From NCBI RefSeq assembly GCF_030817075.1, contig NZ_JAUSYU010000001.1, forward strand, positions 1,550,001 through 1,614,000: a stretch of DNA of 64,000 nt, given 5' to 3'. Source of the DNA: Arthrobacter sp. V1I9 (GTDB lineage: Bacteria > Actinomycetota > Actinomycetes > Actinomycetales > Micrococcaceae). Position numbers and translations under genes: made by a program. This document shows positions 1 to 64,000 of this stretch, piece after piece (position 1 is the first letter of the stretch; each line of letters starts with the position of its first letter). Below the pieces are notes generated by a model. That model was not told the DNA's origin, searched no databases, and saw nothing but the letters and a program-made list of their open reading frames with translations.

Positions 1-1
1 G

Positions 2-568
2 AATTGGACAGGTAAGGGCGTTCTCAATCCCTGGGCAGACGGGGACAAGGCAGCCCTCGTTGATCTTGCCGAACATCCCAAGCTGGCAGCGCTGCTCGAA
101 GAGCACCGCGAGCAGCTGATGAAGCGGCATACCGCTAAGAGCAACCCATCAAAGTGGTACAAGACCATCGACCGCATCACGCCGGCCTTGACGTGGGAAC
201 CGAAGCTTCTTATTCCGGATATCAAGGGCAACGGCGACGCCATTGGCTATGACGAGGGCAAGCTGTACCCGCACCACAACCTTTACTACATCACTTCAAC
301 TGCGTGGAACCTGCGCGCTTTGCAGGCACTTCTACGCTCAGGAATCGCCCTCCTTTTCGTGAAGGCTTACTCGGTCAAGATAGGCGGCGGTTATCTACGA
401 TTTCAAGCTCAGAACCTCAAGCGCATCAGGATGCCCGAATGGAGCGCCATCTCGCCGGCCGATCAAGAAATCATGATCAAAGCTGGCGAAACCGGTGAGA
501 AGCTCACTGTCGATTTATTGGCCCGGATTTATGACGTGTCGGAAAGTGACTTAAAGGCCGTCATCTAG
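2..568 (+). CDS. DNA adenine methyltransferase of PaeR7I/XhoI type, C-terminal part
   Basis: The reading frame is open from base 2, so this is the last 188 residues of a longer protein cut by the window edge. The stretch has the RH.A...WYKTID motif, [19 protein letters not shown] and [10 protein letters not shown](N)L segments that I recognise from the target-recognition and C-terminal region of M.PaeR7I/M.XhoI (Eco57I-class N6-adenine methyltransferases, usually about 530 residues). The catalytic NPPY motif would lie upstream, outside the window. The adjacent gene, 12 bases downstream on the same strand, matches the cognate endonuclease, which supports the call. Its inferred role is methylation of CTCGAG to protect lysogen and phage DNA. 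Confidence 0.85.
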
Positions 569-580
569 CAGACTGCGTGG

Positions 581-1312
581 GTGCATCTAAATACTGGGGA
601 TATAGACAAGCTCACTCGACAGGCGGTTCAGCTTTATTGGGAAACCAGAGGGCGTGCTGAAGCCAAAGGCCAGGGTGGTGATCGAGGGGGACGCGCTGGT
701 GCTACGGCAGGGAAAAACCTCGACGGCTTTGTGCAGATCATGTCCGATCTGATTACTGAGGCAAAGATCGAAGGTCTCGTTGCTGGCACCCAGAAAAAGT
801 ACGTCACGTTGCCCGGATACCTTCGCCCTGTTAAGGACTGGGATCTTGTCTTGACTAGACGGGGCGAGCTGCTGGCTGTCCTTGAGTTTAAGAGCCACGT
901 TGGGCCGTCCTTCGGTAACAACTTCAACAACCGAAACGAAGAAGCCATGGGCTCTTCGATCGACATCCGTACTGCTGTAAATAGGGGCGTTTTCGGTGCA
1001 TCCCACAAGATGCCCTATCTCGGTTGGTGCATTCTGGTGGAGGATGCTTACGGACCAAAGGGATCTCGCGATCCTGTCAAGATGAATGCTCCACACTTTG
1101 ACCCGATGGCGGAGTTTGTAGGTGCTGGCTACCTGGACAGGTACGAGATCCTCTGCAGGCGGTTGGAAGAGGAAAACTTTTACTCATCGACAGCCCTCAT
1201 TGCTAGTCCTAAGATCGCTGGTCGAGCGACAGGCGAATACTCCGACATGTCTGAGGACACTAGCTTCGAGCGCTTCGTCCGGCGGTTTTGGGAGTTCCTG
1301 GTTGAGGTGTAG
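581..1312 (+). CDS. Type II restriction endonuclease, PaeR7I/XhoI family
   Basis: 243 residues, close to the length of PaeR7I and XhoI (about 245). The central segment has GTQKKYVTLPGYLRPVKDWD followed by LAVLEFKSHVGPSFGNNFNN, the family's signature. The D...E-F-K arrangement fits a PD-(D/E)xK active site (Asp in KDWD, then ExK in LEFK). Family members cut at CTCGAG. The GTG start at 581 lies just after the methylase stop, so the two are probably cotranscribed. At least three CTCGAG sites occur in the prophage itself (5064, 16180, 18976), so the methylase must be active for the phage to coexist with this enzyme. It lies in the phage late region, upstream of terminase. Confidence 0.88.
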   Translation: MHLNTGDIDKLTRQAVQLYWETRGRAEAKGQGGDRGGRAGATAGKNLDGFVQIMSDLITEAKIEGLVAGTQKKYVTLPGYLRPVKDWDLVLTRRGELLAVLEFKSHVGPSFGNNFNNRNEEAMGSSIDIRTAVNRGVFGASHKMPYLGWCILVEDAYGPKGSRDPVKMNAPHFDPMAEFVGAGYLDRYEILCRRLEEENFYSSTALIASPKIAGRATGEYSDMSEDTSFERFVRRFWEFLVEV

Positions 1313-1340
1313 TCGAGCTGCACACCTTTAGGAGATCGTG

Positions 1341-1940
1341 GTGTCTTGCGAGTGTGAGATCGGTATAGCAGTAGAGGCAGCCAAAGACGGTGTGTACCTG
1401 AAGCCAGGGCGCAAGTTTGCATGGCTGAATTCAGCCGGGCCTTACGGTCTGGGAGTAAGCGCCAGTTCGGTGCTTGATCCAGTCACGAGTATTGCTGTGG
1501 CTTTGAAAGGCAACCTCGAAGCAATGAAGGCGGTATTGCGGCCGGCCAAGCTGCCAGTTGACCTCATTCATGAGGACTCGGGAATTGTGTTCGAGGTGGA
1601 CGAGCTTCAGCATTTCACCTCTCATCGAAGCGCAACCTTCGATCACTACCCTGAAGATGTTCAAGTCAGCTTCGACATCGAAGAGTACCGTCGGCTTTGC
1701 ACTCTGTACTCGCCACGAGCTGACACGGCCTTCCTGAGGGACACGTTCAACTTTGGGCTCAAGGGCCGAGGGCGCCAACGAGCGTTCTACGACGCTCTGA
1801 AGGATCTTTCCATTCCTGCTGCCGGTATGCCGCCTGTCATCAGGATTCCCGTTCCTGATCGAGACGTGGAGAAGGCTTGGAAGAGCAGTCGAGACAGGGT
1901 GTTTGTCGCTATCGAAGCGGCTCGGACTCGGGATAAATAG
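1341..1940 (+). CDS. Uncharacterised protein downstream of the R-M genes, possible nuclease-like fold
   Basis: 199 residues, not recognised. An AGGAG at 1330-1334 favours the GTG at 1341 over the one at 1338. The most striking segment is IVFEVDELQHFTSHR, followed by FDHYPEDV. An E-x-D-E-x-Q-H pattern after a hydrophobic strand resembles the E-x-D-x-x-Q-H core of Vsr/DUF559-like endonuclease folds, but this is only a resemblance. It is on the same strand as, and 28 bases after, the restriction gene, so it may be part of the same cassette: an extra nuclease, a nicking enzyme or an unrelated passenger. Confidence that it is a gene is high; function is unknown. Confidence 0.7.
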   Translation: MSCECEIGIAVEAAKDGVYLKPGRKFAWLNSAGPYGLGVSASSVLDPVTSIAVALKGNLEAMKAVLRPAKLPVDLIHEDSGIVFEVDELQHFTSHRSATFDHYPEDVQVSFDIEEYRRLCTLYSPRADTAFLRDTFNFGLKGRGRQRAFYDALKDLSIPAAGMPPVIRIPVPDRDVEKAWKSSRDRVFVAIEAARTRDK

Positions 1941-1952
1941 TCTCTAACGCGC

Positions 1953-2288
1953 CTAGGGCAGCACCTTCAATTTATCGTTGATCTGGCATTTTTCCTCAAC
2001 CTCGCCCGAGTAAGGTAGCGTGACGCCTGTCTCCTGCCTGAGTTTCACGGCTTCCCTAACCTCTTCGTGACAAACAATGTTCACGGTGGTCGTCTCCTGC
2101 CCTATCCACGCCATGCCTAAATTGGCCAGAGATCCTGTGATGCCTACGCTTGCCGTGAGGATAAGGGCGAGAAGCGTGTGATTGCGTTCCGGCTTTGGCT
2201 TGTCGATGGTCCCAGCCGCAGGCTTATCTACTTCCGAAGCCCGCTGCTTTGGCTGCTTTTTCTTTTCGACATCACCTTTCGGGGTCAT
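1953..2288 (-). CDS. Small single-pass membrane protein, unknown
   Basis: 111 residues from the ATG at 2288, which has a purine-rich AAGGGGG 8 bases before it; an earlier ATG at 2309 has no such site. The N-terminal ~40 residues are rich in Lys, Pro and Glu and should be cytoplasmic. One membrane segment follows (TLLALILTASVGITGSLANL), then a short outside domain with two cysteines. It overlaps the end of the upstream reverse-strand gene by 17 bases, so the two are translationally coupled. Lying opposite to the phage late genes, the pair looks like a cargo (moron) unit expressed in the lysogen. No family recognised. Confidence 0.65.
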   Translation of the reverse strand: MTPKGDVEKKKQPKQRASEVDKPAAGTIDKPKPERNHTLLALILTASVGITGSLANLGMAWIGQETTTVNIVCHEEVREAVKLRQETGVTLPYSGEVEEKCQINDKLKVLP

Positions 2289-2751
2289 CCGGGAAGCCCC
2301 CTTCGCCATCGCGGTTTCGACGATTTTGGATCATCCACCTGCCAAAGTGTGAGTGATCGTTTCTTGCAGACGCCAGCAGCTCACTGAGGCCCAGCATCTC
2401 GCCGTCGATGCGCTTCTTCCCAATCTCGTAGTTAGTGAAGGCTGCTGAGGTGTAGGACTTGCGATAGTAGACGGCGAAAGCAATCAGACCGATTCCAGCT
2501 AAGCTGCTGAAACTTGCGAGGAACAGCAGCCGGTAATCATCCAAGATGGTTGGCAGGCCCAAGCCAATGAAGGTGGGGAGATTCAGCAGTATGACTGCCA
2601 GCCCCACGAATATCATGATGAAGAAGACGCCCCTACCTTGTCGCAGCGTCTGTTCCAGCTGTGCGTCCAGCTCCATACTCTGAACTTCCAGGTCGTGCCG
2701 CGCGCTGTCGAGGAGTAACTCTCCAGGCTTTCTACTTCTCCATATCGCCAT
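2272..2751 (-). CDS. Two-pass membrane protein, possible TRADD-N/SLATT-like effector
   Basis: 159 residues from the ATG at 2751 (a TTG six bases earlier is less likely). A charged amphipathic N-terminus of about 40 residues is followed by two membrane helices (around GVFFIMIFVGLAVILLNL and LFLASFSSLAGIGLIAFAVY) and a ~60-residue cytoplasmic tail starting YYRKS, with charged helix. Two closely spaced helices followed by a basic cytoplasmic helix recall the two-TM domains (SLATT and TRADD-N-associated) that act as membrane effectors in some bacterial conflict systems. That resemblance is by architecture only. It sits beside the R-M genes, which makes a role in phage exclusion plausible but unproven. 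Confidence 0.65.
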   Translation of the reverse strand: MAIWRSRKPGELLLDSARHDLEVQSMELDAQLEQTLRQGRGVFFIMIFVGLAVILLNLPTFIGLGLPTILDDYRLLFLASFSSLAGIGLIAFAVYYRKSYTSAAFTNYEIGKKRIDGEMLGLSELLASARNDHSHFGRWMIQNRRNRDGEGGFPDDPER

Positions 2752-2829
2752 GAACAAGAGCGTATCTCGCTGCAGGCTACTTTGACGTCTTTTAATTTGG
2801 AACGTCTTGTGTCATAAATAAGGGCACAT

Positions 2830-3327
2830 ATGGCAGAACCGAAAACACCAGACACACCAGAAGAAAAAAACAAGGGCGGAAGACCGCTTAAGTTCAAAAC
2901 AGTCGATGAGCTCCAAGTAGCTGTCGACTCGTACTTTGATTCTTGCGATCCGCACCTTGAGTCTCGCTTAGTGGAGTCCGGCATCAACGAACGTGGCGAA
3001 ACCATCTTTGCTCAGCGCAAGGTGATGACCGAACAGAAGCCTTACACCGTCTCTGGCCTGGCGAGGGCACTCGGGATTACACGAGACACGCTGTTGTCCT
3101 ACGCTGAGCGTCCCGAGTTTATCGACACGGTAGAGGCCGCCAAGGAGCGCTGTCATGAGTGGGCTGAGAATGCCCTCTTTACCAAGAGTGCCACCGGAGC
3201 TGCCTTCAGCCTCAAGAACAACTGGGGTTGGAAAGAGCGTCAGGAGATAGACCACACGTCTGACGGTAAGCCGATGCAGGCGCTTGTGGAGATCGTCCGT
3301 AGTGGGGACAAACCAAGTACGGATTAA
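2830..3327 (+). CDS. Terminase small subunit
   Basis: 165 residues. It has the GGRPLKF N-terminal motif common in small terminases, then a helix-turn-helix (VSGLARALGITRDTLLSYAE) that would bind the packaging site, and a C-terminal ALFTKSATGAAFSLKNNWGW segment typical of the family. It recognises phage DNA ends and delivers them to the large subunit. The next gene overlaps its 3' end by 26 bases in another frame. This is the first forward late gene after the reverse-strand pair, and the 78-base gap upstream is the likely location of a promoter, although I could not make out clear -35/-10 elements. Confidence 0.9.
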   Translation: MAEPKTPDTPEEKNKGGRPLKFKTVDELQVAVDSYFDSCDPHLESRLVESGINERGETIFAQRKVMTEQKPYTVSGLARALGITRDTLLSYAERPEFIDTVEAAKERCHEWAENALFTKSATGAAFSLKNNWGWKERQEIDHTSDGKPMQALVEIVRSGDKPSTD

Positions 3328-4609
3328 GTTCCTCGAAGAATACGAGGAGCTCTTCAACGAGACCTGGCGCAACATCGTCTTCTACGGTGGGCGTGGCTCG
3401 GGTAAGTCTCGACACGTCGGTCTTGCCCTGGCTCTTCGTGGCCGGCAGTCAAAGCTACGCATTCTTTGTACCCGTGAGCTGCAGAACACCATCGCTGACT
3501 CTGTACACAAGCTCTTATCCGACATCATCAACGAGTACGGCTTTACCGATTACGAGATCACCGAGAAGTCGATTCGCAACACCATCACCGGGACTGAGTT
3601 CCTCTTCAAAGGTCTGCGCCACAACTCGACAGAGATCAAGTCTATGGAGGGCATCGACATCGCCTGGGTGGAAGAAGCCCAAAGCATTAGCGAGTCGAGC
3701 CTGAAGCTGTTGGTGCCGACTATTCGTAAACCAGGCAGTCAGCTGATCTACACCTTCAACCGCATGAACGAGCTAGACCCTGTCTACGTCCGCTACTGCA
3801 AGACAGCGCGCGACCGTACGTACGTGAGAAAGGTCAACTACGACGTCCTGGAGCGAGCCGGTCTCTTCCCTGCTGAGCTTCGCGAGGAGATGGAAGCGGA
3901 CAAGCGCACGTCGTTGGATCTCTACGCTCACGTTTGGCTGGGGGAGCCAGTTGCGCAAGGTGACAACGCCATTCTGAGTCGCCAGGCCATCCTGGGAGCG
4001 ATGGAGCGCACTGTGGACGATGAGGGAGCTGTTGAAGTCGGCGTCGACGTTGCTCGCATGGGCACCGACCGCACTATATTCAAGATGCGTAAGGGCTTAC
4101 GTGATCTCCGCATGAAGACCTACACGAAACTCAGGACGACGGAGGTGTGCGACAAGCTCGAACTCTTTGTGGACCACGACAAGACCGTGCTCATCAAAGT
4201 GGACGATACAGGTGTTGGCGGGGGAGTCACCGACGAGATGATCCGCCGCGGATACAAGGTTATGCCAATCAACTTTGGAGCCAAGGCCTCTGATCCTGAC
4301 AAATATCCGAATCTCATCAGCGAGGCATGGTTCTACTTGGCAAGCATCATCGAAACGATAAGCATCGAGATGGATGACGATCTCCTCATGGAGCTATCCA
4401 GCCGCCAGTGGAAGATGGACTCTAAGGGGCGTCGAGCTGTTGAAAGTAAGGACGACTACAAGAAGCGTGGCTTTCGGTCACCGGACAAGGCCGACGCTCT
4501 GATCATGTGCTTTTACAACAACGCTATTGGACCTTTTGAAGCGCCGGATAGTTCCACAAATGCCTTTGGTGGCGGCATTACATCGGGATTGTTAAACACT
4601 CAGTTCTAG
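3302..4609 (+). CDS. Terminase large subunit (PBSX-like packaging ATPase/nuclease)
   Basis: The N-terminal ATPase domain shows a Walker A (GGRGSGKS) and a Walker B region (GIDIAWVEEA), followed by a motif III-like LIYTFNR. The C-terminal half has the RNase H-fold nuclease pattern: GVDVARMGTDRT, then KVDDTGVGGGV and a late Asp in SPDKADALIM. It should pump DNA into the prohead and cut concatemers. I chose the GTG at 3302 (435 residues), with a GGAG 10 bases before it; a TTG at 3284 gives 441 residues with no visible ribosome site. Length and motif order are normal for PBSX-type large terminases. Confidence 0.93.
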   Translation: MGTNQVRIKFLEEYEELFNETWRNIVFYGGRGSGKSRHVGLALALRGRQSKLRILCTRELQNTIADSVHKLLSDIINEYGFTDYEITEKSIRNTITGTEFLFKGLRHNSTEIKSMEGIDIAWVEEAQSISESSLKLLVPTIRKPGSQLIYTFNRMNELDPVYVRYCKTARDRTYVRKVNYDVLERAGLFPAELREEMEADKRTSLDLYAHVWLGEPVAQGDNAILSRQAILGAMERTVDDEGAVEVGVDVARMGTDRTIFKMRKGLRDLRMKTYTKLRTTEVCDKLELFVDHDKTVLIKVDDTGVGGGVTDEMIRRGYKVMPINFGAKASDPDKYPNLISEAWFYLASIIETISIEMDDDLLMELSSRQWKMDSKGRRAVESKDDYKKRGFRSPDKADALIMCFYNNAIGPFEAPDSSTNAFGGGITSGLLNTQF

Positions 4610-4625
4610 TTTATATTGCAAGTAG

Positions 4626-6026
4626 ATGGCCAGTAATTCTACAAAGAAAAAGAAACAAATACTTGGCCCAGAAATGGGCGACTCTGGAACTCACAAGTTC
4701 TCTGGCGTTATTACTGGTGAAGAATACAACTTCGATCTCGTTGGCCGTAAGGCATTGAAGGTCTGGGAACAGATGCGCCGCTCAGATGCGAGCGTTGGGG
4801 CATCACTCAAGGCGATCAAGTACCCGATCAAGGCAACCAAGTTCTTCGCTGCTCCTGCAACCGAGGATGATTCGGACGTCGAGATCTCTGACTTCGTGCA
4901 TTGGAACCTATTCAGCCGACTTAAGTGGAAGAAAGTCCTGGGGGAGATCCTCACCTACCTAGAGATGGGCTATGCCATCTTCGAGATGGTGTTCGAGGTT
5001 GAAGTCGTCGACGGCATCGAACGCGTGGTGCTGACCAAACTGGGCTTCCGTAAGCAGACTGGGCTCGAGTCTTGGCAGGCTGGTCCAGATACTCCAGGCA
5101 TCACGTTCCGCAAGTCGGATGGCAAGAGCGTTGGTATCCCGCTCGACAAGCTAATCGTCTTTACCAATGAGCAAGAGGGCGACAACTACGAGGGTGTCAG
5201 CATCCTCCGCACCGCCTACAAGCACTGGTTCTACGTGGACAAGTTCGATCAGATCGACGCGCTGGGCCACGAGCGGCACTCTCTTGGTGTTCCAAAGATC
5301 AAGTACCCGCGGACTGCTACTGATCCAGAGCGTGAAGCGGCACGCAACACCGTGCGAAACCTCCGTGCCAACGAACAGTCCTTCATAGAGGAGCCAGAAG
5401 GCTGGGACATCAACTTCATGGACATGCAATCCCATAGCCTCAAGGACATCGGCCCAAGTATCGACCGTCACGATCGGCAGATCACCAAGAACGTCCTGGC
5501 TCAGTTCCTGGAGCTTGGTTCAAGCGGTGCCAGCGGTGCACGCTCTGTCAGTGAAGACCAACACATCCTGCTCAACCAATCCATCGAGTCTGTTCTCGAC
5601 TACATAGCGGACACGCTTGGCTATGTCGTGAAGACCCTGGTGGATCTCAACTTCACCGTTGATCAGTACCCGACCATCAAGCACGGCGACGTGAACCAGA
5701 AGGACGTCAAAGCCCTAGCCGACGCCGTTGAGAAGTTCGTAAAGGCTGGAGTCATCACGCCTACTGAGGCAGATGAAGACCACGTACGTCAGCTAATCGA
5801 GTTCCCGAAGCTTAGCGATGAGGACAAGGCCCAGCGGACGAAGACTCAGGCAGCAGCAACCAAAGCGGCAGTAGCGGCCGATGTATCAGCTCCCCATCAG
5901 GACGATGACGATGATCTCGCTGCAGCACCAATCCCAACCGAACCTGGAAAGCTGAAGACCATGGCCGGCAAAGTCTCAGCATCATTAACGAGGCTTCTGT
6001 ATGGCGACAAGAACCGAGCTGCTTAG
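4626..6026 (+). CDS. Portal protein, DUF935 (Mu gp29-like)
   Basis: 466 residues. The N-terminal half has features of DUF935 portals: VWEQMRRSDASVGASLKAIK, then an aromatic and acidic core (YLEMGYAIFEMVFEVE), and later LGSSGASGARSVSEDQ and a C-terminal VITPTEADEDHVR segment. Portals form a dodecameric ring at one capsid vertex, through which DNA enters and leaves and to which the connector attaches. The gene follows the large terminase by 16 bases and its last 26 bases overlap the next gene, as in Mu-like head operons. The C-terminus is rich in Ala and Asp and probably disordered. Confidence 0.85.
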   Translation: MASNSTKKKKQILGPEMGDSGTHKFSGVITGEEYNFDLVGRKALKVWEQMRRSDASVGASLKAIKYPIKATKFFAAPATEDDSDVEISDFVHWNLFSRLKWKKVLGEILTYLEMGYAIFEMVFEVEVVDGIERVVLTKLGFRKQTGLESWQAGPDTPGITFRKSDGKSVGIPLDKLIVFTNEQEGDNYEGVSILRTAYKHWFYVDKFDQIDALGHERHSLGVPKIKYPRTATDPEREAARNTVRNLRANEQSFIEEPEGWDINFMDMQSHSLKDIGPSIDRHDRQITKNVLAQFLELGSSGASGARSVSEDQHILLNQSIESVLDYIADTLGYVVKTLVDLNFTVDQYPTIKHGDVNQKDVKALADAVEKFVKAGVITPTEADEDHVRQLIEFPKLSDEDKAQRTKTQAAATKAAVAADVSAPHQDDDDDLAAAPIPTEPGKLKTMAGKVSASLTRLLYGDKNRAA

Positions 6027-6810
6027 AGCACGTGAAGATCTGCATGTAGCCATTCACGCGGCCGAGGAGTGGCAGGAAAGCTACAAGGCGGACCCAGACT
6101 CATTCCGTCAGCTTCTCGTACTAGGAGCGCGCTTAGAAACAGCCTCAGCGGAGTATCTGCATGATCTCGCTACCCGAGCACAGGGCTACGTTGATTGGTC
6201 CCGCTTACCTGAGCCGATCAAGGCAGACAACGGGCCAGTACTCAACAACGATGATCCTGTTTGGAAAATCGAAGAGACTATCCTGACGGCAGCCATCATC
6301 GACATCATCACTGAGCTAGTAGCAACGGGTGCTGTAGCTGGTGAAGCCCTTTATGGATACACAGCCGGCTACTCGGCCATCGGGTACGCCACGCTCGACA
6401 CAGCCATTCAGAACGCCGCCCGTTGGCACACCGCGCAGCTGGTCTCTCAAGTGACGAATACTAGCCGCGACCTCATCCGCCAAGCGGTAGCCAAGAGCAT
6501 TGCCATAGGGGAGGACGTTCACGAAGCCAGGCTTCGAATCCTGGAAGTCATCGATAACCCGATACGCGCCGAACTCATTGCACAGACAGAACCCGTCAAC
6601 GCCTACCAAACAGGCCTGAAGCACTATGCCAAGCAGACAGGCGCTAAGACAAAGACCTGGGACGGCCTCAGCGGGGCATGCAAGATCTGCTCTCCAGTCA
6701 TCGGCAAGACCATACCCATTGATGATCTATTCCAGATGGGAAACGGCAAGGAATTAGATAGGCCCGCTGGACACCCGCGCTGTAGGTGCTCACTGATCTA
6801 CGACTATTAG
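6001..6810 (+). CDS. Head morphogenesis protein, SPP1 gp7 / Mu F-like
   Basis: 269 residues. The C-terminus carries the recognisable gp7/F-type pattern: RAELIAQTEPVNAYQTG, then W..LSGACKICSPVIGKTI and GHPRCRCSL, where paired cysteines and histidine may bind a metal. Proteins of this family are minor head components that associate with the portal and are sometimes ejected with the DNA. It overlaps the portal gene by 26 bases, and its position between portal and protease is conserved in Mu-like head modules. The N-terminal 100 residues are largely helical. The ~50-base AT-rich gap that follows precedes the protease-scaffold gene. Confidence 0.85.
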   Translation: MATRTELLRAREDLHVAIHAAEEWQESYKADPDSFRQLLVLGARLETASAEYLHDLATRAQGYVDWSRLPEPIKADNGPVLNNDDPVWKIEETILTAAIIDIITELVATGAVAGEALYGYTAGYSAIGYATLDTAIQNAARWHTAQLVSQVTNTSRDLIRQAVAKSIAIGEDVHEARLRILEVIDNPIRAELIAQTEPVNAYQTGLKHYAKQTGAKTKTWDGLSGACKICSPVIGKTIPIDDLFQMGNGKELDRPAGHPRCRCSLIYDY

Positions 6811-6859
6811 CCATTTTCCCTATTGACTTATAAGGCGGCATTTAAGACATTAAGGACAT

Positions 6860-8062
6860 ATGGCAATAAAAGCATTTCACAACCTAGTTAAAATTAGCGC
6901 TGATTCACAAGGAAATGCGCCTAAGACTATCGAGCTACTTCGCACGGGTACTTGGAACACTCCATGGCACGGCGAGTTCGAAATCACTCCTGATGACATC
7001 CAGCAGTTCATCCTCAACGCCGACCAAGGCGTTGGGCTAGTAGAAGCAGATCCGAAGATCCCTCTGAACTACGGTCATGACTCCTGGGACAAAGCAGCCG
7101 GATGGATGCCAAAGCTCTACGCCAGTGAAGACGGCACGGCGCTCCTCGCTGATCCTGAATGGACTCCAGCTGCTGAACAAGCAATCAAAGACGGTGAGTG
7201 GAAATACATCTCTCCTGAGTTCAACCCTCGCTCTTACCCATGGGAAGACCCTGAGCAAGAGTACAACTTTGTCAGCAACGTGCTCACGGGTGCTGCACTC
7301 ACCAACATTCCTCTTTTCAAGAAACTGAAGCCAATCACGGCATCGCGTTTGCCCAACAAGAAAGTGAAGGCGAGTGCCACTGGCGACAGTGATAAAAGTA
7401 AAGGAGAACACATGACGTTAGAAGAAATTCGCGCCAAGCAAGTTGCTGATCTTACGGATGATGAGAAGTCATTCCTAGAAGAGCACAAAGCCGAACTCAC
7501 AGCTGAAGAGCTAACGACGTTCGGTCTGGCAGAGGAAGAGCCTGAAGTACCAGAAACTCCCGAAGAGCCAGAAACACCGGAGGAGCCAGAAACTCCCGAA
7601 GTTCCGGAGCCAACAAAGGTAGAGGCAAGCGCGCTCAAAGGCATTACAGCTGAAGAGCTCGAACAATTACGTGCCGATGCAGCAGCTGGCCGCCAGGCAC
7701 AGCAGGAGTTGGAGAAGACGAAAGCCGAAGGTTTTGCGTCTGCTCGTATCTCAGCCGGCCAGATCAAGAGCGGACAGAAGGCTGACCTAGTCAAGATCCT
7801 TCTCGCCTCACGCGGCGACGAGCGCAAGACCCTGGAGACATTCCTCGAATCTCTTCCAGAGAACAAGCTCGTCACTGGCGGTGAAATCGGGGATGGCGGC
7901 GCAAATGTCGTGGCAGATGCTGCCCAGGTTGTGCATGAGCGAGTCCAGAAAGTACTGGCTGATGCTCGCGCAGCGGGCAAATCAAAGTCATATGCCGACG
8001 CCCGTAAGGAGGTGCTCGACGCCGACGAAACACTAAAAGATCAGCTCAAGGAGGAGCAATAA
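6860..8062 (+). CDS. Prohead protease with fused scaffold (Mu I/Z type)
   Basis: 400 residues. Residues 1-165 resemble Mu gpI-type proteases: a DDIQQFILNA helix, PLNYGHDSWDKAAGWM and WKYISPEF. The C-terminal part is a charged, Glu/Pro-rich linker with three short PETPEEPE-like repeats (about residues 229-250) followed by a helical scaffold-like region. An in-frame second start lies at 7412 with its own strong ribosome site, so the gene very likely makes both a protease-scaffold and a free scaffold, as in Mu I/Z and lambda C/Nu3. It stands just before the decoration and capsid genes, as expected. Confidence 0.85.
   Translation: MAIKAFHNLVKISADSQGNAPKTIELLRTGTWNTPWHGEFEITPDDIQQFILNADQGVGLVEADPKIPLNYGHDSWDKAAGWMPKLYASEDGTALLADPEWTPAAEQAIKDGEWKYISPEFNPRSYPWEDPEQEYNFVSNVLTGAALTNIPLFKKLKPITASRLPNKKVKASATGDSDKSKGEHMTLEEIRAKQVADLTDDEKSFLEEHKAELTAEELTTFGLAEEEPEVPETPEEPETPEEPETPEVPEPTKVEASALKGITAEELEQLRADAAAGRQAQQELEKTKAEGFASARISAGQIKSGQKADLVKILLASRGDERKTLETFLESLPENKLVTGGEIGDGGANVVADAAQVVHERVQKVLADARAAGKSKSYADARKEVLDADETLKDQLKEEQ
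7412..8062 (+). CDS. Nested in-frame scaffold protein start
   Basis: Within the protease gene, AAAGGAG at 7400-7406 stands five bases before an in-frame ATG at 7412 (residue 185 of the full protein). This is a stronger ribosome site than that of the full-length start. It would give a 216-residue product beginning MTLEEIRAKQ, containing only the acidic linker and helical scaffold region. Co-translation of a separate scaffold from inside the protease gene is established for Mu (I/Z) and lambda (C/Nu3). Here the sequence signal is direct and the product is inferred. Confidence 0.7.
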   Translation: MTLEEIRAKQVADLTDDEKSFLEEHKAELTAEELTTFGLAEEEPEVPETPEEPETPEEPETPEVPEPTKVEASALKGITAEELEQLRADAAAGRQAQQELEKTKAEGFASARISAGQIKSGQKADLVKILLASRGDERKTLETFLESLPENKLVTGGEIGDGGANVVADAAQVVHERVQKVLADARAAGKSKSYADARKEVLDADETLKDQLKEEQ

Positions 8063-8063
8063 T

Positions 8064-8435
8064 ATGGCATTCCAACCAGGTGAACGCTACAGCGCTACCG
8101 CAGGTGCAGACCTGACAGGCAAGCAGTATCACATCGTCAAACTAAACGCAGACGGCAAAGTCGTTCTTGCAACAGCAGCTACTGACGCGATTCTCGGTGT
8201 CCTGGACAACGCTCCAGTAGCCGGCCGCACAGCAGATGTTGTTCTGCTCAACGGCGCGGGCTCATTCAAGGTGAAGATCGCAGCTAACACTGCCAAAGAC
8301 GCTTACATCACTACCAACGGCAGCGGTGAGGCAGTAGTGACTTCAACCGCGGGTCACCGCGTGATCGGTCGCTTGGTTCGTGCAGGCTCAGCCGGCGCGA
8401 TCGCCGAATACATCAAACTAAACGAAAAGTTCTAA
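8064..8435 (+). CDS. DUF2190-like head protein (decoration/head fibre)
   Basis: 123 residues, Ala/Gly/Val rich and mostly beta. The opening FQPGERYSATAGADLTGKQY and the DAILGVLDNAP segment fit DUF2190, small proteins encoded just before the major capsid gene in many Mu-like head modules and thought to decorate or stabilise the capsid. The start follows the protease stop by a single base, so translation is probably coupled. No signal peptide or membrane segment is seen. Function is inferred from family and position. Confidence 0.75.
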   Translation: MAFQPGERYSATAGADLTGKQYHIVKLNADGKVVLATAATDAILGVLDNAPVAGRTADVVLLNGAGSFKVKIAANTAKDAYITTNGSGEAVVTSTAGHRVIGRLVRAGSAGAIAEYIKLNEKF

Positions 8436-8452
8436 GGAAGGCATAACTGAAT

Positions 8453-9391
8453 ATGGCCAATCAATCAACCTACGTGGATCAAGCGCTTACCAATGTCGCT
8501 AACGCGTGGTTCAACGATCAAGAAGACTTCATCGCTGAGAAGCTATTCCCAGTGGTGCCAGTCACCAAACCAACGTTCCTCATTCCAGAGTTCGGTAAGG
8601 AAAATCTCAACCTTCCAGCTAACTCTGTGCGTACAGGCCTATCTAAGGCTAAAAGCATCTCGCAGACTCGTTCATACAAGAACGCTCAGCCGCTTGAAGA
8701 GCACGCTCTATCGGGTTACGTCACCAAAGAGGACTACAAACTCACTGACGATCCGTTCAATCCTGAGTCCGACGAGACTGAAAACATCTTGTCTGTTATG
8801 GCCCTCATCGACGAGAAAGCCCTTGCTGACAAGCTAACCGACACAGCCGTCGTCACCAACAACCGCACCCTTACCGGTACAAGCCGTTGGTCTGACTACG
8901 AGAACTCAAATCCATTTGAGGACATCCGTACGGCAGTGACATCAAGCAAATTCATCAAGTACAACACCATGGCTTTGAGCCGCGAGGGTTACCTCTCACT
9001 GATCAGCCACCCAGACATCTTGGATCGCCTCAAATGGGCCCAGGGCGGTGCTGTGAGCCTTGAACAGCTCAAGCAACTGTTTGGTCCGTTCGGCATCAAG
9101 AACATTTACATCGGTCAGGCTCGCGCTAACTTCGGCGAAGAAGGTCTCGACGACGACATCCAGAACATCTGGGGCGACGACGTGCTGTTCGGCTTTGTAA
9201 CCGACAAGCCAAGCCGCAAGAGCGTCAACGGCGGTTACAAGTTCCAGCTTAAAGACTCACGCGAAGTCACGAAGGAATCGTTCAACAACCCATCTCACAC
9301 AGAAATCGTGGTCACTGACTACTACAACTACGAGATGATCATGGCCGACGCTTGGTACCTCTTGAAGGACGCGTTCGCGACGGGAGCTTAG
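8453..9391 (+). CDS. Major capsid protein
   Basis: 312 residues. The position after protease and decoration protein, the length and the composition (few Cys, many polar residues, no repeats) fit a major capsid subunit with an HK97-type fold, in the group of Mu-like/Rhizobium phage capsids. Visible segments include GYVTKEDYKLTDDPF and ENILSVMALIDEKALADKL, probably the spine region, and a C-terminal IVVTDYYNYEMIM. An AAGGAAGG element lies about 12 bases ahead of the start. No obvious N-terminal delta domain is present, consistent with the scaffold being supplied by the upstream gene. Confidence 0.85.
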   Translation: MANQSTYVDQALTNVANAWFNDQEDFIAEKLFPVVPVTKPTFLIPEFGKENLNLPANSVRTGLSKAKSISQTRSYKNAQPLEEHALSGYVTKEDYKLTDDPFNPESDETENILSVMALIDEKALADKLTDTAVVTNNRTLTGTSRWSDYENSNPFEDIRTAVTSSKFIKYNTMALSREGYLSLISHPDILDRLKWAQGGAVSLEQLKQLFGPFGIKNIYIGQARANFGEEGLDDDIQNIWGDDVLFGFVTDKPSRKSVNGGYKFQLKDSREVTKESFNNPSHTEIVVTDYYNYEMIMADAWYLLKDAFATGA

Positions 9392-9395
9392 TCGT

Positions 9396-9662
9396 ATGGC
9401 TAGTGGAACCAGCCTCATCAAGCGCATGAAGGGAGCAATTGCTCCGACCAACCTCAGGACCGTCGCCGTCACTGTAAACGCCGCTGCAAACAGCGGCACG
9501 GCAACAGTGAAGGCCGGCGCCAAGATCCTGGGCATCCTGCCAGCAGGTAACCAGGATCAGTTCGTCGACAACGTGGCATTGAGCGGTACAACCCTCACAG
9601 TTACCCTCGCTGCCGCTGCAACTGCGAACAACACTTTCAACGTAACCGTGCTGGAGGTATAG
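9396..9662 (+). CDS. Small virion-associated protein, unknown
   Basis: 88 residues, starting four bases after the capsid stop. After a short basic N-terminus (LIKRMKGAI) the sequence is beta-rich, with alternating Val/Thr/Ala strands and no cysteine. It lies between the major capsid gene and the coiled-coil protein, where head-decoration or head-fibre proteins are often found. I do not recognise a family. Intactness, coupling to its neighbours and phage-like codon use make it a confident gene of unknown role. Confidence 0.7.
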   Translation: MASGTSLIKRMKGAIAPTNLRTVAVTVNAAANSGTATVKAGAKILGILPAGNQDQFVDNVALSGTTLTVTLAAAATANNTFNVTVLEV

Positions 9663-9664
9663 CC

Positions 9665-10081
9665 ATGGCAGACACAGTAAAAGGTACAGCTAAGAGCGAG
9701 ATCAAGCTGGACGGCGTCGTTTACAAGGCAGGGGATACTCTCGAAGCTCCAAAGGCGACTATCAAGCGATTGATCCGCATTGGAGTACTCGAAGATCCAG
9801 CAGTCAAAGCAGCAGCAGAAAAAGCTGCCAAAGCAGAGACCGAGGCAGCTGAAGCTCAGGCTAAGGCGATCACGGACGAAGCGACTGCGGAGGCAGGCAA
9901 GATCGTGAAGGCAGCTGAAGCTCAGGCTAAGGAACTGACTGACACTGCTCTAACCGAAGCAACGGCTAAAGCTGAAAAGCTCGTCGCCGATGCAGAGGCT
10001 CAAGCAGCGAAAATCGTGAAGGATGCACAGGAGGCCGCTAAGAAGGCTTCTGAGACAAAGACGACTGCTACTACCAAATAG
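9665..10081 (+). CDS. Ala/Lys-rich coiled-coil head-region protein
   Basis: 138 residues. Residues 1-45 form a small beta domain (IKLDGVVYKAGDTLEAP) like those found in short head-tail proteins. The rest is a long Ala/Glu/Lys helix built from a roughly 22-residue unit (AAEAQAKxxTD), which corresponds to two 11-residue hendecads and predicts a coiled coil. At the DNA level a 23-base segment is repeated exactly, 66 bases apart. It is the last gene of the head module and is followed by a strong terminator. Possibly a head fibre or spacer; no family recognised. Confidence 0.7.
   Translation: MADTVKGTAKSEIKLDGVVYKAGDTLEAPKATIKRLIRIGVLEDPAVKAAAEKAAKAETEAAEAQAKAITDEATAEAGKIVKAAEAQAKELTDTALTEATAKAEKLVADAEAQAAKIVKDAQEAAKKASETKTTATTK
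9844..9932 (+). repeat. Two exact 23-bp direct repeats inside the coiled-coil gene
   Basis: Identical 23-base segments lie at 9844-9866 and 9910-9932. The 66-base offset equals 22 codons, so the repeat keeps frame and duplicates one 22-residue unit of the coiled coil. It suggests recent expansion by slippage or recombination. Confidence 0.85.
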
Positions 10082-10106
10082 AAGCTAGAACGTCACACAG
10101 ACAACG

Positions 10107-10131
10107 AGAGCGTCCGAGAGGGCGCTCTTTT
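10107..10131 (+). terminator. Rho-independent terminator after the head module
   Basis: A 9-bp stem (AGAGCGTCC with GGGCGCTCT, one G-U pair) with a GAGA loop is followed by TTTT. It separates the forward head operon from the reverse-strand accessory cassette, whose last gene ends at 10,133. Confidence 0.85.
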
Positions 10132-10132
10132 G

Positions 10133-10585
10133 CTATCTACGCTTCGCCATCTTGATTCTGAGTTGTTTGTGCCAAGCTACCTCCAAGTCGTGGATGCCCC
10201 GCAAGACTTCGAATGGAAGCTCACCAGGACTCACACTGTTTGGCTTCCCATGTTCCACAAGTACGTTTAGGCAACTTTCATAGAGCTTGTATGCCTTGTC
10301 TGCGACGTCTGGATTAGCTTTACCACGCAACGCTTTCCGTGCATTTTCGATGTTGTCCGCGTGACCTGACAGTCGTCCCATCTCCAGGTCGTTGCCCAGC
10401 TCATCAAAGTGGTGGTGGAAGCGAAGGGAAGTGAACTTGGTGGCGTTGTCTTGAATTATCAAGCACTGCTCTCGTATGTCTTCGCGATCCAACCGCTGGT
10501 CGGCACGGTTCTCGGATTGGAAGATGCTGACGATCTTCATGATGCCACTGCCCAGCTTGGCGAATAATCCTAGTTCAACTGACAT
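10133..10585 (-). CDS. Uncharacterised protein of the reverse-strand accessory cassette
   Basis: 150 residues, with a good GGGAGG site seven to eight bases before the ATG at 10,585. It is mostly helical and soluble, with a short hydrophobic N-terminus (LGLFAKLGSGIMKIVSIF), many charged residues, and an FHHHFDELGNDLEM segment. Its size and helical pattern loosely resemble the soluble part of the two upstream membrane proteins (10,642-11,271 and 11,314-11,994), so it may be a relative that has lost the membrane anchor. It is the last gene of a three-gene unit running against the late operon, typical for a moron. No known family recognised. Confidence 0.7.
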   Translation of the reverse strand: MSVELGLFAKLGSGIMKIVSIFQSENRADQRLDREDIREQCLIIQDNATKFTSLRFHHHFDELGNDLEMGRLSGHADNIENARKALRGKANPDVADKAYKLYESCLNVLVEHGKPNSVSPGELPFEVLRGIHDLEVAWHKQLRIKMAKRR

Positions 10586-10641
10586 TTCGGCCTCCCGTGC
10601 CCCATCCCGTGAGTATAGCCAAGCGCGTCACGATGGTTTGA

Positions 10642-11271
10642 TCAAGGCCGTTCGGAATCACCGTAGGTTCGGCCTAGTCGATCACCGATTAAATCCAGGA
10701 GAGAATCTTTGGCTTCTCGGAGCTCCTCCTCAGTAGCAGGATCGATCTCTGGAACCTTGATGATGCCCACACCGCTTGCTGCCCTCAGTGTATTAATAAA
10801 CGCCAGCTTCTCATTTTCGAAGTCTCGGATGCTGGCGGCGATGTCTTCCTCTTCCCCGAATGGAATCATCAAGACCAGGCAAGAGTTGAAGAGACCTTGC
10901 CCAGTCTTCATTGCGTCTTCCCGAGCAAACAACTCAAACTTTCGCCACTTTTCTCGGAGGTCAATCAGAGCGTCATGGATCGCCTGCAGGTAATCATTTG
11001 GCTCCAGGGCTCGGTGCTCCGTCTGTTGGCCCTTCACAACCTCTGCCAGATGGGTAGCGGCTTCAAGGTACTCCAGACCCACCGTGCGCATGTCGATCAT
11101 GATGCGCTCTTCTTTGTCCCGCTTTGCCTTTCGGTTATCGCTGGCACGTGTCGAGAGGAACGCTATAACGGCACCGATGAGCAGGAAGACGCCTGCCATG
11201 AGTGGGACGCCCCACCAGGGCGCACCAGTATCGGGCATGTTGATGATGACAGGGGGCGGGGTCGCGAGCAC
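10642..11271 (-). CDS. Membrane-anchored coiled-coil protein, PWWG paralogue 1
   Basis: 209 residues from a GTG at 11,271. A short outside N-terminus ends in GAPWWGVPLMAGVFLLIGAV, the start of a single membrane helix; the basic stretch after it (STRASDNRKAKRDKEER) puts the rest in the cytoplasm. The remaining ~150 residues are helical with charged heptads. The next gene upstream begins with the same plan (GPWWGEAAIAGGFLIIGALI), so the two are paralogues by the PWWG-x5-AG-x-FLIIGA motif. An N-anchored cytosolic helical domain suits a superinfection-exclusion or sensor role; that is inference. Not recognised as a named family. Confidence 0.72.
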   Translation of the reverse strand: MLATPPPVIINMPDTGAPWWGVPLMAGVFLLIGAVIAFLSTRASDNRKAKRDKEERIMIDMRTVGLEYLEAATHLAEVVKGQQTEHRALEPNDYLQAIHDALIDLREKWRKFELFAREDAMKTGQGLFNSCLVLMIPFGEEEDIAASIRDFENEKLAFINTLRAASGVGIIKVPEIDPATEEELREAKDSLLDLIGDRLGRTYGDSERP

Positions 11272-11313
11272 GAAGTGATCTTCTCACGCTCGGCCGTGTA
11301 GCCCACTGCTGGA

Positions 11314-11994
11314 TCAACGGCCCAGAAGGTAGCCGGCGAGAAGTAGGCAGAGGCTACCAACAACCAAAAGGCCAGTGTCGTTCGTGATGTCTTTGAGTGC
11401 TTTGCGTGTTGGGCCATGAGACTTCAACCAGATCACTAGCCTCTTACGCCAAGGCTTCTTTCCTATCTTGGATGCGGGCAGCTTCAAGGTCAGACGGACT
11501 TGGTCCACAACCTGTTGTCGAGTTGCCCAATACTCTTTCGAGTGACCTTCGGAGTCCTCGACGATGTTAGTGGCGAGGATGCATAAGTAGTGCCTCCTGG
11601 CGGCACGGATCAGGGGGTCCGGGGCCACAAACGAGAGTGGCTGAAGGGATTTGGATGCTGCGTTGCGCGCAGTATTAAGCACGGCTCCAGACTCTGACAG
11701 TTTCTCAAGATTTTGGCGGCCAGCCTCGACGGAATCGGGCTTTCTGGCCAGTACCTTTGCGTACTCCTTCTCCGCTTCCCAGTAGGCGTCCGCGTTAGTA
11801 AGAAAGACTGCACCGGCTTCGCGGATCTCGGCATCAAAACGACGGGACAGTTCACGCCGCGACTTCACGGCCTCGACGATCGCCGCGGTGATAAGGCTGA
11901 TCAGGGCACCGATGATGAGGAAGCCTCCGGCAATGGCGGCTTCACCCCACCACGGTCCCTCTTTAGCTGTTAGTAACTCCCACACTCGGTGCAC
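11314..11994 (-). CDS. Membrane-anchored coiled-coil protein, PWWG paralogue 2
   Basis: 226 residues from a GTG at 11,994 behind a GGGAGGG-type site. A PWWG motif leads into a membrane helix (AIAGGFLIIGALISLITA), followed by a charged helical domain (SRRELSRRFDAEIREAG) and, unlike its paralogue, a second hydrophobic helix at the very C-terminus (LLVVGSLCLLLAGYLLG). It is the first gene of the reverse-strand cassette, facing the forward small gene at 12,082 across an AT-rich 87-base gap that should hold divergent promoters. Both paralogues probably sit in the inner membrane of the lysogen. Role unknown; exclusion of other phages is a reasonable hypothesis. Confidence 0.72.
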   Translation of the reverse strand: MHRVWELLTAKEGPWWGEAAIAGGFLIIGALISLITAAIVEAVKSRRELSRRFDAEIREAGAVFLTNADAYWEAEKEYAKVLARKPDSVEAGRQNLEKLSESGAVLNTARNAASKSLQPLSFVAPDPLIRAARRHYLCILATNIVEDSEGHSKEYWATRQQVVDQVRLTLKLPASKIGKKPWRKRLVIWLKSHGPTRKALKDITNDTGLLVVGSLCLLLAGYLLGR

Positions 11995-12081
11995 ACTACC
12001 AGCCCTCCAGCCCTCCCTTTTAAATGGAGCGCGTTGGTGTTTAAATGAAAAATATAGATTACCAATAAGCGGAGAAACTTT

Positions 12082-12153
12082 ATGACTAATACCGATAATG
12101 TAACCCTAGACGTGCAGGACAGCACGATAGGTTCTGGAGATGGCAATGCCTAA
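12082..12153 (+). CDS. 23-residue leader ORF
   Basis: A GGAGA seven bases before an ATG opens a 23-codon frame (MTNTDNVTLDVQDSTIGSGD... ending at TAA 12,151-12,153). It overlaps the start of the following structural gene by eight bases in another frame. It has a better-placed ribosome site than expected by chance and may couple translation of the next gene. The peptide itself has no recognisable features. Confidence 0.4.
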   Translation: MTNTDNVTLDVQDSTIGSGDGNA

Positions 12154-12511
12154 GTTTGCGAACGACTCTATTATGGACGCAGCTTTAGACGTTATTGCAA
12201 CGGGGACTATTCTCACCGTTTGTAGTGCGCAGCCAACGACGCGGACTGAAGCAACCACTACCTACAAGCTAGCTGACGTGGTTATCGACGGCGGCGACTT
12301 CACAAAGGCGAACGGTACTACCAGTGGACGAAAGGTCACTGTCGGACAGCAAGCTGACGTGCCCGTAGATAGCTCAGGAACAGCAACGCACATCGCTGTG
12401 TGCGACGGAACAAACCTCCTCTACGTAACTACATGCACATCCCAAGCACTCACCAGTGGCAATACCGTAACTGTGCCAGCTTGGGCTGTTGAGATTGGTG
12501 ATCCAACCTAA
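12146..12511 (+). CDS. Phage structural protein, unknown (head-tail region)
   Basis: 121 residues from the ATG at 12,146; GGAG at 12,136-12,139 is spaced six bases from it, whereas the ATG at 12,140 would be immediately next to the site. The protein is beta-rich with a hydrophobic N-terminal helix (IMDAALDVIATGTILTVC) and repeated Thr/Val strands, resembling small Ig-like or virion surface proteins found next to head completion genes. It restarts the forward late operon after the reverse cassette. No family recognised; role inferred from position only. Confidence 0.7.
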   Translation: MPKFANDSIMDAALDVIATGTILTVCSAQPTTRTEATTTYKLADVVIDGGDFTKANGTTSGRKVTVGQQADVPVDSSGTATHIAVCDGTNLLYVTTCTSQALTSGNTVTVPAWAVEIGDPT

Positions 12512-12515
12512 GCCC

Positions 12516-12620
12516 ATGAGAGCCAAGGCGTTTCGCAATATTGAAGTTGCCGTCGGATTGGGTCTTTACGTGGGCTTCTTCGTCCTGGCCTGGGGATTCT
12601 TAGATGGCTACGTTCGGTAA
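12516..12620 (+). CDS. 34-residue membrane peptide
   Basis: An ATG four bases after the stop of the preceding gene opens a frame encoding a basic N-terminus (MRAKAFRN), a continuous hydrophobic helix (VAVGLGLYVGFFVLAWGFL) and a short tail, ending at TAA 12,618-12,620. It overlaps the next gene by 17 bases in another frame. There is no clear ribosome site, so translation would depend on coupling. The charge-helix pattern is non-random, which supports a real small membrane protein, perhaps related to the accessory membrane proteins just upstream. Confidence 0.5.
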   Translation: MRAKAFRNIEVAVGLGLYVGFFVLAWGFLDGYVR

Positions 12621-13959
12621 GACGACCAACGGCGCATCAAATACTCTTCATAACGCCAATCGTAAAATCCTGTCGCAGGCCATTCTCTCTGAAGCAGCCC
12701 TTCTGACCTCCATGACGATTCGTGGGCGCACTGGAACGGCGGGTTCGAAGAACTGGAAGGGCGTCATCTATTCGGATGTCGCCGGTGCTCCTAGCGCCTT
12801 GCTGACCACCAGCGTGGAAGGAACAGTCACCGGGACAACCGTGCAGTCCTACACAGCAAACTTTGCTGGCGAGCCATTAGCGGCGGGCACGTACTGGATC
12901 GGATGGATTCACAATGGTGATGGCACAATCGCCGCCCACCCGTATCGCGATAACACGGCGGGCCTAGCCCTATCTAATACGGATAGCTACTCTGATGGCC
13001 CGGCTAACCCCGCAGGAGCAATGGCGGCTCTGGCTGGTCCCATAGATGCCTACGTGACCTATACACCTGCTGCGGGTGGCACGACGCTCGTCGCTTCTGA
13101 TGCTAATCACTCACAGTCAGCCGGCGCGCTTGCGCTGGTGCAGAGTAGTAGCCTGGCGGTCAATAGCTCCACTCACGCACAAGATGCCTTCAGTCCAACT
13201 CTCACGGAGGCCGCTCTCCTCACCGTGGCCAGCGCCTTGCAGTTTCATTCGAGCGCTGCAGCCGATCTAACTCAGGCGTTCACGCTGGCTCCACAGAACT
13301 CATCCCACCTTCACAGCGCACTGACGGCGACGCTGACTCAGCGGCACAGCGTGGAGGTCGCGAGTAGCAATCACGCTCATCAGGTTTCGGTTCTCACTCT
13401 GGCTAGCGCCTCAAGCTTGGTAGTTGCCTCAGCTGCTCATGTCCAGATTGCTGATGCCGCCAACCTAGGCCAGGCGCAACAGCTTGGCGTTGCTGACAGC
13501 TATTTCTCTCATGAAGCTGCCTCGCAGATGCTGGAACAGGAGCACATCCTCACTGTCGCCAACTGCATGCAGGGCATGGTCCTCGGTTCAGTCACGACCG
13601 TTGCCGATACCGCCCTCACTATTGCCAGTGCCCAACACGGACAGATAGCCAGCGCAGTGGAGCTCTCCGGAAGCAGCTCGCTGACCGTCGAAAGCGCGAT
13701 ACATCAGCAGTCAACGACGGCTATCGCTATTGCCCAAGCGCATCAACTCTCTGTTGCGTCGCCCTCGCAGGCAATGACGACTGACATCCTGTTGCTGGCC
13801 TATGCCTCTGTCTTCGGAGTGCCGACAACCATGACGAGTCATTCGAGACGGTCATTACTTATCAATCAATCACAAGCAGGCATTTTAGTGGCTATTGATA
13901 AAGAGGTGCTATTGACCAATCAAGCTAATCCAACGATACTAAGAACAAATAAGCGGTAA
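12604..13959 (+). CDS. Virion protein with eleven tandem 22-residue repeats
   Basis: 451 residues. Residues 1-155 look like a beta-sandwich (GVIYSDVAGAPSALL, GTYWIGWIHNGDG), perhaps a binding or capsid-docking domain. Residues 162-403 consist of exactly eleven 22-residue units of the form L-x-V-x-S-x-x-H-x-Q/H-x-A, ending in a short strand. The regular period and small residues predict a beta-solenoid or trimeric shaft; the recurring His and Gln/His at unit positions 8 and 10 could form ladders or bind metal as HxH motifs do in some phage spikes. A 48-residue tail follows. Repeat proteins of this general style occur as head or tail fibres in actinophages; the exact role is unknown. Confidence 0.75.
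   Translation: MATFGKTTNGASNTLHNANRKILSQAILSEAALLTSMTIRGRTGTAGSKNWKGVIYSDVAGAPSALLTTSVEGTVTGTTVQSYTANFAGEPLAAGTYWIGWIHNGDGTIAAHPYRDNTAGLALSNTDSYSDGPANPAGAMAALAGPIDAYVTYTPAAGGTTLVASDANHSQSAGALALVQSSSLAVNSSTHAQDAFSPTLTEAALLTVASALQFHSSAAADLTQAFTLAPQNSSHLHSALTATLTQRHSVEVASSNHAHQVSVLTLASASSLVVASAAHVQIADAANLGQAQQLGVADSYFSHEAASQMLEQEHILTVANCMQGMVLGSVTTVADTALTIASAQHGQIASAVELSGSSSLTVESAIHQQSTTAIAIAQAHQLSVASPSQAMTTDILLLAYASVFGVPTTMTSHSRRSLLINQSQAGILVAIDKEVLLTNQANPTILRTNKR
13087..13812 (+). repeat. Eleven 22-codon protein repeats (66-bp period)
   Basis: The repeat is clear at protein level (L at unit position 1, V at 3, H at 8, Q/H at 10) and keeps an exact 66-base period for eleven units without indels. 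DNA copies have diverged at synonymous and other sites, so the array is old and not a recent tandem expansion. Confidence 0.85.
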
Positions 13960-13968
13960 CTAAAATCA

Positions 13969-14862
13969 ATGTCTACAACACTTCAAATAGAATCATTCGG
14001 AGAAATAAATCTAAGAGAGCGAACCGAGCTTAGTGCTGACTATGCGCCGGAAACGCTAGTCCTAGAAGTCAAAAGCTCTGAGGGTTATGCGCCTGGGCAA
14101 ACCATCTACGTCGGACTATTATCGCGTGAGGGCGTTGAGAAGGCCGTCATTGATTCCGTCGTTGATGCAACGACAATCGGTCTAACCCAAGCACTCAAGC
14201 TGCCACACACGCGCTATGAGCCCGTCACAGCTGTACTTGGAGACTTGATCCATGTCTACCGTGCTGCAAACAGCAACGGTTCTGTTCCCGCCGATGATGC
14301 CTTCACGGTCTTGGCCACCCGCTCGATCAATGCTGATCACCAGTCCACCTATTTCACAGATTCAGCTGGCAACAGCGACTTTTGGTACCGCTTCACGTAC
14401 TACAACGCCACAACGCTCGATGAGACTGACCTGGCCGACTCTGAACCGGTACGCGGTGACGACTTCGGCCACTATGTGTCTGTATCAGAGATTCGTAACC
14501 TGGCTGGCTTTGAGAATGCTTTCAACTTAAAGGACGTGACGATCGACCATTGGCGTCGGGCAGCCGAAACCGAGATCAATAGTGCATTAGCTGGTGCCTA
14601 TACCGTTCCGTTCAATCCAGTGCCGGCCCTCGTCAAGAGCCTGACACTAGAGCTCGCGGCCGCACTCCTGCTGGCGGATGCGTATGGCAGCGGCGCCTAT
14701 GGCACTCGCCTCAAGGACGCCAGGGCCAAAATCACTGCATACGGTGACAAAACGGCGGTGGTTACGGACGAAAACGGGCAATCGCTCTCGACATCCAACT
14801 CAGTTACGGGGTACCCAGATGCTGATGCGCCTCGATCCTTTTACGTAGGGCAGACCTTTTAG
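13969..14862 (+). CDS. Head completion/adaptor protein, DUF1320-like C-terminus
   Basis: 297 residues. The N-terminal 150 residues are beta-rich (GYAPGQTIYVGLL, SDFWYRFTYYN) and look like an extra domain. The C-terminal ~130 residues (SVSEIRNLAGF, DHWRRAAETEINSALAGAY, PALVKSLTLELAAALLL) resemble the helical Mu gp36/DUF1320 group of connector adaptors, which bind under the portal and close the head. Its position before the tail completion genes agrees. The fusion of a beta domain to the adaptor is unusual and may project from the neck. Call based on pattern and order. Confidence 0.65.
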   Translation: MSTTLQIESFGEINLRERTELSADYAPETLVLEVKSSEGYAPGQTIYVGLLSREGVEKAVIDSVVDATTIGLTQALKLPHTRYEPVTAVLGDLIHVYRAANSNGSVPADDAFTVLATRSINADHQSTYFTDSAGNSDFWYRFTYYNATTLDETDLADSEPVRGDDFGHYVSVSEIRNLAGFENAFNLKDVTIDHWRRAAETEINSALAGAYTVPFNPVPALVKSLTLELAAALLLADAYGSGAYGTRLKDARAKITAYGDKTAVVTDENGQSLSTSNSVTGYPDADAPRSFYVGQTF

Positions 14863-14864
14863 CC

Positions 14865-15320
14865 ATGAGTGAGATCCGTGTCCGAATCCATGGCGACAAG
14901 GAGCTGGTTGAAAAGTTCCGCTCTTTCACGGGCTCGCAGATGGACTTATCACGCTCGATGGAAGCAACCGGCCTCTACCTCACCCGCTTCTTCGCTGGTG
15001 AAGTCTTTGCTTCTCGCGGTGGTGTCATCGGTAGGAGGTGGCTAAGACTGAACGACAACTATGCAGCCTGGAAAGCTCGCCGCTGGCCGGGACGTCCGCC
15101 GCTTATACGCACAGGCCTCATGAATAGGAGCTTCAAGCACAAGTCAACGCAGCTCACGACGTCGCTCTGGAATGAAGCCAAGTACTTCGACTACCACCAG
15201 GATGGCCGCGGGGTTCCGCAGCGCGTGATGATGCGCGTTGACCAGGCCCGCGAAGCCCGAATCGTGAAGTACATCGTCTCTGATCTGACTACCCAGATGG
15301 ATCAGAAGGGGCTGCTCTAA
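14865..15320 (+). CDS. Virion morphogenesis/tail completion protein (Mu gpG or HK97 gp10-like)
   Basis: 151 residues, starting two bases after the preceding stop. Segments RRWLRLNDNYAAWKARRWPG, PLIRTGLMNRSF and YHQDGRGVPQRVMM follow the pattern of phage virion morphogenesis proteins: a basic helix, an R-T-G-x-L motif, and an H-x-x-G-x-G-x-P-x-R motif near the end. Such proteins sit at the neck and help join head and tail. The stop overlaps the next start (TAATG), so translation is coupled. Confidence 0.8.
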   Translation: MSEIRVRIHGDKELVEKFRSFTGSQMDLSRSMEATGLYLTRFFAGEVFASRGGVIGRRWLRLNDNYAAWKARRWPGRPPLIRTGLMNRSFKHKSTQLTTSLWNEAKYFDYHQDGRGVPQRVMMRVDQAREARIVKYIVSDLTTQMDQKGLL

Positions 15321-15841
15321 TGTCCGCGTCGGCCGAGAGCACTACTAGCCGCATCCTGCAGCTCATGAAGGACACCTTTGGTGAGAAGTTCAAGATCTAC
15401 TACGACGGTGATCCGGAAGCGATTCCTACGTTCAACCTTCCCTGTCTCATCGTCACGCAAACAACCTCTGAAGTAACCGAGTCGGCAATGAACGAGGACG
15501 ATGTCACGGACGAGATCACCGTAAAAGTAGTTCTGAACAAGCGCGATGACTTCTCTGGCGACAAGGTCGATCCCCTTAATCTCACAGATAAGAAGATCCG
15601 AGATTTAGTGATGATGCGCGACGTGAAAACGAGACAGTACGATGACCGAACGGTCGTAGGCGCAATCCGGAAGTACGGTGTCGATGGTGCCCGCCAAGAT
15701 GAGGGCGTTGATGGCGTCGCCCCTAGTCTCAGGATTGAATTCGGAATCAATCCACGTCCGGCCGCAGATGCCGATTATGCTGACCTCACTTCTGAAGGAC
15801 ATGTCACCTTCTCTATTCAGTACTCGCTCGACACTGATTAG
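15320..15841 (+). CDS. Probable tail terminator protein
   Basis: 173 residues. The size, mixed alpha/beta content and position between the virion morphogenesis protein and the tail tube gene fit a tail terminator, the ring that stops tube growth. Visible segments are EAIPTFNLPCLIVTQTT and a C-terminal GHVTFSIQYSLDTD strand, which is common in terminators. There is an acidic central region. No firm family match by eye. Confidence 0.6.
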   Translation: MSASAESTTSRILQLMKDTFGEKFKIYYDGDPEAIPTFNLPCLIVTQTTSEVTESAMNEDDVTDEITVKVVLNKRDDFSGDKVDPLNLTDKKIRDLVMMRDVKTRQYDDRTVVGAIRKYGVDGARQDEGVDGVAPSLRIEFGINPRPAADADYADLTSEGHVTFSIQYSLDTD

Positions 15842-15878
15842 CCTTTAACAAGTAACGCGATTGATATACATTGAAGTT

Positions 15879-16058
15879 ATGGCAAAGCAAATGAAAGAAC
15901 AGAAGTCAACAATTGAAGTAGCTGAAGCCGTTGTTAGTCCCAAAAGAAAGTATTTCCTTCCAATAGAGGGGGTGACTGTTGAGGCCGATGACGCGCTGGA
16001 AGCTGCCGCAAAAGCAAAGCAGCAGAAAGAAGCAGAGGTAGGTGATGACAGCATTTAA
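15879..16058 (+). CDS. Small protein before the tail tube gene
   Basis: 59 residues from the ATG at 15,879; a TTG at 15,861 would add six residues but ATTGAAG lies close before the ATG. The peptide is charged, with a KRKYFLPIEGVTVEAD core and an Ala/Lys helix (ALEAAAKAKQQKE) at the end. Its last 14 bases overlap the tail tube gene. Small acidic/basic proteins at this position are common in siphovirus tail modules, but their function is not settled. Confidence 0.6.
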   Translation: MAKQMKEQKSTIEVAEAVVSPKRKYFLPIEGVTVEADDALEAAAKAKQQKEAEVGDDSI

Positions 16059-17019
16059 TTCATACAAGAAGAGGCGCGAGGCGATCGTAATCGGTCCTGA
16101 GAGCGCGCCAGGAACAGTTGCAACTAAGCAATATTCATTCCGCTGGCTCGACAAGGGCCTCAAACCGATTCCAGGCGTCCTCGAGAACGAGAGCGCAATG
16201 GGATCAGACGTCAAGATCAATGACAGCGCCATTGATCTTTGGCACTCTGAGGGTCCTCTCGGTGGCAAGGTAACGGAAGACGGCATCGGCTGGCTCGGTA
16301 CAGGAATGTTCAGCAAAGTCACTACGACAGCAGCCGGTGCTCAGTTCAAACACGTGTTTAGCCGCGACAAGACTGTTGCTCGCCGCACACTGTCTGTTTG
16401 GGACGTTCGACCAGTCAGTACTCGTCTCTACAAGTCCTGCTACATGGATAACCTCACAGTCTCACTTGAGGTGAGCGAGAAAGGTGCATGGCTCGAAGCT
16501 AGTACTGTCCTCAAGGGCTGGAAGCATGAAGACACTACCGGTGTGACTCCTGCCTTCAAGATCGGCGAGAAAGAGTTCACCAGTCGCCAGGTTGAGGTGT
16601 TCCTTGCTGACGACGAAGCCGGCCTTACTGCTGGCAAGATCAAGCCAAAGAGCATCAGCATTCAGATGGAAGAGGGCACGACGGTCGATCACTCGATTGG
16701 TGAGGTCAACGATGACCCAGAGTTCGACAGCGCACCAGCTGAGGCCAAGGGTTCAATGGTGATCAAGTACCGCAAGACCGATTACGAGGATGGCTACTTC
16801 ACCAACAAGATCCATGCGCTCAAGGTTGTAGCGACCAACGGCACCTCGAAGGTTGAGTGGCTCGGAACTAAGGTCCGCTTCCGGGAACTAACTGACTCTG
16901 ACGGGCGTGACGATGTCGTGACGCAGGAGATCAGCTTCTACTTCGAGGCAGACGAAAACAACGCTGGAAAAGACATCGAGATGACCGTCACCAACGACGT
17001 TGTCTCTTACGCAGCCTAA
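16045..17019 (+). CDS. Major tail (tube) protein
   Basis: 324 residues from the ATG at 16,045; an adjacent GTG at 16,042 is also possible. The protein is beta-rich with segments typical of siphovirus tube subunits: an IVIGPESAPGTVA opening, DNLTVSLEVSEKGAW, KSISIQMEEGTT and a C-terminal EISFYFEAD. It should polymerise into hexameric rings around the tape measure. It is placed right before the tail chaperone genes. A strong hairpin terminator just after the stop is consistent with its need for more mRNA than the genes downstream. Confidence 0.82.
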   Translation: MTAFNSYKKRREAIVIGPESAPGTVATKQYSFRWLDKGLKPIPGVLENESAMGSDVKINDSAIDLWHSEGPLGGKVTEDGIGWLGTGMFSKVTTTAAGAQFKHVFSRDKTVARRTLSVWDVRPVSTRLYKSCYMDNLTVSLEVSEKGAWLEASTVLKGWKHEDTTGVTPAFKIGEKEFTSRQVEVFLADDEAGLTAGKIKPKSISIQMEEGTTVDHSIGEVNDDPEFDSAPAEAKGSMVIKYRKTDYEDGYFTNKIHALKVVATNGTSKVEWLGTKVRFRELTDSDGRDDVVTQEISFYFEADENNAGKDIEMTVTNDVVSYAA

Positions 17020-17030
17020 ATCCATTGCTC

Positions 17031-17067
17031 TAAATAGTGCCCCATGTTTAAATGAGGGCACTATTTA
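17031..17067 (+). terminator. Hairpin after the tail tube gene
   Basis: A perfect 12-bp stem (TAAATAGTGCCC with GGGCACTATTTA) flanks an AT-rich loop and is followed by TTTG. It starts 12 bases after the tube stop and ends 14 bases before the chaperone start, so it could terminate part of the transcription and favour tube over the genes that follow. Confidence 0.7.
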
Positions 17068-17081
17068 TTTGAAAGGATTTT

Positions 17082-17435
17082 ATGGGACTAAATATTGTTG
17101 CGAATCGAAAACTGAGCCTAAAAGGCTTCGCAGAGGGCTGGGATGATTGCTACCTTATGGTGCGAGGAGTAAGCGAGTCAGTACGCCAGGAAATGCAAGC
17201 CAAGCTAACCGACGACTCGACCGAGCAAGACGCTGCGGATTTGATGAGGCAGTCATGTCTTGAAGTTATTACTGGTGGCTTGGTGATCAGCACCAACGAA
17301 GACGGAACGACCAGCAAGGTATCTGTCGAGCGAGCTGATGTGCCAGACGTTGTCGAAGCCCTCAATCTGGCTTGGCAACGCGAGGTTGTCTCTGTCGCTA
17401 CAGGTGCAGACCGTTTAAAAGCGATTCTGAGCTAG
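17082..17435 (+). CDS. Tail assembly chaperone (G-like)
   Basis: 117 residues, with AAAGGA upstream of the ATG at 17,082. It lies between the tail tube and tape measure genes, the invariant place of G/GT chaperones. Segments include SLKGFAEGWDDCYLMVRG and ADVPDVVEALNLAW. Its 3' end contains a canonical slippery heptamer four codons before the stop, so most ribosomes make this short form and a minority read on into the second frame. It would bind the tape measure protein during tail assembly and is not part of the mature virion. Confidence 0.85.
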   Translation: MGLNIVANRKLSLKGFAEGWDDCYLMVRGVSESVRQEMQAKLTDDSTEQDAADLMRQSCLEVITGGLVISTNEDGTTSKVSVERADVPDVVEALNLAWQREVVSVATGADRLKAILS

Positions 17436-17686
17436 CTAGATACGAGGAAGCCTTTGAGGATCACTTCAAGCTCGGCCTATCGCTTCAAACGCTACCTGAA
17501 GACATCCAGAAGGAAATCCTTGACTTGGAGTACCGAGAACGATTCGGTCTTAGCGTTGAAGCTTTCGAAAGAGAACCTTGGGAAGCGGTTTTCCTAGCGC
17601 AACTCAAGTGGCGGGCAACCGCAGAGCGTGAAGCCCAGCAAGTACCTGGAAGCAGTAATCCGGATGATGACTGGGGATATGAATAG
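17082..17686 (+). CDS. Tail chaperone fusion (G-T) made by -1 frameshift
   Basis: After reading Lys113 (AAA at 17,418-17,420), a -1 slip on T TTA AAA moves translation into the overlapping frame, continuing SDSELARYEEAFEDHF to the TGA/TAG stop ending at 17,686. The fused protein would be 201 residues: 113 from G and 88 from T. The second frame has no convincing ribosome site of its own in the overlap, and its N-terminal codons before the slip site look unlike a real protein. Frameshifted chaperones at this position are a conserved feature of siphovirus and myovirus tails. Confidence 0.85.
17414..17420 (+). promoter_or_regulatory. Programmed -1 frameshift site TTTAAAA
   Basis: The heptamer fits X-XXY-YYZ in the zero frame (codons TTA AAA after CGT). 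It is 12 bases before the zero-frame stop codon, and the -1 frame stays open for 88 codons. Confidence 0.88.
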
Positions 17687-17700
17687 CCCAGCGCGGATAG

Positions 17701-17729
17701 AACGACTAGCTATAGCAGCTAGTCGTTTT
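17701..17729 (+). terminator. Hairpin between tail chaperone and tape measure
   Basis: A perfect 11-bp stem (AACGACTAGCT with AGCTAGTCGTT), five-base loop, then TTG. It is in a 101-base gap before the tape measure gene. The T-tract is short (four T including two in the stem), so it may be a weak terminator or an RNA processing or stability element. Confidence 0.55.
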
Positions 17730-17787
17730 GCATGTTAAATTGAAGATATAGAGACAGATATAAACAACTGTCACTGAGCAATACCGC

Positions 17788-20139
17788 GTGGCCAATAAGA
17801 TCAATATCGTTATCACTGCCGAGGACAAGGCTTCAAAGCCTATTCGAGGCGTGGCTGATGAACTTGATCACGGTAGCGGCAAAGCCAACAAATTCAGCAG
17901 CGCACTCGGATCTATGGGCGCGGTTCTCGCCAAGACGGCGGTTGCTGTTGGAGCTGCTGGTCTTGCTGTCGGATCGTTCGCCGTCTCAAGTGCTGCCGAT
18001 TACGAGCAGTCGCTAAACGTCTTCCGTTCGGTCTCAAGCGCCACCGTCCAAGAGATGGACGCCGTCGCTGCTGCGTCTCGTGCTCTCGGAAACGACATGT
18101 CGCTTCCTGGCGTGAGTGCAGCTGACGCCGCTTCAGCAATGGTGGAGCTCTCTAAAGCCGGGCTATCTGTCAACGACACACTCTCAGCGTCTAAGGGAGT
18201 CCTATCACTCGCAAAGGCTGGCCAACTCGACACCGCCGTTGCTGCTGAGATCGCAGCCAATGCCTTAAATGCCTTCAGCCTCAACGGGAAGGAAGCCACA
18301 AGGGTTGCTGACCTCCTCGCTGCAGCCGCCAATGCCTCAAGCGCCGACGTTCAAGACTTGGCATACGGACTCCAGATGTCTAGCGCCAGCGCGGCCTCAG
18401 TCAAGGTTCCTGTAGAAGATCTCACTACCTTGCTTGCTGCCATGGCGAATAACGGCATCAAAGGGTCGGACGCCGGTACATCGCTGAAGACGATGTTCAT
18501 GAACCTGATTCCGACGACTGATCGGGCCAGGAACTCCATGGCTGACTTGAACGCGGACTTTTATGACGCCAAGGGCAATTTCGTAGGCGTACGCGACATG
18601 ATCGATCAGCTCGCCAAGGGGACCAAGAACCTCACTGACGAGCAAAAGGCCCAGCACATCGAGAACATCTTCGGTGCCGATTCATCTCGTGCCGCCCTGG
18701 TCATGATCAAAGAAGGTGTTGCCGGCTACGACAAGCTCTCAGAAGCAGTCAATAAGCAGGGCGCAGCAACGGCTATGGCCGCTGCTCAGAACGCTGGATT
18801 CAAGGGTGCACTGGACGGTCTAAAGAGCTCACTGGAAACCGTGGCCATCGATGTCGGGATGGATCTACTGCCATCGCTTACGGCGCTTACCAAATACATG
18901 GCTGGCAATGTTGAGCCGACCTTCAAACGAGTGAAGGACGTAGTAGTTGGAGTCGGCCGACAAGTCTGGGACTTTCTCGAGCCGGGCGTTATGAGCCTGG
19001 GCGATGCCATAGGCAATCATCTCGTTCCTGCTGTAATCGGATTCCTCAAGAGTGACTTCGCGCGCTTCCTCGGCACCACGCTCGTTGCTGCTGTCCGTGT
19101 AGCGATGGGAGCAATTGAAGGTGGCATCCGCGTTGTCAGCTCGCTATTCCAAGCCTTCAGTGGAGGTGCGCCAGTACTGATTGGTGTGACCGTAGCTTTC
19201 GTTGCCTACAACGTCACCGTGGGAGCTGTCGCACTCGGAACTAAAGCGCTGACTGTTGCCACGACCGCACTGAATGCTGCCATGCGCCTCAATCCATACG
19301 TTCTAGTGGCCTCAGCAATCGGCGGGCTTATCGTCGCTTATGCCTCCATCGTCGGGAGCTCAGGCACCGTCAAGAAGGCAACAGAGGATCTTGTTGGAGC
19401 CCACTACAACTTGAAGGTGGCGACAGACAATCTCCGGGGCGCCGAACAAGCCCTGACCGACTCTCGCCTCGCAGCTGAGGGCAGTCGCATTGCAGTGGAG
19501 CGCGCGGAAGAGCGCCTTGCTCAACTGCGCAGTAGTGGAAGCGCTTCTGCTCTCGATCTAAAGGAAGCCGAGTTCAACGTTGAGACGGCCAAGATCAACA
19601 GCAAGCGAGCCAGCGAGGAACTTGAGAAAAAGGAAGCCGAGAACGAAGCTAAACGCCAGGAACGCGCCAAGGCCTTAGAGGCAAAGAAGAAGGCCGAAGC
19701 AGACTTCCGTGCGGACTTCCAGAAGACCTCATCAGCCGTGGCAAACCAAAAGAACGACTGGATAGGGATCAACAACGTCGTCAACGGGCTGAATGGTAAG
19801 AAGTTCAGCTTCGACGTGACGGGCAGGTACGGAAGCTACGACTACGGTGCGGGCGCCGGCACTGGTCCTCTCCATCCCGATGTCATCAAGAAGCTCCGGG
19901 GGCATGCAACGGGAACGACCTATGCACCAGGGGGACGTAGCAGGGTCGGGGAACACGGTCCGGAAGAGGTGATCTTGCCTCGTGGCGCTCAAGTAATCCC
20001 TGCCTACCGGACAAGAGAACAGCCCGCTGTTGGTGGCGGTGGACCCGTCATCGAGCAGGTCATCATCAACAACTACAGCGGGGAGAATCCGCGAAGAATT
20101 ATTGAAGAAATCGGGTTCGCCCTGGAGCTCGCATCATGA
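17788..20139 (+). CDS. Tape measure protein
   Basis: 783 residues from a GTG at 17,788. The N-terminal NIVITAEDKASKPIRGV and the region SAADYEQSLNVFRSVSSAT through NAGFKGALDGLKSSLETVAID match the TP901-type tape measure core. Hydrophobic segments follow at about residues 430-530 (VLIGVTVAFVAYNVTVGAVA, YVLVASAIGGLIVAYASIVG), then a charged coiled coil (about 540-650) and a C-terminal GGRSRVGEHGPEEVILP motif typical of tape measures. It fixes tail length: at about 0.15 nm per residue, a tail on the order of 115-120 nm would be expected. It overlaps the next gene by four bases. Confidence 0.93.
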   Translation: MANKINIVITAEDKASKPIRGVADELDHGSGKANKFSSALGSMGAVLAKTAVAVGAAGLAVGSFAVSSAADYEQSLNVFRSVSSATVQEMDAVAAASRALGNDMSLPGVSAADAASAMVELSKAGLSVNDTLSASKGVLSLAKAGQLDTAVAAEIAANALNAFSLNGKEATRVADLLAAAANASSADVQDLAYGLQMSSASAASVKVPVEDLTTLLAAMANNGIKGSDAGTSLKTMFMNLIPTTDRARNSMADLNADFYDAKGNFVGVRDMIDQLAKGTKNLTDEQKAQHIENIFGADSSRAALVMIKEGVAGYDKLSEAVNKQGAATAMAAAQNAGFKGALDGLKSSLETVAIDVGMDLLPSLTALTKYMAGNVEPTFKRVKDVVVGVGRQVWDFLEPGVMSLGDAIGNHLVPAVIGFLKSDFARFLGTTLVAAVRVAMGAIEGGIRVVSSLFQAFSGGAPVLIGVTVAFVAYNVTVGAVALGTKALTVATTALNAAMRLNPYVLVASAIGGLIVAYASIVGSSGTVKKATEDLVGAHYNLKVATDNLRGAEQALTDSRLAAEGSRIAVERAEERLAQLRSSGSASALDLKEAEFNVETAKINSKRASEELEKKEAENEAKRQERAKALEAKKKAEADFRADFQKTSSAVANQKNDWIGINNVVNGLNGKKFSFDVTGRYGSYDYGAGAGTGPLHPDVIKKLRGHATGTTYAPGGRSRVGEHGPEEVILPRGAQVIPAYRTREQPAVGGGGPVIEQVIINNYSGENPRRIIEEIGFALELAS

Positions 20140-20993
20140 AGATTTGGCTAAATGACTACCTACTAAACGACCAGAGCAACCGCACCTATCTACGCGAGCC
20201 AATCGAGGGGCTTGAGCTTCCTGCCATCCGCACGAGTGATGGCCAACGATCAGGACAGCACGGCAGCTACACGGGCGCTCAGTTCTATGACGCCAGGTTC
20301 CTGACACTCAACGGCCATATCTACGCTGCAACAATCGCTGAGGCTAAGCAGAAGCGCCGCGAGATCCAGAACGCGCTTCCGCTCTATCCGACACCGATAG
20401 TGGTGCGTATCGAAGACGACGACGGCTATGTCTACGTGTTCAACGCCCAAGTCCGCGACTTCAAGATGCCGCTGACTCAATCGAACTTCAAGCACATCTT
20501 CAAGCTGGAGTTGAAGGCAGATGATCCGACTATCTATGACGACACAGCCGGCACCGCTCTGAGTGCCACCGTCTACAAGGCGATCTCTGGCGGTATGCAG
20601 TTCACGACTACCAGTCCTCAATTTGGTTCGAGCTTCTACTTCACCGCTGGGCAGACAAGTGCTTCCATCCAAAACGACAGTTCAATCACCGTCTACCCGG
20701 TCATCACGATTACGGGCAAGACAACTAATCCAACGCTCACCAACCTGGCCACGGGGCAGGTCTGGAGTTTGGCCGGCTACGCGGTTGCCGCGGATTCAGT
20801 CACCGAAATCGATATGAGCCCTCAAGGCCACACGGTCACGCTCAACGGCGGCAGTGTCTTCTCGTATGTCCCGTTGGATGCACAGTGGTGGGGCCTTATC
20901 CCTGGTGCCAACGTCATTGTCTTCGACAGCGGTTCCGGCTCAGACGTATCAACAGCAGAACTGTCCTGGCGTCCAGGAATCATGGGTATCTAG
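20136..20993 (+). CDS. Distal tail protein (Dit-like)
   Basis: 285 residues. Its start overlaps the tape measure stop (ATGA). It has an N-terminal tail-protein domain (GQHGSYTGAQFYDARFLTL, NALPLYPTPIVVRIEDD) and a C-terminal beta-sandwich half with STYP-like strands and a WW pair (DAQWWGLIPGANVIVF). Proteins here form the hexameric hub at the tail tip that carries the receptor-binding apparatus. The two-domain plan and location directly after the tape measure give good support. Confidence 0.8.
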   Translation: MKIWLNDYLLNDQSNRTYLREPIEGLELPAIRTSDGQRSGQHGSYTGAQFYDARFLTLNGHIYAATIAEAKQKRREIQNALPLYPTPIVVRIEDDDGYVYVFNAQVRDFKMPLTQSNFKHIFKLELKADDPTIYDDTAGTALSATVYKAISGGMQFTTTSPQFGSSFYFTAGQTSASIQNDSSITVYPVITITGKTTNPTLTNLATGQVWSLAGYAVAADSVTEIDMSPQGHTVTLNGGSVFSYVPLDAQWWGLIPGANVIVFDSGSGSDVSTAELSWRPGIMGI

Positions 20994-20995
20994 TC

Positions 20996-22135
20996 ATGAC
21001 TCCCGAGCAACTAGCCCAATTCAATGCATCAAAGTCAACGCACTACGACGTGGAGCTGTGGACAAAGAGCGGCCTCCGCATCTGTGAGATCACGCATCTG
21101 GTCAGGAATCTCTACTGGACAGAAGAGCGCAACGAAGCAGAGTCGCTACAGTTCAGCATGGATCTCGATGCCTTTGAGGCGTACATGATCGATAAGGTCG
21201 GGGCCGATCCGGTCAGCAACTTCCGCGAGGGCCAGACAGAGATCAAGATCAAGGAGAACGGCGAGTATCTGTTCGGCACGCAGCTCTACTATGCGCCGAT
21301 CAACATCACCACAGACGCGATCACCATCAGCGTTCAAGCAACCGGCTACCTGAACTTCTTCAAAGACCGCTACCCGAGCCCAACACAGGTCTACACGGGT
21401 ATAGAAAGCGTCGAAATCTTCTACGACCTGATTCGCAAAGCCCAGCTGGCCACTTACGGGGACTACGGCATCATCATTCCCGCGAGTGGTTACTACGTCA
21501 CCGGGAAACTCCGGGACAAGTCGTTTGAAACGTACACCTCAAGCACCAAGCTCAACATGCAGCGCCTCACCACCTTGGTAGACGGCAAGTTCGACTTCAA
21601 GATCCTTCACGACAAGACAGCTATGACCTATGCCCAGATCGGATCACCGCGAACGGACTTCCGGCTGGAGTTCGATCGCAAAAACGGACGCTCTACTTTC
21701 GACAGCGCGACGCTCAATAGGGGAGCGAATAACCTCTACAACCAAGTCATTGGCCTCGGATCTGGCTTCGGTAAGGATCAGCTGACCACTACCAGGTCAG
21801 ATATACCCGCTCAGAACGAGTTTGGGCTGCGTGAGCTGCCTGTGCAGTTCAATGAGGTCTCGGTACAGGCAACACTCGATGAAAACGCTCAGGCCCGCTT
21901 AGATCGCGTCAAGAAGCTACTTCGTATGCCGCAGGTAACCCTGTCTGGTGCTGACATGCCGGCGGTGCGCCTAGAAATCGGCGACATCATTCCCGTGAAG
22001 ATGACGGGCCGAAAGCTCCTAGAAGACATGACCGGCTATTACCGAGTCGAGCGCAAAGAGACCCACGTTGACGAAAACCACTTCCAAAAGGCGGTGACGC
22101 TCTACTTCGAAAAGACGGGGGAATACTTTGGATAA
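20996..22135 (+). CDS. Tail-tip protein, Gp37-like (ReqiPepy6 type)
   Basis: 379 residues from the ATG at 20,996, two bases after the Dit stop; longer upstream extensions would run inside that gene. The sequence LWTKSGLRICEITHLVRNLYWTEERNEAESLQF, in which a conserved strand pattern is seen, together with TGYLNFFKDRYPSP and the C-terminal LEIGDIIPVKMTGR, resembles the siphovirus Gp37-like/prophage tail lysin-associated proteins of Gram-positive phages. It would form the next ring of the tail tip. No protease or muramidase motif is apparent. Confidence 0.75.
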   Translation: MTPEQLAQFNASKSTHYDVELWTKSGLRICEITHLVRNLYWTEERNEAESLQFSMDLDAFEAYMIDKVGADPVSNFREGQTEIKIKENGEYLFGTQLYYAPINITTDAITISVQATGYLNFFKDRYPSPTQVYTGIESVEIFYDLIRKAQLATYGDYGIIIPASGYYVTGKLRDKSFETYTSSTKLNMQRLTTLVDGKFDFKILHDKTAMTYAQIGSPRTDFRLEFDRKNGRSTFDSATLNRGANNLYNQVIGLGSGFGKDQLTTTRSDIPAQNEFGLRELPVQFNEVSVQATLDENAQARLDRVKKLLRMPQVTLSGADMPAVRLEIGDIIPVKMTGRKLLEDMTGYYRVERKETHVDENHFQKAVTLYFEKTGEYFG

Positions 22136-22655
22136 CCCTTCAAGCCAACTGATAGGCGGCGTCTTTCAAAAGCGCATCCGAACCGCTGGCCGCGTCGGTC
22201 AAGAGTTCAAGGCTCCTCAAGTAGCCAGTGGCGCAAGTGGAGTCCTGGCCTATGCCTCGGAAAACGCCACTACCTGGGACCGCACTGAAACACTTCCGTA
22301 TGTTGATCCGATGGCTGGTGGCTTCGGTGAATGCGAACTGATCGTCACCTTCACGGGCGACGGATCTCAGGAGCTTCCCTTCGCCTTTCCTGCGAGTGAT
22401 CTCAGGATCAACGGCACGGCTGAAGCGAACATGGTGGATTACGATGCGTTCTATACGGCGTGGGTCTATGGTGCATGGCCGGGTGACAACGTCCAGGCCA
22501 CTGACTACGACGCTCCGGTTGTTGCTTCGTTCACTAGTACCTACCAGCTCCAATGGAAGATCTACTTCACTTACGTCGGCAACATCACCTACTACCTCAA
22601 GCTTCGTGCGCGGGGCACTTGTCTAGGCGTTCTCACTGTCGCGAGGACTATCTAA
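22128..22655 (+). CDS. Baseplate/tail-tip protein, unknown
   Basis: 175 residues from a TTG at 22,128 that overlaps the previous gene by eight bases; GGGGG lies just before it. The first ~80 residues contain GGVFQKRIRTAGRVGQEFKAP and Gly/Ala-rich linker, and the remainder is beta-rich with a Trp/Tyr-rich surface (YTAWVYGAWPGDN, WKIYFTYVGNITYYLKL), as in carbohydrate-binding modules. Overlap with its neighbours shows it is part of the tail operon. Family not recognised. Confidence 0.68.
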   Translation: MDNPSSQLIGGVFQKRIRTAGRVGQEFKAPQVASGASGVLAYASENATTWDRTETLPYVDPMAGGFGECELIVTFTGDGSQELPFAFPASDLRINGTAEANMVDYDAFYTAWVYGAWPGDNVQATDYDAPVVASFTSTYQLQWKIYFTYVGNITYYLKLRARGTCLGVLTVARTI

Positions 22656-23101
22656 TGGGTGTGACTAACTTCGACAACCTTCCCCAGAACATCGTGGAGT
22701 CACGGCTACGAGAGGCGAAGCAGCTCCTCAACGAGCAAAAGGGCTCCTATCAAGTGCTGTCGGGAAACAACCTGCGCTATTACAGGGTCGAGAAGACATT
22801 CGACGTATTCAAGACGACAGCCGATCCGATAGTCCTCATTGCGACGCTAACTTCCATCGATGTCATCACCCCTCTTGCCGACATGATCGTCGAGCTTTCG
22901 ACGTCGTCAGATGGCACCAACTGGGTAGGACAGCCCAACTACGTCGAACCTGGTACGCCTTCGTACTACGTCTTTGACCTGCGCGGTGCCGTATTTGAAC
23001 CCAAGGTCTCAAAATGGGGCATCCGCATCAGTGACGTACCGGCAAACACCTGGATAAGACTGCAGCTTCAGTTCTTGGCGGATGGGGCAGGGACGGCCTG
23101 A
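22655..23101 (+). CDS. Baseplate/tail-tip protein, unknown
   Basis: 148 residues from the ATG at 22,655 (TAATG overlap with the previous stop). N-terminal helix (NLPQNIVESRLREAKQLLNE) followed by a beta domain with DGTNWVGQPNYVEPGTPSYY and a final LRLQLQFLADG-like strand region (IRLQLQFLADGAG). The plan of a short docking helix and beta-sandwich suggests a minor structural component of the tail tip. Ends in a one-base overlap with the next start. No family recognised. Confidence 0.68.
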   Translation: MGVTNFDNLPQNIVESRLREAKQLLNEQKGSYQVLSGNNLRYYRVEKTFDVFKTTADPIVLIATLTSIDVITPLADMIVELSTSSDGTNWVGQPNYVEPGTPSYYVFDLRGAVFEPKVSKWGIRISDVPANTWIRLQLQFLADGAGTA

Positions 23102-23520
23102 TGTCGGTCATGGATCAGCTACCGGAGCAGAAGCCAGTTGCACTCTTGAAGGAGGTTGACCAGCTGACCCGCGAGATCAAGTCACGACAGACACGTAGTA
23201 GTGCGAGCGTGATCAACTTTCGTGTTTACTCGGCCGATGCATATGACCTTATCGTTCCAGGTGCATTCGCGAAGAATGCTGTCCTTATCGAATTCATTCC
23301 AGACAACATGCAATTTGGTGGAGCCCTCTGCTACCGGCTCTATGTTTCGGTCACTTTAGGCGCCGCCCCGCCGTATATCGATAACTACGGTCTCCAGCGG
23401 CTCACAGTGGTGAACCGGCGTCAACAATGGATTTACAACATTTCAACTTTTCCAGAAGCAAAGCTGAAGTTCTATTTCTTCGCACAAGCCTCTGGCACAT
23501 TCACGGCTAATTTAATATAG
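23101..23520 (+). CDS. Baseplate/tail-tip protein, unknown
   Basis: 139 residues beginning MSVMDQLPEQKPVALLKEVD, a charged helix, and then a beta domain (SASVINFRVYSADAYDLIVPG, ALCYRLYVSVTLG) with many aromatic residues near the end (KLKFYFFAQASG). It resembles its upstream neighbour in plan: short N-terminal helix plus a single beta-sandwich. It may be a second small receptor-proximal component. Role inferred from position only. Confidence 0.68.
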   Translation: MSVMDQLPEQKPVALLKEVDQLTREIKSRQTRSSASVINFRVYSADAYDLIVPGAFAKNAVLIEFIPDNMQFGGALCYRLYVSVTLGAAPPYIDNYGLQRLTVVNRRQQWIYNISTFPEAKLKFYFFAQASGTFTANLI

Positions 23521-23549
23521 TGAGGTTCATAGGGGAATAACACACATAG

Positions 23550-24596
23550 ATGTACGACAATTTCAAACTACTCAACTACAGCAATTCACTCGTCTCACCT
23601 GAGTTGTACGCTCGTCATCTTTCTCGTCTCTTCACCGGCAACGTCGTCGACGGGCTCACGCTAGTCCCAAAGACTGGCCTAACCGTCACATTGCAGCCAG
23701 GCAATGGCTTCATCCCTTACGGATCAGGAGCGACCGCCTCGGCTCGTGAGTTCAGTTTGGTCGCAGACTTCGACATCACACTCGATACGGCAGATGCCAG
23801 TAACCCTCGAATAGATCTGATCGTCGTATACGTTGATATGGCCGTTAGCCTTCCTGGAGGCGCTCCTACCACCGCTAATCTGGACGGTCCTGGTGTTGTG
23901 AAGGCAACGTTCGTCAAAGGAACGCCGAACGCTAGTCCGGTTGATCCAACTGTCGGAGCGATTCAGACGAAGATCGGTGCTAGTAATCCATACATCATCG
24001 TCGGGTCCGTCCGAGTGGACGCTCTCGTCAGCACTATTGCCGCAAACAAGATCACTGACAGGCGCTCTCTGGCCACACTGACGCCGAGCGCCCTTACGCC
24101 CGCAAATATCTCTAACACCGGCATCTGGTGGGAAGAACTGGGTCGTGCGACATTGGGTGCCGCAGGAACCAGCATGAGTGTGACTCTGTCGTCGCCGAAA
24201 AAGTACCTGCACATCATTGCAAGGGCAGAGAAGGCTGGTGCGGGGTCTGCTGTTTTCTATATCCGCGTCAATAACAGGAGTGGGGCTTCGGATTACGGTA
24301 GAGCCATTGCGGTAACTGCATCGGGCGGGACATCTTTCCTCACGACCAACACCTCGGGCATCTCAGGCGTCGCCGCGCAGTTCAACGTAGTTAACTTCGA
24401 CATTCTTGCTGAAGGGAAGTCTTTTGGTGGTTCGAGCTGGAATCACGCCAACGTAAAGGTCTCGTCTGCACAAGATGTGCGAACTGGTGACTATGATTTC
24501 CGTTCAGCGCTGACGGTAACCAGCGTTCAACTCGCCAGCGACACGTCCAACACCTTGGCAGCCGGAGCTGAGTTGATCGTACTGGGGCACGATTGA
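23550..24596 (+). CDS. Receptor-binding/baseplate upper protein candidate
   Basis: 348 residues. The N-terminal ~170 residues (SNSLVSPELYARHLSRLFTG, PGNGFIPYGS, NPRIDLIVVYVD, PYIIVGSVRV, ITDRRS) follow the pattern of baseplate or appendage proteins that dock to the tail tip in Gram-positive phages. The C-terminal ~170 residues are a separate beta-rich domain (WEELGRATLGAAGTSMSVTL) that may bind host cell-wall sugars. It is the last structural gene before lysis, the usual place for the receptor-binding protein. The assignment is by architecture and gene order. Confidence 0.72.
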   Translation: MYDNFKLLNYSNSLVSPELYARHLSRLFTGNVVDGLTLVPKTGLTVTLQPGNGFIPYGSGATASAREFSLVADFDITLDTADASNPRIDLIVVYVDMAVSLPGGAPTTANLDGPGVVKATFVKGTPNASPVDPTVGAIQTKIGASNPYIIVGSVRVDALVSTIAANKITDRRSLATLTPSALTPANISNTGIWWEELGRATLGAAGTSMSVTLSSPKKYLHIIARAEKAGAGSAVFYIRVNNRSGASDYGRAIAVTASGGTSFLTTNTSGISGVAAQFNVVNFDILAEGKSFGGSSWNHANVKVSSAQDVRTGDYDFRSALTVTSVQLASDTSNTLAAGAELIVLGHD

Positions 24597-25051
24597 TGGC
24601 TTGGCTTGAGCACCTACCAGCAATAATCACTGCTCTAGGGAGTGCCCTTATCGGATGGACTGGTGCCCTCCTAATCAATAGTCGTAAAAATAAGCGCTCA
24701 GCGGCCACAATTGCCGATGCTCATTTGAAGACCTTCTACGAAACGATGAATAGTGCGCTCACTGATCAAGAGAAGCGACACTCTGAGGCTGTATCGCAGC
24801 TCCGTGCTGAACAACGCGAGGAGCGAAAGCAATGGGCTGATGAGCGGAAGGTCTTCAACGAGAAGATCGACAAGCCCCAGGATCAAGCGCGCTTAGATGC
24901 GCGTCAGCTCCACACTAAGGAGCTGGAGGTGGCCACACTCACTGGAAAGGTAAATGTACTAGAAGAGCGCCTGCGACTCATGAACGCAGATGCTGCTGCA
25001 GCGTCAGTGACCCTGCCCCACGGAGGCCATGTGACTGTGGGGGCAGCGTGA
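24596..25051 (+). CDS. Membrane-anchored coiled-coil protein before the endolysin
   Basis: 151 residues from the ATG overlapping the preceding stop (TGATG). One N-terminal membrane helix (AIITALGSALIGWTGALLI) is followed by SRKNKRS, placing the rest in the cytoplasm, and a long charged coiled coil (HSEAVSQLRAEQREERKQWA). It lies directly upstream of the endolysin and overlaps its start, so a lysis-related role (holin partner or antiholin) is likely, though a tail or membrane-remodelling role cannot be excluded. Confidence 0.65.
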   Translation: MAWLEHLPAIITALGSALIGWTGALLINSRKNKRSAATIADAHLKTFYETMNSALTDQEKRHSEAVSQLRAEQREERKQWADERKVFNEKIDKPQDQARLDARQLHTKELEVATLTGKVNVLEERLRLMNADAAAASVTLPHGGHVTVGAA

Positions 25052-25836
25052 TGCGGTGGCCTCTCGACTCCTTCGTTATCACCCAGGGATTCCATGGGAT
25101 CAACAAGGACTATAAATACGAGCACTGGGGTACTGACCTAGCCGCCGATGAAGGTGTTGACATCAAGGCACCTGAAGGCGGCGTGATCACTGCGGTCAAC
25201 AGTGGATGGAAAAAGGGCGGCTACTTCGGTGGCAACTACGTCAAGATGACCGGGGACTCTGGCTACTCCTACTACATGGGCCACATGAGCAGCGTGGCGG
25301 CAACGGCCGGCAAGCGAGTCAATCAAGGGGAAGTCATCGGCGAGGTTGGTTCAACCGGCCAAGCGACTGGCCCTCATGTCCATTTTGAAATGTATAAGGG
25401 AGGCAAGGCAGTCGATGCAACAAAGCACATAAAAGGAGGTGATATGGCAAAGATCAGCAGGGGAGAAGCAGAAGAACTTAAGTATCTGATGCGTATTCTG
25501 AACTCAGAAGTGGCTGGAGGCGACTATACGGCTAACCACACAGGTAAAAACGACGCCGCCGAAGTAGATTACATGGCTAGCATGGGATTGACCACAGCGG
25601 GCGCAGTTGCTCGTCGTGCTCAGGATAAATGGAACGAGGGCGTTGAATTTCGTGCGCTCAAAGAAAAGTGGCGTCTCGCTTACAATGCGCAGCCAGGTCT
25701 ACTCAAACAGATCGAGGACTTAAAAAAGCAGCTCACAACGGTAAAGCCAGCCGCGGCGCCGTCTGAGGCTGAACAGAAACTACAAACAATTAGGGATGCC
25801 GCTACGGTTTTGGTTTCAGAACTGGGCATCAAGTAA
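25051..25836 (+). CDS. Endolysin, M23 peptidase with C-terminal binding domain
   Basis: 261 residues from the ATG at 25,051 (TGATG overlap). Residues 1-125 form an M23 (LytM-like) metallopeptidase: H-x3-D in EHWGTDLA, and the H-x-H motif in GPHVHFEM, the zinc ligands of the family. It should cut peptide cross-bridges in the host wall. A helical C-terminal part (from about residue 132) lacks catalytic motifs and probably targets the wall or multimerises. No signal peptide is seen, so export depends on the holin. An internal start at 25,444 probably makes the C-terminal part separately. Confidence 0.9.
   Translation: MRWPLDSFVITQGFHGINKDYKYEHWGTDLAADEGVDIKAPEGGVITAVNSGWKKGGYFGGNYVKMTGDSGYSYYMGHMSSVAATAGKRVNQGEVIGEVGSTGQATGPHVHFEMYKGGKAVDATKHIKGGDMAKISRGEAEELKYLMRILNSEVAGGDYTANHTGKNDAAEVDYMASMGLTTAGAVARRAQDKWNEGVEFRALKEKWRLAYNAQPGLLKQIEDLKKQLTTVKPAAAPSEAEQKLQTIRDAATVLVSELGIK
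25444..25836 (+). CDS. Internal in-frame product of the endolysin (C-terminal domain)
   Basis: AAAGGAGGTGAT at 25,432-25,443, a full-length anti-16S match, stands immediately before an in-frame ATG at residue 132 (MAKISRGEAEELK). The match is better than that of the endolysin start itself and predicts a 130-residue product consisting of the binding/multimerisation part. Dual-start endolysins that assemble from one full-length chain and several C-terminal copies are known (for example enterococcal Lys170). Product is inferred from the site. Confidence 0.7.
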   Translation: MAKISRGEAEELKYLMRILNSEVAGGDYTANHTGKNDAAEVDYMASMGLTTAGAVARRAQDKWNEGVEFRALKEKWRLAYNAQPGLLKQIEDLKKQLTTVKPAAAPSEAEQKLQTIRDAATVLVSELGIK

Positions 25837-25844
25837 GGAGGCAT

Positions 25845-26042
25845 ATGGAAGAAATCAAACGGTTCGCAAAATCACTACTTAGTAGAAAGTTTCTGCTCGC
25901 CATCGTGGGCGCAACTGTAGTGTTCGGCAACTACATGTGGAACTGGGGACTCACTGAAGAGCAGGTATGGTCAGTGCTCACTCCGATACTCACCTACATG
26001 GGCCTTGAAGGTTTCGCAGACATCAAGTCCCGCAAGGCATAG
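25845..26042 (+). CDS. Holin-like small membrane protein
   Basis: 65 residues, with AAGGAGG seven bases before the ATG. The N-terminus is basic (KRFAKSLLSRK), a membrane helix follows (FLLAIVGATVVFGNYMW), then WGLTEEQVWSVLTPILTYMGLEGFADI, a second amphipathic or membrane segment, and a basic tail. Size, location after the endolysin and two-helix plan fit a holin that releases endolysin to the wall. It is the last gene of the late operon, which ends with a terminator. Confidence 0.8.
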   Translation: MEEIKRFAKSLLSRKFLLAIVGATVVFGNYMWNWGLTEEQVWSVLTPILTYMGLEGFADIKSRKA

Positions 26043-26106
26043 CATATTTACCTGCTAGGAAGCTCTCAGAGCTTTCCCAAGCCAAAAGATGACTATAGAC
26101 CCACCT

Positions 26107-26136
26107 AAGACCTACCGCGTTGCTGTAGGTCTTTTT
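26107..26136 (+). terminator. Terminator of the late operon
   Basis: A 9-bp stem (AAGACCTAC with GTAGGTCTT), nine-base loop and TTTTT tail follow the holin-like gene. It ends 20 bases before the Lsr2-like gene. Confidence 0.85.
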
Positions 26137-26155
26137 AGCGCGTAGTCTTCTATTC

Positions 26156-26485
26156 ATGGCAAAAGAAACGATCACAATAGTTCGTGATGACCTCGACGGT
26201 TCGGAAAACGCAAAGTCGTACAAGTTTGGCTGGGGAGACGACCAGTACGAGATCGATTTGAGTGAAAACAACGCCAAGGAACTTCAAGACTTCCTGGCTA
26301 AGTACATCGACGCTGCTGCGAAGGTAACCAATCGCCTTCCGCGTAGCGAGCGTTCATCCGCTCCTAAGAGCAACAAAGAAGAACTGGCACGCGTCCGCGA
26401 ATGGGCCGCAAAAGAGGGGCTCAAAGTGAATCCTCGCGGCCGTATCAGTGGTGATGTCCTGAAGGCGTACCAAGACGCTCACTAG
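26156..26485 (+). CDS. Lsr2-like nucleoid-associated protein
   Basis: 109 residues. The N-terminal half fits the Lsr2 dimerisation domain (TIVRDDLDGSENAKSYKFGW, YEIDLSENNAKELQDFLAKY). The C-terminal half ends REWAAKEGLKVNPRGRISGD and VLKAYQDAH, the DNA-binding domain with the RGR minor-groove hook. Lsr2 is the actinobacterial counterpart of H-NS and silences AT-richer foreign DNA. A phage-borne copy may keep the prophage quiet or interfere with the host silencer. It is a single gene between two terminators, probably expressed in the lysogen. Confidence 0.92.
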   Translation: MAKETITIVRDDLDGSENAKSYKFGWGDDQYEIDLSENNAKELQDFLAKYIDAAAKVTNRLPRSERSSAPKSNKEELARVREWAAKEGLKVNPRGRISGDVLKAYQDAH

Positions 26486-26495
26486 TTTCACCATG

Positions 26496-26531
26496 AAGAA
26501 GCCCTGTCTCGAACGTGAGGCAGGGCTTCTT
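26496..26531. terminator. Bidirectional terminator between lsr2-like gene and ATPase gene
   Basis: A 15-bp stem with one G-U pair (arms 26,496-26,510 and 26,517-26,531), six-base loop and T-rich flanks lies exactly between the convergent stops at 26,485 and 26,532, so it can serve both strands. Confidence 0.85.
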
Positions 26532-28781
26532 CTATTCGCCGTGGTCTACCTTGCGCCTACCCATATGAGGGTGACGCTTCGTCTCATCAACGCGAGCTCG
26601 ACGCCGAGCGTCGATGTCCTCGTGGACTTTGGCGATAGGCGTACCGTGCTTGATGCCAGATAGATGAACAGCCCTATCGGCGGTGCCCGTGGACGGGAAT
26701 GGCGCCAAGGCGGTGAAGGTTACTGGATCACCAGTTCCTCGCTCGTTGGCTATCCAGGCAATGGCGTCGTACTTCTTGAGCGCGGTGATGTCAGTCTCGG
26801 TGACGTGAGAAGAACCGATGGAGTTGAGCCACATACGAGCCTCTTTAGCCGTGCTTTCAAACAGCACCTTGGTACCGGTGTTGTTGAGGATGGCCGAGCG
26901 CGTGTTCTTGTCGATCTTGTCGCTGTCGTCCATGAACTGCGTCGACGTGGTCAGCGTGAACTTGTGCTTTCGACCGCGAGCCAGGATGTCGTCCAGACCA
27001 ACGTCGATCTTGGTCATCTGCTGCAACTCATCGAGGTAGACGAAGTTGTGCTTATCCGGGGTGAGATTCTGATCTTCAGTCCAAAGGGCTTGGAAAAGAA
27101 GTGTGCCGAGCAGGCCTGCTGTGTCTTCAGGCAGGCCGGCAAGGTTCACCAGGAGGATCTTGTTGCCAAGCAGCACATCCTTGATGTTGAAGCCAGACTG
27201 GGACTGCCCAAGTATGTTGTGAATCTCAGGACGGCTATTCAGTTGCCAGAGGCGGTCATATAGAGGCTGCGACCTCATGCGGCGTTCTTCTTCTTTGAGG
27301 TTCATCCAGTCCTCCATAAAGAACTTGATTTGCCGATCCTTCACAGAGTTCACAACTGACCTAGCCCATGTAATCTCTTCGGGCGTCCGCGGCCGAATCA
27401 GAGGCAGAAGATCTATCAGCGTGGCGTTGCCGTATTCAATCAGCGCGTAGAGGCCGTGGTGAATGAGCTCTCGGGTCCAGACGCCTTTGCTGTCGGGGTA
27501 GAGCTGTTGAAACAGCGCGGACACTTGGTCAACAAGCATGTGCGCGTTGCCCTGATCGAGGGGATTGAAGCCGACAGGGTTATCAACCGAATTGCTCGGG
27601 TTCAATATGACCACTTCATCAAGCCGCTCAAATGGGACGTAGTTGAGTGTCCGGTTGAACAGCGTCTCTGACGAGTTGCTGTTGCTCGCATCTATGATGA
27701 CTACGCCGTAGCCCTTAGCCATGTCCTGAGCTGCAGAGTTAGCGAGCAGTACCGATTTACCAGTTCCAGATTTGCCGCCGATATGAGCATGAAGGATCTC
27801 CCTGACACCGTAACCCTGTGCGATTCGGCGGCCCTTCTGGCTGGTGTGGTTGCTCGTGCCAAGCACTCGACCGATTCGTGCAATTTCTTCCGTTGCGAAG
27901 AACTGCCTGCCCTGCATACGGGGGAGACCTGGAATAGATGGTGTTCCAAGAGGGAAGCCGGCAAGCGCGGCCAACTCCGGGACGTTGAGGAGGGAGGGCA
28001 AACGCCAGGGCGTCGAAGCGTTGTTCACTGCGTCCTGATGAAGGTCGAGGTCACCTATGGGCTTCTTGGCTACGAGCCATGCGTTGTGACTGTTAGCTGT
28101 TTTCATACCCTTGAAGATGCCGTCAGTAAGGAACCTTGCTCTAGCGTCAGTCTTGGCTTGAGCTGCAACACGAGCAATCACCTCATAGCACTCGTAGTCG
28201 AGTTTCTTACGACGATCCTCAACTTCTTCGCGGCTTGCTGTTTGGCCCAGCATCTCGGACAAGATGCCATGCCTAGTAGAAGTAACCGGGTGCTCGGCTG
28301 ATGGCTTTCGCTGAAGGGCAGCCGGCGCAATAACCCATTGCAGAAGAGCAGCTTCCCCGTCCCCAAGGGCGTGCGCCAAGTTGGTCAGTATGTCCTTGGA
28401 GATGATCTCGGGGGCATTGACGTTCAAGGTGCGCGTGCTATCCGACAGGGCGATCTCTTCAACGTGCGTCCAGGCCTTGCGCGGCCGTGAGACGTCATCT
28501 TCAATGACGCTGCCGGGCACCTGATGACGTATCTGGCTTGTGACCTGTTCGGCAAACTGCCAGGGAACGAGCAAGCGGAACTCAATGCTTCCATTGCGTG
28601 CCCACGCTTCAATGACGAGACTCGGGCGTCCCGTGATGAAGGCGAACGTAGCAAGAGGAAGCGTGGTGTGAATGACTCGGAACATCGCTTGCACTGCGTC
28701 TACTGGTAGCTCACCAGGAAACCTCACAATGTAAATCTTGCGCTCTTTGTCGTACTCGGACTGTGGCTTAATCAGTCCCAT
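26532..28781 (-). CDS. HerA/VirD4-VirB4-like DNA-pumping ATPase
   Basis: 749 residues from the ATG at 28,781, behind GGGAGGG. The C-terminal ~420 residues are a FtsK/HerA-superfamily ATPase: Walker A GGKSGTGKS near residue 336, a DASN segment after strand 2, Walker B VYLDE near 582, and the sensor-like TTSTQF shortly after. The 330-residue N-terminal part (VRFPGELPVDAVQAMF) is unlike tailed-phage proteins and recalls accessory domains of conjugation ATPases in actinobacterial elements. No membrane helices are visible; the two tiny membrane proteins upstream may anchor it. No relaxase or other transfer gene is seen nearby. A DNA translocase or exclusion role is possible. Confidence 0.8.
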   Translation of the reverse strand: MGLIKPQSEYDKERKIYIVRFPGELPVDAVQAMFRVIHTTLPLATFAFITGRPSLVIEAWARNGSIEFRLLVPWQFAEQVTSQIRHQVPGSVIEDDVSRPRKAWTHVEEIALSDSTRTLNVNAPEIISKDILTNLAHALGDGEAALLQWVIAPAALQRKPSAEHPVTSTRHGILSEMLGQTASREEVEDRRKKLDYECYEVIARVAAQAKTDARARFLTDGIFKGMKTANSHNAWLVAKKPIGDLDLHQDAVNNASTPWRLPSLLNVPELAALAGFPLGTPSIPGLPRMQGRQFFATEEIARIGRVLGTSNHTSQKGRRIAQGYGVREILHAHIGGKSGTGKSVLLANSAAQDMAKGYGVVIIDASNSNSSETLFNRTLNYVPFERLDEVVILNPSNSVDNPVGFNPLDQGNAHMLVDQVSALFQQLYPDSKGVWTRELIHHGLYALIEYGNATLIDLLPLIRPRTPEEITWARSVVNSVKDRQIKFFMEDWMNLKEEERRMRSQPLYDRLWQLNSRPEIHNILGQSQSGFNIKDVLLGNKILLVNLAGLPEDTAGLLGTLLFQALWTEDQNLTPDKHNFVYLDELQQMTKIDVGLDDILARGRKHKFTLTTSTQFMDDSDKIDKNTRSAILNNTGTKVLFESTAKEARMWLNSIGSSHVTETDITALKKYDAIAWIANERGTGDPVTFTALAPFPSTGTADRAVHLSGIKHGTPIAKVHEDIDARRRARVDETKRHPHMGRRKVDHGE

Positions 28782-28818
28782 CAAACCCTCCCAAGTGGTG
28801 GATTGAATTTGGGTAAAG

Positions 28819-28865
28819 AAAAAGCCACGTCATGCCACTTTTACTTTGACACAACGTGACTTTTT
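28819..28865 (-). terminator. Hairpin between the small membrane genes and the ATPase gene
   Basis: A 12-position stem with one mismatch (AAAAAGCCACGT against ACGTGACTTTTT) and a 23-base loop. A/T runs on both outer sides allow a terminator on either strand. It could reduce readthrough into the ATPase gene. Confidence 0.5.
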
Positions 28866-28872
28866 CGACTAG

Positions 28873-29052
28873 CTAACGACGGCGACCTGAGATTGCCTTT
28901 GCTCCCACAATCAGTAGCCAAAGGATGATCCCTGCTGCCACATAGGGGCTGATGATTGTCCAGATCCCTCCGGCAACGTAAGCCATAGCATCACTGAACG
29001 CCTGGTTCACCTGATCGCCGGTAACGGCTGACACTCTATTGAAAAAGTTCAT
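28873..29052 (-). CDS. 59-residue membrane protein linked to the ATPase
   Basis: I place the start at the ATG at 29,052, because it overlaps the upstream stop (ATGA) and has GGAAG five bases before; a GTG at 29,064 would add four residues. A polar N-terminus of about 22 residues precedes two short or one long hydrophobic segment (MAYVAGGIWTIISPYVAAGI and ILWLLIVGAKAI), ending in SGRRR. Size and charge plan recall small pilin-like or channel subunits of secretion systems. Coupled to the gene upstream and read toward the ATPase gene. Confidence 0.7.
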   Translation of the reverse strand: MNFFNRVSAVTGDQVNQAFSDAMAYVAGGIWTIISPYVAAGIILWLLIVGAKAISGRRR

Positions 29053-29291
29053 CGCTTCCACCACGCCTTCACGTCGTTGCTCGCACCCTTGAACTGCCGG
29101 CTATAGAAGTCGTAGACCGCCCTGTTGAGCTTCGCTTGCTTGCGGTTGCGGCTCACGATGGCCCAAGTCAACACGAATAGGAGGAGGAACATGACGATAA
29201 GGAAAACGAAGACCCCGGTGAGCATCGCCATGCCCTCCGCGTCACTAAGTCCTCCGGATAAAGAGAGAGCTACTGCTGTACTGATGTTCAC
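29049..29291 (-). CDS. 80-residue membrane protein linked to the ATPase
   Basis: A short N-terminus precedes one strong membrane helix (AMLTGVFVFLIVMFLLLFVL) with a basic cytoplasmic side (SRNRKQAKLNR) and a C-terminal amphipathic helix ending NDVKAWWKR. It is the first gene of the reverse-strand operon of two small membrane proteins and an ATPase, and faces the forward gene at 29,419 across a regulatory region. Family not recognised. It could be the anchor or receptor for the ATPase. Confidence 0.7.
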   Translation of the reverse strand: MNISTAVALSLSGGLSDAEGMAMLTGVFVFLIVMFLLLFVLTWAIVSRNRKQAKLNRAVYDFYSRQFKGASNDVKAWWKR

Positions 29292-29336
29292 GGCTTACTC
29301 GCTTCCACTAGCTCCAGTGATAACCTCCGGAGAGGG

Positions 29337-29408
29337 TGACACTTATTGGGGGTGTCAGTGACATGACAGTATCTGGCATGTAAGATAGGTGTCAACTACC
29401 GACACCTA
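29337..29408 (+). promoter_or_regulatory. Promoter with two flanking inverted repeats (candidate operators)
   Basis: GTGACA (29,358-29,363) and TAAGAT (29,381-29,386), 17 bases apart, fit a sigma-70-type promoter reading toward the gene at 29,419. One inverted repeat (TGACAC, nine bases, GTGTCA; 29,337-29,357) lies just upstream of the -35. A perfect second (TAGGTGTC, seven bases, GACACCTA; 29,386-29,408) covers the start region. Both share the half-site GGTGTC/TGTCA, so one repressor probably binds both. Confidence 0.65.
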
Positions 29409-29418
29409 AGGAGTTGAA

Positions 29419-29910
29419 GTGCAAATTTCAGAAGAGCAGCGCAGTATCCGTGACGAGAACATTCAAAAGACGAAGGAGTGGGCCGAAGCCCTGCGGCTCC
29501 TTTTCCAAGGCTCTGGCGTTCTTGGGTCAGCGGAAGATGTCGTCGTACCGGCTGGCATGATCGAGCTCTTTCAAGTTGACGACCAGAAGCAACTGATAAA
29601 GCTGATCTTCCGTGGTCTCGTCAGGCTGCCGCCGGATAGCAAGTACAAGGAGACATTGCGCAACGCCCTGGGCCTAGGCGGAGATGGTCTGAATTTGACT
29701 GAGCGCCGCAACCGGTTCTGTAAGCAAAAAAACGTTAGCTATCGAACGCTGATCCGGCACGAAGAAGTCGGCGCGCAGATACTAGCGGGTTCACTTTTCA
29801 TCAACCACGATGAGCTGCTGGATAAGAAGGAGACGCTCGAACAACGGGTGGAACGTCTTGAGAAGCTGGTTGAAGAGCTACAGGGGCAGGTAGCTACGCT
29901 TTCCAAATGA
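29419..29910 (+). CDS. Uncharacterised, possibly regulatory, protein beside the integrase
   Basis: 163 residues from a GTG with AAGGAG before it. The central part (LTERRNRFCKQKNVSYRTLIRHEEVG) looks like a small helical DNA-binding-style segment seen in actinobacterial proteins that read N-S-x-R-T-x-x-R-x-E. The C-terminus is a short coiled coil (ETLEQRVERLEKLVEELQGQ) suited to dimerisation. It is controlled by a promoter with paired inverted repeats, so it may be an autoregulated phage regulator. Its end overlaps the integrase end by 17 bases on the other strand. Function is not established by sequence. Confidence 0.6.
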   Translation: MQISEEQRSIRDENIQKTKEWAEALRLLFQGSGVLGSAEDVVVPAGMIELFQVDDQKQLIKLIFRGLVRLPPDSKYKETLRNALGLGGDGLNLTERRNRFCKQKNVSYRTLIRHEEVGAQILAGSLFINHDELLDKKETLEQRVERLEKLVEELQGQVATLSK

Positions 29911-31345
29911 TCTCGACGCGGTCGGGATTGAAAATCCACTGCTTATATTTGGCCTTCCCGTCACCCGGCTGCTTCGGGTAAATGAGCACCTTCTCGATGA
30001 GAGCGTCGACCAGCTGACGTTTCCACATGAGGTCTGACTTCTCCCATGCTTCTCGCACTGTCTGGCCGGCCGGGATATTGGCGATGGCGCGCTTGCTTGT
30101 CTGTCGCTCTAGCTCGAGTCCTAGCGTCTCTAAACGTGCTTGTGCGCTAGCTTTGGCAGTCTTGTACTCGCTGAAGTCCATGTCGCCGGTTGAATAGAGC
30201 GCCAGAATTTCCTGCAAGCGTTGCGTTTGAAGCTCGTGGTCACGCATAAGCTGCTTCAACGCAGGCGTCGCTGATTCGTCCCCTGCCAGCAGCTCGCTCA
30301 GTTCGGGCGTATCCAGCCGATACATGATGCAGTCGATGACCAGATCCTCTACTGGGTCCTTCTTACGCTTCACCTTGCCGCAGCCAACCTCCTGTCCGCG
30401 GTGGTCTTTCTTCCGACAGTTGAAGGCCGGGGAGTAGCTGCCGTCTCGTTTCTGGGCATTGATGATGCTCATCTTGTTTCCACAGACACCGCAGAAGATG
30501 AAGCCGGTAAGCAGGTGCTTTCGTGCGTAGCTTCGTTTGCCGAATACAGCCTGACCCCTCTTGATGGCGAGCTGAAGGTCTTCCCATATCTCATGGCTCA
30601 GTAGGGGAGTCCAAGCGGCCTTGTATTCCTGACCGTTGTGCTGACGGATGCCGTAATGCCGCTTCAACTTGGCGACATTGCTGACGTTGATCGCCGCCCA
30701 CTTATCGCCTTTGGCGGTGGGGATACCTCGCTCATTCAAGTCCATTGCGATGCTCCGCCACGAGTCCCCGTTTATGAAGCGTTGAACGATCTCCTTGACC
30801 ACAGGTGCTTCGTCTTCATTGAGCGTCATGCCGTCCTGGTTCCAGCCATATGCTCTATTGCCACCCGACGGTAGTCCAGCCCGGGCGCTCTGGAGCTTCT
30901 TGGCTTGCAGCTGCTCAATGGAGTGCTCGACGTGGTAACTGGCTACGGCACCCAGTTGGCGTGCGATAAGTCTTCCGGTTGGAGTGGTGAAATCGATAGG
31001 GCCAGAGCGCACGGTATATGTAGGTATGTTCTCAGAGACTGCTCCGTACTCTTCTAGTTCTCCCATTGAGCGATGGAGACGATCACCGTGCCACACGACG
31101 ACTGCATCTATTTCACGGTTGCGCATCGATTTTAGAAGGGCCTGATATCCCGGCCGGTGTTTGCCGCTATAGGCGCTAATGTCATTGTCTTCGTACGTTG
31201 CCGTCACTTCTCCGCCAAGTTGCTGAACAAGCTTCAGGCAGTCTTCAATCTGGCGAGCAACGCCCAAACCGGCACCGACCCGGTCGCGGCTGATTCTGGC
31301 GTAGATGGCAATTCGTTGGCTATGCATATATTCAGTTCCGCGCAT
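29894..31345 (-). CDS. Large serine integrase
   Basis: 483 residues from the ATG at 31,345, which has GGAGGG about ten bases before; a TTG at 31,375 and an ATG at 31,327 are alternatives. The N-terminal resolvase domain has the catalytic Ser in IYARISRDR, then DNDISAYSGKHRPGYQALL and VVVWHGDRLHRS. A recombinase domain follows (about residues 150-260), then a zinc ribbon (FCGVCGNKM, with later Cys in FNC and VGCGK) and a coiled coil. Such enzymes insert phage DNA at a unique attB using short non-identical sites. It lies at the very right end, reading inward, next to the junction with comM. Confidence 0.95.
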   Translation of the reverse strand: MRGTEYMHSQRIAIYARISRDRVGAGLGVARQIEDCLKLVQQLGGEVTATYEDNDISAYSGKHRPGYQALLKSMRNREIDAVVVWHGDRLHRSMGELEEYGAVSENIPTYTVRSGPIDFTTPTGRLIARQLGAVASYHVEHSIEQLQAKKLQSARAGLPSGGNRAYGWNQDGMTLNEDEAPVVKEIVQRFINGDSWRSIAMDLNERGIPTAKGDKWAAINVSNVAKLKRHYGIRQHNGQEYKAAWTPLLSHEIWEDLQLAIKRGQAVFGKRSYARKHLLTGFIFCGVCGNKMSIINAQKRDGSYSPAFNCRKKDHRGQEVGCGKVKRKKDPVEDLVIDCIMYRLDTPELSELLAGDESATPALKQLMRDHELQTQRLQEILALYSTGDMDFSEYKTAKASAQARLETLGLELERQTSKRAIANIPAGQTVREAWEKSDLMWKRQLVDALIEKVLIYPKQPGDGKAKYKQWIFNPDRVEIIWKA

Positions 31346-31349
31346 GATT

Positions 31350-31410
31350 ATGAGCCCTCCGGGGTATGCCGTCAATACTTTTGACGAGGCGCCGGAGTAT
31401 GAGCGCCGCG
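31350..31410. other. Prophage-host junction (attR) inside comM
   Basis: Host ComM sequence (DEAPEYERRVLDALRQPLE) resumes at about 31,383, and everything to the left is phage. The crossover is within a few bases of TTTGACGAGG (31,380-31,389), because the family consensus before DEAPE is LFL, while here the frame reads VNTF from phage DNA. Exact core bases cannot be fixed without attL or an empty site. Confidence 0.75.
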
Positions 31411-31997
31411 TGCTGGATGCGCTGCGCCAACCGCTGGAGAGCGGCGAGCTGGTGATCCACCGCTCCGCGGGGACCGCTGCCTATCCGGCCCGGTTCCAGC
31501 TTGTCCTGGCAGCCAACCCCTGCCCGTGCGGCAAGGCGTCCGGCAAAGGGCTGGACTGTACCTGCACGCCAGTGATGCGCAGGCGCTATCTGGCGAGGAT
31601 GTCCGGGCCGTTGCTGGACCGGGTGGACATCCAGCTTCAGGTGGAGAGGGTGTCACTCGCCGAGTTTGGCCAGGCAGGTGCGGAAGAGGATACCGCTTCA
31701 ATTGCCGCCCGCGTCCGGAATGCCCGCGGGCGGCAGCTTGAGCGGTTGGCACCCTTTGGCCTGGAAACGAACTCGCAGGTGCCGGGGCGTGTGCTGCGCG
31801 GAGAGCTGCGGCTTCCGCCGGCCGCCACCCGCATCCTGGACCATTCACTGGAGCGTGGTGTCCTTACTGCCCGTGGCTACGACCGGGTACTGCGTCTGGC
31901 CTGGACCCTGGCGGACCTGGGTCACCGGGAGAGACCAGACGTAAACGACATTGGCCAGGCCCTGGGTTTGCGGCAGGCAGCGGCGGTGGCCGCATGA
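31380..31997 (+). pseudogene. comM: comM (YifB, Mg-chelatase-like AAA+ ATPase), 3' fragment
   Basis: The last ~205 residues of a ComM/YifB protein (full length about 510). Visible are the Walker B-like DEAPEY, the QPLESGELVIHR and LVLAANPCPCGK motifs, the CTCTP cysteines, and the C-terminal helical domain. The N-terminal lon-like and Walker A regions would be beyond the left end of the prophage, so the gene is split by the insertion. ComM is a hexameric helicase that promotes branch migration during natural transformation. A phage-derived frame precedes the fragment but gives no ATPase. It overlaps dprA by four bases (ATGA). Precise excision would restore it. Confidence 0.92.
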
Positions 31998-33190
31998 AGG
32001 GAACGGCAGAGGACACCGAAAGACTTTCCCGTGCGGCGCTTGCCCGGCTCATGGAGCCCCAGGACGCAGCAGGCCTGGCCCTCGTGCAGGTGTGCGGCGC
32101 AGTCGATGCCCTTCGGATAGCCACCGGACAGGCTGCGGCCGGTCCTGAGCTGGAGCAGGAAATCACCGCGCTGCTCGCGGACAGCGGCTCCGCCACTAGT
32201 TGGGCCGGGATGGCGGCAGCATTAAAACGGTGGCAGCCCCGCATCCCGGACCTGGCCCCGGAGCGGGACCTGGCCACCATGGCACGGCTGGGCGGCAGGT
32301 TGCTTATCCCCTCGGACGAATTGTGGCCAGGGCAGCTGTCCGACCTTGGTATACAGGAACCGATCTGTCTCTGGTGGCGGGGGCAGGAACAACCCCTTCC
32401 CGGCGCGGACAAATGCATCGCCCTGGTCGGGTCGCGCGACAGCACCAGCTACGGCGCCTCGGTGACCGGCGACATTGCCTATTCCCTGGCGCAGCGCGGT
32501 CTCACGGTCGTGTCTGGCGGGGCCTATGGCATTGATGCCCATGCCCACCGTGCCGCGCTGGCGGGCGGGTCGGGCGAAATGCCAACCATAGCTGTGATGG
32601 CCGGGGGAGTGGACCGCTTCTACCCATCTGGCAATGAGGACCTCCTCCGCGCCGTCTGCAACCAGGGCGCGGTGATCGCGGAGGTCCCGCCCGGGTCGGC
32701 GCCTACCCGCTACCGCTTCCTCCAGCGGAACAGGCTCATCGCGGCCCTGTCTGCGGTGACTGTCGTGGTCGAGGCACGGTGGCGGTCCGGAGCGCTTAAC
32801 ACTGCCCACCACGCCGAAACGCTTGGCCGGGCTGTGGGGGCTGTCCCCGGTTCCGTGCACAGCGCAAACTCGGCTGGCTGCCACCGGCTTCTGCGGGACG
32901 GCGGCGCTGTCTGCGTTACAGACGCAGCAGAAATTGTGGAGCTTGCAGCGCCCAGTGGAACGGGGCTTCCACATCAGCGCCAGGCAGGAACGGAGGTCCA
33001 GGACGGGCTGACGCTGGAAGACCTGATCCTCCTGGACGCACTGCCCCTTCGCTCCACCACATCGGTCGGGAAACTGTGCTCTGTCGCCGGCCTGAGCCAG
33101 GAATCCGTCCGCGCGGGCCTGGGGCGGCTCGGGCTGCTCGGGCTGGCCGTGTCCGAAAGAGGCGGCTGGAAACGCGGCAAGGCAACCTGA
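31994..33190 (+). CDS. dprA: DNA-processing protein DprA
   Basis: 398 residues. The central Rossmann-like domain shows LVGSRDSTSYGASVTGDIA, VVSGGAYGIDAHAHRAAL, GGVDRFYPS and FLQRNRLIAALS, all DprA/Smf signatures. Residues 1-115 form a helical N-terminal domain, and residues 320-398 a winged-helix-like end (ALPLRSTTSVGKLCSVAGLS). DprA binds incoming single-stranded DNA and loads RecA. Its start overlaps the comM stop, so it is in the comM operon; with comM split, dprA must be expressed from phage-derived or local promoters. Confidence 0.95.
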   Translation: MKGTAEDTERLSRAALARLMEPQDAAGLALVQVCGAVDALRIATGQAAAGPELEQEITALLADSGSATSWAGMAAALKRWQPRIPDLAPERDLATMARLGGRLLIPSDELWPGQLSDLGIQEPICLWWRGQEQPLPGADKCIALVGSRDSTSYGASVTGDIAYSLAQRGLTVVSGGAYGIDAHAHRAALAGGSGEMPTIAVMAGGVDRFYPSGNEDLLRAVCNQGAVIAEVPPGSAPTRYRFLQRNRLIAALSAVTVVVEARWRSGALNTAHHAETLGRAVGAVPGSVHSANSAGCHRLLRDGGAVCVTDAAEIVELAAPSGTGLPHQRQAGTEVQDGLTLEDLILLDALPLRSTTSVGKLCSVAGLSQESVRAGLGRLGLLGLAVSERGGWKRGKAT

Positions 33191-33277
33191 TGACCGATGG
33201 CAGGCAGGAAAGCACCGGTGCGTAATGCGTGCCGTGTCAGCCACCTGAACCCCGGCAACACCTGAGACAGTAGGAAG

Positions 33278-34204
33278 GTGGAGAACAAGGAATTGCCGCG
33301 GGAGCTGAGCCGGGCATCGGATGCCTTCTCCCAGTACCTGTCGGGGGAGCGGGCCATGTCCGCCCACACCCTGCGGGCGTACCTGGGGGACCTGCGCAGC
33401 CTCCTGGCCCACGCCGCTTCCGAAGGCGCCACCCGGTTGGAGGACCTCGAGCTCGGAACCCTTCGGCGGTGGCTGGGAGCACAGAGCCAGGCGGGTGTCG
33501 CCCGCTCCACGCTTGCCCGCCGGGCGGCCACCGCCCGTGCATTCACAGCGTGGGCCCTCAGGGAAGAGCGCATCGACTCCGACCCGTCGCTGCGGCTCAA
33601 GGCTCCGAAACGGGAACGCACCCTGCCCGGAGTCCTGCAGTCGCAGCAGCTGAGGCGACTGCTGACCACCCTGGAGGAAGCCGCCGCGGGCGGTGAGCCG
33701 CTGCCGGTCCGAAACCGGGCCATCGTCGAACTGCTATATGCCACAGGCGTCCGCGTTGGAGAGCTCGCAGGACTGGACATCGACGACCTGGACCCGGACC
33801 GCCGCACCCTGCGTGTTGTCGGCAAAGGAAACAAGGAACGCACCGTTCCCTACGGCGTGCCGGCGGCGCTGGCCCTGGACGACTGGCTGCGGCGCGGCCG
33901 GCCGCTCTTGGTTCGGGACGCCAGCGGCCCGGCCCTCTTTCTGGGGTCCAGGGGCAGCCGGGTGGACCAGCGCCAGGTCCGGGAGCTGGTCAACAAACTC
34001 CTGGAGGCCCTGGGTGATACTTCGGCGTCAGGTCCGCACGCCCTTCGGCACTCGGCCGCCACCCACCTGCTGGATGGCGGCGCCGATCTGCGTGCCGTCC
34101 AGGAAATTCTGGGCCACAGCAGCCTGGCCACTACCCAGATCTACACACATGTTTCTGTGGACCGGCTGCGAAACAGCTACCAGCAGGCGCATCCCAGGGC
34201 CTGA
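33278..34204 (+). CDS. xerC: Tyrosine recombinase XerC
   Basis: 308 residues from a GTG at 33,278. The N-terminal SAM-like core-binding domain (residues 10-100) is followed by the catalytic domain with R159 (ATGVRVGEL), K183, H254 and R257 (HALRHSAATH), H280 (ILGHSS) and Y289 (TQIYTHV), the complete active-site set. XerC acts with XerD at dif to resolve chromosome dimers. The comM-dprA-xerC order is common in actinobacteria and shows this is the host copy, not a phage integrase. Length is typical. Confidence 0.93.
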   Translation: MENKELPRELSRASDAFSQYLSGERAMSAHTLRAYLGDLRSLLAHAASEGATRLEDLELGTLRRWLGAQSQAGVARSTLARRAATARAFTAWALREERIDSDPSLRLKAPKRERTLPGVLQSQQLRRLLTTLEEAAAGGEPLPVRNRAIVELLYATGVRVGELAGLDIDDLDPDRRTLRVVGKGNKERTVPYGVPAALALDDWLRRGRPLLVRDASGPALFLGSRGSRVDQRQVRELVNKLLEALGDTSASGPHALRHSAATHLLDGGADLRAVQEILGHSSLATTQIYTHVSVDRLRNSYQQAHPRA

Positions 34205-34463
34205 CGGCTGATCGTCACAGGGCTTGTACCAATCGCGAATCGCACTGGCGTAATTACGCGGTGTACGGCACAATGAGAATCACGTCCGGCAACTTTCAAG
34301 TCCCGCTTGAAGCTCCTTTGCTTCGTGCGGACCAGCAAGTCCGGACACTGCTCAATCTGAACAACTGAATATATGGCAGGGAGCAGCCCCGTATGCAGGG
34401 CACAGCAGTTCCATCCAGGCAGAGGTCGTTGGGGAAGACGTACCTAGAGCTATGGAGGATGGA

Positions 34464-34967
34464 ATGTCTGTTGCAATGACCCGAGGTGTGCTGTTTGTTC
34501 ACTCAGCCCCAACTGCTTTGTGCCCTCACGTTGAGTGGGCCATTGGCTCCGTCGTGGATAAGCGGACGGATCTTGAGTGGACCCCTCAGCCTGCTGCGCC
34601 CGGAATGTTCCGGGCCGAGCTGTCCTGGACCGGTGCGCCCGGAACGGGCGCTCAGCTTGCCTCGTCCCTCCGCGGCTGGGCCCACCTCCGGTATGAGGTC
34701 ACCGAGGAACCCAGCCAGGGTGTTGACGGCGGCCGCTGGTCGCACACGCCCGAACTGGGTATCTTCCACGCCGTCACCGACGTCCACGGCAACATCATGG
34801 TCTCTGAAGATCGGATCCGTTACGCCTATGAGTCGGGCGCAGGTGATCCCGCTGCCGTGTACCACGAGCTGTCCCTGGCTCTTGGCGAGGCCTGGGATGA
34901 GGAGCTTGAGCCCTTCCGGCATGCTGCAGAGGGCGCTCCCGTACGCTGGCTGCACCAGGTGGGCTGA
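34464..34967 (+). CDS. DUF3145 family protein
   Basis: 167 residues from the ATG at 34,464, which has GGAGG five bases before; an ATG 12 bases upstream lacks such spacing. The opening MSVAMTRGVLFVHSAPTALC, the central HVEWAIGSV, and LRGWAHLRYEVTEEPS are those of DUF3145, a conserved actinobacterial family of unknown function often located near fatty-acid synthesis or cell-division genes. Acidic and soluble, with no signal peptide. A strong terminator follows. It has its own ~260-base upstream region, in which only a 31-codon open frame (34,273) is seen. Confidence 0.9.
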   Translation: MSVAMTRGVLFVHSAPTALCPHVEWAIGSVVDKRTDLEWTPQPAAPGMFRAELSWTGAPGTGAQLASSLRGWAHLRYEVTEEPSQGVDGGRWSHTPELGIFHAVTDVHGNIMVSEDRIRYAYESGAGDPAAVYHELSLALGEAWDEELEPFRHAAEGAPVRWLHQVG

Positions 34968-35054
34968 CGGGCCCATACCCGCCCGCCGCGGTCGTAATTC
35001 GGCAACGGGGAAACATCGGCCGACAGTAAAACCAGGAATCAATCCCCATAGCAC

Positions 35055-35090
35055 AACAGGAGGCCCCGCCAACCGGCGGGGCCTCCTGTT
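35055..35090. terminator. Terminator between DUF3145 and fabF
   Basis: A perfect 16-bp GC-rich stem (arms 35,055-35,070 and 35,075-35,090) with an AACC loop lies between convergent genes. Flanking T on the + strand and TT (AA) on the other side allow bidirectional use. Confidence 0.88.
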
Positions 35091-35119
35091 TGCGTAGGGG
35101 CGGCAACCCCCGGGAGGAA

Positions 35120-36355
35120 CTAAACGCTGCGCACAGCCACCACGGCGTTGTGTCCGCCGAAGCCGAAGGAGTTGCTCAGGGCCACGATGTTGCCGGCGGG
35201 CAGGTCGCGGGCGGAGGTGACGACGTCGAGCGGGATCTCCGGATCCTGGTTCTCAAGGTTGATCGTGACCGGGGCCTTCCGGTCGTAGACGGCCAGCACT
35301 GTGAGCACGGCCTCCACGGCACCGGATGCACCGAGGAGGTGGCCCATCTGCGACTTGGTGGCGGAGACCGCAACGTTGTCGATGTGGTTGCCGAGTGCGG
35401 CGCGCAGTGCGGTGTACTCGGGCTTGTCACCGACGGGAGTCGAGGTGGCGTGGGCGTTCACATGCACCACGTCCTCTGCCTGGATGCGGCCATCAAACAT
35501 GGCTGCCTTGAGTGCGCGGGTGGCGCCAAGGCCTGCAGGGTCCGGAGCGGTGATGTGGTATGCGTCAGCCGTAACGGAGGTGCCGGCGAGCTCACCGTAA
35601 ATCCGGGCTCCACGGGCCAGGGCGTGTTCTTCGGCTTCGAGGACCAGGGCGCCTGCGCCCTCGCCCATCACAAAGCCATCGCGGCCCAGGTCATAGGGGC
35701 GTGAGGCTGCCTGGGGGTCGTCATTGCGGCGTGACAGCGCCTGCATGGATGCGAACGCGGCCAACGGCATAGGGTGGATGGCTGCTTCGGCGCCGCCGCA
35801 CATCACCACATCTGCCTTGCCTGAGCGGATCAGGTCCAGGCCCAGGTGCAGGGCTTCGGTGCCGGAGGCGCAGGCGGAAACCGGGGTGTGGGCTCCGGCG
35901 CGGGCGCCGAGGTCCAGGCTGACGGCGGCGGCAACACCGTTGGGCATCAGCATGGGAACGGTCATGGGGAGGACGCGGCGGGGGCCTTTTTCCTTCAGCG
36001 TGTCCCAGGCGTCCAGCAGGGTCCAGACTCCGCCGATGCCGGTGGCGAACGCAACAGCCAACCGGTCCTTGTCGAAGTCGGTGATACCGGAGTCGGCCCA
36101 GGCCTCACGGGCGGCGATAACGCCGAACTGGGTCGAGGGGTCCATCCGCTTGGCCTCAACCCGGCTGAGTACCTCGAGGGCGGGCGTGCTGCAGCGGGCG
36201 GCGAAGTGGACGGGAAGTTCATACTTCGCTACCCAGTCGTCCTCCAGGGTGCGGGCACCGGAGACCCCCTTGAGCGCGTTGTTCCACATCGTGGGTACAT
36301 CGCCGCCGATGGGCGTGGTGGCACCCAGACCGGTGATGACTACTTTGCGTGTCAT
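35120..36355 (-). CDS. fabF: 3-oxoacyl-ACP synthase II (FabF)
   Basis: 411 residues from the ATG at 36,355, with AAAGAG before it; further upstream codons belong to a GC-rich open stretch. The protein starts MTRKVVITGLGATTPIG, as in KAS II enzymes, and has the nucleophile Cys162 in VSACASGTEA, the His of NAHATSTPVGD, KSQMGHLLGASG with the second His, and FGFGGHNAV near the end. It condenses malonyl-ACP with acyl-ACP in chain elongation. It is last in the fasR-fabD-fabH-acpP-fabF cluster but is separated from acpP by 171 bases with a terminator. Confidence 0.95.
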   Translation of the reverse strand: MTRKVVITGLGATTPIGGDVPTMWNNALKGVSGARTLEDDWVAKYELPVHFAARCSTPALEVLSRVEAKRMDPSTQFGVIAAREAWADSGITDFDKDRLAVAFATGIGGVWTLLDAWDTLKEKGPRRVLPMTVPMLMPNGVAAAVSLDLGARAGAHTPVSACASGTEALHLGLDLIRSGKADVVMCGGAEAAIHPMPLAAFASMQALSRRNDDPQAASRPYDLGRDGFVMGEGAGALVLEAEEHALARGARIYGELAGTSVTADAYHITAPDPAGLGATRALKAAMFDGRIQAEDVVHVNAHATSTPVGDKPEYTALRAALGNHIDNVAVSATKSQMGHLLGASGAVEAVLTVLAVYDRKAPVTINLENQDPEIPLDVVTSARDLPAGNIVALSNSFGFGGHNAVVAVRSV

Positions 36356-36449
36356 GGGATCACTCTTTCGTCGGTGGGGATTCCGGCTCCGGCTTACCGG
36401 AGGGTCCCGCGTATTGATGGTCGGCACCGCTCCGCTGGGAGCAGGGTGC

Positions 36450-36500
36450 CGGAAAAATGCGGCGGGCTGCCGGTCCGGTCATCCGAACCGGCAGCCCGCC
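36450..36500 (-). terminator. Attenuating terminator between acpP and fabF
   Basis: On the minus strand an 18-bp stem with one wobble (arms at 36,500-36,483 and 36,478-36,461, loop ATGA) is followed two bases later by TTTTT. It lies 27 bases after the acpP stop and ~105 before the fabF start. Confidence 0.8.
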
Positions 36501-36526
36501 AAGCCGATAGACGGCTAAAGCCTTGG

Positions 36527-36772
36527 CTAGGCCTGTGCTCCGGCGATGAAGCTCACGGCGTCGCCGACGGTCTTGAGGTTCTTGACCTCTTCGTCCGGGA
36601 TGCGCACGCCGAACTTCTCTTCAGCGTTGACCACGATGGTCATCATGGAGATGGAGTCGATGTCCAGGTCCTCGGTGAAGGACTTGTCCAGCTCCACGGC
36701 CTCCGGGGCCAGGCCGGTTTCCTCGTTGACGATTTCAGCCAAGCCGGCCAGGATCTCTTCGTTGCTAGCCAT
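36527..36772 (-). CDS. acpP: Acyl carrier protein
   Basis: 81 residues, acidic, from the ATG at 36,772 with GGAG upstream. The phosphopantetheine attachment Ser is in DLDIDSISMM, where DSI replaces the more usual DSL, and the helix III region EEKFGVRIPDEEV is standard. ACP carries the growing acyl chain between FabD, FabH and FabF. It sits between fabH and fabF, as in Streptomyces and other actinobacteria. The terminator just after it should make its transcript more abundant than fabF. Confidence 0.95.
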   Translation of the reverse strand: MASNEEILAGLAEIVNEETGLAPEAVELDKSFTEDLDIDSISMMTIVVNAEEKFGVRIPDEEVKNLKTVGDAVSFIAGAQA

Positions 36773-36852
36773 TGATGGCTCCTTTTCTTGTATTGCCGGC
36801 AGGGGCTGCCGGAAATGGTCCAGGACGCGGTTGCGGCCTGTTGGGGGCGTTC

Positions 36853-37914
36853 CTAGGGAAGGACAACTACCTGCGCGCCGAAGACCAGCCCGGCGCCGAA
36901 GCCGATCTGGAGGGCCAGCCCGCCACTGAGTTCCGGCTTCTCCGCCAGGAGCCGGTGTGTGGCCAAGGGGATGGATGCCGCAGAGGTGTTTCCAGCGTCG
37001 GCAATGTCCCGTGCCACTGTAACCGTCTCGGGTAGCTTCAGCTTCTTCACCATCTCGTCGATGATGCGCATATTGGCCTGGTGGGGGATAAACGCCACAA
37101 GGTCCTCGGCTTCTACGCCGGCGGCCTCCAGTGCTTGCTGGGCCACCTTTGCCATTTCCCAGACTGCCCACCGGAATACGGTCTGGCCGTCCTGCCGCAG
37201 CGTGGGGTAGAGCTCCTGGGCTTCTTCGAGCAGGGCAAGGTCACCTGTGGAGTCTGACTGCCGGGCAGCCATGCCCAGGTCGCGGACATCCAGCATGGAC
37301 CGGGTCATCCCGATGGCGTCCCACTTGCTGCCGTCGGATCCCCACACGGAGGGTGCGATGCCGGGAGTCTCGGACGGGCCGATGACGACGGCGCCGGCTC
37401 CGTCTCCGAGCAGGAAGGAGATAGTGCGTTCCCGGTTGTCGATAACGTCGGACAGCTTCTCTGCGCCGACCACCAGGACGTACTTCGCGGCGCCTGAACG
37501 GACGAGTGCGTCGCCCTGGGCAATGCCGTAGCAGTAGCCGGCGCACGCTGCAGAGATGTCAAAGGCAGGTGCGGGGGTGGCACCGAGGCGGTCTGCCAGG
37601 CTCGCGGCGGCAGACGGCGTGGCGTAAGGGTGGGTGACCGTGGAAACAATAACGGCACCGAGGTCTGATGCTTCAACTCCGGCCTTCTCCATGGCCTCAC
37701 GGGCAGCACCCTCGGCCATATCGATGACGCTGACGTCGGCGGCCGCACGGTGCCGCGTCACGATTCCGGTCCGCTGCCGAATCCATTCATCGGAGGAATC
37801 GATCCACTGGCAGACATCCTCATTGGTGACGATGATGTCCGGCCGGTAGGCGCCGAGGCCGAGGATCCGGGTGTGTTCCTGAAGGGGAGCCTGTTTCAGT
37901 GTGGGAACGCTCAT
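36853..37914 (-). CDS. fabH: 3-oxoacyl-ACP synthase III (FabH)
   Basis: 353 residues. Family features are RILGLGAYRP, EWIRQRTGI, catalytic Cys124 in DISAACAGYCYG, the His motif FIPHQANMRI, and DAGNTSAASIP with the catalytic Asn. It starts chain synthesis by joining an acyl-CoA to malonyl-ACP, and in branched-chain-making actinobacteria uses branched acyl-CoA. Its start overlaps the fabD stop by four bases (ATGA). Length is slightly longer than average because of a short N-terminal extension. Confidence 0.95.
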   Translation of the reverse strand: MSVPTLKQAPLQEHTRILGLGAYRPDIIVTNEDVCQWIDSSDEWIRQRTGIVTRHRAAADVSVIDMAEGAAREAMEKAGVEASDLGAVIVSTVTHPYATPSAAASLADRLGATPAPAFDISAACAGYCYGIAQGDALVRSGAAKYVLVVGAEKLSDVIDNRERTISFLLGDGAGAVVIGPSETPGIAPSVWGSDGSKWDAIGMTRSMLDVRDLGMAARQSDSTGDLALLEEAQELYPTLRQDGQTVFRWAVWEMAKVAQQALEAAGVEAEDLVAFIPHQANMRIIDEMVKKLKLPETVTVARDIADAGNTSAASIPLATHRLLAEKPELSGGLALQIGFGAGLVFGAQVVVLP

Positions 37915-38840
37915 GCGTTGCCCTCCAGTTCTGCGAAGAGCGCGAGGGCGGCGGAAAGATCATCGGGGGTCTTGACCGCAACGGTCTTGACGCCGGGCAT
38001 GCCGCGCTTGGCCAGCCCGGCGAGCGTTCCGGCAGGAGCAAGCTCGATCACGCCGGTCACACCCCGCTCGACCATGCTTTCCATGCACAGGTCCCAGCGG
38101 ACCGGGCGTGACACCTGGGCGATCAGGCTGCCGACGGCGGCCCCGCCATCGGTGACCGGTCCGCCGTCGTAATTGGACAGGAGGGGTACCTTCGGCGCCT
38201 GCGGCTTCAGCGCGGGCGCCAGTGCCGTGAGGGCGGTGACAGCAGGTGACATGTGGCTGGTGTGGAACGCGCCTGCCACCTTCAGCGGGATGACGCGCGC
38301 CTTCGCCGGCGGGTTTTCGGCGAGGGCTTTCAGCTGGTCGAACGTGCCCGCGGCCACGGTCTGGCCCGCGCCGTTGACGTTCGCAGGGGTGGCGCCGGCC
38401 GCTTCGATGGCTGCCAGCACCTCTGCCGGGTCCCCGCCCACCACGGCACTCATGCCGGTGGGGGTGACGGCCGCGGCGGATGCCATGCTGTTGGCACGCT
38501 CGCGGACGAAGGTCATGGCTTCCTGCTCCGTCAGGACGCCGGCAAGGGCCGAAGCGGTTATTTCACCGACGGAATGGCCCGCCAGGATGACCGGCAGGGA
38601 GCTGAGCTCGACGTCGAAGAGGGAAGCTGCGGCCACCAGCCCGGCGGCAACAATCAGGGGCTGCGCCACGGCAGTGTCCTTGATGGTTTCCTCGTCCGAG
38701 GTGGTCCCATGGGCGATCAGGTCGATGCCTGCGATGTCGCTCAGGGAGGCCAGCTGGCCTGCCACCGGGGGCAGTTCCAGCCAGGGGGCCAGAAAACCCG
38801 GGGTTTGTGAGCCCTGTCCAGGGCAGACTATTGCAAGCAC
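37911..38840 (-). CDS. fabD: Malonyl-CoA:ACP transacylase (FabD)
   Basis: 309 residues beginning MLAIVCPGQGSQTPGF, the family's GQGSQ motif. The nucleophile Ser is in ILAGHSVGEITA (GHSxGE), with VAGAFHTSHMSPA bearing the catalytic His and PLLSNYDGGPVTD near the C-terminus. It loads malonyl groups onto ACP. First of the four fab genes and 88 bases after the fasR regulator on the same strand. Confidence 0.95.
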   Translation of the reverse strand: MLAIVCPGQGSQTPGFLAPWLELPPVAGQLASLSDIAGIDLIAHGTTSDEETIKDTAVAQPLIVAAGLVAAASLFDVELSSLPVILAGHSVGEITASALAGVLTEQEAMTFVRERANSMASAAAVTPTGMSAVVGGDPAEVLAAIEAAGATPANVNGAGQTVAAGTFDQLKALAENPPAKARVIPLKVAGAFHTSHMSPAVTALTALAPALKPQAPKVPLLSNYDGGPVTDGGAAVGSLIAQVSRPVRWDLCMESMVERGVTGVIELAPAGTLAGLAKRGMPGVKTVAVKTPDDLSAALALFAELEGNA

Positions 38841-38928
38841 GTAACCAGCTTTCCAAATTACTGTGTGATTCAGCGGTGTTTGTCCGCACCAAGCTCACGG
38901 GGTCAGGTTGTAGGAAGTCTACAACGCC

Positions 38929-40173
38929 TTAGGGCTGGTTCCGTGCCGGGTGACGCTCAACAGCAGCCTTGGGCGGGGCGGAAAGGCGGCCCACCACAAG
39001 CGCTGCCTGAAGGACAAACGCCTCCCTCGGGAGGAGCGGATCCCAGCCCGTGACGTCGCAGACACGCTTCAGCCGGTACCTGACGGTGTTGGCGTGGACA
39101 AAGAGTTCGCGGGCTGTTGCCTCAAGGGAATGGCCCAGTTCCAGGTAGGTTCCAAGGGTTTCCACCAGCCCGTTGGACGCTGCCATGAGCGGGCGGTAGA
39201 TGTTCTTGACCAACGAGCGGCGGGCGGCGTCGTCTCCTGAGATCACCCGCTCCGGCAGCAGGTCGTCGGCGGCAACCGGCCGGGGCGCGGAAGGCCAGGC
39301 CCGGGCTGCCGTCAGGCCGGCGAAGGCGGACTGGGCCGAGCCGCTGGCCTCCAGCAGGGATCCGGCTTCTGGCCCGTACACCACGGGGCCGGGCGCGAAC
39401 ATGTCACTGAGCTTCACGTAGGCGGTTTCCCGGTCCGAAACGCCGCCCAGGATCAGGATCAGGCGATCGCCCTGGATGCCCACAAGGGCGTCCTCCGCGT
39501 AGCGTCCTGCCATTCGCCGGAGCTCGCTGACGTAGCTGGCGCTCGGCTCGGAGGGGGAGTTGCCCACCATAACGGTGAACCGTTCCTGCGCCTTCCAGCC
39601 CAAGGCCGCGATCCTCGAGCGCAGGGCGTCAGTGTTTTCGCCGCGAAGGATGGCATCCACGATCAGCGCTTCCAGCCGGGTGTCCCAGGAGCCGCGGGAT
39701 TCGGCCGCCCGTGCATAAACGTCGGCCGCGGCGAACGCTACCTCACGGGAATAGCGTAGAACGGCCTCACGAAGGGAAGGCTGGTCAGCTTCCGGAGCAA
39801 TGACCGGAACCTGGTCCTCCACCACCTCCACCACGATCCGGATCAGCTGCAGCGCTTTCTGGAGGCTGATGGACCGGGTCAGTTCCGTTGGGGCCGTCCC
39901 GAAGACGTCGGTAAGGATCCAGGACGGGGAACTTGGGCGTTCGTACCAGGTCACAAAGGCGGCGATGCCGTTCTGGGCCACCATGCCTAGGGCGGACCGT
40001 TCATCCGAGCTGAGCCGGCCGTACCAGGGGAGGGATTTCTCCAACTCCCGCAAGGTGGTGGTGGAAAGCTGGCCCACGTTTGCCCGCAGCTTTTTGAGCG
40101 TTTCGGACTTCTCCGGCGTGACCTTCGGCGTGGACGGTTTGCGCTTGGCGGACGGGGTGGCTGGTGCTGGCAT
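38929..40173 (-). CDS. fasR: PucR-type transcriptional activator, FasR-like
   Basis: 414 residues from the ATG at 40,173; an earlier one at 40,209 has no support. A helical N-terminal part (TTLRELEKSLPWYGRLS) and middle region are followed by a PucR-type C-terminal helix-turn-helix: LVETLGTYLELGHSLEATAR, LFVHANTVRYRLKRVCDVTG. Next to fabD it matches FasR, which in Streptomyces activates the fab operon. It probably senses lipid status, although no ligand pocket can be read from sequence. A strong terminator follows aceE just upstream, making this the head of the fab transcription unit. Confidence 0.88.
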   Translation of the reverse strand: MPAPATPSAKRKPSTPKVTPEKSETLKKLRANVGQLSTTTLRELEKSLPWYGRLSSDERSALGMVAQNGIAAFVTWYERPSSPSWILTDVFGTAPTELTRSISLQKALQLIRIVVEVVEDQVPVIAPEADQPSLREAVLRYSREVAFAAADVYARAAESRGSWDTRLEALIVDAILRGENTDALRSRIAALGWKAQERFTVMVGNSPSEPSASYVSELRRMAGRYAEDALVGIQGDRLILILGGVSDRETAYVKLSDMFAPGPVVYGPEAGSLLEASGSAQSAFAGLTAARAWPSAPRPVAADDLLPERVISGDDAARRSLVKNIYRPLMAASNGLVETLGTYLELGHSLEATARELFVHANTVRYRLKRVCDVTGWDPLLPREAFVLQAALVVGRLSAPPKAAVERHPARNQP

Positions 40174-40266
40174 TCTTTGAGCATACGGCCACTGCCCGGC
40201 AAGCTCCATTTGTGCAAAGGCTACAATCCCGTTGGTTGTGCGTCACAGCCGGTCCCTGCCGTAATA

Positions 40267-40312
40267 CGGACGACGGCGGCCCCCGCCTTTCGGTGGGGGC
40301 CGCCGTCGTCCG
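40267..40312. terminator. Terminator between aceE and fasR
   Basis: A ~22-bp stem (arms about 40,267-40,288 and 40,292-40,312) made of GC-rich CGGACGACGGCGGCCCCC and its complement, closing on a TTTC loop. It follows the aceE stop on the minus strand. No strong T run, so efficiency depends on the long stem. Confidence 0.75.
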
Positions 40313-40347
40313 CGCTTCGCGGGGTCGCCGCAGGTTAGGTGCGTGTC

Positions 40348-43089
<2,742 letters not shown>

Positions 43090-43517
43090 GTCCAACCTCT
43101 CTTTGCGCGCATTTGATGGCGCACTCAGGCCGGGCAGGGTGACCGCCCGGCGTATATACGCCGTGTGCGACGTATCGGTTACAACAGCCCGGTCATGTGT
43201 GCCGGGCAGGGTCCTAGCATTCCTACATCTGCATTGGAGTTACAGGGTTGTTGCCCCGCAGGCATAGTTGTCACCTGCCACTCTAACTCTCACGTCAGCG
43301 CGATGCGTAGCCGCGGCTTTGGCGGCTCTGCTGTATTTCGCCGTCATACTGGTTGTGTGACGAAAAGCCGCTGCGCGGCGGGCTCGCCTCATCAGGTGTG
43401 ACGCAGAATATGCGCCATCCCGGGGGCGTCAGCTTGAAGCGCAGGCACAAAGGGTGTTGGCTTGGGAGTAATGGAAATCACTATGCGCACTGCATGTACG
43501 AGGCATTGGAGGAACAC
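43090..43517. other. Intergenic region between divergent aceE and DUF3052 genes
   Basis: 428 bases without a supported gene. It should contain the promoters of aceE and of the DUF3052 gene. I see a 7-bp hairpin (GCCGGGC, nine bases, GCCCGGC; 43,129-43,151) in the aceE leader, a GTATATAC palindrome at 43,152-43,159, and GGAGG at 43,508-43,512 as the ribosome site of DUF3052. No convincing -35/-10 pair, riboswitch or small gene is seen. Confidence 0.6.
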
Positions 43518-43937
43518 GTGAGCGAGGCCGACGCCGCCACTTCGGTAAATGTGGCGGAAAAATTGGGTTTCAAGAACGGGGATCTGATTCAGGAGTTCGG
43601 TTACGACGACGACGTCGATTTCGACTTGCGTGACGACATTGAAGACTTCACGGGTTCAGAGCTGCTGGATGAGGACGACCATGAGGTGGCGGACGCCGTT
43701 ATCCTCTGGTGGCGCGACGGCGACGGCGACCTGGTGGACAGCCTGATGGATTCGCTGACCACGCTCAGCGAAACCGGTGTTGTCTGGGTCCTGACTCCGA
43801 AGTCCGGAAGGACCGGGTACGTCTCACCGGCGGACATCCAGGAGGCCGCACCGACGGCCGGCCTGCACGTAACAACCTCGGCAGGCGTCTCCAAGGACTG
43901 GAGCGCAGCCCGTCTGGTGAGCAGGAAAAACAAGTGA
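43518..43937 (+). CDS. DUF3052 family protein
   Basis: 139 residues from the GTG at 43,518; GGAGG five bases before decides the start over ATG codons upstream. It is acidic and soluble, with VAEKLGFKNGDLIQEFGYDD, VDFDLRDDIEDFTG, a DAVILWWRDGDGDLVDSL segment, and a C-terminal KSGRTGYVSPADIQEAAPTAGL, all of DUF3052 type. The family is widespread in actinobacteria and of unknown function. Its stop overlaps the start of the peroxiredoxin gene, so the two are coupled. Confidence 0.9.
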   Translation: MSEADAATSVNVAEKLGFKNGDLIQEFGYDDDVDFDLRDDIEDFTGSELLDEDDHEVADAVILWWRDGDGDLVDSLMDSLTTLSETGVVWVLTPKSGRTGYVSPADIQEAAPTAGLHVTTSAGVSKDWSAARLVSRKNK

Positions 43938-44428
43938 CGGCAGCGCTTGCCGCTGCCACTCAAGCTGTGCCCGCGGTCGGCGGGCCGGCACCTGACTTTG
44001 AACTCGCCAACCAGTTCGGCGAACCGGTCCGGCTGTCATCCTTCCGCGGCCAGAATGTGGTCCTGGTCTTCTATCCGTTCGCTTTCTCCGGCATCTGTAC
44101 CGGGGAGCTGTGCGAGATTCGGGACAACCTGGCCATGTTCGAGGACGCCAATGCCACGGTCCTGGCTGTGTCTGTTGACAGCAAGTTCAGCCTGCGTGCG
44201 TACGGCGCCCAGGAAGGGTACGGCTTTGACCTGCTGGCTGACTTCTGGCCACACGGTGCCGTAGCTGCCGCCTACGGCGTCTTCGATGCGGACAGTGGCA
44301 TGGCAAAGCGTGGCACATTCATCATCGATGCCGCCGGAACTGTCCGGTATTCAGTGGTGAACCCGCGCGGCCAGGCCCGGGACCTCCAGGAATACCGCGC
44401 GGCTTTGGCCGGCCTGGGGCAGGTCTGA
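43934..44428 (+). CDS. Peroxiredoxin, AhpE-like
   Basis: 164 residues from a GTG overlapping the DUF3052 stop (GTGA). The thioredoxin-fold AhpC/TSA domain has PAPDFELANQFGEPVRLSSF, and the peroxidatic Cys is in YPFAFSGICTGELCEI (PxxxSxxC type), with no distant resolving Cys in a standard 2-Cys position, as in 1-Cys AhpE. It would reduce peroxides and peroxynitrite in the cytoplasm. Genes order DUF3052-AhpE-Sir2 after aceE suggests a stress or metabolic link, but this is inference. Confidence 0.9.
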   Translation: MTAALAAATQAVPAVGGPAPDFELANQFGEPVRLSSFRGQNVVLVFYPFAFSGICTGELCEIRDNLAMFEDANATVLAVSVDSKFSLRAYGAQEGYGFDLLADFWPHGAVAAAYGVFDADSGMAKRGTFIIDAAGTVRYSVVNPRGQARDLQEYRAALAGLGQV

Positions 44429-44434
44429 CCGCCC

Positions 44435-45355
44435 ATGGAACAGCGGCGGGCGGGTGTTGGCCTCACAGGCTTCGCCAGCATGCCGCCGGTGGCCGCGGCG
44501 CGGCCTTCCCCGGACGAGCTTGAGATCCTGCTCCGGATTCGGGGCGTCCTCGCCGGCAACCGCTTCGCCCTGCTGACGGGCGCTGGGCTGAGTACTGATT
44601 CGGGTATCCCGGACTACCGCGGACCCGGGTCGCCTCCGCGTACTCCCATGACGTACCAGGAGTTCACTAAGGACGCCGCCAACAGGCAGCGCTATTGGGC
44701 CCGGAACCACATCGGCTGGTCCCACCTCCGCCATGCAGATCCCAACCAGGGCCATCACGCTTCCGCGGAACTTGAGCGGCGGGGCTATCTCACCGGCTTG
44801 ATCACCCAGAACGTTGACCGCCTGCACGAGGATGCCGGGAGCGTCAACGTTGTTGACCTGCACGGCAGGTATGACCAGGTGGTGTGCCTGGACTGCCGCC
44901 GGACTTATTCCAGGCGCCTGCTGGCGGGGGTGCTGGAGGAGCTGAACCCGGAGTTCCTGCCCCGGGCAGCGGAAACGGGCCTGGTGGAAATGGCGCCGGA
45001 CGCAGATGCCACGGTTGAAGACCAGGCGCTGATCAGCAGCTTTGTGGTGGCTGTCTGCCCTGCGTGCGGCGGAACGTTGAAGCCCGACTTCGTGTATTTC
45101 GGTGAGAACGTGCCCAAAGAGCGGGTGGAACGCGCGTACGGGATGGTTGACGACGCCGGGGCGCTGGTTGTGGCGGGATCTTCTTTGACGGTGATGAGCG
45201 GGCTGCGTTTCGTCAGGCACGCTGCCAGGGACGGGAAGCCGGTGATCATCATCAACCGGGGGCAGACGCGCGGCGATGACAAAGCGACGATAAAGCTCGA
45301 AGCGGGCGTCAGTGAAGCACTGAGCTGGCTTGCCGCTGAGCTCCCAGCCCTCTGA
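44435..45355 (+). CDS. NAD-dependent protein deacylase (sirtuin)
   Basis: 306 residues. The NAD-binding Rossmann motif GAGLSTDSGIPDYRGPG, the catalytic His region TQNVDRLHEDAG...DLHGRYDQV, and a zinc site with CLDC and CPACG are all present. It should remove acyl groups from lysines, for example on acyl-CoA-related enzymes. It starts six bases after the peroxiredoxin stop. The N-terminal 16 residues may be spurious (an ATG at 44,480 is alternative). Spacing between the two Cys pairs is unusually long (about 50 residues), as in some actinobacterial class II-like forms. Confidence 0.92.
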   Translation: MEQRRAGVGLTGFASMPPVAAARPSPDELEILLRIRGVLAGNRFALLTGAGLSTDSGIPDYRGPGSPPRTPMTYQEFTKDAANRQRYWARNHIGWSHLRHADPNQGHHASAELERRGYLTGLITQNVDRLHEDAGSVNVVDLHGRYDQVVCLDCRRTYSRRLLAGVLEELNPEFLPRAAETGLVEMAPDADATVEDQALISSFVVAVCPACGGTLKPDFVYFGENVPKERVERAYGMVDDAGALVVAGSSLTVMSGLRFVRHAARDGKPVIIINRGQTRGDDKATIKLEAGVSEALSWLAAELPAL

Positions 45356-45465
45356 CAGGACGCTGCACAGGCACGCTGGCAGAGCCGATTCGCGTTTCCC
45401 GGCCTGCGTCCGGTAGAGTCTATTTTCGTTGGTTGCGACGCTCAAGCGCCGGATTCAGCCGTTTA

Positions 45466-45538
45466 GGGTCTTTAGCTCAGCTGGTAGAGCGCCACGTTTA
45501 CACCGTGGATGTCATCGGTTCGATCCCGGTAGGACCCA
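45466..45538 (+). tRNA. tRNA-Val (anticodon TAC)
   Basis: Acceptor arms GGGTCTT and AGGACCC pair over seven bases with A as discriminator. The D arm has AGCTCAGCTGGTAGAGC, the anticodon stem CCACG/CGTGG encloses TTTACAC with TAC in the middle, and the T arm has GGTTCGATCC. CCA is not encoded. Followed by a terminator. Confidence 0.95.
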
Positions 45539-45543
45539 CAAGG

Positions 45544-45586
45544 AAACCCTGTTGTTTCCGCCTGAAGGCGGAAGCGGCAGGGTTTT
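45544..45586 (+). terminator. Terminator after tRNA-Val
   Basis: AACCCTG pairs with CAGGGTT; an inner hairpin TTCCGCC-TGAA-GGCGGAA lies between. TTTTT follows. It begins six bases after the tRNA. Confidence 0.85.
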
Positions 45587-45642
45587 TGCGTTGCCCGGTC
45601 TTCGCCGGCCGAAATGTCGGTGCCCTGCCGTAGTTTGCAGGC

Positions 45643-45933
45643 ATGGAACACGTGATGGTGCGGACGGGGAGCAATGGCATGCCGTCGGCGGTAGTGAGCA
45701 ACGGCAGGGAATGGACGGTAGGGGCCGAGCCCGTCCGCTGGTTTGAGCGGGTCAACTGGTGGGAAGTCAACCGGAGGATGCCGAAGGGCCACAGCAGGGT
45801 GGACGTCGAAGTCCTGCAGGTGCAAGTGAGGCTCGGGGGCAATAGCGGCTCCGCGCTGACCACCATGCTGCTGGAAAGGGACGGTGTGGGCGGCGGGTGG
45901 CGCCTGCGCGAAGCAGTCGCGGACGCTGCTTGA
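45643..45933 (+). CDS. Hypothetical protein (DUF6504-like)
   Basis: 96 residues. Segment VRWFERVNWWEVNRRMPKGH with its many Trp and Arg, and the ending LERDGVGGGWRLREAVADAA, look like the small actinobacterial DUF6504 proteins found as single genes, often near tRNA or DNA polymerase IV genes. The ATG start at 45,643 is uncertain: there is no obvious ribosome site, and the ATG at 45,655 is possible. Codon use is host-like, with strong GC3. No catalytic motif is visible. Confidence 0.6.
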   Translation: MEHVMVRTGSNGMPSAVVSNGREWTVGAEPVRWFERVNWWEVNRRMPKGHSRVDVEVLQVQVRLGGNSGSALTTMLLERDGVGGGWRLREAVADAA

Positions 45934-45963
45934 CAGGGCGTCCGAGGGGGATCCGGGCATTGG

Positions 45964-46006
45964 AAAACCCTCCACCGCGACCATTGGGGGATGCCGCGGT
46001 GGAGGG
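45964..46006 (-). terminator. Terminator of the GntR gene
   Basis: A 12-bp stem (CCCTCCACCGCG with CGCGGTGGAGGG) and 15-base loop is followed on the minus strand by TTTT. It lies ~135 bases after the gntR stop and just past the end of the convergent forward gene. Confidence 0.75.
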
Positions 46007-46141
46007 CCTGAAATGAATATACCGTGAACTGCCGGAAACAAGAAAGTTGTCCCCGTCGCGTGTCGCTGCTGCGCGCGGAGGCCTCCGATGACTCAATCGA
46101 AAAGGGTCCGGCCGGCGGCACCTCCTGGCGGGGCGTTCAAT

Positions 46142-46867
46142 TCAGTGGCGCACCGGAATAAAAACGCGCGGCTGCTCCGTCCAGGTATCGGACATCTGGG
46201 ACATGGTCCGGCGCATGATCCGGTCCGAGGCATGACGCGCCGCGGGGGCGTCACCCCTGGCAATTGCCTCCGCAACGTCGACGTGCCACTGCAGGGCGGC
46301 CTCGTGCGGATGGTCCGGCATCAGGCCGTGGACAGTGCGTCCAGTAAGGGTCTCGGCCACCTGCCCCATCAGGTTGGCGAACATCTCGTTGCCCGAACCG
46401 GAGAGCAACAGGGAATGGAACTGGATGTCCAGCTCAAGGAAGCGGGGCACCTCGCCGTTGTGTCCGGCGTCGCGCATTGCGTAGGCCACATCCACTAGTT
46501 CCAGGCGCAGCGGCACCGGGGCGTTCTCGGCGGCGAGTTCCGCAGCTGCGGGCTCGACGGCGGCACGCAGCTCCGCGAGAGAACGCAGCTGGGCGCCACG
46601 CGCGTCGCTGGCCAGGCGCCACCTGATGACCTGCGGGTCGAAGGGGTTCCAGCGGCTGGGCGGCAGGACCCTGATGCCCACCCGCTTGGTGGTTTCCACC
46701 AGTCCGAGGGACTGCAGCACGCGGACTGCCTCGCGGATGACAGACCGGGACACCTTCAGCTCATCCTCCAGCTGCTCCGCCAGCATCACGTGGCCGGCAG
46801 GGAGGTTGCCTGCAACAATGCGGGTGCCCAGGTTCTCGATGGCACGGTGGTGCAGGCTGGTGGTCAT
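46142..46867 (-). CDS. gntR: GntR-family regulator, FadR/FCD subfamily (probable gluconate repressor)
   Basis: 241 residues. N-terminal winged helix (MLAEQLEDELKVSRSVIREA, LQSLGLVETTKRVGIRV) and a C-terminal FCD ligand domain with RAAVEPAAAELAA, and the metal-binding Asp/His pattern (ELDIQFHSLLL, WHVDVAEAIARGD). It is divergent from gnd, separated by ~200 bases, so regulation of gluconate and pentose-phosphate genes is likely, as for actinobacterial GntR1/2. The C-terminal end (DTWTEQPRVFIPVRH) is short. Ligand is inferred. Confidence 0.88.
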   Translation of the reverse strand: MTTSLHHRAIENLGTRIVAGNLPAGHVMLAEQLEDELKVSRSVIREAVRVLQSLGLVETTKRVGIRVLPPSRWNPFDPQVIRWRLASDARGAQLRSLAELRAAVEPAAAELAAENAPVPLRLELVDVAYAMRDAGHNGEVPRFLELDIQFHSLLLSGSGNEMFANLMGQVAETLTGRTVHGLMPDHPHEAALQWHVDVAEAIARGDAPAARHASDRIMRRTMSQMSDTWTEQPRVFIPVRH

Positions 46868-46989
46868 GCAGCTAAGCCTAGTGCGAGCCCTTGCTCCGCC
46901 GGTCTTTCGTCCTGGACGGCCGGCGACACAAAAGGTTCCAGTAGGTGGGCGTTACTTTCCCGTGACCCGCCGAATATATATGCTTTATT

Positions 46990-47004
46990 CAGACCCTCGG
47001 TCTG
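46990..47004. promoter_or_regulatory. Candidate GntR operator between gntR and gnd
   Basis: CAGACC-CTC-GGTCTG, a perfect 15-base palindrome, lies 65 bases before the gnd start in the shared intergenic region. FadR-family regulators bind short palindromes of this kind (GGTC/GACC half-sites). Nearby GAATA...TATTC (46,972-46,990) gives AT-rich DNA suited to a -10 region. Confidence 0.55.
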
Positions 47005-47068
47005 CAACCGTGCTTCCGCGCAAAGGGAGCCACTGCACATCCAACGCACAGTATGAATTGGAGTTTTG

Positions 47069-48505
47069 ATGTCTGCACACATCGGTGTCACCGGCCTCGC
47101 GGTCATGGGTGCCAACCTGGCCCGCAACCTCGCGCGGAACGGCTTCACGGTCGCACTGCACAACAGGTCCGTGGAGAAGACCGACGCCCTGCTCGAAAAG
47201 CACGGCACGGACGGTGATTTTGTCCGGACCGAAACCCTCCAGGAACTGGTGGACTCCCTGGAAAAGCCCCGCCGCGTCCTCATCATGGTGAAGGCCGGCA
47301 AGCCAGTTGACTCTGTCATTGAGCAACTGGAACCGCTGCTGGAAGCCGGCGACATCATCATCGACGCCGGCAACTCCCACTACGAGGACACCCGCCGCCG
47401 CGAAGCCGCACTGGCCAAGAAGGACCTGCACTTCGTGGGCGTCGGCGTCTCCGGCGGGGAAGAGGGCGCCCTGAACGGCCCCTCCATCATGCCCGGCGGT
47501 TCCAAGGAGTCCTACGAGGCCCTCGGCCCGCTGCTGGAAAAGATCTCCGCAAAGGTGGACGGCGAACCGTGCTGCGCCTGGGTGGGAACTGACGGCGCCG
47601 GCCACTTCGTCAAGATGGTCCACAACGGCATTGAATACGCCGACATGCAGGTTATCGGCGAGGCGTTCGACCTGCTGCGCTCCGGTGCAGGCATCGAGCC
47701 GGCAGAGCAGTCCAACATCTTTTCCGAGTGGAACAAGGGCGAGCTCTCCTCCTTCCTGATCGAAATCTCCGCAGAGGTCCTCGGCCACGTGGACGCCAAG
47801 ACCGGCAAGCCGTTCGTGGACGTCGTGGTGGACGCCGCCGGCCAGAAGGGCACTGGCCGCTGGACGGTCATCTCCGCACTGGAACTGGGCTCCCCGGTCT
47901 CCGGCATCGCAGAATCCGTGTTCGCACGGGCTCTCTCCTCGCAGGCGGGCCAGCGCAAGCTCGGCCAGGAGCTCCTGGCCGGCAACGAGGCTTCGGTGGA
48001 AATCCCGGAGACCTTCGTTGAGGACGTCCGGCAGGCACTCTACGCCTCCAAGCTGGTCTCCTACGCCCAGGGCCTGGACATGCTCACGTCCGCAGCCAAG
48101 GAATACGGCTGGGACCTGAAGCTGGACGAGATCGCGTCCCTGTGGCGCGCCGGCTGCATCATCCGGGCCGAGCTGCTCAAGGACATCACCAAGGCCTACG
48201 CCGCAGATGAGAAGCCCGCCAACCTGCTGTTCGCCCCGGCCTTCACCAAGGCCATCGCGGAGGCCGTTCCCGCCTGGCGCCGCGTGGTTGCTACGGCTGT
48301 CCAGCTGGGCATCCCGGTGCCCGTGTTCTCCTCCTCGCTGGCCTACTACGATGGTCTGCGCCGCAAGCGCGTCGCTGCCGCCCTGATCCAGGGCCAGCGC
48401 GACCTCTTCGGCGCCCACACCTACGGCCGCGTCGACGCCGAGGGCACCTTCCACACCCTCTGGGGAGAGGACAAGTCCGAGATCGAGGCAGTGGACACCC
48501 ACTAG
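47069..48505 (+). CDS. gnd: 6-phosphogluconate dehydrogenase (decarboxylating)
   Basis: 478 residues from the ATG at 47,069 (a TTG directly before is unlikely). The NADP-binding N-terminus has GVTGLAVMGANLARNLARNG, followed by IIDAGNSHYEDT, the catalytic Lys region GAGHFVKMVHNGIEY, and the C-terminal substrate site with RRDLFGAHTY-like QRDLFGAHTYGRVD. It converts 6-phosphogluconate to ribulose-5-phosphate in the oxidative pentose-phosphate pathway. Divergent from its probable repressor, and followed by a long perfect terminator. Length matches the bacterial long form. Confidence 0.96.
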   Translation: MSAHIGVTGLAVMGANLARNLARNGFTVALHNRSVEKTDALLEKHGTDGDFVRTETLQELVDSLEKPRRVLIMVKAGKPVDSVIEQLEPLLEAGDIIIDAGNSHYEDTRRREAALAKKDLHFVGVGVSGGEEGALNGPSIMPGGSKESYEALGPLLEKISAKVDGEPCCAWVGTDGAGHFVKMVHNGIEYADMQVIGEAFDLLRSGAGIEPAEQSNIFSEWNKGELSSFLIEISAEVLGHVDAKTGKPFVDVVVDAAGQKGTGRWTVISALELGSPVSGIAESVFARALSSQAGQRKLGQELLAGNEASVEIPETFVEDVRQALYASKLVSYAQGLDMLTSAAKEYGWDLKLDEIASLWRAGCIIRAELLKDITKAYAADEKPANLLFAPAFTKAIAEAVPAWRRVVATAVQLGIPVPVFSSSLAYYDGLRRKRVAAALIQGQRDLFGAHTYGRVDAEGTFHTLWGEDKSEIEAVDTH

Positions 48506-48520
48506 CAGCCACCATCAGGT

Positions 48521-48566
48521 AAGCGGAAGGCCGGCAGTTCCAGTTGGAACTGCCGGCCTTCCGCTT
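48521..48566. terminator. Bidirectional terminator between gnd and cysE
   Basis: A perfect 21-bp stem with an AGTT loop (arms 48,521-48,541 and 48,546-48,566). TT follows on one strand and CTTA on the other. It separates convergent gnd and cysE. Confidence 0.88.
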
Positions 48567-48590
48567 GTACGGTTTGTACCCCCTAGAGGG

Positions 48591-49175
48591 TCAGATCCGG
48601 TATTCGATGTCGTATTCAGCCGGGTCCACTGCGGGCTTGGTTTCCCGCTGTGCGTCCCGGTGGCGCCATTTGGCGGGAACACCGGTAACAATCGATTCCG
48701 GCGGGGCGTCCTTAACCACCACAGCGTTGGCGCCCACGGCACTGTCGCGGCCGATGGTAATCGGCCCCAGGATTTTGGCACCCGCGCCGATGGTCACGCG
48801 GTCGCCGATGGTGGGGTGCCGTTTGATTCTGGCAAGGGAGCGGCCGCCGAGCGTGACCCCGTGATAGATCATCACATCCTCCCCGATCTCGGCGGTCTCA
48901 CCGATGACCACACCCATGCCGTGGTCAATGAAAAACCTGCGGCCGATGGTGGCGCCCGGATGGATTTCGATGCCTGTCCAGGACCGGCCCAGCTGGGAAA
49001 GCAGCCGCGCAGGGAACCGCAGGGCAGGGTTTTGCCACATGCGGTGCGTCAGGCGGTGAACCCAGATGGCATGCAGCCCGGAGTACGCGAAAAAGTTCTC
49101 AAAAGAACCTCGAGCCGCCGGGTCGTGGGACCGGGCGGCGTCGAGGTCTTCCTTCAGTCTTGCAATAAAGCCCAC
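48591..49175 (-). CDS. cysE: Serine O-acetyltransferase
   Basis: 194 residues, the short EpsC/SrpH-like bacterial form. N-terminal helices ([20 protein letters not shown]) precede a left-handed beta-helix of hexapeptide repeats ([30 protein letters not shown]) with the catalytic Asp/His in IDHG and YHGVTLGG. It makes O-acetylserine for CysK. It is 40 bases downstream of cysK on the same strand, so the two form the cysK-cysE operon. Ends with an EYRI tail like the C-terminal Ile peptide that binds CysK, so complex formation is probable. Confidence 0.95.
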
Positions 49176-49215
49176 AGAGTTCTTTCTACAGGAAACGGGC
49201 GGACGGCGGTTTTAA

Positions 49216-50151
49216 TCAGCCGCGGATATCGTCATAGAGAACCGTCGAGATGTAACGCTCGCCGAAGTCGCAGACCACGGCAACGATCAGCTTGCCTGCG
49301 TTCTCCGGGCGCTTTGCCAGCTCCAGGGCGCCCCAGACGATGGCGCCGGAGGAGATGCCGCCCAGGATGCCTTCCTTGACACCGAGCTCGCGGGCAACGC
49401 GGACGGAGTCTTCAAGGGTGGCGTCAAGGACTTCGTCGTAGACGTTGGTATCCAGGATTTCGGGGACGAAGTTCGCGCCGATGCCCTGGATCTTGTGCGG
49501 GCCGGGTGCGCCGCCGTTGAGGATCGCGGAGTCCTTGGGCTCCACGGCCACGATCTGGACTCCGGGCTTACGTTCCTTCAAAACCTGTCCGACGCCGGTG
49601 ACGGTACCGCCGGTGCCGACGCCGGCGACAAAGATGTCTACGGCGCCGTCGGTGTCAGCCCAGATTTCCTCGGCCGTGGTGTTGCGGTGGACCTCCGGGT
49701 TGGCCTCGTTGGCGAACTGCTGGGCCCAGATGGAGTTCTCGGTGTTGGCCACAATTTCCTGGGCCTTTTCGACGGCGCCGCGCATGCCCTCCGAGCCGGG
49801 CGTGAGGACGATCTCCGCGCCGAAAGCGCGCAGCATGACCCGGCGCTCGGTGGACATGGTCTCGGGCATGGTCAGGATGACCTTGTAGCCGCGGGCAGCG
49901 CCCACCATGGCCAGGGCGATGCCGGTGTTGCCGGAGGTGCCTTCAACGATGGTTCCGCCGGGCTTCAGGGCGCCGGACTTCTCCGCTGCGTCCACGATGG
50001 CCACGCCGATGCGGTCCTTGACGCTGTTGGCCGGGTTGTAGAACTCAAGCTTGACGGCGACGGTGGCATCCAGCCCCTCGCTGAGCCGGTTGAGCTTCAC
50101 CAGCGGCGTGCCGCCGACCAACTGGGTTACATCGTCATAGATCCGTGCCAT
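49216..50151 (-). CDS. cysK: Cysteine synthase A (O-acetylserine sulfhydrylase)
   Basis: 311 residues from the ATG at 50,151. The PLP-binding Lys is in [11 protein letters not shown], the phosphate loop in [13 protein letters not shown], with ETMSTERR and [11 protein letters not shown], all typical. It joins sulfide to O-acetylserine. It is the first gene of the operon with cysE. The region before it is short (about 60 bases to msrA end), so the promoter lies there, or transcription continues from msrA. No T-box or SAM riboswitch is seen. Confidence 0.96.
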
Positions 50152-50215
50152 GTACATACGCCTATCTTTGAGGGGTGAATACTGAGGTCAGCCTAACGAG
50201 GCCGCGTAACGCCCG

Positions 50216-50740
50216 CTAAGCGTTAAGCCACGCAGAGTAATATTTCCTGGCCTTGGCGAGCTTGGGGTTGATTATCACCTGGCAGTACCCCTGCTCGGGG
50301 TGCTTGGCGTAGTAGTTCTGGTGGAATTCCTCCGCCACGTAGAACCGGGGGAGCCGGCTGACCTCGGTAACGATGGGATTCGCCCACAGAGCCTGGTTCC
50401 GGTCGATGGCTTCCTCAAACAGGATCTTCTCTTCGGTCGTCTCATAGAACATGGACGAGCGGTACTGCGTGCCGACGTCGTACCCCTGCCGGTTGAGCGT
50501 TGTGGGATCGTGCAGGGCGAAGAACATGTCCAGGATGACCTCCGCGGGGATCACGTCCTCGTCGAACGTGACCGCCACCACCTCGGCATGGCCGGTGGTG
50601 CCGTTGCAGACCGAGTAGTAGTCCGGGTGGGGATCGTGGCCCCCGGTGTAGCCGGACACCACTGCGGTGACGCCCTTGGTTTTCTGGTAGACAGCGTCAA
50701 GGCACCAGAAGCAGCCTCCGCCTAAAACAAAAGTTTTCAT
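50216..50740 (-). CDS. msrA: Peptide methionine sulfoxide reductase A
   Basis: 174 residues from the ATG at 50,740, with GAAGAGG before it. MKTFVLGGGCFWCLDAVYQK contains the GCFWC catalytic motif, followed by SGYTGGHDPHPDYYSVCNG, AEVVAVTFDE, and FFALHDPTTLNRQGYDVGTQYRS. It repairs methionine-S-sulfoxide in proteins. Divergent from the NIF3 gene, with the ~100-base gap likely to hold both promoters. Length is as usual. Confidence 0.95.
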   Translation of the reverse strand: MKTFVLGGGCFWCLDAVYQKTKGVTAVVSGYTGGHDPHPDYYSVCNGTTGHAEVVAVTFDEDVIPAEVILDMFFALHDPTTLNRQGYDVGTQYRSSMFYETTEEKILFEEAIDRNQALWANPIVTEVSRLPRFYVAEEFHQNYYAKHPEQGYCQVIINPKLAKARKYYSAWLNA

Positions 50741-50840
50741 GACCTCTTCAATGGTCCGCGGCGCGGGATGATTCCCCGCCGGTTCGCGGCGCCGCTTCAA
50801 ACGGGGGTCCGGGCGGCGTGGATGGGGTAAAACTAAGACT

Positions 50841-51764
50841 ATGGAACCTGTGGACACTGACGTTACCGGCCAGGAGAATCACGACGGCGATGCCCCCTCC
50901 GAGGAGGAGACGGCGGACGGCCGGCCCCAGGCTCCGACCCTGGGTGAGCTGCTCCTGGCTGTGGAGGAACTGTGGCCTGAGTCCCTGGCCGAGAACTGGG
51001 ACGAGGTCGGACTGGTGGCAGGGCACCCCACCGCTCCGGTGACCCGTGTGATGTTTGCCGTGGACCCCACCCTCGAGGTCATCGAGGAGGCGGTGGAGTG
51101 GGGGGCGGAGCTCCTCATCACCCATCATCCGCTGCTCCTGAAGGGTGTCACCACGGTCGCGGCCACCACCCCCAAAGGCAGGGCCGTCCATCGGCTGATT
51201 GAGTCGGGCACCGCCCTCTTGACCGTTCATACCAACGGTGATTCCGCCGTCGGGGGTGTATCCGACGTACTCGCCGACGCCTTGGGCCTGCAGGACGTCG
51301 CCCCGCTCACGGTGGCCGCCAACGGGCTCCCTGAGGAGGGGATTGGGCGCGTAGGTGACCTGGCAGATGCCATGACCCTGGGGGATTTCGCAGCGCGGGT
51401 CTTCGGCATCCTGCCCTCCGTGGCGGGGGGAGTGCGGGTCTCCGGGGACAAGGACGGGCTGGTGCGCAGGATTGCCGTCTGCGGCGGCGCCGGGGAGACG
51501 CTGTTCAACGAGGTGCGGGCCAGCAACGCGGACGTCTACGTCACTGCCGACCTGCGCCACCACCCGGCATCCGAGGCGCGGGAAGCGTCCCTGAACGGCC
51601 GGCCCTACCTGGTGGACGTATCGCACTTCGCCAGCGAATGGCTGTGGCTGCCGGCAGCTGCCGCAGCACTGGGCAACGTCCTGTCCGACCAAGGCCACGA
51701 CGTCGAAATCCGGGTCAGCACCACCAACAGCGACCCCTGGGATTTTATCCTGACTCCGGGCTAA
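50841..51764 (+). CDS. NIF3-family metal-binding protein
   Basis: 307 residues. After a disordered acidic N-terminus (about 30 residues), TLGELLLAVEELWPESLAENWDEVGL and ITHHPLLLKGV (metal-binding His pair) are those of NIF3/YbgI proteins. The second motif, normally HTNLDA, reads HTNGDSA, and the C-terminal VDVSHFASEW supplies the last ligand, normally GHxxSE. The toroid hexamer's function is unknown; older GTP cyclohydrolase names are not well supported. It probably forms an operon with the next gene (zinc-ribbon family), a pairing conserved in actinobacteria. Confidence 0.9.
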   Translation: MEPVDTDVTGQENHDGDAPSEEETADGRPQAPTLGELLLAVEELWPESLAENWDEVGLVAGHPTAPVTRVMFAVDPTLEVIEEAVEWGAELLITHHPLLLKGVTTVAATTPKGRAVHRLIESGTALLTVHTNGDSAVGGVSDVLADALGLQDVAPLTVAANGLPEEGIGRVGDLADAMTLGDFAARVFGILPSVAGGVRVSGDKDGLVRRIAVCGGAGETLFNEVRASNADVYVTADLRHHPASEAREASLNGRPYLVDVSHFASEWLWLPAAAAALGNVLSDQGHDVEIRVSTTNSDPWDFILTPG

Positions 51765-51885
51765 GCCTGGCGTGCGGGGCGCCCCGGGCGGGCGTGCGAG
51801 GCAGGGGAGCAGGCCAGGCGCTAGAGTCGAGGAAGCGCCGTCCAGGTGCCCGGCCCCGGCCGGAAGGGATCAAGCGGAGGTAACA

Positions 51886-52623
51886 GTGGCGAAGGCAGCA
51901 CCGGCGGAACAGTTGAAGTTGCTTGACCTGCAGGGGCTTGACGCCCGGCTGAGGTCCCTCGCCAACCGCCGCCGCTCGCTGGAGAACGATCCCCGGATCA
52001 AGGACCTCGAAGCGGCCCTGTCGGTCGCGAACGGTGAGCTTGGCTCCGCGAAGGTGGCGGTGCACGATGCCGAGGCCGAGCTGAAGCGTGCCGAGGCGGA
52101 CGTGGAGCAGGTGGCATCGCGCATTGAACGGGATGAGGCAAAGCTCAACAGCGGGACGGGTCTGTCCAAGGACCTCGTTGCATTGCAGAAGGACATCGCT
52201 TCCCTGAACAAGCGGCGCTCGGACCTGGAGGACGTCGAGCTCGAGGTTCTGGAGCGGCTCGACTCGCTCCGGGCAACGCAGGCAAAACAGCAGGCAATCG
52301 TGGACGACATCCAGGGATCCTTTGGCAGCATCCGCGCCGAGCTGGATGCAGCCCTGGCCGAAGTTGAGGCCGAAGCCGGTGGACTCCGAACCCAGCGCGC
52401 CGAGTTCGCTGCCGCGCTCGACGCCGGGATGCTGGCCGTGTACGAAAAGACCCTTGCCAAGCGCGGGGTGGGTGCGGCCCGACTGTTCCACGGCACGTCC
52501 GAAGCCTCGGGAATGAAGCTGAGCCCCGGTGACCTCGCCGAGATCAAAGCAGCTCCCGCCGACGACATCGTCTTCTGCCCTGACTCCGGCGCCATCCTGG
52601 TCCGTTCCGAAGAGTGGGCCTGA
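51886..52623 (+). CDS. Coiled-coil/zinc-ribbon family protein with degenerate ribbon
   Basis: 245 residues from the GTG at 51,886, with GGAGG five bases before. Residues 5-165 form a long antiparallel coiled coil (KLLDLQGLDARLRSLANRR, LNKRRSDLEDVELEVLERL). The C-terminal ~50 residues are where the C4 zinc ribbon of the family should be, but only one Cys remains (FCPDSGAILVRSEEW); the other positions read FHGTSEASG and D-S-G. Zinc binding is therefore unlikely here. Its gene follows NIF3, as in many actinobacteria. Role unknown; the family is thought to bind nucleic acid or chaperone-like partners. Confidence 0.85.
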   Translation: MAKAAPAEQLKLLDLQGLDARLRSLANRRRSLENDPRIKDLEAALSVANGELGSAKVAVHDAEAELKRAEADVEQVASRIERDEAKLNSGTGLSKDLVALQKDIASLNKRRSDLEDVELEVLERLDSLRATQAKQQAIVDDIQGSFGSIRAELDAALAEVEAEAGGLRTQRAEFAAALDAGMLAVYEKTLAKRGVGAARLFHGTSEASGMKLSPGDLAEIKAAPADDIVFCPDSGAILVRSEEWA

Positions 52624-52632
52624 CCCAAGTAG

Positions 52633-52681
52633 CTGGCAGTCAGTGCCGTTTTGAAGGGTCAAAAGCGACACTTACTGCCAG
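52633..52681. repeat. Imperfect 20-bp inverted repeat between convergent genes
   Basis: CTGGCAGTCAGTGCCG and its near complement around a loop of about 8 bases, with matching TTTTG/CAAAA inside. It lies between the zinc-ribbon gene and yaaA and has no T tract. It can serve as a bidirectional terminator or may be a copy of an interspersed palindromic element. Confidence 0.55.
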
Positions 52682-52705
52682 TCAGTTGGGGGAGGGGCGG
52701 GGAAA

Positions 52706-53470
52706 TTAGCCCGGCAGGATGATGTTCAGCGCGTGCGGTTTCCGCGCTGAACCCTCCACTAGCTCGGCCTCCCACTTTTCACGGCTGGCCTTGAGGAGCT
52801 GCGACGGCGTCTCCGGAGCCTTGCCCCGCCGGGACATGAGGTGACGCGCCAGTTCACCGCGGGTGTGCTTGGCGAAATGGCTGACCACCTTTCGGACTCC
52901 GTTGACCTCCGTAAAAACATTGACGTTGACGGTTTGCTCAGCCGGGGGAGCCCACGCTGCCGCATAGGTGCTCGACCGGCAGTCCACCAGCAGCTGCCCG
53001 GATACGAACTCCGCCAGCGCCTCGGAGAGCTGCGGTTTCCAGAATGAGGCGAGGCGGCCGACGTCGGGCAGTGCAGTTCCCATGGACAACCGGTAGGCCG
53101 GCACGCTGTCGCCGAAACGGATGGCGCCCCAGAGTGCGGAAATGACGAGTACCGACCCGTCCGCCTTGCGTCGCTGTGCGGCGGTAAGCGTTTTGTAGCC
53201 CAGAGCGTCGTAAAGCACCCCTGAATAAATCCGGTGCGCCGGAGCCGCAGGTTCAGCATGGAGCCGGGTGTTCCGGTCGACGTCGTCCTTCAGCGATGCC
53301 CCGACCCCCAGCAACGCGAGGGCGTCCTCGTGGGCGCTCACTGTACCCAGCGCGTCCAGCACCTTTGCCCGGTAGGAGTTCAGCTGCGGGAAACTCAGGG
53401 AAGGCCAGTCGACGGCAGATCCACGGACCGCGGGCGTCTTGCCTTCAGAAGGGGGAAGCAGAATCAGCAC
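52706..53470 (-). CDS. yaaA: Peroxide stress protein YaaA (DUF328)
   Basis: 254 residues starting MLILLPPSEGKTPAVRG, the YaaA signature. Other hallmarks are RIYSGVLYDALGY, VLVISALWGAIRFGDSVPAYRLSMGTALP, and the C-terminal VVSHFAKHTRGELARHL. In E. coli YaaA limits free iron and DNA damage under peroxide. It has the normal family length. Its 5' end faces the RNase P RNA gene on the other strand, 53 bases away, so their promoters share this gap. Confidence 0.93.
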   Translation of the reverse strand: MLILLPPSEGKTPAVRGSAVDWPSLSFPQLNSYRAKVLDALGTVSAHEDALALLGVGASLKDDVDRNTRLHAEPAAPAHRIYSGVLYDALGYKTLTAAQRRKADGSVLVISALWGAIRFGDSVPAYRLSMGTALPDVGRLASFWKPQLSEALAEFVSGQLLVDCRSSTYAAAWAPPAEQTVNVNVFTEVNGVRKVVSHFAKHTRGELARHLMSRRGKAPETPSQLLKASREKWEAELVEGSARKPHALNIILPG

Positions 53471-53523
53471 CGTCCGATCCTACCGGCGGAGGGAAAGCCG
53501 CAGGGCGCCGGTAGACTGGAGCT

Positions 53524-53917
53524 GGATGGGTTGACCAGGCGGCCGCGCGTCACGCAAGTGGCTCGAGGAACGTCCGGGCTCCGCAGGGCAGGGTGGTGGG
53601 TAACGCCCACTCGGGGTAACCCGCAGGCCAGTGCCACAGAAAACAGACCGCCCGGATCGCGCCGTTTTGAAAGCGGCACGAACCAGGTAAGGGTGAAACG
53701 GTGGTGTAAGAGACCACCAGCTTCCCGGGTGACCGGGAAGGCTAGGTAAACCCCACCCGGAGCAAGGCCAGACAGGACACGTTTGAGGGTTGCCCGCCCG
53801 AGTGTCCGGGTAGGCCGCTGGAGGGCGCCGGCAACGGCGTTCGTAGATGGATGGCCGCTACTCCCGCACTGGCAACGGAGCGGGAGCACAGAACCCGGCG
53901 TATCGGTCAACCCATCC
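53524..53917 (+). ncRNA. rnpB: RNase P RNA (bacterial type A)
   Basis: The ends pair as GGATGGGTTGACC (53,524-53,536) with GGTCAACCCATCC (53,905-53,917), giving a 394-base RNA. The conserved cores GAGGAACGTCCGGGCTCC and ACAGAAAACAGACCGCCC are present, as are GGTAAGGGTGAAACGGTG and GGTGTAAGAGACCACC, and the P4 strand near the 3' end (AGACAGGA... not AGAAT). It matures tRNA 5' ends with the RnpA protein, encoded elsewhere. Its place between yaaA and tspO has no functional meaning that I can see. Confidence 0.95.
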
Positions 53918-53962
53918 ACTAAACCGGTTTGACCTTGGACGCTGGGTTGGGGATGCTGGACC

Positions 53963-54505
53963 GTGCCCACTGATACTGATGGACAACCTGCCCCGGGAAA
54001 CGCCGCGAGGCGAATTCCTTCCCCGGGCAGGCAAGTGGCTGCCCTTGTTGGTTTCCTTGCCCTTTCATATGCCGTGTGCATGCTTGCCTCCGTCCCGATC
54101 ATCCTCAATTCCAACGGCTGGTTTGCCACGTCCGCCCAAGCTCCGTGGATGCCCGAAGGATGGATGTTCCGGAGTGTGTGGATCGCGCTTTACGGCTGCA
54201 ACGGCGCGGCTGCTTGGCTGGTCTGGCGCAAGGGCGTGCTGGCTGGCCGGGCCCGAAGGACCTACGGTTTGCAGCTGCTGCTCAACCTGGCATGGCCGTT
54301 TACGTTTTTTGCGCTGTACCCCCTTCTGGGCACCGCTGCGCTGTGGATTGCCTTCGCCGTCATCTGTACCCTGGCAACCGTTTTGATGCTGCTCATCCTG
54401 GAGTTCGGGCCGGTTCACACAGGGGCCGGGCTGCTGGTGCTGCCCTACTTCTCGTGGGTGGTTTTCTCCGCGAGCCTCAACCTCTATTCCGCCATCCACA
54501 ACTGA
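53963..54505 (+). CDS. TspO/MBR family membrane protein
   Basis: 180 residues from a GTG at 53,963. There are five membrane helices: AALVGFLALSYAVCMLAS, MFRSVWIALYGCNGAAAWLV, GLQLLLNLAWPFTFFALYPL, ALWIAFAVICTLATVLML and GAGLLVLPYFSWVVFSASLN. The W-x-P motif (APWMPEGWMF), LLNLAWPFTFF and PYFSWVVFSASLN are TspO signatures. TspO proteins bind or photo-degrade porphyrins in stress. Longer N-terminal stretch than usual. No partner is obvious in the flanking genes. Confidence 0.88.
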   Translation: MPTDTDGQPAPGNAARRIPSPGRQVAALVGFLALSYAVCMLASVPIILNSNGWFATSAQAPWMPEGWMFRSVWIALYGCNGAAAWLVWRKGVLAGRARRTYGLQLLLNLAWPFTFFALYPLLGTAALWIAFAVICTLATVLMLLILEFGPVHTGAGLLVLPYFSWVVFSASLNLYSAIHN

Positions 54506-54540
54506 CACGGCCATACCGGCGGGTCGGCGGGAATCTGCTG

Positions 54541-54595
54541 TGTGAGTGATTTCACGCAGCCCGGGCATCCCCGGGGCCGTCTGCCAATTTAGAAT
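54541..54595 (+). promoter_or_regulatory. CRP/GlxR-type site and -10 element upstream of gap
   Basis: TGTGA-GTGATT-TCACG (54,541-54,556) matches the TGTGA-N6-TCACA consensus in all but the last base, and GCTG/CAGC flanks extend the symmetry. A TAGAAT -10 element at 54,590-54,595 suggests a start near 54,603. The site would be at about -55, suited to activation. Confidence 0.55.
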
Positions 54596-54772
54596 GGATA
54601 GCGGACGCAGGAGTTCTTCCGCCGGAGTTGCGTTCGCAACCGGCGGTTTTCTTTTGCATACATCCAGGCGCCTGGGGGCCAAATCCCGCAGGTGCCGGTG
54701 CCCCTGGACATCATCAGGTGGCCGACATTCGTGTACGAGGACGTACGCGGCTGAACCGAGGAAGGTATTTCT

Positions 54773-56251
54773 GTGAGCCAGACGTCAGATTCTTGTCTTG
54801 ATACGTGGATGGGCCGGGAGGCCCTTGCCGAGGCCATGATTCCGGTGATCGGCCGGCTGTACCGCGAAAACAACGTGGTGACCAGCATCCATGGCCGGAG
54901 CCTGATCAATAAGTCCACCATGAACATCCTCAAGGCGCACCGTTTTGCGCGCAGGATGAGCAAGGACGAACTGCTGCTGGAGGAAACCGCTCCGCTCCTG
55001 AACACCCTGGCGGGGCTGGAGCTCGGCGCGGCAGCGATCGACATCGCCCGGCTGAACCAGAAGTTCAAGGAAGAGGGCGGCGACGCCACCCTGGAGGAAT
55101 TCCTCCGCGCCGAACTGGCAGACGTGGTGGGCAAGCACGGCGGCGACGACCGGACCAGCACCGACGTCGTGCTGTACGGCTTTGGCCGCATCGGCCGGCT
55201 CCTGGCCCGCCTCCTGATTGAAAAGGCCGGCGGCGGCCACGGCCTGCGGCTGCGTGCCATCGTGGTGCGCCGGGGCTCGGACAATGATCTGTCCAAGCGC
55301 GCAAGCCTGTTGCGCCGTGACTCCGTGCACGGTTCGTTCGAAGGCACCATCCGCGTCGATGAGGCTGCCAACACCATCACCGCCAACGGTGTCCAGGTGC
55401 AGGTCATCTACTCGGACAACCCCGCCACCATCGATTACACCGCCTATGGCATCAACAACGCCCTGGTGGTGGACAACACCGGCCGCTGGCGCGACGCGGA
55501 AGGCCTGTCCCAGCACCTGCAGAGCAAGGGCGTGGCACGGGTGCTCCTGACCGCGCCGGGCAAAGGCGAACTGAAGAACATCGTCCACGGCATCAACCAC
55601 CGCACCATTGAGGACACCGACCAGATCGTGTCCGCGGCCTCCTGCACCACCAACGCCATCACCCCGGTCCTGAAGGCCATCAACGATAAGTTCGGCGTAG
55701 TCCACGGCCACGTCGAGACGGTCCACTCCTTCACGAACGACCAGAACCTGATTGACAACTTCCACAAGGGCGACCGTCGCGGCCGTTCGGCAGCGCTCAA
55801 CATGGTGATCACCGAGACCGGTGCCGCCAAGGCCGTGGCAAAGGCCCTGCCGGAACTGCTGGGCAAGCTCACCGGCAGCTCAATCCGCGTCCCCACCCCG
55901 GACGTTTCGCTGGCCATCCTGAACCTGAGCCTGGAAAACGGGACCACCAAGGACGAGGTCAACGAGTACCTGCGGGAAATGTCGCTGCACTCGGACCTGC
56001 GCAAGCAGATCGACTACATTGACTCACCCGAGGTGGTCTCCACGGACTTCGTCGGCTCCCGCCGTGCGGGAATCGTTGACGGCCTCGCAACGATTTCCAA
56101 CGAGAAGAACCTGGTGCTTTACGTCTGGTACGACAACGAGTTCGGTTACAGCTGCCAGGTGGTCCGCGTTATGGAGGAAATGGCCGGCGTGAACCCGCCG
56201 TCCTTCCCCGCCAAGGAAACGGCTTCCGCCCTGGCCGCAATTTCGGTCTGA
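54773..56251 (+). CDS. gap: Glyceraldehyde-3-phosphate dehydrogenase, long form (GapB-like)
   Basis: 492 residues from a GTG at 54,773 with AGGAAGG upstream. A ~125-residue N-terminal helical extension (GREALAEAMIPVIGRLYREN) precedes the NAD(P) domain, which starts VVLYGFGRIGRLLARLL, and the catalytic Cys is in SAASCTTNAITPVL, then VHSFTNDQN and SSIRVPTPDVSL. Such ~480-residue forms correspond to GapB of Corynebacterium, thought to work mainly in the gluconeogenic direction with NADP. Asp after the second strand is replaced by VVRRGSDND, in favour of NADP. A standard-length paralogue may exist elsewhere. Confidence 0.93.
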   Translation: MSQTSDSCLDTWMGREALAEAMIPVIGRLYRENNVVTSIHGRSLINKSTMNILKAHRFARRMSKDELLLEETAPLLNTLAGLELGAAAIDIARLNQKFKEEGGDATLEEFLRAELADVVGKHGGDDRTSTDVVLYGFGRIGRLLARLLIEKAGGGHGLRLRAIVVRRGSDNDLSKRASLLRRDSVHGSFEGTIRVDEAANTITANGVQVQVIYSDNPATIDYTAYGINNALVVDNTGRWRDAEGLSQHLQSKGVARVLLTAPGKGELKNIVHGINHRTIEDTDQIVSAASCTTNAITPVLKAINDKFGVVHGHVETVHSFTNDQNLIDNFHKGDRRGRSAALNMVITETGAAKAVAKALPELLGKLTGSSIRVPTPDVSLAILNLSLENGTTKDEVNEYLREMSLHSDLRKQIDYIDSPEVVSTDFVGSRRAGIVDGLATISNEKNLVLYVWYDNEFGYSCQVVRVMEEMAGVNPPSFPAKETASALAAISV

Positions 56252-56274
56252 CCCCAACACCGGTCCCTTCCGGA

Positions 56275-56309
56275 TTTCCCGGCTGATTTCGCTGGAATCA
56301 GCCGGGAAA
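56275..56309 (+). terminator. Hairpin after gap
   Basis: A 14-bp stem (TTTCCCGGCTGATT with AATCAGCCGGGAAA) and seven-base loop, 24 bases after the gap stop. No T run follows on the + strand, so termination may be partial. Confidence 0.65.
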
Positions 56310-56327
56310 CGGGACCACACTTGTGCC

Positions 56328-56537
56328 ATGGATAAAGATTCGACGCTCCAGCACGAAACCACCCTGGAACACGCCTTGGACGTGGCAAAGGCCAACCACA
56401 AGGAAGCCGTCCGGCTGCTTGAGGGTGCCCGCGCGGGCTACCAGACGGGCGACGTCTCCCAAGACCGGGTGCGGCAGCTTGAGGGACTCCTGGCCATCGC
56501 CGAGGAGGACCTCCGGCGGGTGATGCGGGAGCAATAG
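56328..56537 (+). CDS. Small helical hypothetical protein
   Basis: 69 residues, acidic and fully helical (LEHALDVAKANHKEAVRLLE, QDRVRQLEGLLAIAEEDLRR). The heptad-like pattern predicts a helical hairpin or coiled coil. It is downstream of gap with a hairpin in between. No recognised family and no clear ribosome site (a weak GGGACC lies upstream). Host-like GC3 supports coding. Confidence 0.55.
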   Translation: MDKDSTLQHETTLEHALDVAKANHKEAVRLLEGARAGYQTGDVSQDRVRQLEGLLAIAEEDLRRVMREQ

Positions 56538-56649
56538 CTCCCCGGTTCAACCTTCGACCCGCCCTCCACAGTGTGGATATCGGCGGGAATGACAGGCGGC
56601 TGTCCTAGGCTCTTCTGGTGCATGACGTTACCGGAAGGCCAGGAACACC

Positions 56650-57447
56650 ATGACCGTGAGCTGGTCCGCGTACCGGCGCGCCCGCCGTCGTTCACGGCAG
56701 GCGTGGGGGATCCTGGCGGTTGCTGCCGTTTCCGCACTGGGTGCGCTGTTTTGGTTTTTTACCGCCGGCCAGTTTGCGGTAGCAGAGCCCACCGCCTCCG
56801 GGCCTACGGAAGCTCCCGTTTTCGATCCCGCGTGGATGAAGCCCGTTGTGCCGGTGCATCCGGTGCCTTCAGGCACTGCCCTCTCCGCGCTGGACGGAAT
56901 TGCCGTGAAGGGACGGGCTGCCAAGGATAACTACGACCGTGAGGCTTTCGGACAGGCTTGGCAGGACGTCGACCGCAACGGCTGCGATACCCGCAACGAC
57001 ATCCTGCGGCGTGACCTCACCGGCGTGGTTTTTATCGAGGGCTCCAAGTGCCGGGTGGCTGCGGGTTCCTTCCATGAGCCCTACCTCGGACAGTTCATGG
57101 ACTTCCGCAGGGGCTCCGAGGGCAGCCGGGCGGTCCAGATAGACCACGTGGTTCCCTTGGCGGACGCGTGGCAGAAAGGTGCCCAGGCACTCACAGCGGT
57201 CCAGCGTCAGCGCCTTGCCAACGATCCGCTGAACCTCATTGCTGCGGATGGGCCGGTCAATGGCCAGAAAGGCGCGGGCGATGCCGCTACCTGGCTCCCC
57301 AAAAACAAGTCAATCCGCTGCCACTACGTGGCCCGCCAAATCTCCGTCAAGGCCGCCTATGGACTATGGGTCACCGAGGCGGAGAAGGACGCCATGAAAC
57401 GCGTACTTGGGTCCTGCCCGGACCAGTGGACCATCTCAGCCAACTGA
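56650..57447 (+). CDS. Secreted HNH-family nuclease (DUF1524)
   Basis: 265 residues with AGGAACACC before the ATG. An N-terminal basic region and helix (RSRQAWGILAVAAVSALGALFWFF) acts as signal anchor. The C-terminal domain has the DUF1524 pattern: GCDTRNDILRRDL, QIDHVVPLADAWQKGA with the catalytic His, RLANDPLNLIAADGPVN, KGAGDAATWLPKNK and C...Y. Such proteins are common in actinobacteria and cleave external DNA, probably for nutrition. Two Cys pairs should be disulphide-bonded. It is followed closely by the convergent def gene. Confidence 0.9.
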   Translation: MTVSWSAYRRARRRSRQAWGILAVAAVSALGALFWFFTAGQFAVAEPTASGPTEAPVFDPAWMKPVVPVHPVPSGTALSALDGIAVKGRAAKDNYDREAFGQAWQDVDRNGCDTRNDILRRDLTGVVFIEGSKCRVAAGSFHEPYLGQFMDFRRGSEGSRAVQIDHVVPLADAWQKGAQALTAVQRQRLANDPLNLIAADGPVNGQKGAGDAATWLPKNKSIRCHYVARQISVKAAYGLWVTEAEKDAMKRVLGSCPDQWTISAN

Positions 57448-57497
57448 CCTTCGCGTCGCTGCCGCATGAGGCAGCCAGTCTCGTGCCATCGTCGGGT

Positions 57498-58070
57498 TTA
57501 GTGGCCGAAGGGATCCGGGTCCACACCCGGCATCCACGTCAGCCCCGGAACGCCCCAGCCGTTTTTCTTAGCCTGCTTCATGGCCTTGCGCGCGTAGCGG
57601 TCCATCAGCCGGTTGACATAGAGCTTGCCGTCAAGGTGGTCGTACTCATGCTGGAGTACGCGGGCGAACCATCCCGTCGCCTCGAACTTCACCGGCTGCC
57701 CGAAGCCGTCAAAGCCCTCCACCCGGGCCCATTCGGCGCGCTTCAGCGGGTACTGCCCGCTGGGGAAGGACAGGCAGCCTTCCTCTTCCTCGTCAGGGTC
57801 GGGGACAGCCCCGGAAATTTTCGACAGGGTGAGGACCGGGTTAACCAGCACGCCAGTGGGGGGAGCGCCGTCGTCATTGGCGTACTTGTAGACAAAAATC
57901 CGCTTGCCAACCCCCACTTGCGGGGCCGCGAGGCCCACGCCGTTGGCTGCGTCGTTCGTTTCGAACATGTCGGCGATAAGGGTCCGCAATTCGTCGTCGA
58001 ACACTTCCACCTCGGTTGCCCTGCGGTGCAGGACGGGCTCTCCCCAAATGGTGATTGGCAGAACAGTCAT
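57498..58070 (-). CDS. def: Peptide deformylase
   Basis: 190 residues from the ATG at 58,070. All three motifs are present: GVGLAAPQVGV, EGCLSFPSG with the metal-binding Cys, and HEYDHLDGKL with two metal-binding His. It removes N-formyl groups from nascent proteins. The long insertion with DPDEEEEG just before motif 2 and the C-terminal extension ending DPDPFGH are typical of actinobacterial type I enzymes. tRNA-His lies upstream on the same strand with a terminator between. Confidence 0.95.
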   Translation of the reverse strand: MTVLPITIWGEPVLHRRATEVEVFDDELRTLIADMFETNDAANGVGLAAPQVGVGKRIFVYKYANDDGAPPTGVLVNPVLTLSKISGAVPDPDEEEEGCLSFPSGQYPLKRAEWARVEGFDGFGQPVKFEATGWFARVLQHEYDHLDGKLYVNRLMDRYARKAMKQAKKNGWGVPGLTWMPGVDPDPFGH

Positions 58071-58105
58071 CTCACGGTCCTTCGGCGTTATCTTTGTGCA
58101 AAAGA

Positions 58106-58142
58106 AAGGAGGCCGCACCGGATAATCCGGTGCGGCCTCCTT
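58106..58142 (-). terminator. Terminator between tRNA-His and def
   Basis: A perfect 17-bp stem around a TTA/TAA loop (58,106-58,142), with TTTCTTT on the minus strand after it. It ends the tRNA-His transcript. Confidence 0.88.
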
Positions 58143-58172
58143 GCTGGACGGCTGTCAATACCATCCTGTGAG

Positions 58173-58246
58173 GGTGAGCTACGGGGGTTGAACCCGCGAC
58201 CTCCTGGACCACAACCAGGCGCTCTGCCAACTGAGCTAAGCCCACC
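58173..58246 (-). tRNA. tRNA-His (anticodon GTG)
   Basis: On the minus strand GTGGGCT pairs with AGCTCAC, with the extra 5' G at 58,246 opposite the C73 discriminator, a feature of tRNA-His. The anticodon stem CCTGG/CCAGG holds TTGTGGT with GTG in the middle; the T arm reads GGGTTCAACCC. CCA is not encoded. Confidence 0.95.
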
Positions 58247-58374
58247 ATGCGCCCTGCAAAATTACCGGCGAACCGGCTCTCTGGAAAGGCAACTCAAATA
58301 GCTTACCTGCTCTTGAGGGGTGCTTCGTCCACTTTTGCTGATTTCACCGAAATTTTCTGCAAACGTGGCGCAGA

Positions 58375-59004
58375 TTACTCTTTTGGCTGCTGCACATCGC
58401 CGGCCGCGGCGATGCGCCTTGCGATTTGCTGGGCTGTGGCGCTGTCCGGGCCCGGCGTCGGAACAAACACGGCTTCGCGGTAGTAGCGGAGCTCATCGAT
58501 GGAATCCTTGATGTCTCCCAGGGCCCGGTGGCCACCCTTCTTGGCGGGCGACTGGAAGTAGGCCCTGGCGAACCAGCGGCGGGAGAGCTCCTTGATGGTG
58601 CTCACGTCAATCACGCGGTAATGCAGGTGCTCCACCACGGACGGCATGTCGCGCGAAAGGAACATACGGTCGGTGCCCACCGAGTTGCCTCCCAGGGGTG
58701 CCTTGCGGGGGTCCGGCACCCATTTCTCGATGTACTCCATGACTGCTGCCTCTGCTTCGGCCATCGTGATGCCGTGAGGGAGTTCCTTGAGTAGCCCCGA
58801 CTTGGTGTGCATGTCCCGGACGAAGTCGTTCATTTGGGCCAGGGCGGCATCGTCGGGTTTTATCACTACGTCCACCCCGTCTCCGAGGATGTTCAGTTCG
58901 GAGTCCGTCACCAGGGCTGCCACCTCGATCAAGGCGTCATTCTTGATGTCCAGACCGGTCATTTCACAGTCGATCCAGACGATGCGTTCGTTAGATATAG
59001 GCAC
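58375..59004 (-). CDS. orn: Oligoribonuclease
   Basis: 209 residues from a GTG at 59,004. The DEDDh exonuclease motifs appear in order: IVWIDCEMTGLD (D,E), GNSVGTDRMFLSRDMP (D) and HRALGDIKDSIDELRYY (H,D). It degrades 2-5-base RNA fragments to nucleotides, and also breaks pGpG, so linking RNA turnover with c-di-GMP. The end is a flexible tail that follows the core by 25 residues. Monocistronic and divergent from mptB. Confidence 0.95.
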   Translation of the reverse strand: MPISNERIVWIDCEMTGLDIKNDALIEVAALVTDSELNILGDGVDVVIKPDDAALAQMNDFVRDMHTKSGLLKELPHGITMAEAEAAVMEYIEKWVPDPRKAPLGGNSVGTDRMFLSRDMPSVVEHLHYRVIDVSTIKELSRRWFARAYFQSPAKKGGHRALGDIKDSIDELRYYREAVFVPTPGPDSATAQQIARRIAAAGDVQQPKE

Positions 59005-59171
59005 CGGACCAGCCTACCGTTACACCTCCCGGCTACCTGCCGGTGCTAGGATTTCGGGTACGCGGCGGGACAAATTGCTGTCGTTGTAACCGCTCTGGCC
59101 GGCCACGCAGCCCGCCGGGCAGAACCGCGCAAACCCAAGAGCGCAGACCCAAGAGATTGGACGATCCTGAG

Positions 59172-60767
59172 ATGACGGCGCCTGTGCCTGCAGCCAGGGA
59201 ACTGGCGTCCGCGGACGCTGCTGCAGCGGTGGGGGCTGAAGTGGACAATCCCCGCTCACCGCTTCTGGCCGGATTCGCGGGCTCGATGTTTATGCTGATT
59301 GGCTCCCTGGGAGTGGGCTGGCTGGCCCCTGTCTCGGAACTCCGCCGGATGCCGCTGTTCATCTGGATGCGGGCAGAAGCGGCGGGCGTGGCCCTGTCCA
59401 TCGTTCTGCTGGCCGTCGGCGGGATGCTCCTGGTCCGCGCCTGGCTCCGGCTGGGCCAGCGTGTCCGCATCTGGGGAGAAGAAGCCCGAAAGGCCACGCT
59501 GATGGCTGTGGTCGCCTGGGGGCTGCCCATGATGTTCAGCGTGCCGCTGTTCAGCCGCGACGTCTATGCCTACATCGGCCAGGGCCGCCTGATGGTGGAG
59601 GGCTTCAACCCGTACGAGAACGGCATTTCTGCGTTATCCAACTACTTCCAGCTGGGCGCGGACAAAATGTGGACCGAGGCCCCTGTTCCGTACGGACAGT
59701 TGTTCCTGTGGATCGAACAGTTCATCGTGTGGGCCACCAACGTCCAGCCTGAAGCCAGCGTGATGCTGTTCCGGCTGGTGGCGCTTGCCGGGGTGGTCCT
59801 CTGCGTGATTCATGTACCCAAACTTGCCGAACTGCACGGGGTCAACCCAAACCGCGCCTTGTGGCTGACGGCGGCCAACCCCCTTTTCCTGACCAACTTC
59901 ATCGCCAGCGTCCACAACGATGCCCTCATGATTGGACTGGCCCTTGCCGGTCTCTACTACTCAGCGACCCACCGCGTGGTCCGGGGCATCGTCCTGGTCA
60001 CGCTCTCGATCGCCGTCAAGCCCATCACGATAGTTTTCCTGCCCTTCATCGGGCTGCTCTGGGCCGGCAAGAACGCAGGCTGGCTGCGCAAGTTCTCCTA
60101 CTGGGCCCTGACGGCAGCGTTGAGCCTGGGGCTTCTGGTTCTTATGAGTCTGGTTAACGGTTTCGGATTCGGCTGGATCAACGGGCTCTCGGCCCCGGGC
60201 AGCATCTTCATCTGGTACGCGCCGGTGGGGCTGATCGGACTGGTGGTCGCCTCGCTGGCCAACTCGTTCGGGCTGGACGGCTGGATCCTCGCCGGCTGGG
60301 TGTTCGACGCCGGGAAGCTGCTGGCGGTGGGCATCGTCGCCTGGCTGATCTTCAGGGGTGAGCACGACCGCCTGATCCGCCGACTGACGCTTGCATTCGC
60401 GGCGATTGTGGTGCTGGCACCCATGATCCAGTCCTGGTATGTGGTGTGGCTCATTCCGTTGTTTGCCGTAACCGGCATCCGGAACGACTGGCAGGTCAAG
60501 GCACTCTACTTTGTAGTTCCGTTCTTTATGATCTACGCAATTTCCGACCAGCTGGAGGTTTTCCCGTACCTGCAGACCGCTGACCTTGGCCTGGCCCTGG
60601 TGCTGGCAAGGGTCGCCGCTGCCGTTACCGGCCTGCTGTTCGGCCTCTACCTGATTTTCTGGGATCCCCGCACGAGGAGCCTTTTCCGGAAGAGTCCTGA
60701 ACCGGTGGTGGAACGGCCCGTCATTTTGCCAGGTTCTTCAGCGCCTCCCGGCGGGACAGCGGGCTGA
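59172..60767 (+). CDS. mptB: Polyprenol-phosphomannose alpha-1,6-mannosyltransferase (MptB-like, GT-C)
   Basis: 531 residues from the ATG at 59,172, with an open but unsupported frame upstream. About 12 membrane helices and the first external loop VPLFSRDVYAYIGQGRLMVEGFNPYE give the GT-C active-site Asp (SRDVYAY). It should elongate the mannan core of lipoglycans on the outer face of the membrane, using polyprenyl-phosphate mannose. Its presence in a non-mycolate actinobacterium implies lipomannan-like polymers, known in Micrococcaceae. Its last 47 bases overlap the end of the opposite-strand gene. Confidence 0.85.
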   Translation: MTAPVPAARELASADAAAAVGAEVDNPRSPLLAGFAGSMFMLIGSLGVGWLAPVSELRRMPLFIWMRAEAAGVALSIVLLAVGGMLLVRAWLRLGQRVRIWGEEARKATLMAVVAWGLPMMFSVPLFSRDVYAYIGQGRLMVEGFNPYENGISALSNYFQLGADKMWTEAPVPYGQLFLWIEQFIVWATNVQPEASVMLFRLVALAGVVLCVIHVPKLAELHGVNPNRALWLTAANPLFLTNFIASVHNDALMIGLALAGLYYSATHRVVRGIVLVTLSIAVKPITIVFLPFIGLLWAGKNAGWLRKFSYWALTAALSLGLLVLMSLVNGFGFGWINGLSAPGSIFIWYAPVGLIGLVVASLANSFGLDGWILAGWVFDAGKLLAVGIVAWLIFRGEHDRLIRRLTLAFAAIVVLAPMIQSWYVVWLIPLFAVTGIRNDWQVKALYFVVPFFMIYAISDQLEVFPYLQTADLGLALVLARVAAAVTGLLFGLYLIFWDPRTRSLFRKSPEPVVERPVILPGSSAPPGGTAG

Positions 60768-61404
60768 TTCTGTCCTCGTGTGCGGCAACAAAAGCCGCCA
60801 CCCAGTCCGGCGCTGTCTTCGCGTACTCCCGCAGGGCCCAGCCGATCGCTTTCCTGATGAAGAACTCTGAGTCGGGAAGGTTCGCCTCGATCACGCGGCC
60901 CAGGAGCTCTGTGTCGGTGTCCGCTTTTGCCTTAAGCTGCGCGGTGATCGAAGCCCGCCGGACCCAAAAGTCGGGGTCACTGCTCCAGCGCAGAATGACT
61001 GCTGACATTTCTGCTCGGTGTGCCTGGAGGAGTGCGCAGATGCGCCCGGCAACGCCGTCAGCGAAGTCCCACCAGGCTCCCTGGCGGATGATCTCCTCAT
61101 AAACCGGGAGCATGTTCAGGTCTGAAGCTACCAGTTTGCCGCCGGTGAGATCGATGGCCGCATACCGCTCCTCGCGGAACTCCGCGGTGCGCCACAGTTC
61201 CAGCACACTTTCCCGCAGTTGGCCAGCAGACCCAAACGGATACCGGGCAACCGCCGCCACGGCCAACTGCCGCACCTCCGGCACCCGTGCGCCCAGGGAC
61301 GGCATGGCCGATTTCATGTAGGCCTGGGCGCCGGCGGAACGCGCCGGGTCGGCCAGTTCACGCAGCCCGGCGCGAATCGCCTCCAGCGCTTCCCGGTTAA
61401 CCAT
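60721..61404 (-). CDS. DNA alkylation repair protein (AlkD-like HEAT repeat)
   Basis: 227 residues from the ATG at 61,404. HEAT-like helices carry MPSLGARVPEVRQLAVAA, REERYAAIDLTGG, WWDFADGVAGRI, WSSDPDFWVRRASITAQL, and IRKAIGWALREYAKTAPDWV, typical of the AlkD/YwaJ family. AlkD flips no base but excises N3- and N7-alkylpurines. It is third in the lacI-esterase-alkD unit, with eight bases between the esterase stop and this start. It overlaps mptB at the 3' ends by 47 bases on opposite strands, an unusual convergent overlap. Confidence 0.85.
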   Translation of the reverse strand: MVNREALEAIRAGLRELADPARSAGAQAYMKSAMPSLGARVPEVRQLAVAAVARYPFGSAGQLRESVLELWRTAEFREERYAAIDLTGGKLVASDLNMLPVYEEIIRQGAWWDFADGVAGRICALLQAHRAEMSAVILRWSSDPDFWVRRASITAQLKAKADTDTELLGRVIEANLPDSEFFIRKAIGWALREYAKTAPDWVAAFVAAHEDRISPLSRREALKNLAK

Positions 61405-61412
61405 GGTGAGGG

Positions 61413-62162
61413 TCAGAAGGGTCCCGGCGCGGGTTGCGTCCAGCCCGCACGATCCAGCCAGGCTGCACACAGCGAGCTCCACTGATCGGGCCCGGGCTCG
61501 CCGTCGGCAAGGCCCAGCCCGTAGCGTCCGTTGGGGAAGACGTGCAGCTCAGCGGAAACGCCTGCCCTGAGCAGTGCGCCTGCGTAGCCCAGACTGTGGC
61601 TCACCGGTACGGCGGCGTCGTCGGCGGTGTGCCAAAGGAATGCCGGCGGCGTTTCGGCGGTGGCCTGCTGTTCCGCTGACAGTTCCGCCAATTTGTCCGA
61701 CGGCGGCGCGTCGCCCAGGAGGTTGTCCACCGAGCCCTGGTGCACCTCCCAGGTGTAGGACACCACCGGGTAGCACAGCACGGTGAGGTCGGGGACTGCC
61801 TGGGGGACATCGAGGTCAGGGCTGCCGGTAGCCACCGCGGTGGAGAGCGTCGCTGCAAGGTGTCCGCCTGCGGAGAAGCCCAGTACCCCCACGCGTCCGT
61901 GGTCAACCGCAAGGCCGTGCGCACCGCTGCGGATGTGGAGCATGGCCTGCTTTGCATCCTCGAGCGGCGCCGGGTGCCGGTCCGGCGCAACCCGGTACCG
62001 CAGGACAAAAGCGTGAATGCCCAGGCCGGCGAGCCATTCGGCAACAGGCTCCGCCTCATGGTCGGCCTGCCGGGCGTAACCACCTCCGGGGAGGACCAGG
62101 ACCGCGGGCCGGTCTCCGGGACCGGCTGTACGGGACGGGACCGCGGTCAGACGGGGCGCCAC
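61413..62162 (-). CDS. Alpha/beta hydrolase (acetylesterase-like) with altered catalytic His
   Basis: 249 residues from a GTG at 62,162, two bases after the lacI stop. The oxyanion motif VLPGGGYARQADHEAEP, the nucleophile in GVLGFSAGGHLAA, and the acid in LWHTADDAAVPV are standard for BD-FAE/acetylxylan-esterase-like enzymes. The final motif, normally H-G-L-G-L-A with the catalytic His, reads NGRYGLGLADG, so Tyr replaces His (TAC instead of CAC). Unless another His substitutes, activity should be reduced or lost. Association with lacI and an oxidoreductase suggests sugar or plant-polymer utilisation. Confidence 0.88.
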   Translation of the reverse strand: MAPRLTAVPSRTAGPGDRPAVLVLPGGGYARQADHEAEPVAEWLAGLGIHAFVLRYRVAPDRHPAPLEDAKQAMLHIRSGAHGLAVDHGRVGVLGFSAGGHLAATLSTAVATGSPDLDVPQAVPDLTVLCYPVVSYTWEVHQGSVDNLLGDAPPSDKLAELSAEQQATAETPPAFLWHTADDAAVPVSHSLGYAGALLRAGVSAELHVFPNGRYGLGLADGEPGPDQWSSLCAAWLDRAGWTQPAPGPF

Positions 62163-62164
62163 AA

Positions 62165-63319
62165 TCAGGCAGCCGTCTCGGTGCTGCGCCGAAGCGTAAC
62201 TTCGCCGGTGATCGGATGCTGCCCCGCGCCGCCCACCCCTGCCTTTTCCGTATCTTCGCCGCTGATTCCTGAAACGCTGGGTTCTGCGCCGTCCGGTCCT
62301 TCCCCGGCGGAAGCAGTTCCCGGAGCCGTTGCGCGGGTGGCGACGCGCCCAATCTCTTCGAGCGGCAGGCGGACCGTGGAAAGCGCCGGGCGGAAGTCAC
62401 GGAGCGTTTCGATGTCATCAAATCCGGCGATGATGGCATCGCGCGGAATGCGGAGCCCCTCTGAACGCAGTGCGGCGGCGGCACCTATGGCCATCACGTC
62501 GTTGACGGCAAAGATGCACAGCTTCCTGCCGCCGGGCCCTCCCGGCGCCTCCTCCTGGCGTGCCTTGATCAGGCAGGCAAGTTTAAGGCCGGCCGCGTAG
62601 CCGCCGGCGCGGTTGAAGGTGGTTCGAAGGATGTCTGCAGGTTCCCGCCCGGCGGCAGCGAGGCCCTCCTGGAAGCCGCGGACCCGGTCATCGGAAGTGA
62701 AAAGTCCCTCGGGTCCGCCGACGATCACAAAGTCACCGTCCCAGCGCGAAGCGAGTCTGCCCGCCAGCGCTGCGGCCAGTTCCTGGTTCGGCACGGCCAC
62801 CACGTAGTAGCCCTCCGGCGCCTCCGCGCCCACCACGGGGTGGCCCACTACCGCCACCCGGCCGCCGTTGCGGCAGTACCTGTCCAGTTCGGCGGCCAGC
62901 TCAGCGTTGCCTTCCCGGTTCTCCGGCTGGGCAGAGCGTGAGCCGGCAATCACGATTGAATCGGCCCGGCGGGCGGCGAATGCAGCGACTGCTTCCTTTT
63001 CCTCTGCCGGAGCTCCGCCGGTGGTGGCCAGCAGGACCATCCTGCGCTGCTCCCGTGCGGCTTCCTGTACGCCGCGGGCGATAGCGGCGAAGTAGGGGTC
63101 CGCGATGTCGTGGACGATCAGGCCGATCAGCCCCGAACTGGACTTTGCGAGGCCCTGGGCCTGGGCGTTCGGGATGTATCCCAGCGAGTCGGCGGCCTGC
63201 CGGACCCTGTCCGCTATGTCCTGGCCGGGCCTGCGGGCGGAGCCGTTCAGGACGCGGGAGGCTGTAGCCGGCGAGACGCCGGCAAGCCGCGCCACCTCAG
63301 TAAGGGTACTTGCAGCCAC
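62165..63319 (-). CDS. LacI-family transcriptional regulator
   Basis: 384 residues from a GTG at 63,319 with GGAG five bases before. The helix-turn-helix TLTEVARLAGVSPATASRVL and hinge are followed by a periplasmic-binding-like sensor (GLIVHDIADPYFAAIARGV). The C-terminal ~50 residues after STVRLPLEEIG lack the usual last strands and are Gly/Ala-rich, ending with GEVTLRRSTETAA, so there is an insertion inside the last region. It is divergent from a Gfo/Idh/MocA gene with palindromes between them, and cotranscribed with the esterase. Sugar-responsive repression is likely. Confidence 0.92.
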   Translation of the reverse strand: MAASTLTEVARLAGVSPATASRVLNGSARRPGQDIADRVRQAADSLGYIPNAQAQGLAKSSSGLIGLIVHDIADPYFAAIARGVQEAAREQRRMVLLATTGGAPAEEKEAVAAFAARRADSIVIAGSRSAQPENREGNAELAAELDRYCRNGGRVAVVGHPVVGAEAPEGYYVVAVPNQELAAALAGRLASRWDGDFVIVGGPEGLFTSDDRVRGFQEGLAAAGREPADILRTTFNRAGGYAAGLKLACLIKARQEEAPGGPGGRKLCIFAVNDVMAIGAAAALRSEGLRIPRDAIIAGFDDIETLRDFRPALSTVRLPLEEIGRVATRATAPGTASAGEGPDGAEPSVSGISGEDTEKAGVGGAGQHPITGEVTLRRSTETAA

Positions 63320-63387
63320 AGCGTCTCCTGGTCAGCTTTGTAGGGTCAATAAGCGTAAGCACATTATGACAGTTATAGGTTCCGTTC

Positions 63388-63401
63388 GGAAAGCGCTTGC
63401 C
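63388..63401. promoter_or_regulatory. Candidate LacI operator 1
   Basis: GGAAAGCGCTTGCC is centred on the AAGCGCTT palindrome typical of LacI-family (CRE-like) sites. It is 69 bases upstream of the lacI start. Confidence 0.65.
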
Positions 63402-63434
63402 AACTTGCTGCGGCCGGTGCATCATTGACGTAGT

Positions 63435-63450
63435 GGGAATGCGCTTTCCC
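63435..63450. promoter_or_regulatory. Candidate LacI operator 2
   Basis: GGGAATGCGCTTTCCC has GGGAA/TTCCC arms around a GCGC centre and shares GCGCTT with the first site, 47 bases away. It lies 43 bases before the oxidoreductase start. Confidence 0.65.
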
Positions 63451-63492
63451 GAAACAGCTTGAGTAATACTGCTCACTCACCGTGGAGGACAC

Positions 63493-64000
63493 ATGGGCTT
63501 CGAAACAAAAACGATCCGTATCGCCATGAATGGCATCACCGGCCGGATGGGCTACCGCCAGCACCTGCTGCGCTCCATCCTTCCCATCCGGGACGCCGGC
63601 GGCTTCACCCTGGAGGACGGCACCCGCATCCAGGTTGAGCCCATCCTGGTGGGCCGCAACGAAGCCAAGATCCGGGAACTCGCCGAAAAGCACAAGGTGG
63701 CCGAGTGGAGCACCGACCTTGACGCCGTAATCAACGATCCCACGGTCGACATTGTCTTTGACGCCTCCATGACCAGCCTCCGCGCCGCCACCCTCAAGAA
63801 GGCCATGCTCGCCGGCAAGCACATCTTCACGGAGAAGCCGACGGCGGAGACCCTCGAGGAAGCCATCGAGCTGGCCCGCATCGGAAAGGAAGCCGGCGTG
63901 ACCGCGGGCGTTGTCCACGACAAGCTGTACCTGCCCGGCCTGGTCAAGCTCCGCCGCCTGGTGGACGAAGGCTTCTTCGGCCGCATCCTCTCCATCCGCG
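63493..64000 (+). CDS. Gfo/Idh/MocA-family oxidoreductase, N-terminal part
   Basis: At least 169 residues, open to the window end. The ATG at 63,493 has GGAGG four bases before it. The NAD(P)-binding domain starts IRIAMNGITGRMGYRQHLLR, followed by VEPILVGRNEAKIRELAEKH, VDIVFDASMT and the catalytic-region motif HIFTEKPTAETLEEA (EKP). Such dehydrogenases act on sugars or inositols. The unusual NGITGRMG loop and the long insertion before VEPILVG are as in a subgroup of actinobacterial sugar dehydrogenases. Divergent from the LacI regulator, probably its target. Confidence 0.92.
   Translation, partial: MGFETKTIRIAMNGITGRMGYRQHLLRSILPIRDAGGFTLEDGTRIQVEPILVGRNEAKIRELAEKHKVAEWSTDLDAVINDPTVDIVFDASMTSLRAATLKKAMLAGKHIFTEKPTAETLEEAIELARIGKEAGVTAGVVHDKLYLPGLVKLRRLVDEGFFGRILSIR

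What the first reader, a model, noticed from the sequence alone, without database searches (positions are those of the whole stretch)
26532..29291. Conjugation-type ATPase operon inside a tailed prophage
A reverse-strand operon encodes two tiny membrane proteins (80 and 59 residues, coupled by ATGA) and a 749-residue HerA/VirD4-like ATPase with a large unknown N-terminal domain. Tailed phages do not normally carry such ATPases, and no relaxase, VirB or TraA-like gene is present. The unit lies between the lsr2-like gene and the integrase, where lysogenic-conversion genes are often found, so it may be a stand-alone DNA translocase, a superinfection-exclusion machine or a remnant of an ICE. It is my best candidate for an undescribed system in this window.
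Basis: partly seen in the sequence, partly recalled or inferred. Interest (0 to 1): 0.75.

Follow-up and report, generated by a model that had tools for sequence, protein, structure and literature searches.

The report
Prophage with split conjugation coupling pump
A virus dormant in a soil bacterium carries the DNA-pump part of a conjugation machine, with its membrane anchors as separate tiny proteins and a DNA-nicking-type partner at the virus's other end, so it may be able to move by conjugation as well as by infection.

Summary
The operon (80-aa and 59-aa membrane proteins, 749-aa ATPase) lies in a ~60.7-kb Arthrobacter-group prophage that splits a comM/yifB-type gene. The 'unknown' N-terminal domain is not unknown: the ATPase family aligns end to end with the VirD4-type coupling protein of an actinobacterial T4SS locus (hhalign E 1.6e-83), far better than with that locus's VirB4 (1.5e-8). 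P0001 lacks the N-terminal membrane helix; small membrane ORFs lie just upstream in 26 of 32 family loci (controls 14 of 247), suggesting a split coupling protein. 'No relaxase' is wrong for the whole prophage: a Replic_Relax gene (PF13814, filed as MobC relaxase in print) begins 16.4 kb left of the window, nearer to the operon once the prophage is circular. The pair recurs in other phages and in integrated elements without recognisable virion genes, and is under purifying selection. No VirB4 was found in the genome. Best reading: an IME-type mobilization module in a temperate tailed phage, probably using a helper's T4SS; that function is inferred, not shown. Bacillus tyroviruses are a printed precedent. 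New variant of a known kind.

The parts
29049..29291 (-). P0003, 80 aa: membrane helix (about residues 28-46) followed by a charged tail; proposed membrane anchor of the coupling protein
   Evidence: similar small proteins upstream of related ATPases
28873..29052 (-). P0002, 59 aa: one strong hydrophobic segment and a basic end (ATGA overlap with P0003); proposed second membrane partner
   Evidence: counterparts; a 144-aa ORF in Arthrobacter sp. Hiyo8 has a P0002-like end behind another membrane segment
26532..28781 (-). P0001, 749 aa: VirD4-type coupling-protein ATPase without membrane helix; N-domain about 1-290, nucleotide-binding domain about 295-700 with all-helical insert about 413-524; Walker A GGKSGTGKS, Walker B DE (D584 E585)
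29292..29418 (.). divergent intergenic region: palindrome TAGGTGTC-N7-GACACCTA (29386-29408) overlapping a promoter-like TTGACA-16-GATACT that reads towards the operon (29395-29368 -), and another promoter-like site towards P0005
   Evidence: 2 promoter-like sites found in 26400-30000 against 1.7 expected, so weak
29419..29910 (+). P0005, 163 aa: divergent protein with a C-terminal coiled-coil-like part, no Pfam family over cut-off; BLAST-similar gene at this place in several related elements (L056, L058, L060, L063, L073); proposed regulator or accessory DNA-binding protein (inference)
29894..31375 (-). large serine integrase of the prophage
26156..26485 (+). Lsr2-like gene, convergent with the ATPase
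   Evidence: same neighbour in several related phages
31305..31997 (+). 3' piece of the interrupted comM/yifB-type gene (Mg_chelatase + Mg_chelatase_C), i.e. the right attachment side; the 5' piece is at G000:C1:1519622-1520680

Best explanation
The operon encodes a split type IV coupling protein: a soluble VirD4-type ATPase (P0001) and, as separate small proteins, its membrane anchors (P0003, P0002). With a Replic_Relax/MobC-type protein encoded in the same prophage (G000:C1:1533569-1534282, 42 kb away in the prophage, about 15.5 kb away across attP in the excised circle) it forms the DNA-processing and coupling half of a conjugation system, as in integrative and mobilizable elements (IMEs), carried by a tailed temperate phage. 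Proposed working: the serine integrase excises the prophage from the comM-type gene; the Replic_Relax protein binds a site on the circle through its winged helix and nicks it; the ATPase hexamer, held at the membrane by the small proteins, receives that complex and feeds the DNA into the channel of a co-resident conjugative element. Shown by computation: family identities, conserved gene set, full-length match to a T4SS coupling protein, conserved residues, purifying selection. Inferred: hexamer, membrane anchoring, nicking, an oriT, use of a helper channel, and that transfer happens at all.
For: Full-length profile match of the ATPase family to the VirD4-type protein of a T4SS locus in Lentzea, N-domain included (E 1.6e-83, 685 columns), against 1.5e-8 over a shorter stretch for that locus's VirB4. 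That locus (L179) holds PrgI, VirB4, VirD4 and an NlpC/SLT hydrolase with the Replic_Relax gene next to VirD4. By sequence profile the best solved relatives are coupling proteins, DotL 6.6e-14 and TrwB 2.3e-12. The Lentzea VirD4 has its membrane helix (192-210) just before the shared N-domain; 25 of 27 family ATPases have none in their first 80 residues, and small membrane ORFs lie within 700 bp upstream in 26 of 32 loci (two or more in 16 of 32) against 14 of 247 and 0 of 247 other large ORFs. Replic_Relax was found in 10 of 12 phage or phage-like records chosen for the ATPase, and in 8 of the 9 of these with a virion-gene match; the ATPase in 7 of 11 viral contigs chosen for Replic_Relax. 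Viral contig G217 shows the order Replic_Relax - integrase - ATPase - Lsr2-like - tail - head on one molecule. ATPase and Replic_Relax distances correlate (31 pairs r 0.87; 11 phage or phage-like pairs r 0.70). Purifying selection. In print: PF13814 = MobC relaxase, and IMEs with VirD4 + MobC + serine integrase (PMC5357655, passages); mobilizable plasmids with their own VirD4 also carry MobC (PMC5704250, passages); a two-protein coupling protein with its membrane part encoded just upstream in pIP501 (PMC4981023, passages).
Confidence: 0.5

Rival explanations
1. The pair works inside the cell for the phage's own DNA: the Replic_Relax protein nicks or marks the circular phage DNA to start replication or recombination, and the membrane-held ATPase moves or segregates that DNA within the cell (for example maintenance as an episome). 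No cell-to-cell transfer.
For: Own Replic_Relax also matches phrog_2190 'replication initiation protein' (5.2e-10) and phrog_9381 'replication initiation by nicking' (3.6e-9) and lies near an ERF single-strand annealing gene; authors of Bacillus phage papers read Replic_Relax genes, beside FtsK- or T4SS-type genes in two of the three, as plasmid replication or maintenance (PMC9658697, PMC7685451, PMC9703825, passages); no VirB4 in the genome.
Against: The prophage is integrated by a serine integrase; membrane partners and the coupling-protein N-domain are kept; the same set recurs in 17 other integrated-element loci in whose 19-22 kb no ORF matches a window virion protein (9 Arthrobacter and 8 Streptomyces-type loci; other virion types were not searched for), and in a T4SS locus.
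Confidence: 0.25
2. A lysogenic-conversion device: superinfection exclusion or anti-phage/anti-plasmid defence built on a HerA/VirD4-like ATPase at the membrane.
For: Position between lsr2 and integrase; PADLOC mad8 (MADS) match of the ATPase part, E 1.2e-19; structural likeness to DndH-C and defence HerA proteins; the same prophage carries a Pycsar-type defence set.
Against: The mad8 match is of like strength for two integrated-element ATPases (L009 4.2e-20, L010 3.8e-14), so it marks the superfamily; no HerA-type effector partner lies in the operon; the best full-length relative is a coupling protein.
Confidence: 0.15
3. A decaying piece of an ICE captured by the phage, with no present function.
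For: Short Replic_Relax ORF in Hiyo8, transposase-like ORFs beside the ATPase in G108 (named by eye), one stop in the ATPase of viral contig G214, no T4SS genes.
Against: dN/dS 0.03-0.06 for the ATPase and 0.11 for Replic_Relax; same place in several diverged phages; conserved Walker residues and Replic_Relax residues.
Confidence: 0.05

Closest known systems
VirD4-type coupling proteins of actinobacterial T4SS loci (here: Lentzea aerocolonigenes, L178/L179)
   Same: Full-length profile match including the N-domain; Replic_Relax gene next to it
   Different: There the membrane helix is fused to the protein and VirB4 (both loci) and PrgI (tested in L179) are present; here the helices are on separate small proteins and no VirB4 was found
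Streptococcal IME_Class_8 (VirD4 + Rel_PF13814/MobC + serine integrase; Coluzzi et al. 2017, PMC5357655, passages)
   Same: Same combination of coupling protein, PF13814 relaxase and serine integrase, no T4SS
   Different: Here the element is a tailed phage with head and tail genes; coupling protein split; the two genes lie towards opposite ends of the integrated form
Bacillus tyroviruses (PMC9703825, passages)
   Different: 160-170 kb phages, genes adjacent and near a ParM gene, read by the authors as plasmid-like and supporting a plasmid prophage life; no close sequence match to P0001 or to the AL12-prophage Replic_Relax in the phage collection
pIP501 TraI/TraJ two-protein coupling protein (PMC4981023, passages)
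   Same: Membrane-associated partner encoded immediately upstream of a VirD4-like ATPase and thought to recruit it
   Different: Part of a complete T4SS plasmid; one partner, not two; no sequence link tested
TraB system of Streptomyces (TraB in PMC5704250, passages; the small Spd proteins are recalled)
   Same: DNA pump with small membrane proteins in overlapping genes, actinobacterial
   Different: TraB is FtsK-like; P0001 has no FtsK_SpoIIIE match

Membership tests
Type IV coupling protein (VirD4/TraD) | RecA-like nucleotide-binding domain with Walker A and B | tested here: met
Type IV coupling protein (VirD4/TraD) | All-alpha domain inserted in the nucleotide-binding domain | tested here: met
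   helices 413-524 between strands 390-393 and 542-546; within the range of the TrwB alignment
Type IV coupling protein (VirD4/TraD) | Closer to VirD4 than to VirB4 of one T4SS | tested here: met
   by sequence profile: hhalign 1.6e-83 over query columns 10-706 against 1.5e-8 over 195-642. Against it: the fold rankings put VirB4 first, and P0001's own Pfam scores for coupling-protein families are at or just below cut-off
Type IV coupling protein (VirD4/TraD) | N-terminal transmembrane domain (present in most, not all; PMC7431656, start of abstract) | tested here: not met
   none in P0001; small separate membrane proteins upstream may replace it. Because the trait is not universal, membership is kept
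MobC (MOBC) relaxase | PF13814 match, the family filed as MobC in PMC5357655 | tested here: met
   own protein 53.0 bits against cut-off 25.3
MobC (MOBC) relaxase | PD-(D/E)XK-type nuclease domain (PMC12857230, passages) | tested here: inconclusive
   E126, D141, E160, D162 and Y178 conserved in all or nearly all rows and alpha-beta-beta-beta-alpha-beta order, but the fold search was filled by the winged helix; PaqCI/FokI only at E 0.037
MobC (MOBC) relaxase | Nicks its oriT and is needed for transfer | not testable with these tools
   no oriT identified
Integrative and mobilizable element (IME) | Integrase plus relaxase, with or without coupling protein, no mating-pair genes | tested here: met
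   integrase and Replic_Relax; of mating-pair genes only VirB4 was searched for in the whole genome
Integrative and mobilizable element (IME) | Not a phage (no virion genes) | tested here: not met
   portal, terminase, protease, tape measure present; hence a phage carrying an IME-type module, not an IME
Integrative and mobilizable element (IME) | Mobilized in trans by a conjugative element | not testable with these tools
   needs mating assays
AICE / TraB single-protein DNA transfer | FtsK/SpoIIIE-type translocase | tested here: not met
   no PF01580 match for P0001 at E 0.1
HerA-type defence (SIR2-HerA, DUF4297-HerA) or MADS | Dedicated effector or the other system genes beside the ATPase | tested here: not met
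   operon neighbours are two small membrane proteins, P0005, Lsr2 and integrase; only noise-level PADLOC matches for P0002, P0003, P0005 (E 0.0033 or worse). The other MADS genes were not searched for across the whole prophage

The most novel reading that the evidence does not exclude
A lineage of actinobacterial tailed temperate phages spreads by two routes: as virions, and as excised circles moved between cells by a phage-encoded split coupling protein and MobC-type relaxase; since integration at attP puts the two genes towards opposite ends of the prophage, excision brings the module back together. In the boldest form the small membrane proteins and the ATPase suffice for DNA export without a classical T4SS, because the set recurs in genomes without a recognisable VirB4.
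Probability: 0.3. Interest if true: 0.85.

Novelty: new variant of a known kind. Interest (0 to 1): 0.55.

Why it matters
Phages and conjugative elements are mostly treated as separate vehicles of gene transfer. A temperate phage group that keeps a coupling-protein and relaxase-type pair under purifying selection, around attP, gives a directly testable case of a 'mobilizable phage'. The split coupling protein (soluble ATPase plus tiny anchors) would also be a handy minimal system for asking what the membrane part of a coupling protein does.

Tried and rejected
MADS membership: the PADLOC mad8 hit was dropped because integrated-element ATPases score alike. TraB/AICE: dropped, no FtsK domain. 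Full ICE left of the window: dropped, no VirB4 match in the genome although the same model finds the Lentzea VirB4 at 3.6e-35. Idea that the ATPase is VirB4-like, raised by the fold rankings: put second. A promoter/operator reading of 29292-29418 is kept only as a hint.

Led nowhere: genome-contig scan with P0001 alone (20 stretches matched, 0 relatives); plasmid collection (6 distant records, none covering 80%); sequence search of solved structures with Replic_Relax (nothing better than E 0.15); fold search of the Replic_Relax nuclease part; an intein model check of the G108 insert (Pfam none; NCBIfam only a weak replicative-helicase hit, E 0.01). Paper searches listed no paper that I recognised as describing this module in actinobacterial phages; only passages of some listed papers were read, and most subscription papers are not in that library.

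Rows chosen or dropped before counts. Second fetches of one prophage were left out (L007 and L058 for L066, L045 for L063, L048 for L060, L046 for L073, L051 for L100), L053 was left out for its insertion, and L060 counts as a miss because its 144-aa membrane ORF exceeds the size limit. The 32 loci are related, so the Fisher values are not strict probabilities. In '10 of 12' the records are G000, G188, G189, G190, G191, G192, G193, G194, G196, G203, G108, G208; misses are G188 (16.6-kb fragment) and G203 (= G129). Virion-gene matches were seen for nine of them (G000, G108, G188, G189, G190, G191, G192, G194, G208), not for G193, G196 and G203. In '7 of 11' the misses are G210, G211, G213, G215; G190 was already known from the ATPase search. 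One search used 27 element pairs plus 4 viral pairs; L143 (short Replic_Relax ORF), L163, L167, G108, G208 and contigs without an ATPase were left out. A4 (27 rows) leaves out L009 and L044, whose ATPases begin with a longer, hydrophobic N-terminus.
Full report
WHERE IT IS. The window is G000:C1:1550001-1614000 of a 4.05-Mb single-contig genome. Its same-genus relatives include genomes whose contigs have the lengths of Arthrobacter sp. EpRS71, Hiyo8, AL12 and A. terricola records, so the host is an Arthrobacter in that sense (inference from contig lengths). Phage DNA (GC about 0.54) runs to about 31.4 kb in the window and leftwards to about G000:1520.7 kb. Both ends lie inside one gene: the left piece (1519622-1520680) carries ChlI and the first part of Mg_chelatase, the right piece (window 31305-31997) the rest and Mg_chelatase_C, followed by a DprA-type gene. 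The prophage is therefore about 60.7 kb and splits a comM/yifB-type gene (that name is recalled). Portal, terminase, head protease and tape measure make it a tailed phage; its terminase is at best 41% identical to one in the phage collection (Bifidobacterium phage BlindBasel1).

WHICH CONJUGATION PROTEIN IT IS. A Lentzea genome that carries a relative of the operon also has two loci with VirB4 and VirD4-type genes; in one of them (L179) PrgI and an NlpC/SLT hydrolase were confirmed too, and both have a Replic_Relax gene beside VirD4. The P0001 family aligns with that VirD4 over 685 columns, N-domain included (E 1.6e-83), and with the VirB4 only from about residue 199 on (1.5e-8); by plain BLAST P0001 scores 130 bits against VirD4 and 31 against VirB4. 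So the 'unknown' N-domain is the N-domain of this class of coupling proteins. The Lentzea VirD4 has a membrane helix at 192-210, followed by a basic stretch and then the shared N-domain; 25 of 27 family ATPases have no helix in their first 80 residues (row starts were set to the start codon nearest the match, and L009 and L044, with longer hydrophobic N-termini, are not in that set). P0003 is a membrane helix followed by a basic stretch. I read P0003 and P0002 as the anchor, split off; that L009 has both an own membrane segment and small membrane ORFs upstream speaks against the simplest form of this. A printed precedent is pIP501, where the membrane-associated TraI, encoded just upstream, presumably recruits the VirD4-like TraJ (PMC4981023, passages).

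IT RECURS. Small membrane ORFs (40-110 aa) lie within 700 bp upstream of the ATPase in 26 of 32 loci, two or more in 16 of 32; for other ORFs of 250 aa or more in the same loci the numbers are 14 of 247 and 0 of 247. In the genus, 25 of 150 genomes match phrog_5156 at E 1e-3, 15 of them at 1.1e-24 or better. By their neighbourhoods I class six of these 15 as prophage-like (G000, G060, G108, G129, G167, G169; for G129 no virion-gene match was seen) and nine as integrated elements (L008-L010, L044, L047, L049-L052): seven of these nine have a large recombinase that BLASTs to the window's serine integrase within the stretch read, and none has an ORF that matches a window virion protein. A Replic_Relax-type gene follows the ATPase in eight of the nine (aligned; two confirmed by Pfam); in L051 none was aligned. 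The phage collection (50,697 records) has no full-length relative of P0001 (20 records, none covering 80%).

THE GENES MEET ON THE CIRCLE. In the prophage the two genes are 42 kb apart. Viral contig G217 shows such a phage opened elsewhere: Replic_Relax (4202-4996), serine integrase (6825-8234), an ORF at P0005's place (8523-9392, no BLAST match to P0005), ATPase (10671-12911), Lsr2-like gene (12951-13379), then tail and head genes. So on the circular form the module surrounds the integrase and presumably attP; for the window's phage the gap across attP is about 12.9 + 2.6 kb (calculated).

SELECTION. Against the G108 prophage the ATPase has dN/dS 0.061 before and 0.031 after that copy's insert; Replic_Relax against contig G209 0.114; Lsr2 against G108 0.224 (the ATPase against G209 gives 0.077, but dS is saturated). 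Walker residues are invariant. This speaks for a working ATPase.

HOW IT MAY WORK, AND DOUBTS. The most economical reading is an IME-type mobilization module: Replic_Relax nicks the excised circle, the anchored ATPase hands it to a T4SS. What speaks against it is the lack of a T4SS: no VirB4 in the own genome and, in 14 module-bearing Arthrobacter genomes, VirB4-model matches outside the module itself in two only, both weak (partial scoring). Mobilizable elements without a resident helper are common in print (24% of E. coli genomes in PMC11389934, passages), so this does not refute it. Rival readings are intracellular use in replication or segregation (0.25), conversion or defence (0.15) and remnant (0.05).

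NOVELTY. The kind is known: coupling protein plus PF13814 in IMEs, and T4SS- or FtsK-type genes with replication-relaxation proteins in Bacillus phages (tyroviruses gp17/gp18, PMC9703825; phage Pony, PMC3853050; PMC9658697; all passages). New here, as far as searches show, are the actinobacterial phage lineage, the split coupling protein, the link to the actinobacterial T4SS coupling protein and the arrangement around the integrase.

One search was added to test by BLAST what had been judged by eye (virion genes, P0005 and Lsr2 counterparts); the P0005 label in G217 was withdrawn and the phage counts were narrowed.

Noticed in passing
G000:C1:1546663-1548672 (L054 16663-18672 -), left of the window in the same prophage: Pycsar-type defence set: two PycC cyclase-like genes (PADLOC E 3.7e-80 and 2.4e-81) and a PycTM-like membrane effector (2.6e-34).
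   Followed up: partly
L053 9359-12616 - (G108 ATPase, 1085 aa): A 338-aa in-frame insert with intein-like ends (starts with Cys, ends His-Asn before Thr) sits inside the Walker A motif of the closest ATPase relative; Pfam and NCBIfam did not confirm an intein.
   Followed up: partly
window 31305-31997 and G000:C1:1519622-1520680: The prophage splits a comM/yifB-type Mg-chelatase gene next to a dprA-type gene; two other module elements (L046, L053) have the integrase beside a piece that looks alike by eye.
   Followed up: partly
L072 15562-18730 - and L075 12871-16042 -: Two Streptomyces elements hold a second, distant ATPase + Replic_Relax pair near the first.
   Followed up: no
L060 9460-9894 (Arthrobacter sp. 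Hiyo8): A 144-aa ORF upstream of the ATPase has two membrane segments, the second part matching P0002 (38% over 53 residues), as if the two small proteins were fused.
   Followed up: no
window 10133-11994 -: Three reverse-strand ORFs among the late genes have no PADLOC match; two of them (10642-11994) were also run against Pfam without a match; the one at 10642-11271 has a 46% relative in the EpRS71 prophage (L013 17059-17700). Possible cargo.
   Followed up: partly
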